NCBI GenBank assembly: GCA_009760855.2 | Contig: WPIO01000030.1 | Coordinates: 3,908,501-3,972,500, forward strand | DNA: 64,000 nucleotides | Origin: Cristatella mucedo | Taxonomy: Eukaryota > Bryozoa > Phylactolaemata > Cristatellidae | Reading direction: 5' to 3' | In this document: positions 1-64,000 of the stretch, piece by piece | Numbering within the stretch: position 1 is the first letter of the stretch | Layout of the letters: the number at the start of each line of letters is the position of its first letter | Translations under genes and position numbers: made by a program | Notes under the pieces: generated by a model | Databases searched by the model: none | Seen by the model: only the letters and a program-made list of their open reading frames with translations | What the model was told of the DNA's origin: nothing

Positions 1-779
1 CTTCTATGGTTTTTAGTCGCTCAGCAACTTTTATTTCAGAGCTACCGATTCTTGAAAGACCACAATTTCGTTCAATATAGCACTCAGTTGGGTAAGAGTT
101 CGGATAAGACTTTTGTTTGGACAATTCACTTAGGACTTATGAGGAGGAGACCTGCATGAATGGCAAAACTCACTATCTAAGACGTTTGCTGTAAGAACTA
201 ACCGAACTAAGAACTAACTTTCACACCTAGGCTGATGATGCAACTTCTCCGGGGCTGCCAATGGGTCTAGGATTTGGCAGCGGCTTAAATACTAGGTTAG
301 AACCACACAGCTACACAAATCATGTCAGCCATTTTGCTTCACACAAGTTTGAGCTGCCATCAGAAGGAACTGAGTTATCTTAGGCTTCAAATAAGGTAGA
401 TTGCACTTAGACACAACAATCCAAGAAAACAATAAAAAGAATGGCTTCATCCTCTATCACATGAGTTCCGCATTTAAGAAACCCTGTAGGCAGGCAGTTC
501 ACATGAACGAGGGAGTGTCAGAAGCACATTTGCATGGCATACAGGACACTACAGTGGAATGACTAGTGAGACACACACAAATAATCATGAGCAAGTTAGA
601 TAAAAGGCTGCCTTACAATGTGCCTTTTAAGTTAAACAACATCAAACAGTACTAAGGAGACCTCAATTCTGCTCGGGAGCTTGCATTTTGGTCACTCCAG
701 CCACAGCACACAGTAAATACTTTATATAGCAGGATTGGCTTGCCTACTGCATTCCATCGATTGATGAGAATTAAAGGTC
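1..779. other. no gene recognised (likely intron or 3' flank of the E2 gene)
   Basis: I see no conserved exon, transposon or RNA gene here. If the ubiquitin-conjugating enzyme gene runs leftward on the minus strand, the exon with its active-site cysteine should lie here or beyond the window edge. I looked for a conserved E2 active-site block and did not find one. Confidence 0.45.
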
Positions 780-926
780 AGCTGATTTAATAGCCTTATT
801 TTACATCGCAGCAGAAGAGCCTTGACGGCTATCACTAACACTTGCTGTTGGCAATAAAGGACCTCCACTGCAAGACTTGAACCTAAGACCTAGGCCGTGA
901 AGACTCAGCACCTTACCCAGCGCTAA
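780..926 (-). mobile_element. SINE-B copy (tRNA-like head)
   Basis: Read on the minus strand, this copy starts with a GGGTAAGGTGCT head (box A-like). It continues through a GGTTCAAGTC box B-like motif, a TCCTTTATTGCCAAC core, and a CAAGGCTCTTCTGCTG block. The same order of blocks recurs at 4545-4680 (+), 13451-13597 (+) and 61420-61575 (-), so it is a dispersed family. The 3' part ends near a TTAAATCAGCT block. RNA polymerase III origin is inferred from the two boxes. It lies about 260 bp downstream of the E2 exon, in a probable intron or flank. Confidence 0.65.
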
Positions 927-1186
927 GACCCAAGGGCGATTTATATTACAACAAGGCTAACTAGGAGTTACTATGGAAAAATATGCTCACAAAAAAAACA
1001 GCATGGACATCGATCTGCATGTGCAACTGCACTACCCATAACATCACTAGCAAACTAGGTGTGCCATTTCAATAGGGTCCATGAAGAACTCACGAATTGC
1101 TTTGCTAGGCACACCAGATATTGCAATGCCATCAACATGCGAACCACCGTATACAGAAAAAAGGGTAGCAGGCGAGGAAGACTTAC

Positions 1187-1284
1187 TATTGGGATGCCAC
1201 ATTTCACTAACAAATGTCATCTTGGGTGGACTGTTTGGATACTCCTTGGGGAAAATCAGACGAGCTTTGAAGTAACCTCCTTCA
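1187..1284 (-). CDS. internal exon of a UBE2G/UBC7-class ubiquitin-conjugating enzyme (E2)
   Basis: A 98-bp exon encodes EGGYFKARLIFPKEYPNSPP followed by KMTFVSEMWHPN, the beta-sheet core of the UBC fold ending in the conserved HPN motif. E2 enzymes carry ubiquitin as a thioester and pass it to substrates with an E3 ligase. UBE2G/UBC7 members work mainly in endoplasmic-reticulum-associated degradation (family knowledge). The acceptor is a TTTCAG at 1285-1290 and the donor is GTAAGT at 1181-1186, both on the minus strand. The split codon at the 5' edge (nnT before GAA) fits the Tyr normally found before EGG. PPKM plus EMWHPN favours UBE2G over UBE2R/CDC34, although GGYFKARL also resembles CDC34. 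The active-site Cys lies about ten residues after HPN in the family, so it must be on the next exon, which I could not find. Open frame beyond the exon is intron read-through. The gene runs leftward. Confidence 0.85.
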
Positions 1285-1660
1285 CTGAAAGCATAACACC
1301 GATAACAATTGCCAGCAGCACTTACTAAAATCATTGCCACTAGTAAAGCAAAGAAGATTCCACTGCATGTAGATACTGAGTAAAACAGGCGAATCACAAT
1401 GCAAAAGTACAAGGAACCGACGATGAACGTACACAAAAACGTCCCATAGACCTTGCATAAATATGCAGATCCATAACTTCGACGGCCCGTTCGGTAGTAA
1501 CCTCCAGAGCCAGCTGCTTATAAGCATAGCAGCAACATGTCTCACCAAGGATTAATTGGTATGACTTGAACCTCTGGCATTGAAAGGTTTGTGAAATAAA
1601 CACTCGATGATAACAGAACCGTAATTTTTCTCGTAGTATTATCCTTTTGTGGTAAAACAA
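1285..1660 (-). other. probable intron upstream of the E2 exon
   Basis: Open frames here are short and overlap on both strands without family resemblance. The stretch ends in a pyrimidine-rich acceptor tract just before the E2 exon, as expected of an intron. The upstream E2 exon encoding the N-terminal helix was not recognised. Confidence 0.5.
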
Positions 1661-1795
1661 ATATAACTCATTTGTATAGCACCCTAAGAGAAATTAATCT
1701 CTATTCAGGTGCTTCACGTGTGCCATGGGGATCAACCTCACGACATAAGCCAGACTTTGATCGGGGTGAGTACAATAACCAACCACTTGGCCAAC
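1661..1795 (-). mobile_element. SINE-A copy, tRNA-derived with LINE-A-like 3' stem-loop
   Basis: On the minus strand the order is a degenerate tRNA-like head (CCAAGTGGTTGG then a CCCCGATC region), a TTGATCCCC box B-like remnant, and a 3' stem-loop. The stem arms are AGCACC and GGTGCT around AGAGATTAATTTCTCT, followed by a short AT-rich tail. In most copies the arms are GCGCC/GGCGC. Here both arms carry the matching change, so pairing is kept. Same family as the copies at 3998-4136, 28650-28788, 34363-34528, 41936-42058 and 58428-58555. Confidence 0.7.
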
Positions 1796-1796
1796 A

Positions 1797-3149
1797 ACAG
1801 TCTCAGTTCGGCTAATTGCCTGTTCATTTGCTGTTCTCTTCATACCTTGGTCAAGAAGTATAAACACACTGCATTTATATCTTAAAACCCGACTCCAATC
1901 AGTGCCTGACAAGACAGTATGGTCAGGCATACATCAAGTCAGGCACAGCCCGATGGGTAAATGCCATAAAGATGAAAGAGATTTTCTTCTGCAAATTCAG
2001 CTACAGTCTTGCAGCTTTGATACCTTGCCGTAGGAAGCCGATCTTTGCACACTCGGGAATTCTTATCAACGGCAAGCTGTGGGCTGACTGAGAATGTGGC
2101 CAGGCAAATTAGGGTCACTGGGGTAGGAGAAGGAATTGGGTGTTATAAGCCATACTTGGTCCTAGCATGCAATAATTAGTCAAGATCTACTTGGTTAGTC
2201 TACCAAAAGATGAAACCTTTCCCATCAGCAATTTATCATTTTTTTGTGTGTGGAAGGGGCCAAGCAACTGGTATCTTGCTAGCGCAGTACGGCTAACTAT
2301 CGTTAAGTAGTCCTCAGTGGTTGGCGGCACATTTGCCCAACATCCATTCACCAGGTGGTAGAATGCCTTTACATCATTGACCACACTTATTCAAGCAAAC
2401 TCCTTGCTTTAATTCGTGTAACCTCGGAAGATATCAAAATAGACGGTTAGGATATCAAAAGACGAATTCTAAAACAGTAAGCAATGTCATTTGAGTCTTA
2501 GTGCCGGCACTCACAGAACGATCATCTGTCTAAAGATGTCATCTGCTAAGGTTCAGTTGGTTTTTCACAGTATGTATGTCAATGACCAACGGTCAGACTG
2601 GTGAGCCTTTAAAGAATGTGGTGCTCCTTACATCCGCTTTAGGTCGATTTCTTTTCAGAATTTAAACTCTTGCTTCTTGCAACTCTTGATCCTATTGCCA
2701 AGAACTCTAACGGCTTTTATTTTCATGCACATGACAAACTAATGTAATGGGCTCTACCTACCTTCCAGGACATAGAACTATTAGCTGCCTTGCAGCATAA
2801 ATTGGTGACATCCAAATTAGGATGGCAAAAAAACTTTCTCAAACCAAATTATAGTAAATCAAACTTCCTAATTGTGGGTTAACCTAGTGTTGCTCAAAAC
2901 TGGAAAGGCTAACCTACAAAATAGGCTCGCCCTGCATATCCCCTAAAGTATCTGCACAAAGCTTCGACCCTAGTTTAAAATCACCATTTAATACATGACT
3001 ACATCAGCTCCCTTAAGTTTGCGTACTATTAACTAGGTAAAGATTATAAAATTTGGACTTCTAAGCTGAGAATATACTACATTAGACTTCTGCAATTCAC
3101 GACTTGCAGGTGATCCTGCCAAATGCAAGATGATGCTCACAGGGAGAGA
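1797..3149. other. no gene recognised
   Basis: Moderately AT-rich single-copy-looking DNA with only short overlapping open frames (for example minus 2187-2384) that resemble no family I know. Could be intronic or intergenic. Confidence 0.5.
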
Positions 3150-3638
3150 ATAACTCTGCAGCTAGGCTTGTCTGTCTATAACGTCGAAACTGCCACATTA
3201 CAGCAATTCTCACCGACCTGTTTTGACTATCTATCCAGTAGCATTTCGACTTTAAGGTACAGCAACTCACCTTTAAGTCTATTTCTTCTCTTTCTCCGGA
3301 TTATCCATAAGATATACATCTTAATTAGGGTTTACATAGCACCCCATATTCTTATTCTCCTTTCCTAAGTCTTCAGGTTGTACCTCGTACGAACCTCAAA
3401 TCCTTTGGATACAGTGCCTTTAGTTGCCGACTCCCAAAGCCAGAAAGCTCTTATCTATTGACGCCAGCCATGCAATTCGCTGACTTAGATATTTAAAAGG
3501 AAGCTAAAACCTCACTTGTTATTGTCCTTTATTGGCTTACGCATACTGAAATTGTGCTTGTGCATGCTATCACTAACAAATTAGCAAGCTTCCTTATATG
3601 CACATGTAAAGCATCTAGAGAGATATTTAGTTATTATT
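3150..3638 (+). mobile_element. old LINE-A fragment (reverse transcriptase C-terminus and 3' UTR)
   Basis: The start reads as NSAARLVC, the conserved block after the RT domain in L2-type LINEs. Downstream come weak remnants of the block that reads RTNLKSF in younger copies, then the 3' UTR phrase about a latgctgccactaac-like run, and finally TGTAAAGCATCTAGAGAGAT with a short TTATTATT tail. It is clearly more diverged than the copies at 7-8.6 kb and 39 kb, with several frameshifts. Inactive. Confidence 0.6.
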
Positions 3639-3997
3639 TCATAAGAACTTGTCTTGACCTGAAGACTTGCGACTTCATAGAACCGGAAAAACTTTGAGTC
3701 CGGTGACCACAACTTGGTTACCTGGTCACATGCAGGCATACTTACTATATTGTGTCAGGTGGGCCATAGATCATAACTTCCCACTTGAATATATCACTGT
3801 CATCTATAAGCCCAGCCGAGAATCCTTCAGTGGCACTTTTGTTTAGCTCTAAAATTAAAGCCAAAATTTCCCTGAGAACAAAATCCTCATTGCAAGGCAT
3901 GTCAAACAATACCAATTAAGCAGGCGATCTCGTTGTATTTGCTTATATTTATAAATAAGCAATACCTGCCCATTTAAAGCTTTAATTCGGAAGTAAA
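3639..3997. other. no gene recognised
   Basis: AT-leaning spacer between a LINE-A remnant and a SINE-A copy. Nothing recognised on either strand. Confidence 0.5.
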
Positions 3998-4136
3998 ATA
4001 ATTCATTTATATAACGCCCCAAGAGAACTTAATCTCTATTCAGGCGCTTCACATATGCCTCGGGGCTCGATCCCACGAGCTCAGTCAGACCTTGGTCGGG
4101 CGAGCACCTTTACCACTAGACCAAACCAGCTCGGCA
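3998..4136 (-). mobile_element. SINE-A copy, best-preserved tRNA head
   Basis: On the minus strand, box A is TGGTCTAGTGGT (4112-4123) and box B is GGATCGAGCCCC (4062-4073), matching tRNA internal promoter consensus with normal spacing. The 3' half carries GAAGCGCC, AGAGATTAAGTTCTCT and GGGGCGTT, the stem-loop also found at the 3' ends of LINE-A copies, then an ATAAATGAATTATT tail. This copy best supports the tRNA origin of the family. Transcription by RNA polymerase III and use of LINE-A reverse transcriptase are inferred. Confidence 0.82.
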
Positions 4137-4544
4137 AGCCACAAAATAGAAAGAAGTCCCATACATGCAGCAAAAAGATCACTTGCCTAAATGAGTGAAG
4201 TAGCTCGTGAGGTTAACGAGGTCTTTGGTTCAACTGCTGAGGATTAGACAACAGACTTGTACTTTCGAGCACTATATCTCTCACGAGTTGAGTAAACATG
4301 TGTCCAGCTGTCAGTAGCAGTGCAGCTGTCACTAGCGCACGACCTCTCACAGGCAGTGAATGGCTTCTACCTATGGTAACCATACTTTAGCTGCATACGG
4401 GTTGCATAAGCTCTAGTCCAAAGCATTCTACTCATGACATTGACAGTTGAGAACTAGAGCATTGGCCCTATTACATGCATGCAGCCAATGCTGAGTGGAG
4501 CCAGCTACACTAGGTCATAGCCCAAGTACAATTTGCTAGTACTT
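4137..4544. other. no gene recognised; weak SINE-like hint near 4200-4260
   Basis: A GAGGTCTTTGGTTCAA motif resembles the box B part of SINE-B, but no other block of that family accompanies it. The rest shows nothing identifiable. Confidence 0.35.
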
Positions 4545-4680
4545 TCCCACCCAGGTTTAAGTCTTGCAGCAGGCAATCGTTTATTGCCTACTGCAAGCCT
4601 GTGAGGGAGGGGTGACAGCAGCTAAGGCTCTTCTGCTGCTATACAAGTAAGACTGTTTGATCAGTCTGCATTTCCTTTTC
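4545..4680 (+). mobile_element. SINE-B copy
   Basis: Contains AGGTTTAAGTCTTGCAG (box B remnant), GGCAATCGTTTATTGCC, a GGGTGACAGC block, and AAGGCTCTTCTGCTGCTATA, then a block corresponding to TTGAATCAGCT of the 13.5-kb copy. The head is truncated or decayed. The GGCAAT...ATTGCC core forms a short inverted repeat common to the family. Confidence 0.65.
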
Positions 4681-5999
4681 CCCCTTGCTCCTCAGACTCT
4701 AGATGGACAATATAAATCTGTCTGATTAAAGCCTTGCTGATGATGCCAACATCAACATAGGAACATGTCGTTTAAATCCAGCTGCTAGTTGACTTATGAT
4801 GGAGCCACATATACACTTGTCTTATTACTTCAGTAGGTAGCTGTAACGAAAACTTGGGCCTAGGGGGCAGTCTACATGCCCTGGCAACCATCTCGACCAC
4901 AACATTATTTTATTTCATGTTTTGCTAATCGTAACATCGGTGGTAAGCAATGTACTCGATCTTGCAAGTAGCCCCTCAATTAGAGCACTGTCACGATAGC
5001 AAGAGTTACCCTAATGTTCTATCTAGCACATAAGTACACCATTTACCAGGCTTAGAGATGGAGAGTCTTCAGTTGGGAATTTTAAACCTAGAAGAACTGG
5101 TTGGCTATACTGCAGCTTATTTAGATGCTCGTGGGTGTCATTTCATGATTGCTGTTGTCCAGGAATCTGACCAGTAGTGGCTCGGAGTTTTGACACTTAA
5201 AATCACAACACTAATTTCATTGAAATGATGAGGGGCACATCTTTTGCAGACCCGTGGTTTGGCAGGCAGGTGGTGGCTGGCTAGGCTCTGTACTGCCAGA
5301 ACTGCCAGGCTCGTTTAGGGTTTTAGAGGCAGTCTGAAGCTGTCCCCAGCAGGCCAGCCACGGTTCCTCAGCTGTTGCACGCAGGATATGCTGTGCTGAG
5401 GAGAAGAGTGGCCAGCAAAGACAACTCAATCTATCCCACTTCTTAAGCATGGCACGTCGATACTTCTGGGTAGGTTTTCTCTGGTTCAGGATATTTCCAC
5501 TCACTAGATGGTGAAGAGTTCTTCCAGTCACTGTAGAGCTTTTACCTAATTCTTCTTAGACCCTGCCCTCACATCCCTTTACCAGTTCAGAACTACGGGC
5601 CTCTTAAATTAGTGCAGCAATTGCAAAAATGGTTAAAATTACTACTGCAATTATACGATACGCTGCTGGCACAACGATTTTGTGAAAAGAATAAACAAAT
5701 TAGCAAGTATTGCAGTGTCTTACAAAAGGCCAAACAATACTACCACGAGGTAGGATTACATGAAACCAATAAATACTGCAAAGTGTGCATGCTTCCACCT
5801 TTGTTAGCCAAATAGGTGTGAAAAACATACAAAGTTGACCTGTTTAGGGGATTCTAGTGGGTTAGAAAACAGCTGTTCCAATAAGTGCGCTCCCTATGAA
5901 TTGCACAAACTAATTATGGAATACTAGTAAACGGGGGTTTCTATAAAGTAATATACAATAGAGCTCATAAACATCACCTCTGCCGTATTGTTGACGTTT
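4681..5999. other. no gene recognised
   Basis: Contains a 104-codon minus-strand open frame at 5217-5531 with ordinary composition but no recognisable domain, and no splice context that would make it convincing. Treated as chance or an unidentifiable exon. Confidence 0.4.
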
Positions 6000-6880
6000 T
6001 AATGGAGTTAAGTTGGAAATCACTAGGGCCGGGTAAGGGGCATTGGGGTTTTCTCCCTACCCCTAAAACCAGGGCTGGGTGTCCAGGTAAACATAACCTG
6101 TCTGCTAGTTCATTAAAAATTAAGAAAGAAATGCAGCTCTCAAGGATTGCTGTCAGCAAAAGAACGATCGGGAAGAGGCTCAATGAGCATGGTATGCGGT
6201 CCACAGCTGCTAAGCAGAAGCTGCTACTTAGCATTACCCACAAGCATGGGAGGCTTGCTTTCGCCTGTAAATAGTGGCACTGGATCCGAGCTGTGTGGAA
6301 CTACGTTCTCTGGACTGACAAATGTAAGTTCACCCTCTCTGCTACCTCAGGGGCACTCAGCAAATGTGGAGACAAAAGGAGGAAGCATATCTAGATGTTT
6401 GTCTCCAAAAGGTACTGGGCTGCTTTAGTGCTGCTGGTGTAGGGTGCTTGGATCTGGTTCAGGGAATAATAAATACAGAACACTACTTGAACATTGTTAA
6501 GAATATTGGTTATTCGTCAGCTCATAGGATCATGATTTTTAATTTATTTGGAAACAGGACAATAATCCCAAGCATTATGCAGGCATAGTAAAGGACTTTT
6601 TCGACAACCCTATATGGCAAGGCTTCGATAACTTCGGCATTTTGAAATGGCCCAGTCATGAGTTTAGATTTAAACCTTATTAAACATTTGTTGCAGGAGC
6701 TGCAGCATGCAATACGTGAACAGGTCAACCTTTGACGAAATTGTAATGAACTATTCGAACTTCTACAGAAGGAATGGCAAAAAAGTCACATCTGACATAT
6801 TTGAGAAATTGTTGGGGCAAATGCCCAGAAGGCTCCTAGCCGTTATAAAAGTCAAAGAAGCATATGTCAAAGAAGCATAT
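6000..6880 (+). pseudogene. Tc1/mariner transposase pseudogene
   Basis: Fragments in shifting plus-strand frames follow the order of a Tc1-family DD34E transposase. They run from an N-terminal GRPG/helix-turn-helix remnant ending SKRTIGKRLNEHGMRSTAAK (about 6080-6220), through ITHKHGRLAFACK (6235-6272), VLWTDKCKFTL and YLNIVKN, to QDNNPKHYAGIVKDFF and a C-terminal QMPRRLLAVIK (about 6818-6850). The first catalytic Asp is kept at 6317-6319 and the second at 6558-6560. The position of the final catalytic Glu appears to be Lys at 6682-6684. Frameshifts, stops and altered spacing between the second and third positions show that it is dead. I did not identify terminal inverted repeats with confidence. 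Confidence 0.85.
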
Positions 6881-6954
6881 AAGAAGCATGCAACTAAATT
6901 TTTTTATTTCATAGCAATTTTGTGCACAGTAAACTGCCTTTACTACTGCGTGCT

Positions 6955-7722
6955 TATAATAATAATAACGATAACAGTAACACACTTGATAAAGTGCCCT
7001 CATAGAACTCAATCTCTTTCTAGGCACTCTACATTTATTGCAAAGGAAACACGATCGAGTGGCTAGTGGTAGTATGCTCATTACACAACAAGAATAACAT
7101 GGTTAGCAGTGACCTATACAGGGTCAGCATGCAAGTGTGGTTAGTATCAGTATGCACAGTATCAGCACACACAAGCACATACAGGTCTAATCACAGGGAC
7201 CCACTAAATGCTGTCATAAATAGGTGCGTTTTTAATTTCTTTCTAAATATGGTCAAGTCAGGGGACGTCGTGATGCAAGTCGGGAGTGCGTTCCAGGCTT
7301 TGTGAGCATAAAAAATAATTGCACAGTCTCTAAAGGATTTGAGGTTCGCACCAGGTATAGGTAAACAGCTAGATTCCGAAAAGCAGGTGGCAGGATGCTT
7401 AGCCTGGTGTGGCAGCCGATTCGATAAGTAAGCTGGAGCCAAAGAATGAAGGGACCTACAAGTGAGTGGAAAAGCCTTGAAGTCAATATGTTGATTCACT
7501 GGTAGCCAGTGCAGGTCGACGAAAAGTGGTATGATAGAGCAATTGTGACTCGCACGACAGACAAGCCTAGCTGCACAGTTTTGCACCAGCTGCTAGTGCC
7601 TAACTGCACAGGCCGGTAGACCAGCAAGTAATGAGTAACAGAAGTCAAGACTGGATGTCACAAATGCATGGACCAACTTAGATGTGGTATCCTTATCTAA
7701 ACAAGCCCAGATCATAGCAATT
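6955..7722 (-). mobile_element. LINE-A copy, 5'-truncated, C-terminal RT region plus 3' UTR
   Basis: Minus-strand open frame 7191-7586 encodes the post-RT region of an L2-like LINE: QNCAARLVCRASH, DLHWLPVNQHIDFKAF, SLHSLAPAYLSNRLPHQAK, AWNALPTCITTSPDLTIF and KKLKTHLFMTAFSGSL. It is followed by the 3' UTR and the terminal stem-loop at about 6980-7030, then an ATT-type tail whose complement begins near 6955. The stem arms are GTGCC and GGCAC, a paired change from the usual GCGCC/GGCGC. Upstream reading shows an in-frame stop in the SLLAGLPAC block. The 5' truncation point is almost the same as that of the 39-kb copy. Confidence 0.85.
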
Positions 7723-7723
7723 G

Positions 7724-8566
7724 TTTTTGACGCTCACTTTTAGGTCCCTTCATTCTATGGCTCCAGCCTATCTCTCCGACATACTCCCCCACCAGGCCAA
7801 GCATAGTACCACTCGCTTTTCGGAATCCAACAGTCTACCAATACCTCGTACAAACCTCAAATCCTTTGAAGACCGTGCATTTAGTTCGTATGCTCCCAAA
7901 GCCTGGAACTCCCTCCCGACCTGCGTCAGAACATCCCCTGACCTGACCACATTTAAAAGGAATTTAAAAACACCTATTTAGGACAGCATTTAGTGGGCCC
8001 CTGTGATTCGTCCTTGATGTGCTTATGCGTGCTGACACTGTGCATGCTGCCACTAACCACATTTGAGTGCTGACCCTGTGCATGTCACCCCTAACCATGT
8101 TATTCATTTCGTTTGTTTTTCAAGCATGATTTTACTTACCATTCAATTGCATTTCCCTTTGCAGCATCGTACAAACCTCAAATCCTTTGAAGACCGTGCA
8201 TTTAGTTCGTATGCTCCCAAAGCCTGGAACTCCCTCCCGACCTGCGTCAGAACATCCCCTGACCTGACCACATTTAAAAGGAATTTAAAAACACCTATTT
8301 AGGACAGCATTTAGTGGGCCCCTGTGATTCGTCCTTGATGTGCTTATGCGTGCTGACACTGTGCATGCTGCCACTAACCACATTTGAGTGCTGACCCTGT
8401 GCATGTCACCCCTAACCATGTTATTCATTTCGTTTGTTTTTCAAGCATGATTTTACTTACCATTCAATTGCATTTCCCTTTGCAGCAAATGTAAAGCGCC
8501 TAGAAAGAGATTAAGTTCTCTGAGGGCGCTTTATCAAATACATTATTATTATTATTATTATTATTA
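7724..8566 (+). mobile_element. LINE-A copy with internal tandem duplication
   Basis: Begins at LTLTFRSLHSMAPAYLSD, in the middle of the C-terminal region, and continues through RTNLKSFEDRAFSSYAPKAW, the stop codon at about 7979, the 3' UTR and the terminal stem-loop (8494-8535). It ends in a long ATT microsatellite-type tail. A 321-bp segment spanning the end of the coding region and most of the 3' UTR is present twice in tandem (7846-8166 and 8167-8487). The sequence is close to the family consensus, suggesting a relatively recent insertion. Confidence 0.88.
7846..8487 (+). repeat. exact 321-bp tandem duplication (2 copies)
   Basis: Unit 1 is 7846-8166 and unit 2 is 8167-8487. By eye they are identical over their whole length, starting TCGTACAAACC and ending CCCTTTGCAGCA. 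The duplication repeats the last coding block and the 3' UTR but not the terminal stem-loop. The identity implies a very recent event, or an assembly artefact. Confidence 0.9.
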
Positions 8567-8574
8567 ATATATTA

Positions 8575-9108
8575 TGTAGCTGAAAGTAGGCAGACTTGAT
8601 AGTGGACCTGGTGTGGTCGTCTAACGAAAGGTCACTTTGAAACATAATACATAGATTTCGTGAAGATTCAACGGGGGATGCACGGGCAGAGCCGATTTTG
8701 AGCATCCGATTTTTAAATTTCTTAATCACAATTGGTTTGCCCATAACTGGTTATTTGGTTTTGTCGCCGTTCAATTCAATAAATTTTGCCGCCATCCAAG
8801 TGTGGATGTCATCAATACATGCAGCAAGGGAGTTGAGAGAATTCGACGTGCTGGAGAGCTGGGAGCGATCAAAGCAAAGGTAGAAGTGAATGTCATCTTC
8901 ATAAAAGTGAAAGCCTAGATTGTGCTTGGCAATCATATCAGCAAGAGGGAGAGTATAAACCGTGAAAAGAATGGGACCAAGCACTGAGCCCTGAGGTACT
9001 CCATATTTCAGAGGTTCCTCAGATGATCTTTGTCCATTCACATCAATATTCTGAAGTCTCCCACTGACATAGGACCTGAGCCATTGCAGAGCAGTGCCAG
9101 TGAAGAAT
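8575..9108 (-). pseudogene. LINE-A reverse transcriptase core fragment
   Basis: Minus 9041-8751 encodes YGVPQGSVLGPILFTVYTLP (RT block 4), then FHFYEDDIHFY, where the usual YADD-type catalytic box reads YEDD, then WMAAKFIELNGDKTK. After a frame change, 8744-8590 continues with IGSARASPVESSRNLCIMF, SDLSLDDH and SAYFQLHNI. The two catalytic Asp residues remain, but the residue before them is changed and the frame is broken. The 3' side stops abruptly at the ATT tail of the neighbouring plus-strand copy. Upstream, TGTALQW (about 9105-9085) runs into a hairpin at the truncation point. This is the only RT catalytic core seen in the window. Confidence 0.85.
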
Positions 9109-9132
9109 GAATATTCTTCACTGGCACTGCTC
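9089..9132. repeat. perfect 20-bp inverted repeat (hairpin) at a LINE 5' truncation
   Basis: The left arm 9089-9108 (gagcagtgccagtgaagaat) and right arm 9113-9132 are perfect reverse complements with a 4-base loop. The left arm is the coding sequence for FFTGTALQ of the RT fragment. The right arm is therefore an inverted copy of that coding sequence at the 5' break of the element. Confidence 0.9.
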
Positions 9133-9250
9133 CCTGAGAGCCCTACACAAATTTATTATTATTATTTTGTTAACACATATAAAGTGCCAAGAAAGAGATT
9201 AGGTTCTTTAAGGGTGCTAAGCAAGTGTATTTTTATTTATTATTATTATG
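9133..9250 (+). mobile_element. two adjacent LINE-A 3' termini
   Basis: 9133-9165 holds only the last part of a terminal stem-loop (CTGAGAGCCCTA then an ATT tail). 9170-9250 holds a nearly complete terminus, ATAAAGTGCCAAGAAAGAGATTAGG and onward, with a second ATT-rich tail. Two tails in a row indicate two separate insertions or one insertion into the tail of another. Confidence 0.7.
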
Positions 9251-9982
9251 ATCAGAGATAGTTTTGCCATTCAGCATCCGACAGTTAGAGTAATCAGAAG
9301 TGTGGCTGCATCAGATCCCTTGGGGCTAATCTGGCGACTCGAATTGAAGGTGTCTATGCATAATTGCAGCAACTTCACTCAATTTCTCCTGCGTTTTATT
9401 TACATGAATAATTGTATAGCGCATAAACACCCATACTTGTACTGAGAACATTGGTTGGTTTCTGAAGGATGCCTCTGCATCCTATTCCAGAAGACAAGGA
9501 GCAGCAGAAAGAGCTCAACACTCACCGGAGAAATTGTGTAACAGCCTACTTAACAACTAAGACTCCAGAGTGGAAAATATCCGGTGGAGAGCCAGTGGCA
9601 GATTTGAAAACCATTGAGTTCACGCTTAAGCTAGAGACCTGTGGAGATTAGCTTGCTATGGTGATGGCGCCTAGTCATCTGATGCCCGGAGCCGGGCTTC
9701 AGTGCATGCTGTACTCACAACTATCAAACAATGAATGAAAACAACTTCCAGCTAGCATCAAATTTGATAAAGGATACAAGTGATGCATTAGAAGTATCAT
9801 TGCATAGGAATAATTCTGTTTTGCTTCGTCGTCGATGAAAAAAGCAAAATCTTCATGTAAGCATAAATTCACAGAAGTTTTACTTACATGCATCAGGAGG
9901 CTACGCAGTAAGCCAGTTTCAACGCATACTGAGAGGTTATCCATAGAGAGCTCGACTGTATATACACATAGCCACCAAGCCC
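9251..9982. other. no gene recognised
   Basis: A 60-codon plus-strand frame at 9469-9651 (begins MPLHPIPEDKEQQKELNTHR) has plausible amino-acid composition but matches no family I recognise. It could be an exon remnant. A GTATAGCGCATAAACAC run at about 9414-9430 vaguely resembles a LINE-B terminus. Confidence 0.35.
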
Positions 9983-10598
9983 CCAGCCCGACTTACGAAA
10001 TAGATGGGGACCGATAAATCTGCCGTAAGTCAGATTTGTGTATATCGAGAATGGCATTTGATACGTTCTACTATGATACATTCTCTCGAAGATGGAAAGG
10101 TAAAGAAATTGATTTTTTTTATAAATACATAGCAAGAAATAAATATGAACAGGTAAATAAAATTATATTGACGTACCATAATGTGTAGTATTTTTGGGCA
10201 TATAGAAGTTGGTTGTTGTAGGACTGTACTTTGAGTACTATAAAGATGAGGGTGAGGAAGAGTAGGCCGATCTTGCTGGAAAATCATCAACTCCCTCTTC
10301 GTCTAAACCCTCGTGACAGGTAGACGGCTAAGGCGAATCAACTACTTTGGTAGTGGATAGTTGGGGGTTCACTAATTTCAACTTTGATGAAATAATCGAG
10401 CTTTGACTGTTTTGTTTGTTTTTCCTTTCTTGGAAGATTTTACGATAACAGGGATGATAATCCTTAACTTGCCTTTGAACATAAAAGATATCATGAAAGT
10501 ATTCTTTGATAAATTTTTAATTTCTGACTTTTTGGCATGAACGTGGCCGAGTTTGTCTACAAATTTTCTTAAGTCGAAACGTTATAAGTCGGGGCTGG
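9983..10598. mobile_element. non-autonomous pogo/Tigger-like MITE, decayed
   Basis: The left end reads CCAGCCCGACTTAC followed by GGGGACCGATAAATCTGCCG and TAAGTCAG. The right end, read inward, is CCAGCCCCGACTTATAACG with a TCGACTTAAGAAA block. This CGACTTA / GACCGATAAA-like / TAAGTCGAA arrangement is characteristic of pogo/Tigger non-autonomous ends. No transposase is present. The exact outer boundary and the TA target duplication are not visible, so the limits are subterminal. Confidence 0.5.
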
Positions 10599-11319
10599 CT
10601 GAGCCAAAAGAAGTGCCTTGGTGGCTAATGGCTTGCTGCAGAACTCAGACCCAAAAACGGAGTCAAGTGCCAGCCAATCACCCCCAACGACCAAGTGGCA
10701 GTCGGTCAAACTGACAGGAAAACTGAAGCATTTGCTCCTGGGGAAGTCGGGGGTATAACTCATGGTCAATAAAAGATATTCTCTCGAGTGCTGCGACCCA
10801 TGGAAGGGGAGAGTTGTGGCACTTGAAAATGAGGCGGTCGAATCAGTTGCATTTTTAGAATCTGATTAAAGCAAATCTACTTACACTCCTCACAGCTATT
10901 TTTTATCGAGCCACCATATCCCATGTGATAAACACTTGCCAGTGGGAGCTTACATTGCTTCAAAGGAAAAGTGGCTGGCAGGTCTTCCTGTGAGGAAAAT
11001 TGCTATATCAGTAACAGCCCTAAAATAATCGCTCAATAACTTGCCCGGACCATGGGCATTAGCACTTCAAGTGCCCCGTGTTATAAACGATCCCAAAATG
11101 CACTATTAGTAAGACAAGACCTGAAATAAAAGACAGCTATCCATAGGCTTGTATTCAGAATATCAACTCTCTTGCTTTGTCAAACAGCACAACCGAATCA
11201 TTTACAGGTATAACCCAGATCATGTATCCCGGGCAACTACTTGCTCTTTAGAAGTTAATAACACTTGGTGCTTTTGCATGCTTTTCAGAGCTGATACCTT
11301 GCTGCCATTACCCTTGGCT
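10599..11319. other. no gene recognised
   Basis: Mixed-composition spacer with short open frames only. No transposon terminus or exon identified. Confidence 0.45.
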
Positions 11320-11405
11320 CAGTGGCTGAGCCAGGATTTTCATCTAGGGAGCAAGACCCCCAACATTTATATGAAGGGGGCAAGACTCCAAAATTTTCAT
11401 GTAAG
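11320..11405 (+). mobile_element. solo hAT-type element end
   Basis: Starts CAGTGGCTGAGCCAGGATTT, followed by TCATCTAGGGAGCAAGACC and a repeated GGGGGCAAGACTCC. It closely matches the inward-read right end of the hAT MITE at 33663-33925 (GGAGCCGGGATTTTTATCTA). No partner end was found nearby, so this is a fragment. Confidence 0.5.
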
Positions 11406-11819
11406 CAGGGTTAGACACAATTAATGAACAATTATGGTGCAAAAGATATAGTGCTTACTTGGTATGAGCTTGGCTGTTGCTCATCGAGTGGAATTAGGAC
11501 ATGACTGATACGTGATGGAATTTCCTGGATAAAAAGATTTACCTAAGAGCACAAATCGAGAATAAGTGTTGAAGCTTCAGAATTTGTTGTCGGCCAAACC
11601 AACTAAAACATTTGAGGTATAACCTAGCTGCAATCAGTTGGTAGATCCTTAGTTTAGTTAGGTAGTTCGGCCTTAGCATGACCATGGCTCCTGGTGGGTA
11701 GGAATGCACTGAAAATGAGTAAAGAAATTGAAATGGGCTCAGAAAGAATTGAATTGGATGGAGTATAGAACCCACGGGAGGACTTAGCTATAACTGAAAA
11801 CACTATAGCCTAAACAAAA

Positions 11820-11990
11820 CTGGAGACCAGCCGGTGTACGACTGGAGACCAGACGGGAGACTAGGCAGTGTAGGATCTCAGACGAGAGGGTGTAGGATCT
11901 CAAACCAGCCGGTGTTGGATCACAGACCAGGTGTAGGATTTGAGGCCATACGGTGGAGGATCACAAACCAGATGGTGAAGGATCAGGAAA
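11820..11990 (+). repeat. degenerate minisatellite, units of about 22-30 bp
   Basis: Recurrent phrases GGAGACCAG, CCGGTGTA, GGTGTAGGATCTCA, GGATCACAAACCAG and GGTGAAGGATCA occur in series with variable spacing. About seven units can be followed. The array is imperfect and has no coding frame. Confidence 0.75.
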
Positions 11991-12358
11991 AAGACATGGG
12001 CAGCCAGAGATGATATAAGGCCTCAGATGTAGGCTGATCCAGGTGGTGGAGGCTAAATCAAGTCTTAAGCAGTGCTAATAGACACCCCATGCCCAAAGGA
12101 GCCCAGTCCATGCCATGTAGTATCACCTAGCAGAACCAGCACATGTGGTATTGCACAATTTTTAGTCTTTCAGAGCCTTGCTGTACTCTATATATGAAGT
12201 GCTTCCAGTGACAATAATTCAGTTCCACGGCATCGGCTATCACTTCGAAGCCGACGATGTCCACGCGTACCCTTCATGAAAATACTCGGAATCAGCTGCA
12301 TGGATCAATAAACTGCCTTAAGCCGTGCACACTTTAGGTCAGATAACAGCCAACGTCC
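11991..12358. other. no gene recognised
   Basis: Spacer between the minisatellite and a LINE-A terminus. Nothing recognised. Confidence 0.45.
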
Positions 12359-12446
12359 ATAATAATAATAATAATGCACTTGATAAAGCACCCTCAGAGA
12401 ACTTAATCTCTTTCTAGGTGCTTTACATTTGCTGCAAAGGGAAGAT
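12359..12446 (-). mobile_element. LINE-A 3' terminus
   Basis: The minus strand reads TGTAAAGCACCTAGAAAGAG, ATTAAGTTCTCTGAG, GGTGCTTTATCAAGTGCATT and an ATT tail. The arms GCACC/GGTGC show a paired change from GCGCC/GGCGC that keeps the stem. Only the last ~90 bp of the element remains. Confidence 0.85.
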
Positions 12447-13450
12447 AAATGATAATGAACTGAACTCTTGAAAGAAAGCCTTGTACCTAAAGCTGGAATC
12501 AGTATTTGTGGTGCGAATTGGAGATACCATTATCAGTTGCTAGCAATTGGGAGTTTCCTTATTGAAGACCACCGGAAAGTTTGGTTCACCCTCTCCATAG
12601 CCTAACATAATGATCCCAGACAAAGATTAGGACTACTTAGTTCAAAGCTCCCAGGTTCGATGAAGGCCAGAAACTAAAATAACTTTGCACTGGCAGGGCA
12701 GCAGAAAGGGTCAATGCATTAGCACTTCACGACCCAGTTTGTGGCTTCAAGTCCAGCTGCATGCAGGCAATTCTACATTGCAAGCAGCAAAGGTGGCGAT
12801 ACCTGCCAACGATAATGCTTTTCTGTGGCTAGGTAATGAGGCAGCAGAACCATGTACTATTAGATTTTACCATTACGTTTATAAAACTACAGCAACCTAC
12901 AGCAGGCACTAAAGGCGGCTGCTAGAATAAATCCATATAAGTCCCCTTTGCTAGAGAAGCTTCAGTGGTGCCCCATTGATCCGTAAGTGAACAGCAAATA
13001 ATCTTACCCGGACCTCTTTCAGTCCTAGAGAAAGAGCATCTAAAGCACCTAACTCGGCTTCTGGAAAAAGGTCGTGACTAAGCCGAGTTGGCCTGTATTA
13101 TGGCAGCTTTTAGGTCGAGGTCACATCGAAGAGACCACCAATTGCCTGAGCATACCTGTATGGTGCCAAACGAAGTCTCAGGAGTTAACTGGTTCTACTG
13201 GCGTGACAGTACCACAAGGATGATACTTCACGATGGTACTTTACGAGGAGGTCTTCAGTTCCGACAGATCAATTGGCAGAAACATGTCCGTGGAATTTAG
13301 ATTCAACTAAATGGAAACATTGTTTTCACCAGAAGGTTTGCACTGATAGCAAGTGACCCACTCCAAGCCACGACTACCCTTTGGTGACTGTAAGCTCAGC
13401 TAATCCAAAGCAGCAAGGAATTTTCTTCAAGCACAAAGCCAGGCCAGGAT
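12447..13450. other. no gene recognised
   Basis: The plus frame 12685-12912 overlaps a stretch vaguely like SINE-B (GGCAATTCTACATTGC), but the similarity is too weak to call. Otherwise nothing identifiable. Confidence 0.4.
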
Positions 13451-13597
13451 AGCCATGGGTAAGGTGCTTGCTATTGAGACCGAGGTCTTCGGTTCGAATC
13501 TTGTAATCGGCAATCCTTTATTGCCAACTACAAGTGGTGGGTGACAGCCGTTAAGGCACCTCTGTTGGTATACAAACGAGGCTATTGAATCAGCTTC
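13451..13597 (+). mobile_element. SINE-B copy, best preserved
   Basis: Reads GCCATGGGTAAGGTGCTTGC, GACCGAGGTCTTCGGTTCGA (box B GGTTCGAATC), GGCAATCCTTTATTGCC, GTGACAGCCGTTAAGGC and CTATTGAATCAGCTTC. The box A-like GGTAAGGTGC and the canonical box B indicate a tRNA-derived head. The 3' half differs from SINE-A and lacks the LINE-A stem-loop, so a different partner LINE is inferred. Confidence 0.8.
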
Positions 13598-14799
13598 AAA
13601 TTAATTTATACATTTATTAAACATATGCACACCATAATAGAGGTGGAACATGGGCCTACCAATAACTTGATGATGGGTACTATATGAAATATCGATACTA
13701 CAGTGTCTTAATTGTGAATTATTAGAATATGCTCACCTCCCACACAAAGGCAAACCAAATCGGATCTACTTCACAATTAAGATACCTTCCAACAAACAAA
13801 CGATTTCACCAAGGGCACAGCAAACATTAACGGTCCTAGCAAAAGCCCTGGCCTGAATCCTATCGAGCCGTTAGCTATTAAATTCAACCACTGAATGTAA
13901 TGCCTACAGTCCCACATAAACCACAGAAAGAGCAGCTCTATCGATATCTTGGAACATTTATTGGTCAATCTATTTACAGCATCCGGACGTCGATGCTAAA
14001 GTGGTGGTGCTCAACCATTCCATATGATCATTACTAGTAACTAAGCTGTGCGACTAATCATTTTGTCTCAGGTGCAAGGTTGTCCGTGATTTCAAGTACT
14101 ACCAGCCATATTAGTCGAAATCTTAGGATCTTAGTTCAACCGGCCGAAAACGCTCAGTATCGGAGCTGGTGTAAATGTAACAAACAAGACAGGCGAATAC
14201 ACAACAAGCCATGAGAGTGCTGTGCTCATGTAGCTACTGGTGCTGCCACTCAAGCAAATTCTGCCTCAAATCCTCAGAGTATTGCAGGTCACAGCCTACC
14301 GTCTTTGCACTTTGACAATATAAACTAACCCACTGACTTTCGAAGCTCATCAGCTGCCACTTCAGCTCCTACCACGATGCTCAACACACTACCATTACAC
14401 GGCAGTTCCAGACGACTGCCACAAAAACCAGCTGCTGCTTTTGCAATGCCTAACTTTAGAAAAAGGCTAGCCTCACCAAGCTAACTTTTCGGGTTACCTA
14501 TTTAAAAAGGCCTCTCTTGAAGAAGGTTCCGGCTTTCACAATCAATTGTTGTGTTGACTGTTTATTTTTAACCTGCTTTAAACAGCAACCCGACAGACCA
14601 TCGGGCTGTACAAGCTTGCATAACAGGTCGTTGCTCTCTACCCGGGGCGTAACAGGCACAGGGAAGCAAGCCGATTCGAAGCAATTCGAGCTGCTACGAT
14701 ACGAAGGCACGTCTACTACAAGCAGGCAATAGGTGGGCAGCTTTCCAGGCTTCACTGCAAGTGGATAAGACTCGAGCACAAATTCATATACCACGACCA
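13598..14799. other. no gene recognised
   Basis: No exon or transposon identified. Short open frames at 13777-13968 (-) and 14517-14732 (+) have no recognisable domains. Confidence 0.45.
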
Positions 14800-16050
14800 A
14801 CATTATAAACAACGTGGGCCGAAATTCGCTCGCTCGAGCAGAGCAGCAGCTCGGACGCGAGGCGGCAGCAGCAGCCGACTTCTCGTAGAAGAGAGGGAGC
14901 TCCATGTTGGCTGCTCAGGCTGGCTCCAGCCTCGCTTCTAATCGGGGCATTGAAACCGCCGGCCTCGTTGTGATTGCAGCAGGCCAGCCGCTGAGGGCTG
15001 GCTAACCACTAGCGGACCAAGTGGCTGGGGTACCGAAACAAACAGCAACAGACGGCCCCAGTGGAGGCATGCCGGGCCAGCGATTGCATACCGGAAGCCA
15101 GCTCACTTCGATTCGCTTTTAACAAACTGCGACTGTCATTCCTGAAAATAAGCAACAAAAAGCACCGGTCCCTCCCAGCCTTTTAGTCGCTAGTGTACAA
15201 AACGGGTCGGCAGCTCAGAATGCACGAATCACCCACCGACTGCCAGCTGCCGTACCCGAGCATATACCATACTCTTCGACACTACTGAAGGCTCGGAGCG
15301 ATAAGGTTTGAGCGCAAGACATGAAGCGAGCGAGACAGTTTCAATTGAGTGCTTACTCAGAAGCTGCGCCCAGGCAGGCTGCTAGGTGCCCTATCGAGTC
15401 AGCATCTGAAGCAGGCAGCCGACGATATCGGACTGAACAGGCATGGCGGCGCCACCGCAAGACAAAATAATGTCGCCAAGGGATACAGTCAGCGACCCTT
15501 GGAAAACAGCTATTCCCCCGAGGCGGAACACGGCACGCCGCAATGCGATTCAAGGTCACACGCGTAAATAACAACTAGAGTGCAGCATGGCCGGGTAAAA
15601 TCTGTAAGCTAGCGACAACGGCCCGATAATGTTCATAGGGCGGTCATCACTAGGCTGGTTCATATCAACTGTGTCACTCTCACCTTTCAGTTGCTGTCTC
15701 AGCAAAAGGCTGGCTCTCTCTTCGCCCATTCAACAGGCTAGTTGGTATCGCAGCGCAGGCCTAGAGAAATTACGAGAAGAAGCCCTTTATGGCTGCCCAA
15801 TGAGCAGCGCCGCTCAGCGCCGAACACCGGAATAAACACAAAGCAGAAGACTCGCGGAAGCAATAGTGACGTAGGCTTCTTATAAAAAGTTTTAAAACAC
15901 TTTCAAAATTGCAAGGAGCGCTCTATGTTTAGGAAGCACTTACAGATGCAACTATAATTGTGACGTCACACCCACCCGAGGAGACCATGATTGGGGGGTG
16001 TGTCCTGCAGCCACTTACGACGGAAGGTCCGCGCGGGCGTGAGCTGTTTC
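14800..16050. promoter_or_regulatory. CpG-rich block with a CRE palindrome; possible promoter
   Basis: Compared with its surroundings the stretch is rich in GC and in CpG dinucleotides (especially 14815-14895 and 15400-15570). It contains a perfect cAMP-response palindrome TGACGTCA at 15961-15968. Open frames on both strands here reflect high GC rather than clear coding. I see no exon that I can name. Promoter function is inference. Confidence 0.3.
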
Positions 16051-16569
16051 AGAAAATGGCTCAGCCCACTACAGAAATCAAGACCTCCAATATGCCTAAG
16101 CTTCAGCTAGCACGTATAAATTGAAACAGAATAAGTAGCTGGTATAGGCATACATTTAGAAGCAGAGTTTGCTTAAAGCTGAGTTCAAACATGACTGGGT
16201 ATTGCACAACCTCATGCCGCCGGTGACACCGGCTTTCGTACCGTGCAAGGTCGGTCGGTAGCGTTTGGCCTACATTTTGTCTGGTTTCGGCCAAGTGGTA
16301 CTATTGAGTGGGCAGCAACTGAAACTAAAAGCATCATGCAAAATTCCTAAATTTGACTGTCCCTACAGATTTGGTTGGTGCTTCTTAGGCGTATTGGATG
16401 CGTTTTGGGGAACGTGTACCCGATGAGTTGAAAGTTAGCTGTTGGTCAGTCGCAGAGTGTTTTACACAAACAAAAAGTAAAGCGACGATTGGACAAATAG
16501 AAAGCCTAATTTATTTTTCATCAAGAAGTATCCAGGCTGCTTCCTTCCATCCTGCTTGCAGCGGACACT
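16051..16569. other. no gene recognised
   Basis: Mixed-composition spacer. No feature identified. Confidence 0.45.
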
Positions 16570-16658
16570 GAACCAGCAAATGAAAAGCACCCAGAAAGAG
16601 ATTGAGTTATCTGAGGGTGCTTTATCAAGTGCATTATTGTTATTATTATTACTGAAAC
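16570..16658 (+). mobile_element. LINE-A 3' terminus
   Basis: AAAGCACCCAGAAAGAGATT, GAGTTATCTGAGG and GTGCTTTATCAAGTGCATTA, then an ATT/GTT tail. The arms AAAGCACC and GGTGCTTT pair, with the same double substitution as the 12.4-kb copy. It abuts the left edge of the unclassified repeat. Confidence 0.85.
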
Positions 16659-17300
16659 GGCGCTATGCGAAATGAGCAGCATCAGTACCAACGTTCGCGG
16701 CTCCTGATTTGTAATGGGCTAGGATCCGGTAATGCGAAAATCTATGGCCATTGCCACATGCAAGCAGAAGCCGAGTAATAGACTATCAGTGTGCACTGGA
16801 AATTGGCCTTGGCATTTATGCTAAGTTGTGCCGCAGGAGGCTATTGAGCCCTACGTACGAGAGTTCTTGCGGGTCGTTGCCGCATGCAAGCAGAAGCCGA
16901 GTAATAGACTATCAGTGTGCACTGGAAATTGGCCTTGGCATTTATGCTAAGTTGTGCCGCAGGAGGCTATTGTGCCCTACGTACGAGAGTTCTTGCGGGT
17001 CGTGACCACTATTGAACGCCTGCAAATCCCCCTCACCGTTGCCCTCAAATAGACTTCTCCACGTAAGGGATGTGGACTTGTAATGTTCATGCGTGGGTGC
17101 CCTTCGTCGCTTCCGAAATCCGATACTGGTGGCATACCTGTATACAACGGTGCTAGCCGCTATTCTAAGGTACAGGGCTTCGCCGGTACTCGTCGCGTGT
17201 TGGCTGAGACTAGCGTCATTACGAGTGCTGCGTTTGTGTACAGTCCCATTGAGACGCGGACGCTGGTACATCCGCTCGCAACGTCACTAACGACATGTCC
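16659..17300. repeat. unclassified dispersed repeat, copy 1
   Basis: Collinear with 24511-25082. Shared blocks in the same order are TGAAACGGC, AATCTATGGCCA, TTGGCCTTGGCATTT, TTGAACGC, CAAATAGACTT, GTGCCCTTCGTCGCTTCC versus GGCACTCTTCGCCGCTGCC, and GGCTGAGACTAGC. On the minus strand the two copies also share a peptide pattern (RNDASLSQ versus RNGASLSR, and SLFEGNGEGDLQAFNS versus SLFDGDLKLQAFNTS), though frames break. I do not recognise the family. It could be a transposon part, a duplicated gene fragment or a promoter duplicate. Copy 1 contains a 126-bp tandem duplication absent from copy 2. Confidence 0.6.
16751..17002 (+). repeat. 126-bp tandem duplication
   Basis: Unit 1 is 16751-16876 and unit 2 is 16877-17002, each starting TTGCC(A/G)CATGCAAGCAG, with only about three differences seen. 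The unit is a multiple of three, so one plus frame stays open through both (16751-17005). That need not mean it is coding. The homologous repeat at 24.5 kb has a single unit. Confidence 0.9.
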
Positions 17301-18441
17301 GTTGCAGGATTGGAAACCATGATATCGGTCGTGCTGTGGTGTGTACCAAACCTCTTGGCTAAGACCAAGCGGCTACGCGCTGTGGGAAATCAGATGAAGA
17401 AAATCGCAGCTAAGATCAAACAGACTACTGCATAAATGCAATCTGCGCGTCTGCTTTGCCCCTCTCTAGTCGCGTGCGATCGCGCACGCCATTCTGCGGT
17501 GAGACTGTAGAGCAGCAGGCAATAGCTGCAACTCGCGAATAACGCAGAGCGGTGGCGCCGCACAACGCGGCGACGCCGCCACTCTCCATTGCCTATTCGG
17601 GTGCTGCTCGACCTCGCGGCGCCGCGAGCTTGGCTTGGATCTTGCGTCATTTTTTCAGGCTTGCGTCTTCATCTCCTGGAGCTATTCTTTTGGCGACGTG
17701 TGTAGTAATCTTGCCTCCTAACGAGTTACCTTGGCCAATAGGTAAACTACTTCTATGCAATCGCTCGATATCGGTCTGTACTAATCGCTGTGCAAGGTGT
17801 AAGCTGACGCTCTAACAACAAGCACGTGCCGGTACACAAACGACGAACGCAGACACCGAAGGGGATGACTTTCAAAAAAGAGCATGCTGGAACTGTATGG
17901 ATCAGTTGCTTAGCAGGTGTAAATGCTTGCACTGTCGGACCGCAGGGACTGAAGCATCTGGAAACTGGGGTGGGGGTAGATCTCAAGCACGCAGCCGTTA
18001 GAGCAACTACAAAAATGCGTCGAACTTCTCCTGGACAACGTAGCGACGAATAAGTAGCCTGTCAATTTCAGCGAGTGCACAAACCAGAAGGACGATTAGA
18101 ATGATTATGGCAGCGGCAGGCGCGGTTGACCTTTGGCGATTGACAGCGATTGCCACCTCAGTTAGAGGGAGTATTTATGAGTCGCCTGAGGCTTATAAGA
18201 GATCTAGTAACTGTTTTCGGCCGATGAGATGACCTGGAGGCAAAAACGTAGCGTATAAAGTGCAGCGGGAGCCCCAGTAATGAGGACCCCAGTAACGGCA
18301 GAGGCCCGAAATTCGCTTCATCCTGAGCCACAGCGAGATATCTGCGTTGATGGGGCAGACACATGGCACACATGTATTATTATCGAAAATCAGAAGACGG
18401 CACGCCGGTAGATGCTGAGTGATGGCGACCTCGAACCTTAT
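17301..18441. other. no gene recognised; CpG-rich core at 17440-17640
   Basis: A compact GC/CpG-rich core (GCGATCGCGC at about 17479-17489, GGCGCCGC runs at 17550-17630) might mark a promoter. No exon is identifiable in the surrounding open frames. Confidence 0.35.
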
Positions 18442-18744
18442 ACTAAGAATAGTGGCGTTCCTAGAATATTGTGCGCCCGAGAACGAACAACGCAGATGGT
18501 GCCCCCTTTTTTATTCGATTATCTTCAAATACATCAAATTATGGCATAATTGTCAATGATTATAAATTAAATTCAAAATCACAACTTAGAATAGTTACGT
18601 TCTGCAACATTTTAAAAGAAAAGTTTTTTCTTTTAAGATTGTAATCACGATATTTTAAATGAAAAATAACTATAAACTGTCTCTTCATTACAACTTAAAA
18701 ATCTTAAAGATAGATTGATTTTCCTTTGACTTCACCCTTGCAAA

Positions 18745-21300
18745 TTAGTCAGTGATGTCATCAAACTCAATCTCCTCAAAATGTTCCCTTCCAATGATGA
18801 GAAATGCCAGCTTGCTAAGACGGACTTTCCACAATGAAGCACGCAAATATGATAAAATAAGTTGTATTTGCTGAAAGACCGCTCGCAGTTGGCTATTGAT
18901 ACCGTGACCATCAGAAGAATTCAGAATTTAGAGATAAATTCGTAGATTCGGAAATACTTCATCTCCATATGCAACAATAAGATATAAAGATCTATAGGAG
19001 TTTTTTGAAAATTTTCTATTCGCGCCCTAAGCAGCATTTTGCAATCAATAAGTTCCCTTATTCATTATTCGCCATTGACACCGGTGTCGTAAAAATAAAA
19101 AATATATGCAACTTTCCACTCAAAAGTGTCGTTATCCGTTTTCCGTTTCAGAGAGAAGAGTTTTCATATCTAGTAGGATTCAAATTTAAGTCTACGTTCT
19201 TTAACCTCAATTGTGTCGATATCTCTTGTTGAAGACGATTGATACGCTTTTTCAGGACACGCATAATTTCTTCCTCGGCTTTAAGTTCGGTGTCTATTGC
19301 TTGTTCTCCTGACTTCCTCTAAAGTCGATGTATTCTTCTCTCATTTTCAATACTCCAAGCTGTGCATTTATCTTTGGCCATTTTTGCAGCATTTTTACTC
19401 GAATCGCTGCAAGTTTTGATTAGTTCTTACTTTAAGGGTCCGTGATCACGTGCTGCTTTTCTAAAATTCATCGCAGGATTCTGCAACCATTTCTGGATTC
19501 GGTCAATTTTATGAAGAATAGTGTTACATAATTCCAGTAGAATATAAAAAGTTACGTTTTAATTTGCTTTGAAAGCAACTGTGTTGTATCGCATCTGATT
19601 TCAGAACTCATTGATAGGTCTTCTGACATGATTTCCACCAGCTACCAGTTCGTCACGCCCGTCATGTAAAGCTCTAACAGCTTCTGACCAGGCACTCTTG
19701 CACGTACCGGATTGCGGCTCAACTTTTAAAAGCAGTACTTTTTTCAATTTATCTCAATGAACTATCGAACGAGAAGAAAAATACAACACACGCTTTGACT
19801 GTCCCAAAAAAAGTTCCGCAATTGAATCCTGTTTAGCAGGGTGCACTCCTGCTAAATTAAACTGTTTGTCACATTTAACGAACAACGCTTTGAGATTTGT
19901 TGCACATATTCACTGTTTAAGGCCGGACATATGTCCAGTCATCACAGTAGCATTATTATATAATTGTTACCGGCAGTTGGCCAATAAGATACTGTCGGAC
20001 TTAATACTCATAAGGATGACCTTTTCAAGGTGTTTCCTCTGCAGCAAATATAAACCCACTAGAAAGAGATTGAGTTCTCTGAGAGCCCCTTATCAAGTGT
20101 GTTATTATTATCATTATTATTAAGGTCTGCTGCATTTGTTGCATGTACCTCTGCAAAATCTGAAAAACTAATTTGATCATAACTTTCTTACTTTCAAAAT
20201 CCATATCGACATAATTGATCACTTGGCAAAGCGGTTCCAGATATCCTAAATCGGATATTGAATCGACCGATATACCGTAATGCTTGCTTTTTCTTATATC
20301 TGTTAAAAACTTATTTTTTACAGTTATTGCAAGTTGGTGGATAAGTTTATAGTGAAGTTTAAGTGAAAATTAAGAGTCGGTTTCCGGATTTTATCGCGCA
20401 CATTGAAAGTGTTTCAGCTGTGAGTAATGCTCAGCCACGACCTTGATCAGGAAAACAATTTCGAACATTTCTACGCTCACATAAACTCAAACGTTCTCCT
20501 TGGCCACGCAGCACTTGATTTTGTTAAAGAGAGACTCACTGCAGTCACGTATTCCTTTCAAAATATTTCGCCAGCGTTTTTTCTGATTTAATGTGCGTTT
20601 CAGCGTCAATTCCAGTACCATTAATTATTCTCTGTCCAGCTTCCTTCCTAGTCGTAAAAGCATTGCAAAACGCCCAAACCATTTTCAGATGACCGTAGCT
20701 TTTCTATTATTCAAATACAACAGTTGGTTCAAACGAAGATGAACAGTAAGGGAATTCAATAATTGGTGAATATAATGGTCTTGATTTATTCAGTTCCTTT
20801 CCATTTTCTAATTAATGTTTAAGCCATGTTGATGGAATTGAACGTTCACCGGACTACTGAAGGTAGATTGTTGAAAATGATACGATCCTAGAGTAATCAT
20901 TTTATTACGAAGAGCCTGTGATATTAATTAAAGCTTTGTAATTTGATCAATATTTAACTAGTAGGTAACACCAGGAAATTTTAGTACAGAATGAACAGCA
21001 TTTTTTTCTGATGCTCCTCCAGATTTAGAAAATTTACCAATCTTAAAATTTCCACTTATACCAAGAAATTTCTTGTTCCGTTTAACTAGCTCAACAACGC
21101 CGTCTCTGGTATTTTTCTTAGTATAGATGGTAACTTCAGTCTGAACTGCATTTCATAGCACGTTTTGGTTACGATACGGTTCATCCTTCTCTTTTCCGTG
21201 TTTTAAAATACTTAGTTGATTTCCGGCGTCTTCGTATTTAGTGTCTAAATAGTGTACACGTTCAGGATCATTTGTCTTTGATTTTTTCAAGAAACTCACC
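18745..21300 (-). pseudogene. hAT transposase pseudogene (TTF-zinc-finger / ZMYM-like class)
   Basis: In shifting minus-strand frames the fragments follow the order of hAT transposases that resemble vertebrate ZMYM proteins. These are EKKRWRNILKGIRDCSESLF (about 20590-20500), HYGISVDSISDLGYLEPLCQ (about 20284-20225), YNNATVMTGHMSGLK (19961-19916), LKALFVKCDKQFNLAGVHPA (about 19895-19835), and a C-terminal dimerisation block SIANCERSFSK (18900-18866) with EEIEFDDITD before a stop at 18745-18747. The family cuts and pastes its own DNA with an RNase-H-like catalytic core. Many stops and frameshifts, plus a LINE-A terminus inserted after FQILQRYMQQ, show it is dead. The N-terminal zinc finger is not clearly visible. 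I did not restore the protein. Confidence 0.82.
20038..20123 (+). mobile_element. LINE-A 3' terminus nested in the hAT transposase
   Basis: GCAGCAAATATAAACCCACT, AGAAAGAGATTGAGTTCTCT and a TTATTATTATC tail. The stem arms are partly lost (AACCCAC/GAGCCCC). It interrupts the transposase between two conserved blocks, so it inserted after the hAT element. Confidence 0.8.
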
Positions 21301-21597
21301 ATGAATTTACTAGACATGTGCGTGTGGTTCCTTTCAGCTTCCCTCTTTCTTGTCCGATCTTCTGCACCACTACACTTTTTTTAACGTGGCTTAAATTATC
21401 CATCACTTTTAGACCAGAAATAGGCGAATTTTTTAGCATTAAGAGCTTAATAAAAATACTCCTTCAGAATTACACATTAAAAATAAAAAATCAATTGACA
21501 AATTAACCGTTAGGTGAAACATTGAGCGGAAAATTTATTCTATGAAACTGTTATATTTCACGACAATAATTCAGGAAGTGCCTTGAACAAATGCATA

Positions 21598-22600
21598 ATA
21601 ATAGTAATAAGTTTGCATAGCGCCCACAGAGAACTTAATCTGTTTCTAGGACCTTTGCATTTGCTAAAATAGGCCTTTTGCGTTTGCCAAAAAGAAAGCA
21701 TGATCAGACGGTCAGTGATAGCATGAACAACTTCAACATGAGTAACATGGTTATTTGGTTGAGAGTGTGACCCTTCATATGAATAGGGTCATGCACATGA
21801 GCTACACGAGAAAATGAGTCAGTCACTGCTCAAAATTCGGTGCTTAAGGCGTCAGATAAGTTATCAAAATGAATAAAAAATCACCCATAATGATTAAAGA
21901 TTGATTTATTGCACAAAAATCGAAATGAGATAAAAAAAATCCGAGATAAAGGAGGACATGGTACCTAGGGGCGATAGACCAATACTATCATTGGCAGCTT
22001 GTCATCGGATGAACTCAAAAAGCAAGAGATTCAAGAGACTGCTTCGAGAAGGTTGAAAACGGTTTTTAAGAAATTGAGGTGGGAACGGGTGACAATGCCG
22101 ACAAAACCACCGCTTTTGATTGATCTAGGGTTATGAAAAAAAGATAACCCCGTTAGTGTTGCGTCGGTTATTTTTTGGCAGTTAGGTAGGTAAGCGATTT
22201 CAGCCAGATCTCAGTCAAGGAGAACGGGCCAAAGTCATTCTCAGTAACTCTGTCTCGTATTATTAGGGGTTTATTGCAGAGTGAGCGAGAATTTCAAAGA
22301 CAACATTTAAAAAAGACTGCATTAAGACAAAGACATTAATAACATTGGCCTCCGGGTTTTTATTATGTTTGATGACTAATAAGTTTGAGCGATTGATTGC
22401 AGTGCTGGGGGAAATCGCACGATGCAGTGCTGGGAAGAGCAAACGTGTAGGGGTTCCGGCAAAGCAGGGTTCGGCCGCAGCGGCGGCTTTGGGTAGGCCG
22501 TCGTTTTTTATGATAAATTCTCGTACCCTAGCAAAAATAGCCGCATCTAAGAATGCACTTGAATGACGACGGTGCAACGATAATAGGCACGCACGATTGT
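21598..22600 (-). mobile_element. LINE-A copy with endonuclease region and 3' end, internally deleted, nested in hAT
   Basis: On the minus strand the region shows an N-terminal stretch (about 22577-22263), then blocks of an AP-type endonuclease: FGPFSLTEIWL (about 22238-22206), FFHNPRSIKSGGFVGIVTR, and a VLVYRP motif. After a frame change come an IIMGDF motif with DNLSDAL and HVHDPIHMKG around 21900-21765. It then jumps to the family 3' terminus at 21605-21660 without any RT domain. The AP endonuclease nicks target DNA to prime reverse transcription (family knowledge). The lost middle and multiple stops make it inactive. Confidence 0.72.
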
Positions 22601-23240
22601 ACGTACTAGGCTGATCATTAACAGTCTGCGAACCTAAAGCCGTGGGCTGCCTGGTGGGGTAGGCCGCGGCACATTGTTAATCAGCAGTAAACATTAATCG
22701 TGTAAATATTTTTGCCTGCGTTTATTCATGCTTTGACTGCTTGGCTGGTGCTTGAGTGTGATCTCGATAAAAGAACACAGCGAAGGGGTTTCAACACTAG
22801 GGTAAGCGAGCCTGAAGAGCATACGGTGCCCTGTGACCTTCTTTTACTGCCCTAATGACTTACCCAGCTGTGCACCGAGTCCACGATCGGCTAGGGCCTA
22901 GATTATGATTAATTTATTGTTATTATATATAATTATTTAATTATTATTATATTTATGATTATTATAATAGGTAATGATTAAGGCAACCGCCTAGCCGCTA
23001 GGTGATTGCCTTAAAGATTTACCTAGCTGTGTGCCATGCTCACAACGGGCAAGGCCTGACAGACAGGCGCTCCAATTTTTGACTTGATTTCTTCGAGCTC
23101 AAAGTACCCTTGTGCCCAGCAACATCTTCCCTAGATGTGACATACAATTTTCTTTTCAAAATTATTAGGCGCCCATTTTGGCACCGTCTGATCCGGCGCC
23201 CGGGGACATATGCCCCCTGCCACCCTTCGGTACGCCACTG
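22601..23240. other. hAT 5' subterminal region with two related segments and AT-rich block
   Basis: Two similar segments (about 22851-22905 and 23007-23060, sharing ACTTACCCAGCTGTG/ATTTACCTAGCTGTG and CGGGCAAGGCCT-like blocks) flank an AT-rich run (22910-22975). They may be part of the nested LINE 5' UTR or a tandem duplication in the transposon. GGGGGCATATGTCCCCGGGC read from 23217 downward is hAT subterminal sequence. Confidence 0.45.
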
Positions 23241-23248
23241 ACTTAGCA

Positions 23249-24351
23249 GGTTCTTCTTGAAAAGAATTCCCCAGGACCAGGACCTAACGCAGCCGCTGCG
23301 AAATCTTCATTACGCAGCTATACGCTTGTAACGAGTCGGACTTATTCACCTGCTGTATCCACTGTAATACATATAAACCAGTAGACTATTGTTTGTTTCT
23401 GAATTAGAAACTATGGGAACCAGATACATTAGTTTGCAATAATAAATCAGTTGTTCCCTATGCTTCGAAATGAGTTTATTCCACTGCTGGCGCTGTATAC
23501 TATCTCCTCTTTGCGCCTATCGAATAGACTGTTCTAAGCCAAGAGAACTGACTTTATATTAACAATGATATTAATATTTACAACAATTGGACTAATATTT
23601 ACAAGTCTTTTGTATAGATCCAATGGAAAATGTTGTCTCTATTCAAAAGCTTAAAGACTTGCTGCAAAAGTAGAAATGCGCAATAGTTAATGAACAGCAA
23701 GAAACCCTGTTTCGGCAAACATGTAAACGCACACTCTTAGCAGGTTAAGACAAGCATACAAAAGCTTATAGAAGATTAGCTGCCGCTGGTTAGTTTATTA
23801 TTAACACTCACTCAATTGTGCAGAAGCAAACAAAGAGCTTTTAAACAAAAAGTACCAGTTGAGTGCAATGCAAACAAATTGACCAAAAAGTATCGGTTAC
23901 CTTGATTGCTGCTGCGTTCTTCTACCGTCGTCCTACCTGCATGTATCGATGCAGCAGCTTTGATTTGTTAGCCGCGCTTCAATTGAGTGAAATGCTGCTG
24001 CAGACACATTTGTGACATTTCCTATAAGTGAGAACTGAAATAATTAATTACCGAGGAGCCTTAGCAGCCGTCTTGTGGTAGTCCCATCGCTTGCTGTTAA
24101 ACAGGTGAGCATTGTGTGCAAGCATGCCTATTAACCTGGTTGGTTAAAAGGTAAGTACCGGTTGAACAATTAAGCTACCACGTAAGTGCTGAAGTTGGCA
24201 ACTTGCTTTGCCAAAATTAGGCATCCTGGAAAATCCCGTGCTTAACTTGGGCGAGGTAAAGAGCGGTGACAATCAAACCGCAGAGCATTGCAGATTGGTG
24301 CTGTGCTGAACTTGAAACTATTGAATAAATTGTTGCTTATCATCAAATTTT
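23249..24351. other. no gene recognised
   Basis: AT-leaning DNA without identifiable exon, transposon end or RNA gene. Confidence 0.45.
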
Positions 24352-24442
24352 CTTTTGCAGCAAATGTAAAGCACCTAGAAAGAGATTGAATGCTTGCAGT
24401 GCGCTTTATCAAATGTATTATGATTATTATTATATTATAATT
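24352..24442 (+). mobile_element. LINE-A 3' terminus
   Basis: GCAGCAAATGTAAAGCACCT and AGAAAGAGATTGAATGCTTG, then an ATT-type tail. The right arm is disturbed (GTGCGC), so the stem is imperfect. It sits just left of repeat copy 2, as the 16.6-kb terminus sits just left of copy 1. Confidence 0.82.
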
Positions 24443-24510
24443 AACTAGCTAAGTTGATAGTATGTACAGCTACTGGGCATATGATTTATATGCGTCGTTC
24501 GCTAATTGAG

Positions 24511-25082
24511 TATCGTTATGAAACGGCAGCGAGGTAAATCGTCTAGTATACCAGTGCTATTCAGCATTCACGGTTCCTGAATTGCAGAAGCTTGTAATTT
24601 ATTGTGCAGTAATCTATGGCCAATCAAATGATATATTAAAGAAAGTAATAAAAGTCAAAGCCATACAATAGGCAATCAGTTGTGTTTCCCTCGTTGGCCT
24701 TGGCATTTGAGTTGATTTGAGCTCTTTCCCATCAAGCGTTTGGTATACTTCACTGGTGTTGAACGCTTGTAATTTTAGATCGCCGTCGAATAGACTCATC
24801 TACGTAATGGATATGAGCTGTCAAATAGACTTATCTACGATTTTGATATGAACTTTCTATTAAGGTGCGCTCAATATTATGGGCACTCTTCGCCGCTGCC
24901 GTGCTCTGCTGCCGTCGGTATGCCTCCGAGCATTCGTGCTCCATCGAAAAGTCGCAAGCCGTAGTAAAAGGTTCAGCCGGTCGCCAGTGTTTGTCAAGCG
25001 TCGGCTGAGACTAGCACCGTTTCGAGCGCCTTTTTTCAACCCAGTTCTGCCTGGACGTCGAAGCCGCACATCGCGTTGGTAA
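24511..25082. repeat. unclassified dispersed repeat, copy 2
   Basis: Diverged homologue of 16659-17300 (see that entry for shared blocks). It lacks the 126-bp tandem duplication, and CAAATAGACTT is near-duplicated locally (GAATAGACTCATCTACG and AAATAGACTTATCTACG at about 24787-24838). The right half is CpG-rich. Both copies lie just outside the hAT element and have the same orientation. Confidence 0.6.
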
Positions 25083-25680
25083 CATTCGATGTCAGAAATT
25101 TTAGATTGCTGGGATAATTGCTGTTGGATAAAAGCGGAACACTAGGCTTGCAACAGTTGCTTTAGGTGCACCTCCATGACATTTCCATCAATGCTATGTG
25201 GAAGAGATATCTTAGCTAAAATCTACAAATGACATACAATTTAGTTCGAGTAATTCTACGTTTGCTAGAACAGGAGCGAACGTGTGCTACCGACGGCAGC
25301 AGGAATGAATCGACTACAGTTAATGCAGTTGCCAACGTCGTTATCTGGAAAAAAATAGCATAGTTGCTGGCCTCTGCTGAGGCGCAATGTAGTGATATCG
25401 GGAGACCGGGCGTGCGGCTTGGGAAGCCAGAGTGTGTGATTTCCAAGGAAAGCTGGAACTGTCTGCTGATCATTTGTATATGTCTGGTCCCTGATTATTG
25501 ACTTAGGATGCGATGAGCGAAGTGATCCTTCTTGCTTGGTTTCACAGCCACGACGGAGCTAGTGGCAGTGTTAAGTTGCTTCGAGATTGGTACTGTCTTC
25601 TGAGGCGATGGACTGCTACTCCCATGTCAGCAAATTAATGTAAAGCGAAATGTAAAGTAATGTAATGTAATGTAAAGTAA
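25083..25680. other. no gene recognised; short TAATG/TAAAG array at the end
   Basis: At 25638-25685 a small array alternates AATGTAAAG and TAATGTAATG units, directly before a LINE-A terminus that itself starts with a similar TTTAAAGCG. The rest shows nothing. Confidence 0.45.
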
Positions 25681-25682
25681 TG

Positions 25683-25773
25683 TAATGCAAAATTTAAAGC
25701 GCCTAGAAAGAGATCGAGTTCTCTGAGGGGGCTTTATCAAGTGCATTATCATTATTATTATCATTATTATTAT
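25683..25773 (+). mobile_element. LINE-A 3' terminus
   Basis: TTTAAAGCGCCTAGAAAGAG, ATCGAGTTCTCTGAG, GGGGCTTTATCAAGTGCATT and an interrupted ATT/ATC tail. It is solo, with no coding part, 110 bp before the next LINE-A copy. Confidence 0.85.
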
Positions 25774-25889
25774 CTGTGACCGGGCTTGAGATTTCGTCTT
25801 CGTGCCAAGTGCACTGTACGTGCGGGCAACTCTCTTACGTGCCCAATGAGGATCTCCGTTTCCGCACTGTGTAAAAGCAGTGCAATTGC

Positions 25890-26362
25890 TTCAAGGCTCT
25901 GTCACTCACTCTTAGGTCACTCCATTTTTTTGCTCCAGCCTACCTAGCAGATCTACTCTCCAACCAGACTAAGCATCGAACCACCCATTTTTCTGAACCG
26001 AATCTTTTACCTACACATCGTACGAACCTCAAAGCCTTTAGCTCATATGCTAGCCAGGCCTGGAGCTCACTTCCGACTAGCGTTACTACATCCCCCGACT
26101 TGACGACATTTAAAGCGATGCAAAAACGCATCCATTTATCGCAGCACTGATTGGGTCCATGAGATTTGTCCTTTGTGTACATGCTGCCACTAACCATATT
26201 TGCATGCTGACCCTATGTACGTCACCTCTAACCATGTTATTCTCGTTGAAATTAAGCATGCAACCAATAACCATTTGATCGCACTTCTTTTGCAGCAAAT
26301 TTAAAGTGTCTAGAAAGGGATTCAGTTGGCGCTATACAAATATATTGTTATTATTATTATTA
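25890..26362 (+). mobile_element. LINE-A copy, 5'-truncated
   Basis: Plus-strand fragments of the C-terminal region (APAYLADLLSNQTKHRTTHF, RTNLKAFSSYASQAW and SSLPTSVTTSPDLTTFK) are followed by a stop, the 3' UTR phrase, and a terminus lacking the inner stem (GTGTCTAGAAAGGGATTC then GGCGCTATACAAATATATTG) with an ATT tail. One deletion removes residues between KAF and SSYA. Confidence 0.82.
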
Positions 26363-26889
26363 TGAAAATGTCACCCCAAGAAATTGAATCATTTTTATGT
26401 GGCAAAGCGGTTAGAGCTTGCAGGCTGTGCTGTACAAACCTGATCGTAGAAGATACACCAAGGCTACCAACCGGAAACAGAGAGCCCAATACTGCTCGCA
26501 CTCGGAAAAGCTGTGCTCTACGGCATACGTATAGATATCGTATGCAGACGCTTTGCGATGACTGATTGCACTTACGAGTTCTATAGTTCGACGATTCCTC
26601 TTCGTATAATCATCGACTTGAGGTACCATTCAGTAATGATGATTGTGGTACTTCACAAATCTTGCTAAGATAAATTATTGATCGCAGAGCTCAAATAGAT
26701 GCTGCCAATGAGCATACACGAACCAAATTTCTGTCCTCTCGTAAGGAGTCATCTTTTAAGCGTGCACTGAAAAGGTTTTAGCACACTGCACATACTAGAG
26801 AAACTTGGGCAATCCCAAAAGATAAGCGATTACCTAATTTTATATAACTTAATGTATCCCAGTTGTAACTCCACAAAGCCACAAAGACT
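26363..26889 (+). other. unidentified, with a coding-looking stretch at 26670-26781
   Basis: A plus frame ending at a stop at about 26781 reads IIDRRAQIDAANEHTRTKFL followed by SSRKESSFKRALKRF. Its charged composition looks protein-like, but I recognise no family and it has no clear start. It may be the end of a degraded ORF or a terminal exon. Confidence 0.3.
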
Positions 26890-27535
26890 ATTTTGGTGTT
26901 ATAAAGGGAGTTTTGTATAGCGCATTTACAGCTTAAGCGGATTTTGGTACGCATTGCGTAGCCAAAAGACTTAATCTCACGCAAAAAAAGAGAAGTGAGA
27001 AGCATAGCTAAGTCGGGTGAGAGGTTGAGGTAGTGAGTATCACGGAAGTACCCTCATAGGACAGCTGGAAATGATATGCAATAGTCGGCAGTAGGAGAGT
27101 AGTTGTTGCCTAAGAATTGTTGAAGTGAGTTTCACAATCTATGACCTGCAGAGCAAAAGCTTCTGTCTCCAACGGTCTTTAAGCGGAGGAATAAAACAGC
27201 TAATGTATTGTCCATTCAAGACATGATGTCCCGACGAGGCTGAAAATGATGCAGCAGTTAAGCTAGGTATGGAGGAGCCAAGCCTGGTGGGTCAGCGTGA
27301 GAACTTTGCTATGTATCCGTTGATCAACTGGCAGCCATCCAAGCTCTTTTAGCTAAGGAGACACATGATTAAACCTCTGTGATTTGTAAACTAGTCGTGC
27401 AGCTATATTTAGTACCAGCTGCAGTGAAACAGGGTATTTTTAGGTATCCCAGCCAAAAGGGAACTAAAATAATCTAACAGTGACAGAACAAAGGAATCCT
27501 GAACACAAAAATCCCCAGCCTAGGATTTCACGCTA
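26890..27535 (-). mobile_element. LINE-B copy, C-terminal region and 3' end
   Basis: On the minus strand, frames shift through LLDYFSSLLAGIPK, LVLNIAARLVYKSQRFNHVS, LKELGWLPVDQRIHSKVL and TLTHQA, the same C-terminal layout as LINE-A but clearly a different family. The 3' end (about 26990-26895) reads AGTCTTTTGGCTACGC, then GCTGTAAATGCGCTATACAA. It matches 54497-54590 and lacks the LINE-A stem-loop. Inactive. Confidence 0.72.
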
Positions 27536-28509
27536 GTAGATTGGTGCCTGCCTGCAATCAACCCCTGTACTAGGCTAGGTTGGTTAGTTAGTTGGTAAGT
27601 CACAGTCACCTACGTCATGTTTACGTAAAGTCCTTTGTGATATATTAATATTGCTACTACGGCGGTACAGCAATGATTGAGTATCATGGCGAAAAGGGGG
27701 ATACCATTTGCTAATTTTTAAACGTAGTGTCGTGGCAAAAAGGGACATAATTCGCTAATCTTTATATGTAGCTACAACATGCAGTCTCATCTTTGAGATT
27801 GAATATGCCTTACTAAACTTGATATTAGTAAACGACGGACACGCATCAACCTGTCCTTGATTCTTTGTGGGGATAAATTTGGAGTTACAATACATTTAAA
27901 GATTGTCAGTATATCTATGCATTCCGTAAATGCAACTCAATGCTGACTCGGTACCTGGGGTGAATAAATAAATTTCAGGAAACTAGATTTATGCTCGATT
28001 TGTAAGAAAACTATTAAATTCAATTTTGAAATATGCTTTCGTTGTTCTTACATACAGACTTTTCTCCTTTAATTAAGAAATCTAAACTTGGCAGTCAGTA
28101 GAGCAGGCTTATCAACAGTCAGAAGACACTCAGACCAGCCTTCCTACGCAACGATGGGGTTTTCCGTGGTTTTTCACCGGTGAAAGCTAGTAGCCCAGAT
28201 CTTCTCGATGCCTACATAACTTAAGAGGGCACCAAAAGGACTCCCAAGAATGCCGTCAGTAGGAGGCAGCTGAGGCCGTGAGCCTTTTGCTGGGTGGGCT
28301 AAGTATTCCTCGTTCGCCGAGACTTTCGCATTTCACTTACGTGGGGCTCAGAAGGTTGGTACGACGTACCGAAAGATGTCACCGCTGACAGCTATCAAAC
28401 CCCATAATTATGAATTCATGCTGAGTAAGTTAATCCGTGCAATAAAGAAAAGTGGAAGCTGATTCACTAGCCGGGGCTGACACATGGGAGAGGATCCAGC
28501 GACAATCGC

Positions 28510-28512
<3 letters not shown>
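27536..28512. other. no gene recognised
   Basis: Contains a sequence with GGTTTTCCGTGGTTTTTCAC (about 28157-28176) that looks retroelement-like, but no protein block supports this. Otherwise nothing recognised. Confidence 0.4.
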
Positions 28513-28592
<80 letters not shown>

Positions 28593-28628
28593 TGTGTGTG
28601 TGTGTCTGTGTGTGTGTGTGTGTGTGTG
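28513..28628. repeat. compound (TA)n(TG)n microsatellite
   Basis: About 38 bases of TA dinucleotides are followed by about 75 bases of TG with two TC interruptions. Open frames through it are artefacts. Confidence 0.95.
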
Positions 28629-28649
28629 CATATATTGTTTATTTAGACA

Positions 28650-28788
28650 TAATATAAATATAATTCATTTGTTTAGCACCCTAAGGGAACTTAATCTCTA
28701 TTCAGGCGCTTCACATATGCCACGGAGCTCGAGCCCGAAACCTCGGTCAAACGTTGGTCGGGGCGAGCACCTTAACCACTGGGTCAGA
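28650..28788 (-). mobile_element. SINE-A copy
   Basis: On the minus strand, box A-like CCAGTGGTTAAGGTGC and box B-like GGGCTCGAGCTCC lie upstream of GAAGCGCCTGAATAGAGATT and GGGTGCTAAACAAATGAATT. The arms AGCGCC/GGTGCT still pair through one G-U wobble. Confidence 0.8.
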
Positions 28789-31379
28789 TGACATTAGATG
28801 CAAATCAGAGGTGCATTGAAAAGCAAGCAACTCGAGGTGTAGAGAAGTAATGCAGGTAAGACGCACACGAATGTAATAACAGCCAAAGTTTCAAGTTTAA
28901 TTAGGTGTGGATTTGACTAGCTTTAGGAGCTCAGCCAAATCTGAGCCCGTTCATCGACGAGATGCCGAGATGCAATCGATGTGGCCTTTCAGCTCTGTAC
29001 GTGTACGGGAGCTGTGTTCGGGAAGCCGCTCGCTGGTAACCACCTCTCATGCTAGTTGCTGTTGCCTTCCTCCCCACCTGCCGCCGGGCCGTCAGTCGGT
29101 CGGTCGGACGGTCGGCAAGCTGCTGCCGGCCCACAGCTCAGGCATGTGCCGTCGCAGCTGTGGAGTCGATCAACGAGCGTGAACTATGCTCGCTCTTCGG
29201 TGCACACGTGTCGGCAAGCTGTGGGCGCCACATGTCCACTACATGGCTGCCCTTGGCTTGCCTGCAGATGCCGCCGTCGCCGGCTGCGGTCTAAGCTGCC
29301 GCTGTCTACTCGTGGTCACTCCTCGAGCCATCGGTTCGTCCCGGGACAAAGAGTTAGCCCGTCCCCTCTGTCCTTTTTGAAGCGTTTTGCATATGTGATT
29401 AGATGCTTTTGTGGCTACCGCTGTATCCTATTGCATGGCCTCCTTGTGTAGTTGCATTGTACCTAGTTACAGCATTATGCTGCTGGTAGTGGATGAAAGT
29501 GCTATACCTATCCGAAAGTGCTGCAGGAGCAGCAGCAGTGGCAGCTAGGCCACATTGGCAGCAGCTGCAGCAGCAAACAATGCAGGTCGCGGCCTTTCTT
29601 GCGACTCTACAGTGGATCTGCATCTCCTATCTACTTAAAAGCAATTAGCCTTCGAACCCTGGACCTTCACGAGGCTGGGCGATACTTGCTACTGACGATA
29701 TCTCTAGAGATAACATTTGCGAACGTCAAGCACAGCAAACGCATGTTTCCACACAGCTAACATTTAGTTCATCGAGATGGTGGTTCACTCTGTCCCACAG
29801 CCAATAGAGGATCGTCTTTGCTGGGGCACCATTAATTTGCTTATAGAATAAGGGCAGGATCACTATGGTTGAACTATTAAAATGTATTCACTCCTAGGGA
29901 GGGGAGTGATTTTTTATTGGCAAATAAAAGCTAGGGTTAGAAAGAAAAAAGAAGAGAAGTTGCAGCAGGCCAATTGGCTAGGACTGCTCACCATTAACAG
30001 TTAGCCTCTCAATGTGTCAGGCCTTATTGGGAAGGCTGGTTGGAGGACTTTCTTTATTCGCTATAATCTTCTTCTAGTTGGAATTAAAAAATGGATGAGT
30101 CGGGCAAGGCCGGAGGCAGGGATAGATCATTTGCTGAGAGCATCTACGACGATCCCGTCACAAATTCTGGAGATGGGAGCAGTGACCGTGGGGATTTCCG
30201 ACCCTTGTTTTCAGTATTCCGTAACCAAAGGCAAAGAGACAGAAGAAATAGCCAATGACCCTTAACCTGATAATTAGAGGGTCTTTAAATATAAAAGCAT
30301 TGCAGCTCAACCTAGCAACACAAGATCGAGAACTATCAGACGCCGGGATGGCAAGGCGATTATGTGACTCCACCTCTAGCTATCCGATAGGAGGTCATGA
30401 CCAGCCTTGCTAGTTCACACGGCCAAGACCTTGGGCTATTACTGCCAGACACCAGTACAGCATGAGCTTGAAAGGTCAATCAATGAACAATATTGGTGGG
30501 CTTAATGATATATCTTCATCTCTGTCCGTCTCTTTTCTCGATCTCCCACTCTCTTTCTCAAATCTGTGGCTCCTTGGCTTATGTGTTTTTTCGGATAATA
30601 CCTCCCAAGACCAGCTGATCATTCAATTCGCAGGAGCCCCGGTCTTGCCCAAAAATCGTCTTCAAGGTGGCCTCTGTCCAGCTGTGAATGTGTCTATTGT
30701 TCATTCCTATCTATGGCCCAGGTGGCAGCAGAGTGCGACGAATTTCCGGCGGCCAGCCAGCACTGGGCTGACCTGGTGCACGGCTGTTTGGCGTTAGCCG
30801 GGCCGTGTCGTTCACATGAACCTCGGCGAATTCTGGAGCAGATTAGCTGAAGGGAACCGGGGCAGGCCCAGTTACTGCCTCGAATCGGCTGGCCTCTCGA
30901 ATCATGGCCAGCCAATAGGATGACTCCTTAACACTGCTGAGCTGTATTTCCGTTCGGCTTAAATTGAGCAGCCGGTTGCAGTAGCCCATCTGACAGGCTC
31001 CTCGACTGCACTGGACGAGGAGCGCCAAAGAAGAGGGCAGCAGCAGCAGCAGCAGCGTGCCAGAGAAACGGAGTTCCGGCTGCATGCAGAGCTTCCGCTG
31101 GCCCAGAGTGCTTGGTCTGCTGTCGGCAAAGGCGAGTGGTAAGTGAATTTAAGCGATCGCGATGGCATGCCGTGCTTGCGGCGTAATGCGTGAAGGCGGC
31201 TCTGCATTTCTTGCACAGTATGACACCTTTGGTTGCCAACGCAAAGCTCGGCTTTCACTACTTCTTCTGTTGATGACAGCTGGTGAGCCAACTGTCCACA
31301 TATCTCTGATTGGCTGACTGTAGTGTAGGTGTGTGCTCCTGTGTGCGTGTGTGTGCGTTCGTGTGTATGCGTTCGTGCG
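28789..31379. other. no gene recognised; patchy GC-rich sequence
   Basis: GC-rich part at 28920-29370 has a GGTCGGTCGGACGGTCGG-like simple run (about 29095-29113). A short CAG run lies at 31040-31060. A GGTTCGAAGG box B-like motif on the minus strand near 29655 hints at a decayed SINE-B. Open frames overlap on all strands and none matches a known family. Confidence 0.4.
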
Positions 31380-31386
31380 TACATAC

Positions 31387-31440
<54 letters not shown>
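31380..31440. repeat. (GT)n microsatellite
   Basis: A pure TG run of about 40 bases is flanked by imperfect GT-rich sequence on both sides (31325-31500). The long histidine/threonine or cysteine/valine frames here are its shadows. Confidence 0.95.
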
Positions 31441-31441
<1 letters not shown>

Positions 31442-31500
31442 TGCATGCTTATGTCTGTGTGTGTGCGTTTGTCTGTCTGGTGCATTTGTGTGTGTGAGGG

Positions 31501-33362
31501 CATGCATGCTGATTTGGGCGTGCACGTGTGCTGTTGAGGGGGACAGTCTTGTTGAAAGCTCGAGAAACTAAGCATCCCTCTCGGGAGCAGCATAGCCTGC
31601 TACAAATTCGCGTAGATGGCTCTCTGCTGGAAGCAGGAAATTGGCCTGCAAAAAATGGAAATGCCTGCAGCTCGGTCGGGTAGCTGGGGAGGTGGAGGAG
31701 GGATCCCATGAGACTGCAGTGGTTCACCAAGTCCTTGCCTCCAGGGCCCCAGACTCGACACTCGATTGGCTAGGTGCTACCACTCCTCTCACTCGCAGAC
31801 GTGCTGCCACTGCTATCCCAGCCAATTACTCAGTCGGCCAGCCGTCGGACTGCACTCTGACCCGTGGAGCCGAAACACAGTTAGTACAATTGCTACTAGA
31901 GCCTGGCAGCTGAGACTAATATACAATTCTTGCTCGTACCGAGTAAGCACTCGCATTCCTCCTGTGTTCTGTAATAGAAACCACTTGAAGGATAGCAAGC
32001 ACTCTGCTGGTGAAGCTGACCTTAGCGGCCCGGAGGAGCTGTCGGTTGCCATTTATTAGCAGCTACCAGCACTGGGATGCCTAACCAGGTGTACAGCAGC
32101 TCGCAGCCTTACACAGCGTCATCTCTGTCTGCCAGACCTGGGCTCTTTCAATACCGGGCATCGCTGCCCTCTCGCGTTTCCTCGGCTTCGTCTATCTGTC
32201 TATCCTGTTTCCCTCTCTTATATCTCTCACCCACATTTCTATCTGACTTTTTTGCTCCTCATCTCGCACGTTTTCTTTAAGAGGCTGGCTGCTTTTTGGC
32301 GACTACTGCATGTGTCTGTAAGTGTGTAGAGGGGTTCGGTTATCTTAGCTAGCAGCCGCACTTGGTACGTTACGTATTGCGTTTCGTACTCTCAATCAAA
32401 ACTGTAGTGGCTTGGCACGTAGCGCTCAGAGTAGAATGGAGCTCGTTTAAGCTACTTTAACTGAAGTATGGATGCAATAACTTACACGTGTCTCTGCGTC
32501 TCTTCGTATCCAGAGATTAATATAGACTGAGTGGTATTCACACGTTTCGCTGTCTTCTCAGGCTGTATCTAAATCCAGACTCCACTCCAGCCCCCCTCCC
32601 ATTCGCTCCTTCTCATTTCACTCTTACAGCCTGACTGTCATAGAAATTAGATTCGTTCACGTCAACATTCTCTCGGCATTTTGAAAGGCGTCAACTCTTT
32701 ATGACTCGATGGACGTTCATTGCAACTTTCTTTGAAGAAAAAGATTAGCCGATTCAAAGGGATCAAGTCAGCTTCAATCTCACAACCACGTCTATCGGTT
32801 TTCCGATTTCTTTTAAGTTTTATCGTTTCTCTCTTGATGCTTTCTTTAGGCTATATCCGTGCAGTTAAGAATCTGGCATAAGCTTTTTATCACTGTGCAG
32901 CATCACCAGTGCACGAAAATCGAATCGAATCGTATATGTCTCTTATGCATTATCTGCCCGCATGCACCAGTAAGTGGATCTATTCACATTACAATAATAA
33001 CCGATTGATACTCATAACTTTTTTGGCAAGATTGTGTGCACACACCTCATAGTATTGTCAGCTGGGCTCGCAAGTAGTTCAGAAAGGCTCTTCATCGTCT
33101 GCTTTTTATGTGGAATATTTTTGGAATACACGGAATATTTCTTGTAGCATGGGCATATTGCACACTACGTTTGGCACGGCGAAGTACACTTCAGCACCTC
33201 GTCAGCGGCTCTCTGCTGGTAGTATGCAGTACATATCAGCAGTTGTACCACTGATGCTCTGCTGAAGTTCTATTCGACTTTAAGCTTTGCAGTAGATGAT
33301 TCAGGCAGGCAGCTCCAAACTGCATAAGTAGTTCAGGATATTCCTAGGATGAGCTCTCCCCC
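31501..33362. other. no gene recognised
   Basis: Mixed sequence, including a pyrimidine-rich stretch at 32160-32280. No exon, transposon end or RNA gene recognised. Confidence 0.45.
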
Positions 33363-33446
33363 CAATGCAGCAAATGTGAAGCGCCTAGAAAGAGATTGAG
33401 TTCTCGGAGGGGGTTTTATCAAGTGTACTATTATTATTATTATTAA
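33363..33446 (+). mobile_element. LINE-A 3' terminus
   Basis: GCAGCAAATGTGAAGCGCCT, AGAAAGAGATTGAGTTCTCG and a TTATTATTATT tail. The right arm has changed to GGGGGTTTT, so the stem is weakened. Confidence 0.85.
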
Positions 33447-33662
33447 TGGTCATCACGAACAGCAGTGGAGAAAGTTTACATGACCTCATCCCGCTTAAGG
33501 CTCCAAGAGGACTGAGACAGATGAAGGCATGCCATGAGTTTGCCTTCACTTTAAACTTGTTAGAAATCACTCGGCATTAAGCCAAGAATTAAAAAAAGGA
33601 AGGTCAAAGTGACGTCTGCAGTCACTAGCCCACCCAACATTCATAATAGATACCTCAGTATG

Positions 33663-33925
33663 CAGTAGCAAAGCTAGGGAGCAGGGGGCATTTACCCCCC
33701 TCCCCTTCTCCCCCCCCCCCCGACAGATGGACAGCAACTTGCTCACTCCCTATTCCTGGGCGCCCTGACCATCGCCAACGACGTAACTATGTCTTGTTTC
33801 TACTCAACAAGCAACGGCCGAGTTCCTGTCAATTAATTTTGCCCTAGCGCGGGCGTACACAAAAATATTGCGGGTTCTCGCATCTTGCCCTCTAGATAAA
33901 AATCCCGGCTCCCGTCTACGCACTA
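33663..33925. mobile_element. hAT-type MITE, about 260 bp
   Basis: The left end CAGTAGCAAAGCTAGGGAGC is followed by GGGGGCATTTACCCCCC. The right end read inward is TAGTGCGTAGACGGGAGCCG then GGATTTTTATCTAGAGGGC. Both have hAT-like CAGTGNCG(G)AGC character, and the right end matches the solo end at 11320. A poly-C run (33709-33721) lies inside. No matching 8-bp target duplication is visible, so the boundaries are approximate. Confidence 0.5.
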
Positions 33926-34362
33926 TGGCAGACTACTGACGGGCTGGAGCTAGGAGGCAATAGCTCTATCTGGCCGAAGGAGTGGGCCAGCCAAGGTGAA
34001 GGTTCGGCCACCATTGAAAATCCCCGGGAACCACCATAAGGTACATCTGTATTTGCTTGCATGACAAGTATGGCGATTTTGGCGCAGCCTTGACAGCAAA
34101 TTGTAGGCATGCACACCGTAAAGCGACAGATCTCTGGATTTGCGTGCACATTCATGGTTTGCTTCTTCTATGTACCGCAGAGCGAAGCTCTCGTGGGCTT
34201 TAATGCGCCCTCACTGGCGAAGCATATCCTTTGTGACACCCTAGGCTCCTCATTGAACGCTCAGCGTCAGCTGAGGCTAGCAGCAGATAGCAGTCTAGCC
34301 TTACTCCAGAGTGCTGAGCTCGTGCATCGGATGACAAACGGTGTTCAACACCATGAAATTTA
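33926..34362. other. no gene recognised
   Basis: Spacer with short open frames on both strands (for example 34109-34363 +) lacking known domains. Confidence 0.45.
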
Positions 34363-34528
34363 AGCCCAGTGGTTAAGGTGCACGATTTGAACCAAGGTCA
34401 AGGTAAATGCATTCGACGACCGAGGTCGTGGGCTCGAACCCCGCGACATACGTAAATCGCCTGAATATAGATTTAAAGTTCTGTTAGGGCGCTATAAAAA
34501 GAACTACATTTCATATATTTATTATTTC
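34363..34528 (+). mobile_element. SINE-A copy with lengthened head
   Basis: GCCCAGTGGTTAAGGTGC (box A) and TGGGCTCGAACCCCG (box B at about 34432-34445) are followed by AATCGCCTGAATATAGATTT, a GTTAGGGCGCTATA arm, and an ATTTATTATT tail. The distance between the boxes is about 30 bases longer than in other copies because a GACCGAGGTC-like stretch looks partly duplicated. Confidence 0.8.
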
Positions 34529-36582
34529 AAAGATAGGAAGACTTAAAAGCATGCAGTGTTAGGGATAGGATTTAGGCTATCGTCACAAGGCCGTTAGCAT
34601 CGTGCGGTGGATGGCATAGTTGTAAGCCCACTGAAACAATCGTCGACGTGTTTTTAAGAGCTTAGCTGTATAGCTCTCACTTAACCAGCCGGTAATCAAG
34701 ACGTCTGGTTTTCACTCTGCCGACCTAGTCACACACACATTCTGTTAAGCCGCTTCCTCAGCATGTGGCTAAACAGCTTGCGGGCCTTTATCCTCAGAAT
34801 TAGCTCATTGTTGCGCTCGCGGGCTTCGCTAGCGTTTCTGCTGGCAGCTCCACGTCCAGGAAAAGTGCAGCTCTCGAATTTCCCCTATGGGCCTCTCGTG
34901 ACAGAGTGGGGCGGTCTCGTGCTGGAAAACGGCCGCCGCCGATGGGCGTCTCGTGCCAGATTTTTGACTTGGGTTGGCGCTGCTCGTTGACTATCAGGCT
35001 GAGTAATTAGCGTTCTTCTGAAAGCTGCTTATCAGGCCTCCTGCTGACTCCTAAATACCTGGAGGTCGCATCAATGTGGTAGAGAACAACTGCCATCTCG
35101 TTTAGCGCGACAGTACTGCAGACGATTCGTGTTCGCGAAGATACGTTAACTTCGCAATACCAAGAGCAGCGGTGCCTTATTGCGCAGGAAGCTTGATCGG
35201 AAAAATTGTTGCGCCGCGAACTTTTAACCTCATTGCCTGTACCGCAGGGTATTCAGCAGCGAGTGGTTCTCATCGCCTTAGCATTAACGGTAGGTTGCCG
35301 TCCTGCCGAAGCGATTTTTTCGCCGTCTACACGTACCGAGAAGAGACACGCCGTTGTGTGCGAATCGTAATTAGAAAGCCCCAGAGTGGTACAGGAAATG
35401 CAGTTTGTACCGATCCGTAAACAGTCGGCGGTACCCCCCTTCTTATGTAGCACAGAAGCAACATCAAGTGGTCCAAAAAATGCAAAGCAAACGCTATAGA
35501 ACTACACTTGTTTCTACACTGAAGTACATTCGTAAGCATGCTAGAAACTAAGTTCTAGCAAAATCCAATAATTCTTTGACAGCTTGATTTTACTGAATTT
35601 ACTTGGATGACTTTGCTGAGAACAAGTATAATGATATTTCGGTACAAAAGCTCCCGCTATGCAAGTCATCGTATTTCTTGCTTTGACGCGTCGCATTCGT
35701 CGCCCGATTTGTAGCATCGCTTACGCAGTTATAGCTTCGTTCCTTATCTCTGGAGTAACTGCAATGGATGGTCTCATCGTGCAACGAATCTCTTCACTGT
35801 CATTATCTACGAAGAACTTGACTTCGCAAAGCTACCCAACCGGAAGAGCCCAACGAGCAGCTAAATCTTGATATAGACGAGACTAAATCCAGAGCTCAAA
35901 GGAAAAGAAGCAGAAGCTGCTTTCGCGCCCTCCGTGCGATTCGGCGCCGAGGCATCGATCGGCAGCTCAACTCGTTGGCGGTTAGAAACGTCGGGAGTTG
36001 CAGCTGCTGTTACAACTGCTGCGGCGGCAAATGGCGTGCCTGAGGTCTACGCGAAACTGCTGCCAGCCTCTTTCAGGTGCGACTAGGCTGCCCTATCTCA
36101 GCCAGCATCACGAGATCGAGCACAAGATCTGCTTATTACTAAAACAGCGGCCGACACTGATTTGGTTTGTTGATCGTTTGTGACTTGGCTGAATATGAGT
36201 GGCGGTGCACTTAAAGCCCGCTCACTAAGGCTCTGACAGAGCTGTTAAATTTGCGCCCGGAAGCGCTTGCAGGGTTTAAGTCTCACCTATGGCTTATAAT
36301 ACAAACACCACACGCTGATGATAGACGTTTCAGCAGAGTATCTCAAGAATTGCTCTGCCCAATCCAAAGCAAATCAGTAGCTCGCAATCTCACAATAGCA
36401 TCACACAATAATAGAGGGGCTCTATCGCACAATGACACTCATTAAACTCGCTAAAGCTCGCTTGGCTTCTGTTCCTGTATTCTCATTAGATTCAGTGTCA
36501 TTGGCATTGGAGAACTACTTAAATGTCGTTTGGTTACTACGACTCCTCGGTTTTCTTGATAATTACTAGCTGTGAGACGGCT
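34529..36582. other. no gene recognised; moderately CpG-rich 34750-35400
   Basis: No exon is recognisable. The 34750-35400 part is richer in CpG than its neighbours. Open frames overlap without family resemblance. Confidence 0.4.
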
Positions 36583-36656
36583 TAGCTTCTGCAGGCACTC
36601 TACAGGTAGCGTAGCTTCTGCAGACACTCTAAAGGTAGCGTAGCTTCTGCAGGCGC
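36583..36656 (+). repeat. 29-bp tandem repeat, about 2.5 units
   Basis: Units at 36583-36611 and 36612-36640, and a partial third from 36641. Each starts TAGCTTCTGCAG(G/A)CACTC and ends GGTAGCG. Confidence 0.9.
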
Positions 36657-38352
36657 TGCAGACCTCGAGGGTCCGCAGCGCCAAGCTTTCTGTTTTCCCC
36701 AGCCATTCAGACGCTGCTCGTTTGCACGACGCGACGCTGACAGATGCCTGCTGCCTCACCAGCTACCCGATGTCTGAGCTATTGCGAGCCCTGTCGTTGC
36801 TTTATGCAATTTATCTTTCTTCTGCATATTGCATTTTTGAGTTGAATGGTTTCGTGGTGCCAGTACTTGTTGGAAAGTCTTTGCAACCGCAGCAGTAAAT
36901 TCAGGAACGTCACATTTGAATTTCTTGAGAGCAGCGTCGGGATTTGGGCTATCAAAATTGTAATAGTCCAACTAATTCGAAAGCACTCATCTGATACAAA
37001 GGATTTGGAGGCGGGATCCGCACACTAGTCGTCTTTAAGAGCAACACATACCTAGGCCAATACGATGAAAAAGCTACTTGCGTCATTTGCTTACAATAGC
37101 TTCGCAGGAAACATTAAAACTGCATTTCTCCCAGTGGAATTTTTTATACATTGCTCGAATTAATAGCTGAGGTTTGGTCACATCTTGATCCCGACACACA
37201 AGTATGTCAGATTCAAATTAATATCCGCCGGTCGTCCAACCTAGAGAAACACTTAGTGATGCTCTTCGGATGATCAATTAGCATGAAAATATCGATGTAG
37301 TCGGACTTTCTTTTTTATATCAGCTTATGCAATTGCTCGTGAAGTTCGACGGCGTCAGTTTGTCCTGCTGAAACGCTCGTAGAAGCCGCATGCTATAATG
37401 CGGTTCATATGAGGTAAATAATTCAATGTCTTCAAATTGTGCATACAGTTGGCGGCCGCCAGAGGCGCGGAGCTGGAGAAGGGAGAGGCGGCAATGGGTG
37501 CCAAAGGGGCATAAGCATGGCTTATTCTGGTTAAACTGTGCGCTGCTGCCCTTCCTCGGCAATGTTTATAAATCCCGGCAGTCTGAGGCTGTCGACTTTC
37601 GGCTTAATTTTTCACGAAACTCCACCCTACTTCCTGCTTGATCTCACCCTCATGCCGTCCTACAGATAGACCACCGAAAAATAGAATGCCTTACCGCAGG
37701 CCAATGTCTCGCAGAAGCAACACGTGATTCAGATATGCCAACATAGCCGAAGTTTACTAGCGATGACAGCACCGATACTGTGCATTGTCGTGCTCTGTTC
37801 AGAGCAGCTCTATACCTGAGGCGAGTATTAACACGAACCACGCTGTTAGGGATCAAGATGTTTTCGCATCTGAGACTCTTAGGAGATCGTGCTTCTAGAA
37901 ATTTGCCATCACAAATGCTGTTTGGTTTCTGTGTCTTATTATGCGATAGGTGGAAATCAGCTCTATTGGCAAGCAATAATGCTTTTTCTATGATCGATTT
38001 CCCAGTATTCGTGCTGATAAATATTACTTTCCTACGCTGCACGCCCGTTCTTGTGAACCTGATCAAAGAAACCGTATTTTATAGAATGTGACTGGCAGAT
38101 TTTTTTGAGCCTAGCTCTGATTATGTTGGAAAGAGGAAGCTTACTGTCGACGTCCGCGGTTGCACTAAATGTCACGATTCGCATTGCATTGCTCTCACTT
38201 TTTTCAAAGGTTTCCTCTAAATTACAACACTTCTGTATCCTTCACCGGCGGCTCCCCTATCAAACAGTGCATCCGGTATCCATTTAATTTCACACGCTTT
38301 TCTTAACATCTGACCTCTTTCGTTGACTTAGCAATCTGCACTATTTACCTAC
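36657..38352. other. no gene recognised
   Basis: A 138-codon minus frame (37650-38066) and a 103-codon plus frame (37780-38091) overlap. Neither shows a domain I know. Either could be a decayed element. Confidence 0.4.
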
Positions 38353-38460
38353 AGAATGCTCCCTCGCACCTACCGCCGCTTGGACTCCGACGGTTCAGCA
38401 GTTCCTTAACCAACCTCAAATTATCTAGAGACCGCGCTTTCAATTCATATCGGGATAGAT
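38353..38460 (+). mobile_element. small LINE-A-like C-terminal fragment
   Basis: A plus frame reads SLTNLKLSRDRAFNSYRD, equivalent to the RTNLKSFEDRAFSSYAPK block of LINE-A, with a proline-rich lead-in. No 3' terminus follows. Confidence 0.5.
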
Positions 38461-39120
38461 TGTTGTTTATAGTTCTTGGGAGCTCTACTGACAAATCAGT
38501 GTTTGTAGTCACTTGAAGATCTCTGGACACTGATTGTTTCTTTAACGGTCCTCTGTCAATAATGTAGTTCAATTGTATGCAGGCCCCTCTGATAAGCCAC
38601 TGCTGAGCTGTTAGAAGCATCACCGAGAGGGGCCGGTGCGCAGCTGTGGTCCTCCTGTGATGTGGCATGGACGGAGGCCGGTAACCCGCTGGTGGACAGG
38701 TGGTAGATTCACCATCATGGTCCACCGGTGCACAGCTGTGGTCCTCCTCGATTAATCATTGGGGTCGACCGGGGGACCGCAACAGGGGAGTCTAGTGGGA
38801 GAAGGGGCCGAAGGGAGCCGTGCGCCCTTCGGCTACGTGAGTGGTAATAAACTGTTGGTGTTGGGCATCGGCTGGCTCTCTGCTGTGTGAATCGAACGAC
38901 AAATTACAGCATTATAGAACCAATGCAAATAATGATTTACCGATTTTTTATTCAGTTGACCTATTCTTGACTAACAAATATGCGGAGATTTCCTTAAGAA
39001 TATGGATGCTGTGCTTCTTACGGGTATAGGCGAGCACATATTTTGCAGAGCTGCAACATAAGTTTTCACCTCCCACGCCTCCCACTCGCAGCTAATGTTT
39101 CATTAGGAGAAATTTCCTGT
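38461..39120. other. no gene recognised; one local inverted/direct repeat
   Basis: The phrase CACAGCTGTGGTCCTCCT is direct-repeated (about 38640-38657 and 38732-38749), with related GGTCCACCGG/GGAGGCCGG contexts. Nothing else recognised. Confidence 0.4.
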
Positions 39121-39895
39121 TTAATAATAATAATAATATTGCACTTGATAAAGCGCCCTCAGAGAACTTAATCTCTTTCTAGGCGCTTTACATTTGCTGC
39201 AAAGTGATACGCAATAGAATAGTAAGTAAAATCATGCTTGAAAAACAAACAAAATGAATAACATGGTTAGGGGTTACATGCACTGGGTCAGCATGCAAAT
39301 GTGGTTAGTGGCAGCATGAACAGTGTCAGCACGCATAAGCACATCGAGGACGAATCACAAGGACCCACTAAATGCTGTCCTAAATAGGTATGTTTTTAAG
39401 TTTCTTTTAAATGTGGTCAGGTCAGGGGATGTTCTGATGCAGGTCGGGAGGGAGTTCCAGGCTGTGGGAGCATACGAGCTAAATGCACGGTCTCCAAAGG
39501 ATTTAAGGTTTGTACGAGGTATTTCTAGACTGTTGGATTCCGAAAAGCGAGTGGTACGATGCTTTGCCTGATGGGGTAGTATCTCTGAAAGATAGGCTGG
39601 AGCCATAGAATGAAGAGACCTAAAAGTGAGCGACAAAACCTTGAAGTCAATCCGTTGCTTGACTGGTAACCAGTGCAGGTCGGCGAGAAGTGGAGTAATG
39701 TGGCAACTGCGACACTCACGACAGACAAGCCTAGCTGCAGAGTTTTGCACCAGCTGCAATCGCCTGATCGCACATGCTGGTAGGCCAGCAAGCAGTGAGT
39801 TGCAGAAGTCGAGACGAGATGTCACGAATGCATGGACCAACTTGGACGTGGTATCCTTATCTAAACAAGCCCTAATTTTAGCAATGTTATGAAGC
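39121..39895 (-). mobile_element. LINE-A copy, best-preserved C-terminal ORF
   Basis: A 161-codon minus frame (39355-39840) runs uninterrupted through MVHAFVTSRLDFCNSLLAGL, QNSAARLVCRECRSC, DLHWLPVKQRIDFKVLSLTF, SLHSMAPAYLSEILPHQAK, TNLKSFGDRAFSSYAP, AWNSLPTCIRTSPDLTTFKR and a stop after FRTAFSGSL. The 3' UTR and consensus stem-loop (AAAGCGCC/GGCGCTTT) end at an ATT tail (complement at 39124-39136). It is 5'-truncated just upstream of a RACLDKDTTSK block. Lack of frameshifts in what remains suggests it is one of the youngest copies. No RT or endonuclease domain is present, so it cannot move itself. Confidence 0.9.
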
Positions 39896-40517
39896 TTAGT
39901 TTATGTTTGCTTAACCAAATACCATTGTGAAAATTCTTCAATTCAAAACTGGATCCTTAGAACTATAATTGGTGTGCTAACAAACGATTTTCTCAAGTCA
40001 CATCAATATCTCTTCAAATTTTCAGCGAATGTAATTTAAGAGCAACCGTGTCGTTTCGTGTATTTATAAAAAAAAAGCGATCATGCCCGTCGAAGTTCCT
40101 GAAAGATCGAGAGAGATCCTATGGCCTCAAAAAATTATAAGCTGCGGGAATTAAAAGCTCTAGAATTAGCTGGTGGTGACATTTGTCATTTTAGTGTCAC
40201 GCCTTCTATCTCTTCAGACGACATCAGCGGTTCAATTGACTTCCTGTGGAAACACCTAATCCTTTTTGTTCATCGGGAATGGAAACACCGTTACATGAAT
40301 TGAAATTTAAAAAAAAATTTCTTGAAATTTGGAAACTTTAATCTTGTTGCTGAGAAATCCCCTCTCGAAAGCTGGCTCCATATACCGGATTAAAGCCGCA
40401 ATACGATGCCTGAATACAAGTTCACCCGGAGGAAATAGGTACCGAGAGTGAACAAGTTCACGAGAAGAAGAAAAAAAATGTTCTATATGTGACTCAGTTT
40501 CAAAAGACTGTTCATTT
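39896..40517. other. no gene recognised
   Basis: A 60-codon plus frame (40121-40303, begins MASKNYKLRELKALELAGGD) has protein-like composition but no recognised family. The remainder is AT-leaning spacer. Confidence 0.35.
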
Positions 40518-40595
40518 GCAGCAATTTTAGAGTGTCTAAAAAGAGATTGAGGTCTCTTAGGGCGCTTTTTTAAATGTATTATAATTATTATTCTC
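40518..40595 (+). mobile_element. LINE-A 3' terminus, diverged
   Basis: GCAGCAATTTTAGAGTGTCT, AAAAAGAGATTGAGGTCTCT and TAGGGCGCTTTTTTAAATGT with a short ATTATT tail. Confidence 0.75.
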
Positions 40596-40734
40596 GCCTG
40601 TACACGGCCTGGAAACTCAGTTTCCTGAAATTTAAGCATTTGCAATGGAAATTAATACAGCACAAGTGCAATCATTCAACCAACGAGAAGAAGCTTGTGT
40701 TCCAGTCATTCTTCGATCTTTGCCGATTGCATGT

Positions 40735-41395
40735 TATATTATAATAGTACATTTGATGTAGCGCCTTCAGAGGAATCAATTTCTTTCCGGGCACTTTATG
40801 TTTACTGCAAAGGAAGCACGATCAAATGGTTCGTGGTTTCATGCTCAATAAACAAAAAGAATGATATGTTTAGGGGTGACATGCACGGGGTCAGCATGAA
40901 GGTGTGGTTAGTGGCAGCAGCGAAATATTAGCACGCCCAAGCACATAAAGGTTGAATCGCAGGGACCCACTAAATTCTGTGATAAATAGATGCTTTTTTG
41001 GTTTCTTTTTAAATGTGGTAAAGTCGGGAGATGCCGTGACGCAAGTCGGGAGTGAGTTTCAGGCTTTGGGAGCATTCGAACTAAATTTCTCCAAAGGATT
41101 TGAGGTCTGTACGAGGTATAGGTAAACTATTAAATTCTGAAGAGCTGGTGGTATGATGCTTAGTCTGGTGGGGAGTAGATCTGATAATTAGGCTGTAACC
41201 AAAAAAGAAGGGGCCTAAACGTGAGTGACAAATCTTGAAGTCGATGCGTTGCTTGACTGGTAGCCAGTGCAGGTCGTCGAGAAGGGGTGTGATGTGGCAA
41301 CCACGACGCTCACGACAGACAAGCCTAGCTGCAGAGTTTTGCACCAGCTGTAAGCACCTAATAGCACTGGCCGGTAGGCAAGCAAGCAGTGCATT
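40735..41395 (-). mobile_element. LINE-A copy, 5'-truncated and decayed
   Basis: Minus-strand 41344-41081 encodes QNSAARLVCRERRGCHITPL, DDLHWLPVKQRIDF, then, after changes, TKHHTTSSSEFNSLPIPRTD and LKSFGEI. The rest of the C-terminus follows in other frames. The terminus near 40745-40800 has arms AGTGCC/GGCGCT, pairing with one U-G wobble. Confidence 0.82.
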
Positions 41396-41849
41396 GACTT
41401 AAAGAAGAAACCGTGGACTTTCTAAGATCTCGGTGAAGAAGCTACCAAAACAAGAACAGCTTTTGCTGAATAATCAACAATGAGCAGTTACGAAAATTCT
41501 GTCATTAAATAATTGCTGCCACGATAAATATATAATAAATCGATTAGAAAATATCGTAAAACATTTTTATTGCAATATTGCATGGATTTGAATCATATCG
41601 AGCAATTTATTAGAAATGGATACAAATTACATGGCATTCTTTTCTGGATGACCTAACGCCAGCTATTAGGCCTGGATGGGATTTAACAAATTATCCAGGC
41701 CTCTCTAGGTGGATGGTTAGCAGCAACTACGAATGGTACGTAAATTGATACTGCTGCTTATAGTTTCGCTTTTATTTTTGATGGTAGCAGAATTTTGAGC
41801 TGCGGGTATTCGGAAACAAATTCTTCACTTCGCTGAGAAATACGTATAC
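41396..41849. other. no gene recognised
   Basis: AT-rich spacer between a LINE-A copy and a CA microsatellite. Nothing recognised. Confidence 0.45.
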
Positions 41850-41912
41850 GCACACACACACACACACACACGCACGCACACACGCACGCACGCACACACA
41901 CACACACACAAA
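41850..41912. repeat. (CA)n/(CACG)n microsatellite
   Basis: A CA run interrupted by CACGCACG units, followed by a short TA run. It directly precedes the 3' tail side of a SINE-A copy. Confidence 0.95.
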
Positions 41913-41935
41913 TATATATATTTATAATTATATGT

Positions 41936-42058
41936 GTAATTCACGTGTATCTCACCCAAAGAGAACTTAATCTCTATCAGGACGCTTCACCTATGTCTCG
42001 GGGCTTGAACATAAGATCTTGTTCGTTACGGACCAGCAGCTTAGCCCTCGGCCAAGCC
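41936..42058 (-). mobile_element. SINE-A copy
   Basis: On the minus strand, GGCTTGGCCGAGGGCTAAGC (tRNA-like 5' end with box A) and GTTCAAGCCCCG (box B) precede GTGAAGCGTCCTGATAGAG and TTCTCTTTGGGTGAG. The stem is weakened. The 5' end still resembles a tRNA acceptor/D arm. Confidence 0.75.
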
Positions 42059-42059
42059 A

Positions 42060-42105
42060 GAGCAGACACTAGAGGCCAAACGAGAGCAGAGATGAGAGGC
42101 CAAAC
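42060..42105 (+). repeat. 24-bp unit repeated twice
   Basis: GAGCAGACACTAGAGGCC-AAAC (42060-42081) and GAGCAGAGATGAGAGGCC-AAAC (42084-42105) lie next to the SINE-A head. A 14-nt inverted match to the first unit occurs at 42785-42798. Confidence 0.7.
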
Positions 42106-45100
42106 CAAAGCCTCGCTCACTACTTTGATTGGTTAGAGGGTTATCAGAATATTCAACTTGATTGGTCAACTTGTCAGTGAAAGCTACTCTTTTATGTAAT
42201 GCGGCCACTAGGATTTTACACAACTGTTATCGCACATCTACTGTTTGTGCTAGTTACGGAAATAGTCTTTGTTAATGCAGAAGCTGTAGTCTCTGTTATA
42301 ATAATGGCTGAGAATAAAAGTTTACCGTCTACGAGGCACTCGTGGATGACATGACCACCGCTTATCCAAGTACGGAGCAAGTAAGAGGTGCGGTGACTTA
42401 TTAAGGTGGCGCCAGGTGATTATCAATCATGGCAAGAATCAATTGTTGACTTTGAGAAGAAGCAGTAGGTGAAGCTATTCTTTTTTGGACGGGGAAGGTA
42501 TATCACATTAAAGTTTCATAGCTTTCTGAGATGCTACTTAGTTTTTCTTAACTTACAGGCTTCGTTGGAGAGATCAAGTCTGCAAGTAAGCCGGATTCAG
42601 ATTCAAAGACATCTCCTTTAACATAAATTCACATTAAGAGACATTCCTACTAGGAAAATATTAGTTATTGTTTTATGCCCATTATACCAACAGCAATGGC
42701 CTCTCTCTTTATGGTATTCTGTTGAGACCGGTCGGGAGAATCGAGCCGAAAGTGAGCTGTTATGTCCAAAAACGGCCCAAAAACGGCCTCTAGTGTCTAC
42801 CGAGGGATGTCAACATGAATGCATTTCGAGCACCATCTTTCAGGTGGTGCATTTTATTTAGGTCTCTAGTTGAAGAGCACAAAGTCGGAGAGATTCGGGT
42901 GGACGAAAATTACCATAGTCCTAGAATGGCGTATTTCGCCAGACCTGTGCACTGGGAGAAAGCGGAAGTATCAAAGCTACTGTGGAAAGGATCTTGCAGC
43001 TTTGCGAACCTGGCGCGAATAGACCTAACCAGGGAAAACTCTGCAAGACGGACCGGGCTAGGGCTCTTAAGGTAGAAGAAATATGCTGCAATCCCCGTGA
43101 GAGTAAAACATGCAGTAGTAGTTGAGGCGATGGGGAAAGGTGAAGGAAAAATCCGGCTTTGTATAATCGCTACAGCGGTACTGGAAGCACGGAAATCGAC
43201 TCTACCCGTCGAGATCGCACCGTAAAATAACAAGCATCTGCGTTGTGTTGCATGAGCTTATTTGCAAGGTGCTATTGTAGCTGATGTTTAACACTGTCCC
43301 AGCTCATCAGGTGGTTGGAGTGCCGGGCAGCAATAAGCTGAATATAAAAATTTAGAAAATTATTTGCGCCCAGAATGTATGTAGTGAATGCCGGCTGCTA
43401 ACACATGTCTGCCTGATCTGCTTCCTAATGTTCGAATGGGATCGCCGAAGGTTGATAATTTTAGATCAAGGGTTATTATGGCCGGAGTCTTAATGGGAAG
43501 GCATAGAGGCTTTCTAAGGATACGCACACACTGCAAGCCACCAAAAGCTCGTGTGACCCTTTGGTTGATAACAATGAAATCAAATATATCGAACGAATAC
43601 GCATCTTAAAATCGGTGGTTTATTAATGCAGTATTTCTAGAGTTATAGCCCTGCATAGAAATTACACCAGAAAACCTTAAGTAACAGAGGTAGGAGTTAC
43701 GCTAAAAGAAATGCTCAAATAAAAATATCTGCTACTAATCCTCGCATAAATATCTACAGAGGCAAGACTGGGTGAAACAAATAGGCAGCTGGTATCTTAA
43801 TGCACGAATAAACAACTCAGCTTTAAAATTCCAGATGAATGAATAACATGATGTCTGTTGCTACAGTTTAACTTCGCCGTACCTTATTTTAATAATAGCC
43901 GATGAGTTGCAGAATGCAAGCGCATACTGATTTTGATTTAAATTGCAAATTTGAGATCTTTTCATGTGTAATTTCTATGAATTAATATGTAAAAATTTAA
44001 AAAATGGGCTAACATATGCATTCGCAAACTAAATAACTGCTTATTAAATAATTGGATTGTTCATTGAATGTCAACAAATTTGAACGTGGACTAGAAAAAG
44101 CTGCTCCCATATCGATGCAGCCGTTCAAGTAGCAAAATCTTTGAAACGATACCAAGCAAATATAATGCGAGTATTACAGTTATGCATAAGATATCTCAGC
44201 GCTGTCTTATTTAGTATGTCTTTTTTAAGAGAAAAAGAAATAGTGAATGAATGAAACTCTATGTTAAATCAATGACTGTAATACTCGAGCACTTGTCGTC
44301 AGGGTGCGTTTAAGTTTTTCGTCATAAGCGATTTGTCGCTGCCCGTGCTAGGCATAGCATTGCAGAATAAATCAGTAATAATACAGTACGAGACCAAGAC
44401 AAGGGTATTTGTGAATTTTTAGCACATGCAAGTACGGTGTCTGGTGAATTTAAATACGTTGCTATAAAAATGCTGCATTGTTGAATGTTGCTCTGCGTCA
44501 CGAATAAGTCTGTGCAGTCTTAATGCACTAGGCTAGCTCACTGCCTGTTCATGTTGACACGAGAAAGTAACTTTGACTTATTTAAAGTTTCTCCATCTTA
44601 GTAAAGCATGAAGAAAGTTTTCAGTTTAACAACGAATTTTAAAGGAGCTCACATTAAAGCGGATGAGTTTAAAGCTACGCTAATATGCAGATACTGAGCA
44701 TATGTGGTCCGTATATAAACCGTCATTTGCACAGACCAGTCTATTGCGTCTATCAGGAGAGTTGCGCTACCGCCATCGAGAGACCATGAGCGTTTTGGGA
44801 ATTAGATATTTTCAGAGGTAGTCCGAATGGAAAAATAATATTTTGCCTTCATAAGCCATGTTATGATGACCGAAAGAACGTAAGAAATGTCTTGTAGATG
44901 AAATTAGCCCCATCTGCTGAGGCACTGTCAGCTTTCGCTGAAAAATAATGGAAATATTTTCTACAGCAAACGTTCAAACGGTCTGGCTTGTTTGTTACAA
45001 ATCAGAAAAAACCTCCTTTGTTATCGCTGACTACCGGCAATCGTTTAAGAACCGAGCATTCTATTCTGTTTATACAGCAGAATTTCAAAATGAAAAACCC

Positions 45101-45472
45101 ACGCGGCGCACAAAAAGTCCTACAGGGGCCAGCACAGTTCAAGTATGCAGAAAAATATAATAGTAGCTTCGTTTTCTCAACTCACTGTCAACAGCTAGGT
45201 CTGCAATCGTGCTTCTCCTATCAACATACAATTTTTAGCATGGCAGTAAATTGGCAGGAATAAAAAATAAATTAATCTATTAATCTGTGCCGCAGTTGGC
45301 CGAGACTTCCTTGCCTCATCTTGATGGTATTCTATATAAATTCAAATATTCGCTATACATTCAGGACACGGCAAGATTTAGTATGTAATGCAATATTTAC
45401 ATTAGGTTGCACTAGTGCCAAGCTCAAATTGTCATGCAGCTTCTGTTTAGCGTTGCCTAACCCCGAGTCGTT
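42106..45472. other. no gene recognised
   Basis: Long AT-leaning stretch. Frames at 42815-43075 (+), 42910-43233 (-), 43388-43609 (+) and 44948-45263 (+) show no recognisable domains and overlap in places. It could hold introns or unrecognised exons. Confidence 0.45.
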
Positions 45473-45560
45473 ATAATAATAATGATAATAATAATACACT
45501 TGATAAAGTGCCCTCGGAGAACTCAATCTCTTTCTAGGCGCTTTACATTTGCTGCTTTCG
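45473..45560 (-). mobile_element. LINE-A 3' terminus
   Basis: On the minus strand, GCAGCAAATGTAAAGCGCCT, AGAAAGAGATTGAGTTCTCC and GGGCACTTTATCAAGTGTAT with an ATT tail. One arm base is mismatched (GCGCC/GGCAC). Confidence 0.85.
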
Positions 45561-45684
45561 ATTTGCAATGGGTAAAGAAATCGTGGCCGCCATTAAGCAG
45601 CAATTCACAGGTGCAAACAACGGCTAACTAATTTAGCATGAGGAAAAACTATTCGGAGAGAGAGAGAGAAAAATGTTGGCTCAT

Positions 45685-46075
45685 CTACATGTCGGCAGGC
45701 CACGCCCTCCCGCTGGCCGGTGGTCTGGTTCTCAAGTCGGACCTGGTCATTGACAGCGGCACTGATTTATTTATTGTTGATGTGACGATGCCGTTCGAAA
45801 GCAGTGAGGATGCTCTGCTTATGGCGGCCCGGAACAAGACCGATAAATATGCAGCCAGTGCCCGGTCTTTCCTCACCGCTGGCCACCTCACGGTCGGCAG
45901 TGGCGAGGTCCTTCGCGGTCGGGGCTCTCGGCAGCTGGTGGCCAAATAATGAAGCTTGCCTGGCCGACCTCGGCATCCCACGCGCAGAAAGGACGGTTTT
46001 AAGGCGGCACTGCGTTACCGACTCCATTACCGGCTCGGAAGCCGTATGTTCCTAGTTCCTGAACCGGGAGGCCCA
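45685..46075 (+). pseudogene. R2/NeSL-type LINE restriction-like endonuclease domain fragment
   Basis: A plus frame carries SDLVIDSGTDLFIVDVTMPF E, then ARNKTDKYAASARSFL, the layout of the restriction-like endonuclease that lies C-terminal to the RT in R2-, NeSL- and related LINEs. Visible candidate catalytic residues are Asp at 45740-45742 (SD in place of PD), Asp at 45779-45781, Glu at 45797-45799, and Lys at 45845-45847. A frameshift then moves to the frame with VGALGSWWPNN (VGALGSW at 45918-45938), a hallmark block after this domain. A second shift follows near RTVLRRHCVTDSI. No RT or zinc-knuckle part is seen upstream, where only a GAGAGAGA run and a LINE-A terminus occur. This enzyme class nicks specific target DNA to prime reverse transcription. 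The fragment is dead. Confidence 0.75.
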
Positions 46076-46986
46076 GGTAACATCCACGCCCCCGGAAGGG
46101 GAAGACACCTCTGGCTAATGTATATACGCACATTAAATATTTTAATAAATCTTCAAGATATATATATATATATATATATACACGAAGATGTCAGCTGGAT
46201 GGATTGCCCAGCGGTAGACCGCGAGCCTTCTGCCGTACATTTACGTCTAATTGCACCTGTAGGCTAGGCTTAACGTATAGCTAGGTTAGATGTAATCGCA
46301 ATCTTGGTTGCATCTATCGAAAGAGACCTGGCCGGTCGGCCAAATGCTTCAATTGCAGCCGCTTGTGCACCAGTTCCCTTAGGGCCTCAAATAAATAACC
46401 GTGCTAGTCCTAGTCATTGCAGACTTGCGACAAGTACTGCTGAAGAACCCAGGCTTTGAACCGCGGCTGGCGAACTATGGGTGCAGCATTGATGCGTCGC
46501 ACGCATCCGGGCACTAACAGAAGACGACAGCAATGAAGTGCGTCAGTACGGAAAGATAAAAGTCAATCTTCATAGCGTAGAGAGGTCTATTTGACAGCGG
46601 CGGAAGTTAACAGGCATTATCCTCTCCCAGCCATGGTGTGTCTATATTTCCTTGTGTTACCCAGAGTACCACTGAGCTGCCGACCGGCGTAAAGCCTCGT
46701 GCGCAACTTTCTCCTGGCCCAACACCTTCAGCTCACCGGACTGCCTATCACGTGACTTTTGGATGTGATGCCACGTCAACTTGGAATATGAAAAACCTCT
46801 TCCTAGTTGTTAGTGTTCAGGAAACATATGTCGATCAGTCGTCATCTGCTTGGTCTGGCCGGCCTCCACTTCAGTATACCTCCACAAAGTTGGTGGCTGT
46901 CATACCTAAAATTAGCTCAAGATTGCCCTACTCTTACTAGGCTGCCTATTGCCGCAATCGGAACCATTTTCTGTACTTCTAACTAT
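46076..46986. other. no gene recognised; short (TA)n at 46158-46180
   Basis: After a short TA run, GGATTGCCCAGCGGTAGACC (46200-46219) resembles a tRNA box A, but no box B follows. The 100-codon plus frame 46638-46940 has no recognisable domain. Confidence 0.4.
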
Positions 46987-47085
46987 TAATAATAATAAAG
47001 TATTTGTATAGCACAATCCGAGAACTTAATCTCTTTCTGGGCACTTCATATATGCTGTAAAGGAAGCATGATCAAATGTTTAGAG
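46987..47085 (-). mobile_element. LINE-A 3' terminus
   Basis: On the minus strand, TTTACAGCATATATGAAGTG, CCCAGAAAGAGATTAAGTTC and GTGCTATACAAATACTTTAT with an ATT tail. Its GTGCTATACAAA ending is closer to the 26.3-kb copy and SINE-A than to the main LINE-A form. Confidence 0.8.
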
Positions 47086-48119
47086 GCAACATTCACAATG
47101 CAATGAGCATATCATAGAGGTGACTATTGCCATTTATTAGTGATTATTGTTCTCTTTTTCAGCTATTCTGTGACCTCTGCATGCTTGTACTTCGACTCGT
47201 TTTTTTGCATTTGCGCGTCCCTTAGATTCTAGCAGAGCATGCTTGCGTTCCGCCAATGAATTCGCCATTGCTAAACTGCTAGTTCTTAGAGCAAAGAGTC
47301 AGAAGGAACTCTCTCTCTCTCTCCCTCTCTCTCTCTCTCTCTCCAACCATTTGGTTATTGCTGACAGCGCCATTCATGGTTCTAAACCTTAAAAAGTAGA
47401 CAATCGGTAGCAAATGCAGCAGTCTAGAGATTCCATCAGCTTAATGACAACTCGCATTCTGCGTTTGTTTAAATATCACTAGCGTCATCTCGCACGATGA
47501 AGACTGAACGCCTATCGCAGATAATAACACTAATAGCTTGCTCTGACCTGCTACTTCATCGGATATTTATAATGTAGAAGAAAAAGTTCACGCATCTTGA
47601 CTTTAATGATAATTTAATTAAATAATAATTTAATGAATTTAATAGTGATTTAATGAAAACATGACGCACGAACTTTCTCCTCAACCTTATATTTCCTGAG
47701 CAGCCTCCGAATGCAACTGCACTTTCTAAGCATGTGTTGTTAACAAATATAATAATAGTTCATAGCTCCGTAAGAGATCCACGTTTATATACTAGCGCTT
47801 TACGACTCGCTGTAAGAGAAGAATTAACAAAGGGTTATTGACACGCAACGTAATGCTCTTAGGAAAGAATGCAAGGTACGCAAATATCATGCTTAGGCAA
47901 GCATGCAAATCCATGCAAGAGGACAGTAAAGGGACACCGGCCGGTAGGACCGTTTATTTGGTAGCTTGCGCAGGTAAACACCCAAAATAAAGAGAAAGAA
48001 AAAAGACAAATTAAATGTGGCAAGAAGGCAGAGCAGAGCTGAGCTGACAAAATACGTTTTCGGGTGAAACTTAAATGATGCAAGGTCAGTGCAAGCGGTG
48101 ACAGAAGCCGAAAGCAAGC
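47086..48119. other. no gene recognised; (CT)n at 47311-47342
   Basis: Contains a CT microsatellite of about 30 bases and an AT-rich part with repeated AATTTAAT-type phrases at 47608-47655. No exon recognised. Confidence 0.45.
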
Positions 48120-48790
48120 ACAAGCCTTAAGGTACGCTCGAGCCGAAGGCCCGAACGCACAAAGATTTACTTCCATTTCATGAGAGGAGCTGTGGCGAAA
48201 TGACAGGAAGCCGAGGAGCGCGCGGCGCAAGCGAGCGCTCTTGGGAAAATTGGAGGTCGGATAGGTACGGCGGGCGCAAGCGAATGAAATCTGCCACAGA
48301 CTCCTACGAATACCGACTCTGGGGCGGCACGTCCGCGAAGGAGCGCGTCTCCGAGCTCTCCCCACTGCCATCATCTAGAGACCAGAGCCCTAAGCTGTGC
48401 CTAGATGATGGTGCTCTGCCAGGCTCGGCCTTCTCAGAGCTCAAGAGCCACTCCACCTACGAGGCGGGTCCGACGAGGCAGCTGCGCGCTTCATGCGAGT
48501 GCTATTCGCGGCTGCGATAGCCCGGTTTAGGATCGGCTCGCCAGCAAGACGTAAACGCCGCGGCCCAGGGGGCTAAGCGCCCGCCCGCGTCATCCACCTA
48601 CGAGCGCCAACACGCCATCAGCCGCTATTTCCCCGGAATTTGCCCGAGCATGCCTATTGGTTATGCGATGGACGTCAGCGATGGTGCAGCGTACAAATTG
48701 TGTGTGCTACACAGTGCGCGTTGCGGACTTAGTGAAACAAAGCCACGGCGGCAGCGGCGGCGGCGGCAGCAGCGGGCACCTCCGCAGCGA
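48120..48790. promoter_or_regulatory. CpG-rich block, possible promoter/first-exon region
   Basis: Dense CpG and GC over about 650 bases. It ends in GGCGGCAGCGGCGGCGGCGG (about 48749-48768) just before a LINE-A copy. The long minus frame 47859-48374 and plus frame 48200-48520 overlap and are explained by base composition. Promoter function is inferred from composition alone. Confidence 0.3.
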
Positions 48791-48795
48791 AATAA

Positions 48796-49190
48796 TTAAA
48801 ATAATGCACTTGATAAAGCGCCCTCAGAGAACTCAATCTCTTTCTAGGCGGTTTACATTTGCTGCAAAGGAAACATGATCGAATGCTGAGTGGTATCACG
48901 CTTGATGAACAACAAGAATAACATGGTTCGGGGTGACATGCTCAGGGTCAGCATGCAAGTGTGGTTAGTGGCAGCATGCAAAGTGTCAGCGCGCATAAGT
49001 ACACAAAGGACGAATCGCAGGGACCCACTAAATGCTGTCATAAATAGGTGCGTTTTTAATTTCGATTTAAATGTGGTCAAGTCAGGGGATGTCGTGACGG
49101 AAGTTGGGAGTGAGTTCCAGGCTTTGGGAGCATGCGAACTAAAGGCATGATCTCTACAGGATTTGAGATTCGTACGAGGTGTGGGTAAAC
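48796..49190 (-). mobile_element. LINE-A copy, strongly 5'-truncated
   Basis: On the minus strand, the frame reads PTPRTNLKSCRDHAFSSHAP, AWNSLPTSVTTSPDLTTFK and KLKTHLFMTAFSGSL, then a stop, 3' UTR and terminus. One terminal arm base is changed (CCGCC against GGCGC). It inserted at the edge of a CpG-rich block. Confidence 0.88.
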
Positions 49191-49535
49191 AGTGTGTGAG
49201 ATATAACTGCCGCCTTGAGGCAGCCAGCCTAACGGTGAGTTTGAGGAATCTTACGTCAATGTCGGAGCAGCATTGACGCACGCTTTGCTAGGTCTCACGC
49301 TAAACTAGTGCATGTTGCTGGATGAGGGTAACTAATTTGAAGGGAGGTACCGAACAACAAATGGAACTTTCGCTCGGTGCTGCAACTATTGGAACTCTCC
49401 TCCGTCTCCAACGGAATTGCTTCAAAGTTCACCGGTCTCAAAAGCAACGTTTTTTCCCCATTATTCGCTCAAGTTCCAGCTTCGGAGGCATTGTCTTTTT
49501 TCTGACGAGAAGCATCCTTATCAAACTATGACAGA
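49191..49535. other. no gene recognised
   Basis: Contains small inverted repeats (CTGCC...GGCAG near 49209-49225 and GTCAATG...CATTGAC near 49255-49277). Otherwise no feature recognised. Confidence 0.4.
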
Positions 49536-50200
49536 GGGCAAGCGCAACGATGCCGCGCTCGCCACAGTTTCGCCGCCGCCGCCGCAGACAGCGAGTGACA
49601 CTGTTCTGACGCCCTTCCGTAGAAGCCGCGCGTTGGCTGTCACCCTGTTTGGCCGATTAGACGGTCCGACTATTCTTCTTCCAGCGCCGCTCCGCTCACA
49701 GCGACAGCGGCGGCGGCCTCCGTCGCACCCGCGAGGCGGCCGCATTGTGAGCGACCGCCCGCCCGCCCTCCAGTCTCTCGCCAATGCCGCGCTGATGCAA
49801 CGTGAAGCCGCAAGCGTCCATAAGTAAGTAGCACGACATTTCGCTGCAGGCAAAGCCACCGCCGCCGCCGCCGCGCCGCCGCCGACTAAACCAGCTGGCG
49901 CGGCTGATCTAAGCGCTCGGATGATTGCAGCTCACTGCGGCGGCGGCGGCTCGCTCGCTATTAATTCGCTCGCCCGGTCGTCGCATTGTGAGAGCAGTTA
50001 ACGTGGACGCGGAGCTTTTGTCGCGATCACGGATGAGTCGAGTTACACTCTTGTTTGTCAACTGGCAAAGAAGCGCACGGCTAACCGCAGCCAAGTAAGC
50101 TTCAACGCTGCACGCAGAATCTAAGATAATCATCTCGACGGAAACGCGTAAGGCAGCAGAGCTCGCAGTTCGCGCCCGCGGGCGCGTTCCCCCGACAGAT
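49536..50200. promoter_or_regulatory. CpG island-like block, possible promoter
   Basis: GC- and CpG-rich, with CGCCGCCGCCGCC runs at 49572-49584 and 49858-49885, and GGCGGCGGCGGC at 49939-49950. Serine/arginine/proline-rich frames on both strands are low-complexity. A CTTGTTTGTC and ATAAAAC-type flank downstream (about 50206-50217, TATAAAACA) could be a TATA-like element on the plus strand. No gene is identified. Confidence 0.35.
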
Positions 50201-52439
50201 ACGACCTATAAAACAGATTGAGTAGTCAATGACCCCAATCTCTGTGCTGCCGCCGCCAACAGTCATTGTATCGTAAGGACTTTACTAAAATTCTCCAACA
50301 GGCCCGCACCCAGATTCGTTAGGCGAAGGTACTAAGGTCAAGATTCATTACACTTAACGAGTTTTTACAAGTTCATGTATTTTTGCCAAGGTACCAGCCA
50401 CTCATGCTTCCGGAGTTATATCATGGATAGCTTCAGTCTCGGTACATTTCAATTAGCTTTTAGCCTATCAGCAGTTCAAGAGAATTTAATCATTTATTCA
50501 TAAGTTTCGTCCTTTCTCTGCGAAGATACGATGTCTTTAGCTTTGCCTTTGACACGGACTCATCCGTTTATTCATAGTCACGTACAGTATCCGGTAACCC
50601 CGCCTTTGTAAATAAACATGATCTCTAACTAACTAGAGCAAGGATTGTGTGCATGGCCTATTATCAACCGCAACTATCTATGTGCTGTCTGTATATTTAA
50701 TGTAAGGCAGACATTTCCTGTTTGGTTCGGCAAAGTCGTCTGCAATAGTCGCCATTATATGTTCGGATGACCCAATTAGCAGGACAAAAGGATCACTTGT
50801 CGATTGCACCGTGCATCGTATTGCATAGTCGAGCAATTCTCGAGACTGGTTCGTGCGGTCAGTAGATGCAAGGCGAACTATCCATGCTCGTAGTCTAATT
50901 CCGTGAGAGTGAAGCATTTGAAGCTTAAAACCAGCAGAGAAACAATAACTAAAGCCTTGAGGAAAGTGTCACTTATGAGCAAGGTGCGGCATTCGCCGTT
51001 GCTTAGGCGTATGGGTTTAGACAATCAGAGTAGAAGCTGGTGGAATGTCCTCCAGAAATAAGATTTCCACGAGATCACCCGATCGTGCGCCCCCAAGAGA
51101 TAATGCTGTGGAAGACTGCCTGCCACTTCAAACAGCACGTCGCAATCACCCGAGGGCGTGTCTTGGCTGTGCTACTGGGCACCAGGCTTATAAAGAGACC
51201 TTTGAAAATACGATCCCGGCCTGCTCGGCTGAAACGCCGTTGCTGATTATCCAGATGACACCTGAGCTGAACACGCTTCCTGCTTGTGAGGCAACGCATG
51301 AATACGTAAGCGACAAGCAAACAATCTCTCCGTGGTGTCACCATGTCACTGTTGTATGTCTAGACAGAACTCTTCATGCGATGCACGATCGCCTCTGCTA
51401 GTGACTAGACAACTTCAAAATGCTGCTCCAAGAGCTTTGACATTTGTAGCATCCGCGTCAGACGCTGTGACTCAGGCAAAGCAAATGCGTTAAGCTCGTT
51501 GGCTGAAATGAGTTTGACTAGCCTTTCAGACACTCATTGGCACGAGAGCTCCATTAGTGAAAGCTTCAATGCATACCCCAGATGTGTTCAATCAGCTGTT
51601 ACGGGTTTCTGGAACGGATGCTGGTAGGAACCTTGTCTACAAGTTCCTAGTCGTCTTGGTTTGTGCTTGCAAAAGCCGTAAACCGGCCCGTCGGCGACTG
51701 CAAGTGAGCAGATCGCAAGATTAGAGCGAGCATTTTGGAGACCAAATATTATAGAGTAATGCTCTATAAAGAGGACGTGGGAAAAACAGTAGTTCAATTA
51801 TGAGGCTCTCTTTAATTACCGCACTGTTTTTATTCTATCTGTTCTTTAAGATAATGCCAAACTGTCTGGGCTATAAAGCTTTAAGCAACAAAAATAACTA
51901 TCAATTTGCAGATTGACGGTCTTATGAAATAGCAAATTCGTCATAGGAATCAATTGCAGTGAAGACGTTGCTCTCCAGTGCTGCCTGTCTCCAATTTTCG
52001 TTGGTATTGATTTACCCATTATTTGCCTAATATTCGTTGTTTCATCTAAGATTCCTAGATCCTCGTGGAGAGACATAGCAGTGTTGTTTGGCAGACGCAT
52101 GCAGTTCTGATGTGGTTCAAATGTCATCTCTCAGACGGAATCCAGAGTTACGATCAAAAGATTTGTTTAAGTAGTTGGTGGTTCGCTAGAAAGGCTTTTT
52201 ATTTCTCGGTGCATCTGTACAGTGCCATAGACATGTTGCGATAATAGATAATAATTTATGCATTAGGCTATAACTCGTACACAGACTAAATGTACCACTG
52301 ATTATGAATCGAGGCCAAAAAGGCTAATCGGGTGTTATTGTTGGAGAGTTTTCAAGCGTACACTCAAAGCCTGTGCAGGCTTTCGGTATCCAGAAGGTTG
52401 CCGTCAAACTACAGACTACGATCGTGTGGCAGCGCTCGA
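50201..52439. other. no gene recognised
   Basis: Several frames of 60-118 codons lie here (50678-50917 -, 51045-51401 +, 51846-52127 -). None matches a family I know. 51846-52127 (-) lies downstream of the LINE endonuclease fragment on the same strand and could be its decayed continuation. Confidence 0.4.
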
Positions 52440-53450
52440 CATTGATCAAGGTAAGAAGCAGGGGTAGCAAAGCAGGGTCGTCACAAGCACCTCTACAAGT
52501 GTCAGTTGACGAGCAAATGATTCAATGTCTCGTAAGTTCGTTTTGGGTGTGACTGGCAGGACTTCAGTTTTTGAGTGAAAAAACGCCCTGGCTTTCCTAA
52601 GCTTACGGATGTAGACACGAAGGAAGTCTTTGAAATTGCCTAGATCGTCATCATCAGACGCAGACTTGTTAATGCGGCATGCTCGTAGCATGGTCCATAT
52701 TTTGGAGTTCTTCTGCAAATTATGGAAGGAATCTCCACGACTCTGTATACGTACACAATGTAGAGGAGCTAGCTCATCGAGATTGCTCATAATGTTCATG
52801 TTAACTGCACCAATGAGAGCATCGAGGGTGTTGAACAAGCGTGGGCGTGTATATTAAAAAGACCTGCATTGACACATATATCTAAATCTTTCAGCATCCA
52901 TGTTTTTCAAGTTGCATCAGTGGAAAAGCTCGATTTCACCCTGTACATATAGAGGTACAGGAACAGTAAGCGAGATCGAGAAATGATTTGAGATTTTTAA
53001 GATAACACAATAAGGTCAGCGGGGCAGACGTCCTTAGTGATAGCAAGATATGGCTGCCGATATTATGAGTGGTATGATTAACGAGTTGATCCATGCCCAA
53101 GTTCGTCAGACAGTCAAGAAATGAGCGGACCTGACAGTTGCAAGGGTTTTCAACGTAAATCTCGAAGTATATTTCAATTAACAACGGCCTTTCATGCTCG
53201 AATATTTTCGTGAGGAACTCCGAAAGCTCCTCCATAAATAAAGTAAGACAGCCAGAAGAAGGTCGGTAGATTGCAACTGGGAGAGGCCTGGTCTTTAATG
53301 GCGATCTGATATAAACTGATTCAAACGATGGCCCATGGGAAAAACTGTAAGTCAGATAGCCAAGCAATGAACCAACAACGACAGCAACTCCGCCATGCTT
53401 TAGCTAGCGATTTTGTTCTGGGAGATTGATGATACGATATTGAGACTAAT
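52440..53450 (-). pseudogene. LINE AP-endonuclease and linker fragment
   Basis: On the minus strand from about 53400, KHGGVAVVVGSLLGYLTYSF is followed by PLPVAIYRPSSGC (the YRPP-type block), FMEELSEFLTKIFEHERPLL, then IEIYFEIYVENPCN where a GDFN(I/V)H motif is expected but altered. DQLVNHTTHNIGSHILLSL comes next, where the usual HxxGHTLDL block is altered. A second frame (52838-52446) continues with NLDELAPLHCVRIQS and a basic linker. This order matches the endonuclease and linker of L2/CR1-type LINEs. Key acidic residues of the GDFN block appear lost. The fragment starts abruptly next to the Tigger element. Assignment to LINE-A, LINE-B or a third family is not possible by eye. Confidence 0.75.
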
Positions 53451-53458
53451 ACCATGTA

Positions 53459-54128
53459 AAGTCAACCCTCGCTTATCGCGGTTAATCCGTTCCAGACTCT
53501 TCCGCGATAGGAGAATTTCCGCGAAATAGGAGTCTATATGTATACATCGAATATTTTCATAGTTAGGCCATAGAAGACCTGTGTATGACCCTCTAAATAC
53601 GGTTCTTAACATTATCAGTGCCCTCCGGACATGAAAAAACACCCCTTTAGTCACCATTACACTCGTATTACTCAATATATTAGAAAAAATAAAAAAACTA
53701 AGACGTATTAGACATTACAAAAATCGTGTTGTTATGATTGTACATTTAATTGCACAAACACAGTTCTTACGCACCAACACCAAGCAATGGAACTAGTGCG
53801 TTTGGTGATGAAGTGATTAAGATGAAAAAATATGCAGCACAGCAAAGAAGACCAAGGTTACTGCTCCTCTGAAGGCCCGACTTCAGTAGGAGAGTCTTCA
53901 GGTGGTGCATATCTTCAACAGGTGCGTCGTCTTCTTCCGCGTTTCATACGTACAGTAATTTTGATTTTAATTGTAATACAGAGGTGTATACTTGACTCAG
54001 ACAAACGAGCGAGCGCTGTATCATTTTCACTATTTTGATCAACTTTTTAATGAGTATATACGTATTTCAAAAGACCACGATAGAGTGAAGCCGCGAAAGT
54101 CGAAGCGCGAAGTGGCGAGGGACGACTG
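53459..54128. mobile_element. 670-bp Tigger/pogo-type non-autonomous element
   Basis: The left terminus is AAGTCAACCCTCGCTTATCG, followed by GGTTAATCCGTTCCAGAC and a CCGCGATAGGAGAATTTCCG block. The right terminus read inward is CAGTCGTCCCTCGCCACTTC followed by CGACTTTCGCGGCTTCAC. Both are typical Tigger/pogo end sequences. TA dinucleotides flank it on both sides (53457-53458 and 54129-54130), the expected target duplication. The internal region has no transposase frame I can recognise (a short frame at 53832-54038 only). Confidence 0.82.
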
Positions 54129-54130
54129 TA

Positions 54131-54299
54131 CTTGGGAACGACTCGTACCTCCTTTTGAGTCCGGTCGTTGCCCTAATAATAACTTAGCGCTCATGAAATT
54201 TATTTTTATGACTGTGGTAAGTTTATGACGATAGCCTCGCGTGCTATCGTGAAGGCAAGAAGCTTACTAGCGGGGCTTTCTCACCGGCAGCCAGACTAA
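54131..54299. other. short spacer, nothing recognised
   Basis: Sequence between the Tigger element and a LINE-B remnant without identifiable features. Confidence 0.4.
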
Positions 54300-54620
54300 T
54301 GCTGCAGAATTAGCAGAGCAGCATACGATCAATCTAGACCGGCTAGCAGGAGCCTGACGGGCCGAGCACATCTACTGTCCTTCTGTTGACTGTGGCACAT
54401 CCTATTCTTCCGCTCTGAGCTGCTACTTCCATGCTATTCACTTCCTCAACTGCCCTCCTGACTCAGCTGTGTTTTTAACTTATTCTTTTTTTTGAGAGAT
54501 GAAGTCTTTTGGCTACGCATGCATACCGAAAGCCACCTAGGTTTCAATGTGTTATATAGAAAACTCTCTTTGATAGCACCCACTTAGTCTCTGTGGTTTG
54601 GTGAAGTTGCAGACGCAGAT
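54300..54620 (+). mobile_element. LINE-B 3' region
   Basis: The stretch ACATCTACTGTCCTTCTGTT...GCTGCTACTTCCATGC aligns with 60075-60140. From 54497, GAAGTCTTTTGGCTACGC, CCGAAAGCC and GTGTTATATAGAAAACTCTC match the 3' end of the minus-strand LINE-B copy at 26.9 kb. The reading frame is lost. Confidence 0.6.
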
Positions 54621-55676
<1,056 letters not shown>

Positions 55677-55959
55677 GATGATGAGAGTGCAAGAGAGTTG
55701 GGAACATTGCATCTATCACTTGAGTTAAAAATGTAATACTGCTTTATCTCAGCCGTTGCTCGCTGTCTAAAACGTCGTACTTACATCACAATTAGGCTAA
55801 AAATAAGCAGCTACACGTTCACCAAGTCCTCCCTGCGTGTAATATATTCTCCGTGCAAGTCTCGAGCACTGTAAGATTGCAAGAGCTGTTTGTCTTTTGA
55901 ACCACGGCGTCTCTTTCATCACATGCTGCTGCTGCTGCTGCAGGTCTCGCGGTTCTCGC

Positions 55960-57730
55960 TGAAGCTGATCGACGTCGGTCGCTATGGACAGAATAGCACG
56001 ACGAGCTCGCAGGCGGCACCTCAGAAGCCGCGGTTCGGGGCGCAGTCGGCGGTCAGTTCATTTTTTTTTACAGCGCTCCCGTGTTTGCACGGGCGTCGCC
56101 TCCTGAGGAACAGTTAGTCCTTCTTTCTATCGACGACTATTCAATTACTAGGGTCCAGCTGAATCCAGCTTGCGGTATTCACGACTAATTGAAAACTTTG
56201 AGCGACGACGAGGTAAAGGAAAACGCCGGAGGCCCCCACTGTGCGCTTTGTGCTTGTGACGAATGTTTGCTCGCTTTCACGCTGCCACGGCTTCGAGCGC
56301 ATGCTTTGGCCCAAGCGCCGGTTAGCGGACGGATGGCTCGCTCAGAGGCTGCAGCGGCGGCAGCGGCAGCGGCAGCGGCGAGAGTGGCCGACGCTAGCTT
56401 CGTCGGATCGACCTTGCAAAAGCAGTTGCTGCTATTACTGTAGCGGCCTCGGTTGGACGCCGTCCGGCGATCGCTGGATGAGTCGGCCGAGCAGTAAAAT
56501 GGCACGGCCAGCGGAGATAGCCGAGCGCCGCCGCGGCCGCCGCCGCGGCAGCTGCTACAGCAGGCAGCAGCTGGCCCCATCAATCCGCAATCGCTCGGTC
56601 AGGTGGTGCGCGGCCGTTTATGCTCCTCGCCGCTCCGGTCACCTTTCGCATACTGCCCTGGAATTCCAGTGCTGCCGCTCGCCCGGCGTCGGAACGACGG
56701 ACTTTGAAACGAGAGCTTCTAGCCGCGGAAGGCAGTTCGCAGATTGCGGCCGATTGCGCGGCTACGGCGCCAAACTTTTTTTTTTCCGGCGGCAGATGTA
56801 AAACGCGTTAATAAAACGCAACGAGCTTCTGCTACGAAGCGGCGGTCGTTAGAGTCACGACTCTCGCCCGCTGGATAACCGGCCTGAGGGCTTCGCAGCC
56901 AACCTGCCAGTCGAGAGACATCGCAAAATGCTTCCTACTTTCCCAAATCCACGCTTCACCGAACCTTGTTTTCGAGCCCTTTGTCCGGCAGCGGTCACCG
57001 GGACAGCAGCAGTAGCGGCCGCCGCGCCGTCGCCGCGGCAGCGGTAGCCGCGTGCGCCTTTATTTGCAGGACCTGCATTAGCCAAGCTCGCCGGCCTGAC
57101 ATGCTATGGAACGCGTCGATTTGTCACCCGGCGCTTTGTGTCAGTCCGCGTCGAGCTGGCCGCTCGAAGTGGAGTGGCTTTAATGAAGTACAAAAGCCTC
57201 GTGCCAGCCGAGCCAACAGAAGGCGAGCGAGACAACGGGCGGCGCGGGACGACACGAGCTCCCGAGGGCGACGAAAGCGCGAAGATCAGTGGCAGAAAGA
57301 GGAGTAGCGGTAAGACAACACCGGCTTTATGCGTGCGCTCGCCTCGTCTGCGACTCGCCGAAATGGACCGCGATATGCAAACGCCAGGGGAGCCTCTGGG
57401 CAGTCGCGAATGCGCGATCGCTCGATCGGTCGGCGCGCCGCGGTCAGCGCTAGCCGCTGCGCGAAGCCGGCGCGCGCGCGCGCGCGCGCCCGCGCGCCGC
57501 GTAGGCCGCTGCACGGCTCGACGGTCTTTGGCGGCTTCGCCCACGTGGCAGGGCCGCTCCGCTGCCGATGCGGCCGATCGATGGCCGAACGGCCTGCAGC
57601 GGTCGTAGGTCGCATGCCTTCGGCCGCGAGAGCCGACTGGTGGCAGCGAGCGAGCGCTGGCTGCGCAGCAGCAGCAGCGCGTGCGTGGACTCTGGCTCGT
57701 CGTTTATTGACGGCTAAGCCCAGATCGCTA
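55960..57730. promoter_or_regulatory. large CpG island-like block, possible promoter
   Basis: GC- and CpG-rich over about 1.7 kb, denser than any other part of the window. It includes a GCAGCGGCGGCAGCGGCAGC run (56350-56377), CCGCCGCGGCCGCCGCCGCG (56529-56548), and a CG alternation at about 57470-57495. A CTG run (55923-55941) lies just left. The many 60-190 codon frames on both strands are arginine/alanine-rich and overlap one another, as expected of GC-rich non-coding or 5' UTR DNA. The gene it might serve was not found. Promoter function is inferred. Confidence 0.45.
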
Positions 57731-58427
57731 AGGTAATCGTAAAGGCGATGCATATGTAGATGTATGTTTTTTTCAGTCAGCAAAATTCGGATGCAGCTCC
57801 GCTGCTTGATTAAATTAGCGTCACGGCCAAGGAAAGGATGTCGTTAAAAGAGAGTGCGAACTTTCCCAGCACCCTGAAAGAAATTTTCGTAGCGGGCTAA
57901 CGTGCCGTGCATAACCGTTTACTAGCACGAAGTTGTTGTCTTCCCATAACTGTAAACGTACGTGAAAAAACCATAAATCAAAAAACTAATATAGAATGTC
58001 ATTAAATCAATGGCGTTTTATCTTCATCCGCACCTTGTCAGTCATATCCCCAAAAAGCTTTTTAAGCTCCGATTTGTTTTCAGCTGTAAGCAACAGGCAA
58101 GACGCAAGAAGTAAATTTTGTTCTGTACTGGGCTCAAAGTCTGATTGTCTTTCAGCGAACAACTTGCGGCAGACGATGGCCGTGCATCTCTCAAAATAGC
58201 GGAAGCGAGGTGCATAGTTAAAGAACGAAAGGATAAAGCAGGCGCAATTAATAGAAGCAAATGGTGATACCATGAATAGTGGATGGGAAAAAGCTTCGCT
58301 GAGAAAGATATGGGCTCAAATGAGTCTCCATTACAAGGAACTGCAGTGTGCATGCGTCCGTCGCCAGAAGCGAGCAACAACAATAAGCTCAGAAAATTAA
58401 TAGTAAGTGCTCTGACGGAAAAATAAA
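57731..58427 (-). other. possible terminal exon at 58007-58083, otherwise nothing
   Basis: A minus frame ends ENKSELKKLFGDMTDKVRMK-IKRH before a stop at 58007-58009 and is preceded by a CTTACAG acceptor-like site at 58084-58090. The open frame continues upstream to 58273 (LLLASCLLLTAENKS, RYFERCTAIVCRKLF). Composition looks protein-like, but I recognise no family. The remaining sequence shows nothing. Confidence 0.25.
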
Positions 58428-58555
58428 TACATAATTCATTTGCATAGCACTGTAGGAAAAGTTAATCTTTATCAAAATGCTTTACACGTGCCGAATGGCA
58501 CAAGTTCACGACCTTGGTTGTTGAAGGTGCTCACTTTACCTTGGCGCCAAACAGA
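58428..58555 (-). mobile_element. SINE-A copy, diverged
   Basis: On the minus strand, TTTGGCGCCAAGGTAAAGTG and a CGTGAACTTG box B remnant precede GTAAAGCATTTTGATAAAG and CTACAGTGCTATGCAAATGA. The order and tail are those of SINE-A, though the stem-loop is much eroded. Confidence 0.6.
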
Positions 58556-59349
58556 GACAGAAGCAGAAAACACTTGCTGAGACACAGCACGCCTAACTGT
58601 GCTTGTTTTAATACCAAGATATAAAATAATTATTTGAGCTTCAAACTATGAAGATGTATTGCCGGATTAAATACTGTATTCGTCTCTTTTCGATAGTGCT
58701 AATAATGCGGGTTACTTACGGTATTGATTTCACATGCAGGGCGTATTGAGCTGTTTATGATTGCAGACTTAGGATCAACCAAGAGTGGCAGCCCAATGCT
58801 AACGCGCTCTGAAGCTCAGTCACATGGATCTTACTTCTCTGTCAGAGGTGCAGTGCAAATATTATCGATCTCAGTCAATAATTGGTTGAAAAGAGGCAAG
58901 TAAATAGAAATAGTTCACGACTACACTCATTAGAACGCATGGGTATCTTTTTAGCTAATTCCTTGCACTATATAGAATAGATAGAGTTAACACCTGTATT
59001 TATATCCTTCAAAATCAGACCATACGTCAAAACAAGCATGCAAGTAAAAAAGAAACCTCTGCATAGATATTTAATTCTAATGAAAATAAGCATTCGCATA
59101 CGGTATTCTGCTCGTTTGGGCATCTAATCCCTGACCCATAATAGAAGTGCAATACATTTCCAAATTCGCTTTACTGCCTAGTTAGTTGAGTCTATTGCTT
59201 CTGTAAAGCCTAAAGTTAGCAACCCCTGCTGGAGATACGGCTGCAAAATAGGTAAACGTATCTAAGAGATTCAGCCACATATCCTTTGGTAAATGAGCTG
59301 CTTTGGCATCCAGTTGTTCAATAAATAAAAACCAAGATGCGCATGCTGA
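58556..59349. other. no gene recognised
   Basis: AT-leaning spacer without identifiable features. Confidence 0.45.
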
Positions 59350-59760
59350 CCACATGGTCCGTTATTACTGGGCTTCTCCATACTTGGTTGAAATGCTGCA
59401 CCAGTTTCAACCACCTCGCCCTCCTCGCTTCCTCTAACGACAACAAATTAGCTATAATATTCTTTCGCCTAAAGATCGACGGTGACACGAGATTTTGCTC
59501 TGCACGTCTTAGACTTAATAACTTGTCACCACAAATTATTACACAGCGATGTCTGCATTCTGCTGCAGATCTGGTGCAGATCTTTTTCTGCACTGCTACT
59601 TTCAAGCAATTCGCTTACACACAGGCCCTCGTCAATCGGCTATCGTTCTTCCTTTCACTGACGTGCGCGAGATGACATCTGACGGCTACTGTATACTTAG
59701 CGAAAGCCGACTTGATTACCTACACTTGGCTGTCCAAAAAATCTATTAGGCCTCAGCAGC
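59350..59760 (+). mobile_element. LINE-B copy, C-terminal region
   Basis: A plus frame reads TWLKCCTSFNHLALLASSND, NKLAIIFFRLKIDGDTRFCS, ARLRLNNLSPQI and, later, TATFKQFAYTQALVNR. This is the LINE C-terminal order (FFRLK..GD, LW-N-LP-like, FK-LKTHLF-like) with substitutions. It is followed within 100 bp by another LINE-B fragment in the same orientation. Confidence 0.68.
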
Positions 59761-59859
59761 TCTTGATAAACATGACTGCATGGCTAGTCAACAAATCCCA
59801 GATAATCAGCCACGCGTCTCCTTTTCTGGAGGAGCGAGGATGGCCTCATGGATGCAGAG

Positions 59860-60300
59860 GGCAATTTGTGCACTGACCCACAGGGCCCGCCGCGGTCTGC
59901 TCCTTCATACCTAGCTGAGCTGCTGCATCAGTTTCAGCCTCCCTCGCGCTCCCAGGTCCCCTATGGATGATAAATTACCTATTTAGTTCCTACGCGTACA
60001 GACATTTGGCGGCAGAAGCCTTTTTCCCTGCAGGCCCGAGACTGTGGATCTTCATCCACAATTATTTTGCGACGACATCTACTCTCCTGCTGCTGACCGC
60101 GATATCAATTTCCTGTTGTCTGCTGCAGCTACTTCCGCGCTACTCACAAACTCGAACGCTCTTTTGACTCGGTAATGTTTCTCCCTTTCTTAGTGCTTCG
60201 GGAGAGGGAGCTTTTAGTTACAGATTGAGGGCCATAAACCATTTTGGCTTTGAGTTTGCTGTGTAACCCTATCTCTCTCTAGTGTAACACTCACTTACCC
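59860..60300 (+). mobile_element. second LINE-B copy, C-terminal region and 3' end
   Basis: Frames read APSYLAELLHQFQPP, then AAEAFFPAGPRLWIFIHNYF, then a decayed end with GGGAGCTTTTAGTTACAGAT. The nucleotide sequence at 60075-60140 matches the LINE-B remnant at 54.3 kb. The fragments at 59.35 and 59.86 kb cover overlapping parts of the element, so they are two copies and not one split copy. Confidence 0.65.
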
Positions 60301-61419
60301 TTTTTGGCTTCGAAGAGCTACAGACGGAGATGTCGTACACGTCATGACGGACTGTCTGCCTGTCTGTCTTTCTCTCTCGCACTTTAACCCTTTAGCCAAG
60401 TGAGCCGATTCGTCTTCAGCCATATCAGTACTCAGGGTGCCTTATTCGAAGGCAATCCCAGAAGCCTACGCACCATTGCTAGCCTTCTCTGTCATCCGGT
60501 TGCCTAACGACATTGTCTCTAGATCAGTGCGCCTCCGCGAAAGGCTAGACCAGACGACCGCATGCTTAGAACTGGACTGTGGCCAGCTGAATCGGAAAGT
60601 GAATGTTTACTTTGCGTCAATTAGCAAATACAGTCAGAGCAGGCCTTTGCCAGAGTAACGTCTGGTGATCTTACCCTTCGTAATGTGATCCGTCGACCGA
60701 CCGCCTCATATTCAGTCGCGACACCAATTAAGGTCGCATCGCAGAGGTTTGTACTATAAGAGAGCAGCTCGTCGATCGCGAGCTGCTCAAGTTGACGGAT
60801 ACTGCGCCTCCGACGAGGCTGCAACCATAGTCTTCGCTTTTTCCTTGAGCAACATTGCACAATGGGCCACGCCTGCAAGCCATAGCAACTGCTCGTTGGC
60901 CGGTCAGACCACGCTCTGACCGATCGCGCTTGCAGTCATTGTAGCGGTCCTGCGAGCTTGGCTCGCCCCAAGCTCCTGAAATTACCATGACGAGTGGTTC
61001 ATTTTACCAGCGCCCTTTTGTCTGCCGTCGCACTCCAGTCCGAGTGGCTGGCGGCTGACTTCGGCTCACGAAGGCAAACTGACCATTGCAGCAATCAGTG
61101 CCAGTGGCACTTCGCATGCACTCGGTGCTTTGGAAGCTGCCGAACGATCGGGCAGGCAGAACGACGGCGGCGTGGGGGTGGCCGTCATTCATCAACAATC
61201 AGAGGGTAGCTTTTCGCCAGCACTTTCACGTCAATCTACGTGCCTTGGGGCTTCGAACGAGCCCCTGAAATCTGCCCCAGATAGTCACCTAGTTATGTAT
61301 CGCAGCGATCTGTAAGTTGTGGGTCACTTGGGGTCTCTTCATCATGGTGTGCCCACTTTATCTCTAACCTGGCTCTTCAGCCTTACTCAAGGCTGAGTCT
61401 ATAACGGATCGAGGATAAT
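60301..61419. other. no gene recognised
   Basis: Moderately GC-rich part at 60430-61260 with short overlapping frames. No domain, element end or RNA gene seen. Confidence 0.45.
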
Positions 61420-61575
61420 ATCTTAGCCGATTTAACAGCTCAATTTTCATAGCTGCAGAAGAGCCTTACCGACTAACACCACTGCTTGCAGTTGGCAATT
61501 AAGAATCTCCCAACTGCTAATTTCTTACCCAAGAACCTCGGTCGTGAAGAGCGAGCACTTTACCTCCAGGGCTAT
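61420..61575 (-). mobile_element. SINE-B copy with small insertion
   Basis: On the minus strand, GGTAAAGTGCTCGCTCTTCA, GACCGAGGTTCTTGGGTAAG, a TTAATTGCCAACTGCAAGCA core, GTAAGGCTCTTCTGCAGC and GCTGTTAAATCGGCT. The order is the family order, but a GAAATTAGCAGTTGGGAGAT stretch interrupts the part after box B. Confidence 0.7.
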
Positions 61576-64000
61576 CACGTACAGTAACATATAGATGGCT
61601 ACACGACCAATTGAGATGCTGCTGTTGCTTTCATGTTCGCTAAGCCGTGTAGTGCTAATGTATTCCGTATAAGGGCTCGGTATCCATTTCAGATTGTCAG
61701 TTGCATTATTTCGCTGCTGCAAGTGCCGAATCACACGTTGCTGAGCACATCCACTTACGCAGTCCCAAAATCGTTTGAATTTATAGTACCGAAATACTGC
61801 AGCCAAACAGCCAGCCTCTATGCTAATGATTTTTTATTTGTGTTTAACGTATTATTTATGTTACATATAATGTACGGTCTGTTAATGAGCTCGGGGGACA
61901 ACCTTGGCTCGGACCAGTTGATAGGTGTGAGAGAGCTAGGTTGGGCACGTGTGAAGCTGTCGGTAAAAAAGGGATCCTAGGAGTGGACCACACATTGAGC
62001 CAAAGGGCGGCTGTACGGAAGACTGAGAGTCTGTAGCCGAAGGCTATTAAAGGCCGCTAAGTCTGGGTCGCCCTGCTTAACGGTTGCCCAGCCGAAGGAG
62101 CCGTCCATACTTAGCTAGTTCGCATCTAAACAGTGTTTGCATTCTGTCAAATCGTATCAAACAGCAGCTTCAAGCTTCGAGCATACTGTTGTCAGGTGAT
62201 CACTACTCAAAAGCTAGTCTCCTGAAACTCTAAAGCCAGCTTAGACCCTCGTCCGACGCTTCGTGCATGCAGGCCATGCCTAGACTAGTTCTTTTCCTGG
62301 CCTGGCGTTGCTATGCATAGTCCGCTTCCTCCACTCCCATCTGCTTTGATATCCTGACAGCCATTTATTCCTACTCGGTTCTCAAAGGTCAGTATGGTAT
62401 TGCTAACAGCAGTAAATATTCCTGCAGGAAGGTAATCTTGCTTGGCTGACATGCTGAGGCCAGTGCAAGAGAGCATTAGGCTTCAGCATCTGGGCCTCGT
62501 TATGCACTCGCCGCAAAAGATACAACGAATAGACTGGCACATGCGCCTGGTCATTCAGCGAGGTTTTACTAGTGCTTGAGATTATTAGCAGCTCCTGAAA
62601 TATAAGTATTAAGAACTAGATCTGTCACAATCTTTGCTTCAGACAATACATTTCGAGACGAGCAGCCAGCTGTGCTGTGTGTTGGTGCCAACTGGTGTCA
62701 GAAGTTTTTCTACTTATGATGCTGACGTGTCTAAACTTCGAGTCACGGGATATTTGATGGTATTCATTGTCTAGTTGGTGAGGAGCCACATTTTGGCATT
62801 CATTAATGCGGTTACAGCGCTGAGTGTCATGCCCCGATATTTCATGATGATTGAGAGGACTACTTGTCAATTTCACGCTTTCCGCGTTTGGTCGGCTCAT
62901 CTTTGAGTTATTTACGACTTGTTGAAGTACCGTCGTTTGCTCGTCCTGACATATACACAGTTTTTTGCTATTGTGTCACTCAAGCTTAAACTCGGTGAAA
63001 TGCAGCTAAAGTTTTTCGGTTGCACCTGTGCTACGGATGCTGAATCGGCTTGTCGCAAAAGTATGACGCCTTGAAAACTTGAAAAAGCCGATTCGCAGTG
63101 CATTCTTGTCCTCCGCCTGCCTTTAGAAACTCTACAGTCGACGGGTGTACTATGGCTCCGGTAGCAGCTGCTTCGCTGGATGCTGCTGAGCATAGCCCAC
63201 AGACTGACTAAGTGACTAGCGTAAGGCGGACAGAAGTGGCTCGGTAGGATGATGATGCCAAGGCGATAGGTTTGATCTGCGATCGCTTGTGAGCAGGTTC
63301 ACGACAGTTTGCTCATCCTCGCGTTGTGCACACTGACGCTGTTCTCCATTAGAGATATGTGTAGGCAGCTCGAGAGGCTGGACCAAATTGAATTGCATTC
63401 ACGTTTCCGCAACCAAATATAGAGATGTTGACCTTTAAGTCGGGGGCACGCCAATGGTTCAGTAGAAGCCCTGAAGCCCAGTTCCATGCTGCGATGGCTT
63501 TCGGTGAATGAGACAGCTGCAACGATTACTAAAAAGAAGGCAATTGTAAATGATCTGCAGTAATACTATGCTAGAGCCTAACCTGATGGCGGAGAGAAAC
63601 GCCGACAGCTTCTATAGTAGGTCATACTAGCTTTCATATGTAATTTTAGCCGTAGGGCCTTACTTTTCGGAGGGGGAAGTGAAGCGTGCGGCTGCTAAAT
63701 CAATCTACAGTATCTGGCAGTGCTTAGAATTACTAGCAGCTCCTGAATTAATAGCGTTGGGAACCATAAATGTCATAACTACCTATCTACACACATAGCT
63801 CACCAATTCAGTTGAATTTCGTGCTTCTAACTGAGAGGAGCCCTGTGGCTGATGCTGCATCACATGCGATCAACTGTTGCCATCAGAAGAGACTTCGCTT
63901 TAATAGTGACATGGACCTGTTATGTTAATCTATAAGTGTTCTTTATTGCTTCCGTACTCTGTTGCAACTGAAACTACCTGGGTGCATCGGTGCAGCTTCT
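61576..64000. other. no gene recognised
   Basis: Short open frames on both strands (for example 61633-61980 +, 62625-62900 -, 62912-63193 -) show no known domains. The phrase ATTA(C)TAGCAGCTCCTGAA occurs at about 62581-62598 and 63731-63747 and may be part of a further diverged repeat. Confidence 0.4.

Follow-up and report, generated by a model that had tools for sequence, protein, structure and literature searches.

A putative SINE/LINE pair sharing a 3'-terminal hairpin in the bryozoan Cristatella mucedo

In the eel, the tRNA-derived SINE UnaSINE1 and the L2-clade LINE UnaL2 carry a common 3' stem-loop, which is recognised by the machinery of the LINE (PMC4176376, PMC3747384), and the pair considered here appears to be built alike. 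The L2 LINEs of zebrafish require both the stem and the loop; ZfL2-1 and ZfL2-2, which the LINE of the present study would resemble, are of the stringent type, in which the stem is read in a general way and the loop specifically (PMC4176376). A similar arrangement has been described in carp, where HAmo SINE and the LINE2 element HAmoL2 end in a common hairpin tail of ~42 bp (PMC2653535). As regards protostomes, the portion consulted of a 2013 table of SINE/LINE pairs has one entry under this group (PMC3747384), and a 2023 study of bivalves states that, of eight SINE families, three had been assigned LINE donors (PMC10294476).

The window analysed here is a stretch of 64 kb from the assembly of Cristatella mucedo. 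Its positions 3998-8566 contain one copy of a short element, SINE-A (-), the 3' part of an older LINE (-) and a younger LINE (+) nested in the latter, which includes an exact 321-bp tandem duplication (Table 1). SINE-A is ~140 nt long and consists of two parts, a tRNA-like head and a 3'-terminal hairpin of LINE type, the base of which directly adjoins the head; no middle region was seen. With a probability of about 0.8, judged from the sequences, SINE-A and this L2-like LINE form a stringent-type SINE/LINE pair, in which SINE-A would be non-autonomous and mobilised through the hairpin of the LINE.

Table 1. Copies of SINE-A and of the L2-like LINE in the 64-kb window
Feature	Position	Strand	Remarks
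SINE-A	3996..4144	-	tRNA-like head ~4058-4135, joined directly to LINE-type hairpin tail ~3997-4058
SINE-A copy	1660..1811	-	profile search
SINE-A copy	28657..28808	-	profile search
SINE-A copy, diverged	41935..42082	-	profile search
SINE-A copy, diverged	34364..34509	+	profile search
SINE-A copy, old	58430..58565	-	profile search
Older LINE	6960..9110	-	RT fragment (RVT_1), 3' hairpin; split by LINE insertion ~7725-8570; 5' limit approximate
Younger LINE, 5'-truncated	7725..8570	+	inside older copy; hairpin 8485-8547, (ATT)n tail
LINE 3' part	39121..39915	-	181-aa open frame (stop to stop) resembling RT C-terminal regions; 3' UTR; hairpin
LINE	48791..49249	-	hairpin tail
LINE	40737..41400	-	hairpin tail
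LINE	25863..26363	+	hairpin with internal deletion
LINE 3' end	46984..47124	-	CTATACAAAT type; indel state as in SINE tail
LINE 3' end	21595..21795	-	indel state as in SINE tail
Tail-only LINE	12359..12444	-	
Tail-only LINE	45476..45556	-	
Tail-only LINE	16574..16651	+	
Tail-only or short LINE	20019..20120	+	
Tail-only LINE	24349..24433	+	
Tail-only LINE	25690..25763	+	
Tail-only LINE	33362..33446	+	
Tail-only LINE	40511..40592	+	
Tail-only LINE	9172..9243	+	

Profile searches of the window recovered six SINE-A copies with a head, as many as a preliminary description had counted, and the hairpin is common to these and to 17 alignable LINE 3' ends. A further, damaged LINE end lies near 3600-3632; about 19 LINE ends had first been reported. 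With up to three mismatches, AGAGATTRAGTTCTCT matches 21 times in the window as against 1.23 expected (maximum of five in 100 shuffles). The region over which SINE and LINE match is ~65 nt long, and the local alignment between the SINE at 28684 and the LINE at 39161 scored 56, compared with at most 30 when the SINE was dinucleotide-shuffled 1000 times. The likeness of the ends is far above chance. The SINE consensus and exact cores of the abundant LINE type share the apical 16 nt of the hairpin, AGAGATTAAGTTCTCT; the TTAAG of the apical loop is replaced by TTGAG in many LINE copies. The initial view that both elements end in one structure holds for the hairpin and its apex, but the two tails do differ. 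Over 35 core positions, the young SINE and the abundant LINE disagree at six, none of which lies in the apical stem-loop and five of which fall in the internal loop. In fold predictions, four consensus-like tails had z values between -5.0 and -5.9, and three individual copies had values of -4.8, -4.7 and -2.7. Stem covariation showed no excess over shuffles among 113 tails; among the 23 tails of the window, one of five measures was high (reached in 9 of 500 shuffles). A second repeat family without the shared hairpin, probably a SINE, is also present in the window, and calling the SINE-A/LINE system its main organising one was too strong.

The description of SINE-A as tRNA-derived can be retained in part, as the head contains A- and B-box-like motifs but is not recognised by tRNA finders. 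The consensus, typed from the SINE-A copies of the window, matches the A/B boxes in 21 of 22 letters at a spacing of 51, and a score of 21 was reached by 2 of 3000 random windows. The six single copies scored 17-21, with at least 19 being reached by 59 of 3000 random windows. An Rfam search with one SINE-A copy returned no match up to E 10, and ARAGORN reported no tRNA in the head at default settings or at 95%; strongly lowered thresholds yielded scattered matches of differing identity. On the strength of the box-like motifs, the head is best called tRNA-like.

One LINE copy encodes a reverse transcriptase fragment, with a Pfam RVT_1 match (E 5.3e-12) at window positions 8751-9152(-). For the 181-aa frame of another copy, a search at E 0.001 gave 2,830 related proteins; those among the best 120 are mostly unnamed, and the named ones are 'uncharacterized' fish proteins with 51-57% identity. 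Three window frames within 52446-53714(-), taken by eye for the endonuclease part, gave no Pfam match. We tentatively take the element to be L2-like on the basis of protein similarity. Neither the stem-loop patterns, searched in viral contig and genome contig collections (0 matches), nor the LINE ORF query P0001, searched in the viral contig collection, found a counterpart.

Nine LINE copies of the window are reduced, or nearly so, to the tail. Starting from 91 LINE tails and leaving out 3 that abut a locus edge and 21 that may belong to longer copies, 67 start points could be counted; of these, 20 fall in a stretch of 17 nt about the hairpin base and 2 lie in the hairpin itself. A role of the hairpin as a truncation hotspot, through enzyme drop-off or hairpin-only RNA templates, was considered and rejected. 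Only 3 of 20 exact-core LINE copies (the top 20 in a listing of 100, all from contigs C1 and C2) are tail-only and 17 extend ~75 nt or more beyond the tail; moreover, old LINE copies lose their recognisable 3' UTR while the hairpin remains recognisable. In a 264-kb sample, headless tails amounted to 1 of 19 for the SINE type, two of the 19 being ties between SINE and LINE type, versus 17 of 49 for the LINE (p = 0.014); at a 60-nt cut the contrast was not significant (5/19 versus 22/49, p = 0.18). An exon trap, suggested by the resemblance of TTTCCTTTGCAG/CAAATG before the LINE hairpin to a 3' splice site, was rejected as the usual origin of tail-only copies, since the pyrimidine tract is retained in several of them. 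Nor do the nine window copies appear to be other SINEs, as no A/B-box signal was found upstream of them (scores 15-17, background-like).

Since SINE-A ends in almost the same hairpin as an enzyme-coding LINE, it very probably spreads by borrowing the copying enzyme of the latter; the mobilisation proposed at the outset is supported by a hairpin shared beyond chance between elements with independent heads. In such a cycle, RNA polymerase III would transcribe SINE-A from the promoter motifs of its head, and the LINE protein would bind the hairpin, its stem in general and its apical loop specifically, by analogy with the zebrafish L2 LINEs. Reverse transcription would then start on the 3'-end repeats by target-primed reverse transcription, and insertion would leave little or no target-site duplication. 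SINE-A itself probably originated in the fusion of a tRNA-like RNA to an L2-like LINE hairpin, at the 5' base of the latter; template switching is one way in which this could have come about. None of 17 copies tested had a convincing target-site duplication, so that the insertions are not proved by this mark. On inspection by eye, a SINE at locus L019 sits within a LINE tail with no clear target duplication; for the nested LINE of the window, any duplication is limited to a few A/T bases. A 10-nt flank match accompanies the copy at 40511, at least 10 nt being reached by 6 of 2000 random pairs; the 15-nt flank match of the copy at 9172 was discarded as a target duplication, being the ATT tail itself.

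The 572-Mb assembly was scanned with 35-nt patterns at up to three mismatches, with reversed patterns as controls, all of which gave 0 occurrences. Occurrences number 42,458 for the LINE-type hairpin core, 12,726 for the SINE-type core and 12,697 for the head-tail junction of SINE-A. No LINE with a SINE-type tail was seen among a sample of 91 LINE tails and 8 fetched matches, identity to the SINE tail being at most 85.5% in all 91; a LINE-context pattern had six exact matches, each of them a SINE copy with an altered junction. The L2-like enzyme may require no more than the stem and apical loop, in which case the SINE-A tail would have become a private lineage, shared by no LINE; we advance this tentatively, at somewhat below even odds. 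If so, the genome would offer a natural experiment in which the part of the hairpin read by the enzyme can be told from the part that changes freely.

Less likely than not, though possible, is that SINE-A has another partner, namely an L2-like LINE subfamily of low copy number with a SINE-type tail, to which the abundant LINE of the window would be a cousin. The indel state CTATA-CAAAT, found in all six SINEs versus just 4 of 17 LINE tails of the window (Fisher p = 0.002, chosen after looking), points that way, as does the variant CTGAAAAGAG of LINE copies L057 and L058, which seems nearer to the CTGAATAGAG of the SINE. However, overall identity does not separate the LINE types, the identity of the SINE consensus being 0.855 with type A1 and 0.871 with type B. 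Moreover, the junction and SINE-hairpin counts, two separate mismatch-limited counts, are practically equal, so that a LINE family with a SINE-type tail can hardly be numerous, though a small one may exist.

It is improbable that SINE-A is a relic, which would have its hairpin by descent from an old LINE and now be moved otherwise or be immobile. The several tail positions at which SINE and LINE differ would fit such a history, as would the divergence of most copies in the window, but the copies in the genome that match the query best show 94-96% identity to it over almost the whole length, and 28 of 29 best loci, trimmed and aligned with the window's own copy excluded, have a mean pairwise identity of 98.1% in a sample biased towards young copies by being drawn from top matches. 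Such identity argues for fairly recent amplification with the hairpin intact. We find it hardly credible that SINE-A arose by deletion from a single LINE locus, since it has a head of its own, which scored 23 against the 3'-terminal 780 nt of one LINE copy (reached by 27 of 1000 shuffles, slightly above most and at most a weak likeness), and a single head-tail junction present ~12,700 times.

SINE-A and its LINE are best explained as a familiar form of parasitism, here with a new family in a new host. Documented SINE/LINE pairs in protostomes are few, and the present one is abundant and shows fairly recent activity; furthermore, the SINE-A tail, being unlike the LINE tails seen, hints at which hairpin positions an L2-type enzyme may read. 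Compared by description, UnaL2 has the 3' repeat TGTAA (PMC3747384), whereas that of C. mucedo is ATT-like. The tails of HAmo SINE and HAmoL2 are one base apart (PMC2653535), unlike the 6 of 35 core positions separating SINE-A from the LINE, and HAmo SINE has a family-specific middle region (PMC2653535) of a kind not seen in SINE-A. Compared with that by ZfL2-1 and ZfL2-2, hairpin recognition by the C. mucedo LINE is a prediction from sequence. The V, Deu and Meta families comprise SINEs of molluscs, described from bivalves (PMC10294476); in SINE-A no central domain was detected, which may set it apart from them. Among invertebrates, SINE-A and its LINE are comparable by description to SINE2-8_SP/L2-1_SP of the sea urchin and Nve-Nin-DC-SINE-1/L2-22_NV of the sea anemone, in both of which a tRNA-derived SINE is likewise matched with an L2 partner (PMC3747384).

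The abundant SINE-A, a repeat of ~140 nt with a tRNA-like head and a 3' hairpin tail, and the abundant L2-like LINE have a real shared 3' end, as the preliminary description had proposed. Alignment of one SINE-A copy (SINE 28684) with one LINE copy (LINE 39161) covered ~65 nt, from GCA(A/T)ATGT through the ATT-rich end, and scored 56 against a best of 30 among 1000 dinucleotide shuffles. Aligned to the final 780 nt of the same LINE, the 95-nt SINE head scored 23, a value reached by 27 of 1000 shuffles. In the 64-kb window, the hairpin core AGAGATTRAGTTCTCT occurs 21 times at up to three mismatches, with 1.23 occurrences expected. A profile built from four SINE copies recovered all six head-bearing SINE-A copies previously reported, while a LINE profile aligned 17 LINE 3' ends, close to the earlier estimate of about 19.

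The predicted fold of four consensus-like tails, from both SINE and LINE, comprises a long stem, an inner AGAGA/TCTCT stem and a TTAAGT loop, with z-scores of -5.0 to -5.9, compared with -4.8, -4.7 and -2.7 for three single copies. Compensatory changes exceeded shuffles in none of five measures across 113 tails. For the 23 tails of the window, only one measure, "cells with a change on both sides", was clearly elevated (its value is reached by 9 of 500 shuffles), and RNAalifold retained just four pairs. These results are not evidence for the stem, and the test is weak because copies decay after insertion.

The young SINE consensus measures 139 nt, counted to ATTAT. It starts with GCCGAGCTGG, followed by an A-box-like motif, TGGTCTAGCGG, which reads TGGTCTAGTGG in the window's copy at 3996, and, ~50 nt further on, a B-box-like GGCTCGAGCCC; the hairpin 5' base GCATATGTGAAGCGCC comes directly after CGAG, and the head adjoins the hairpin with no middle region. 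A consensus typed from window copies matched 21 of 22 A/B-box letters, which 2 of 3000 random windows reach, and single copies scored 17-21. The head is likely of tRNA origin, although for the 3996 copy Rfam gave zero matches at E 10, and ARAGORN detected no tRNA at its default setting. Also dispersed in the window is a second family, probably of SINEs too, in which a B-box-like GGTTCAAGTC accompanies a GGTAAGGTGCTCG segment resembling that of SINE-A; no LINE hairpin was seen in its five window copies.

Repeats and other features of the window
Feature	Position	Strand	Remark
SINE-A copy	3996-4144	minus	sole SINE-A in interval first noted
SINE 28684	28657-28808	minus	SINE-A copy aligned
LINE 39161	39121-39915	minus	LINE copy aligned; 181-aa open frame
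Younger LINE	about 7725-8570	plus	inserted into older LINE
Tandem duplication	7846-8487		exact, 321 bp, 100% matches; within inserted LINE
Older LINE	about 9110-6960	minus	host of younger LINE insertion
Palindrome	about 9089-9131		nearly perfect, seen by eye; 5' end of older LINE
Second dispersed family	770-933(-), 13441-13605(+), 61415-61584(-), 4512-4667(+), 12718-12851(+)		
Long CA/TG runs	28551-28628, 41851-41910		immediately 3' of two SINE-A copies
miR-1992-like precursor	33192-33265		40 bits (below gathering score of 70); window-scan E 5.2e-6
Frames resembling broken Tc1/mariner-type transposase	6100-6860		by eye; zero Pfam matches for frame 6117-6428
Exon-like frame	1047-1517	minus	ubiquitin-conjugating enzyme match PF00179, E 5.3e-10
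126-bp unit	16751-17003		two tandem copies, 98% alike

An RT fragment in the older LINE matches Pfam RVT_1, and rejoining the flanks of the younger LINE makes the older copy continuous, any duplication amounting to no more than a few ambiguous A/T bases. The 321-bp duplication is either very recent or an assembly effect, and the palindrome (GAGCAGTGCCAGTGAAGAAT...ATTCTTCACTGGCACTGCTC) looks as if it were a folded-back cDNA end. The miR-1992-like precursor points to a lophotrochozoan host, miR-1992 being characteristic of that group.

Patterns were counted across the assembly (572 Mb, 688 contigs, window included) at up to three mismatches, adding both strands and using reversed patterns as control. 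The LINE-type 35-nt core was found 42,458 times, the SINE-type core 12,726 times and the SINE head-tail junction 12,697 times (reversed control 0 in each case). Junctions and SINE hairpins were counted separately, and their near-equal numbers suggest that almost all SINE-type hairpins are preceded by a head. A SINE query yielded 2,995 first-look candidates, 40 of them scored; among the 41 matches listed, 40 spanned nearly the entire query at 94-100% identity (100% being the window's own copy) and the other was a 50-nt piece at 88%. Thirty loci were cut out, of which one was the window copy and another failed trimming; the 28 used, all from the best matches, showed a mean identity of 98.1% and, having been chosen as best hits, reveal recent activity, not mean age. 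Twenty other 10-kb stretches, taken from large contigs at round positions and totalling 200 kb with 5,000 N, held 17 head-bearing hits, most of them more diverged.

Within the 35-nt core, the young SINE mismatches A1, the abundant LINE core type, at positions 4, 5, 7, 24, 25 and 33; in the predicted fold, position 33 falls in the lower outer stem and the other five in the internal loop. Position 25 is variable, the window SINE consensus carrying the LINE's A, and the SINE state at 33 is common to type B, the second LINE tail type. The apical 16 nt are identical in the SINE and A1 cores, and many LINE copies have TTGAG instead of TTAAG. LINE tails fall into two or more types, represented by CTTTATCAAGTG and CTATA-CAAATG. 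Among 91 tails (window, SINE flanks and 20 other loci, leaving out L001, a fetched locus at the same place as the window), 45 were closer to A1 and 46 to B, and none exceeded 85.5% identity to the SINE tail. The CTATA-CAAATG indel state occurs in 6/6 SINEs vs 4/17 window LINEs (p = 0.002, tested post hoc); overall identities of the SINE tail to the two types, 0.855 vs 0.871, are not decisive. A pattern joining LINE context to the SINE-type hairpin gave 3,656 matches at up to two mismatches, most of them expected to be SINEs because SINE copies fit it at two mismatches. All six exact matches fetched were SINE copies with an altered junction; the two fetched with one mismatch were both LINE copies with CTGAAAAGAG.

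Nine of the 17 window LINE ends extend at most ~20 nt 5' of the hairpin base, which is also the SINE head junction, and in a larger set 20 of 67 start within 17 nt around it. Much of this apparent excess is probably due to older copies losing a recognisable UTR, since 17 of 20 exact-core copies (the first 20 listed, on two contigs, selected for the exact core alone) run on for ~75 nt or more and three stop at the base.

SINE-A would be transcribed by Pol III and then copied by target-primed reverse transcription, steps inferred from known pairs. Convincing target duplications were absent in 17 tested copies, and none was visible by eye at L019, where a SINE lies within a LINE tail; insertions show little or no target duplication. 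Tandem tails, in which a SINE or LINE directly follows another's AT-rich end, were observed in fetched loci L016 (2249-2476), L007 (about 1570-1906) and L050 (4478-4678) and in the window (about 9135-9243); they may reflect a preference for inserting into ATT-like tails.

The open frame of LINE 39161 is 94% identical to P0001, a metagenome protein (source jgi) whose C-terminus, as read, continues into the 3' hairpin. The SINE/LINE pair is of a well-known kind; family and host appear new in word searches of open-licence PMC text, as distinct from sequence searches. SINE-A and the LINE are very probably a stringent-type pair. For zebrafish L2 LINEs, PMC4176376 describes a protein region between endonuclease and RT that binds the stem generally and is specific in its binding of the loop. 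Jumping is abolished when the whole stem-loop is swapped and strongly reduced by a loop-only swap. The same apical loop with a differing internal loop in SINE-A and its LINE is consistent with such stem and loop recognition.
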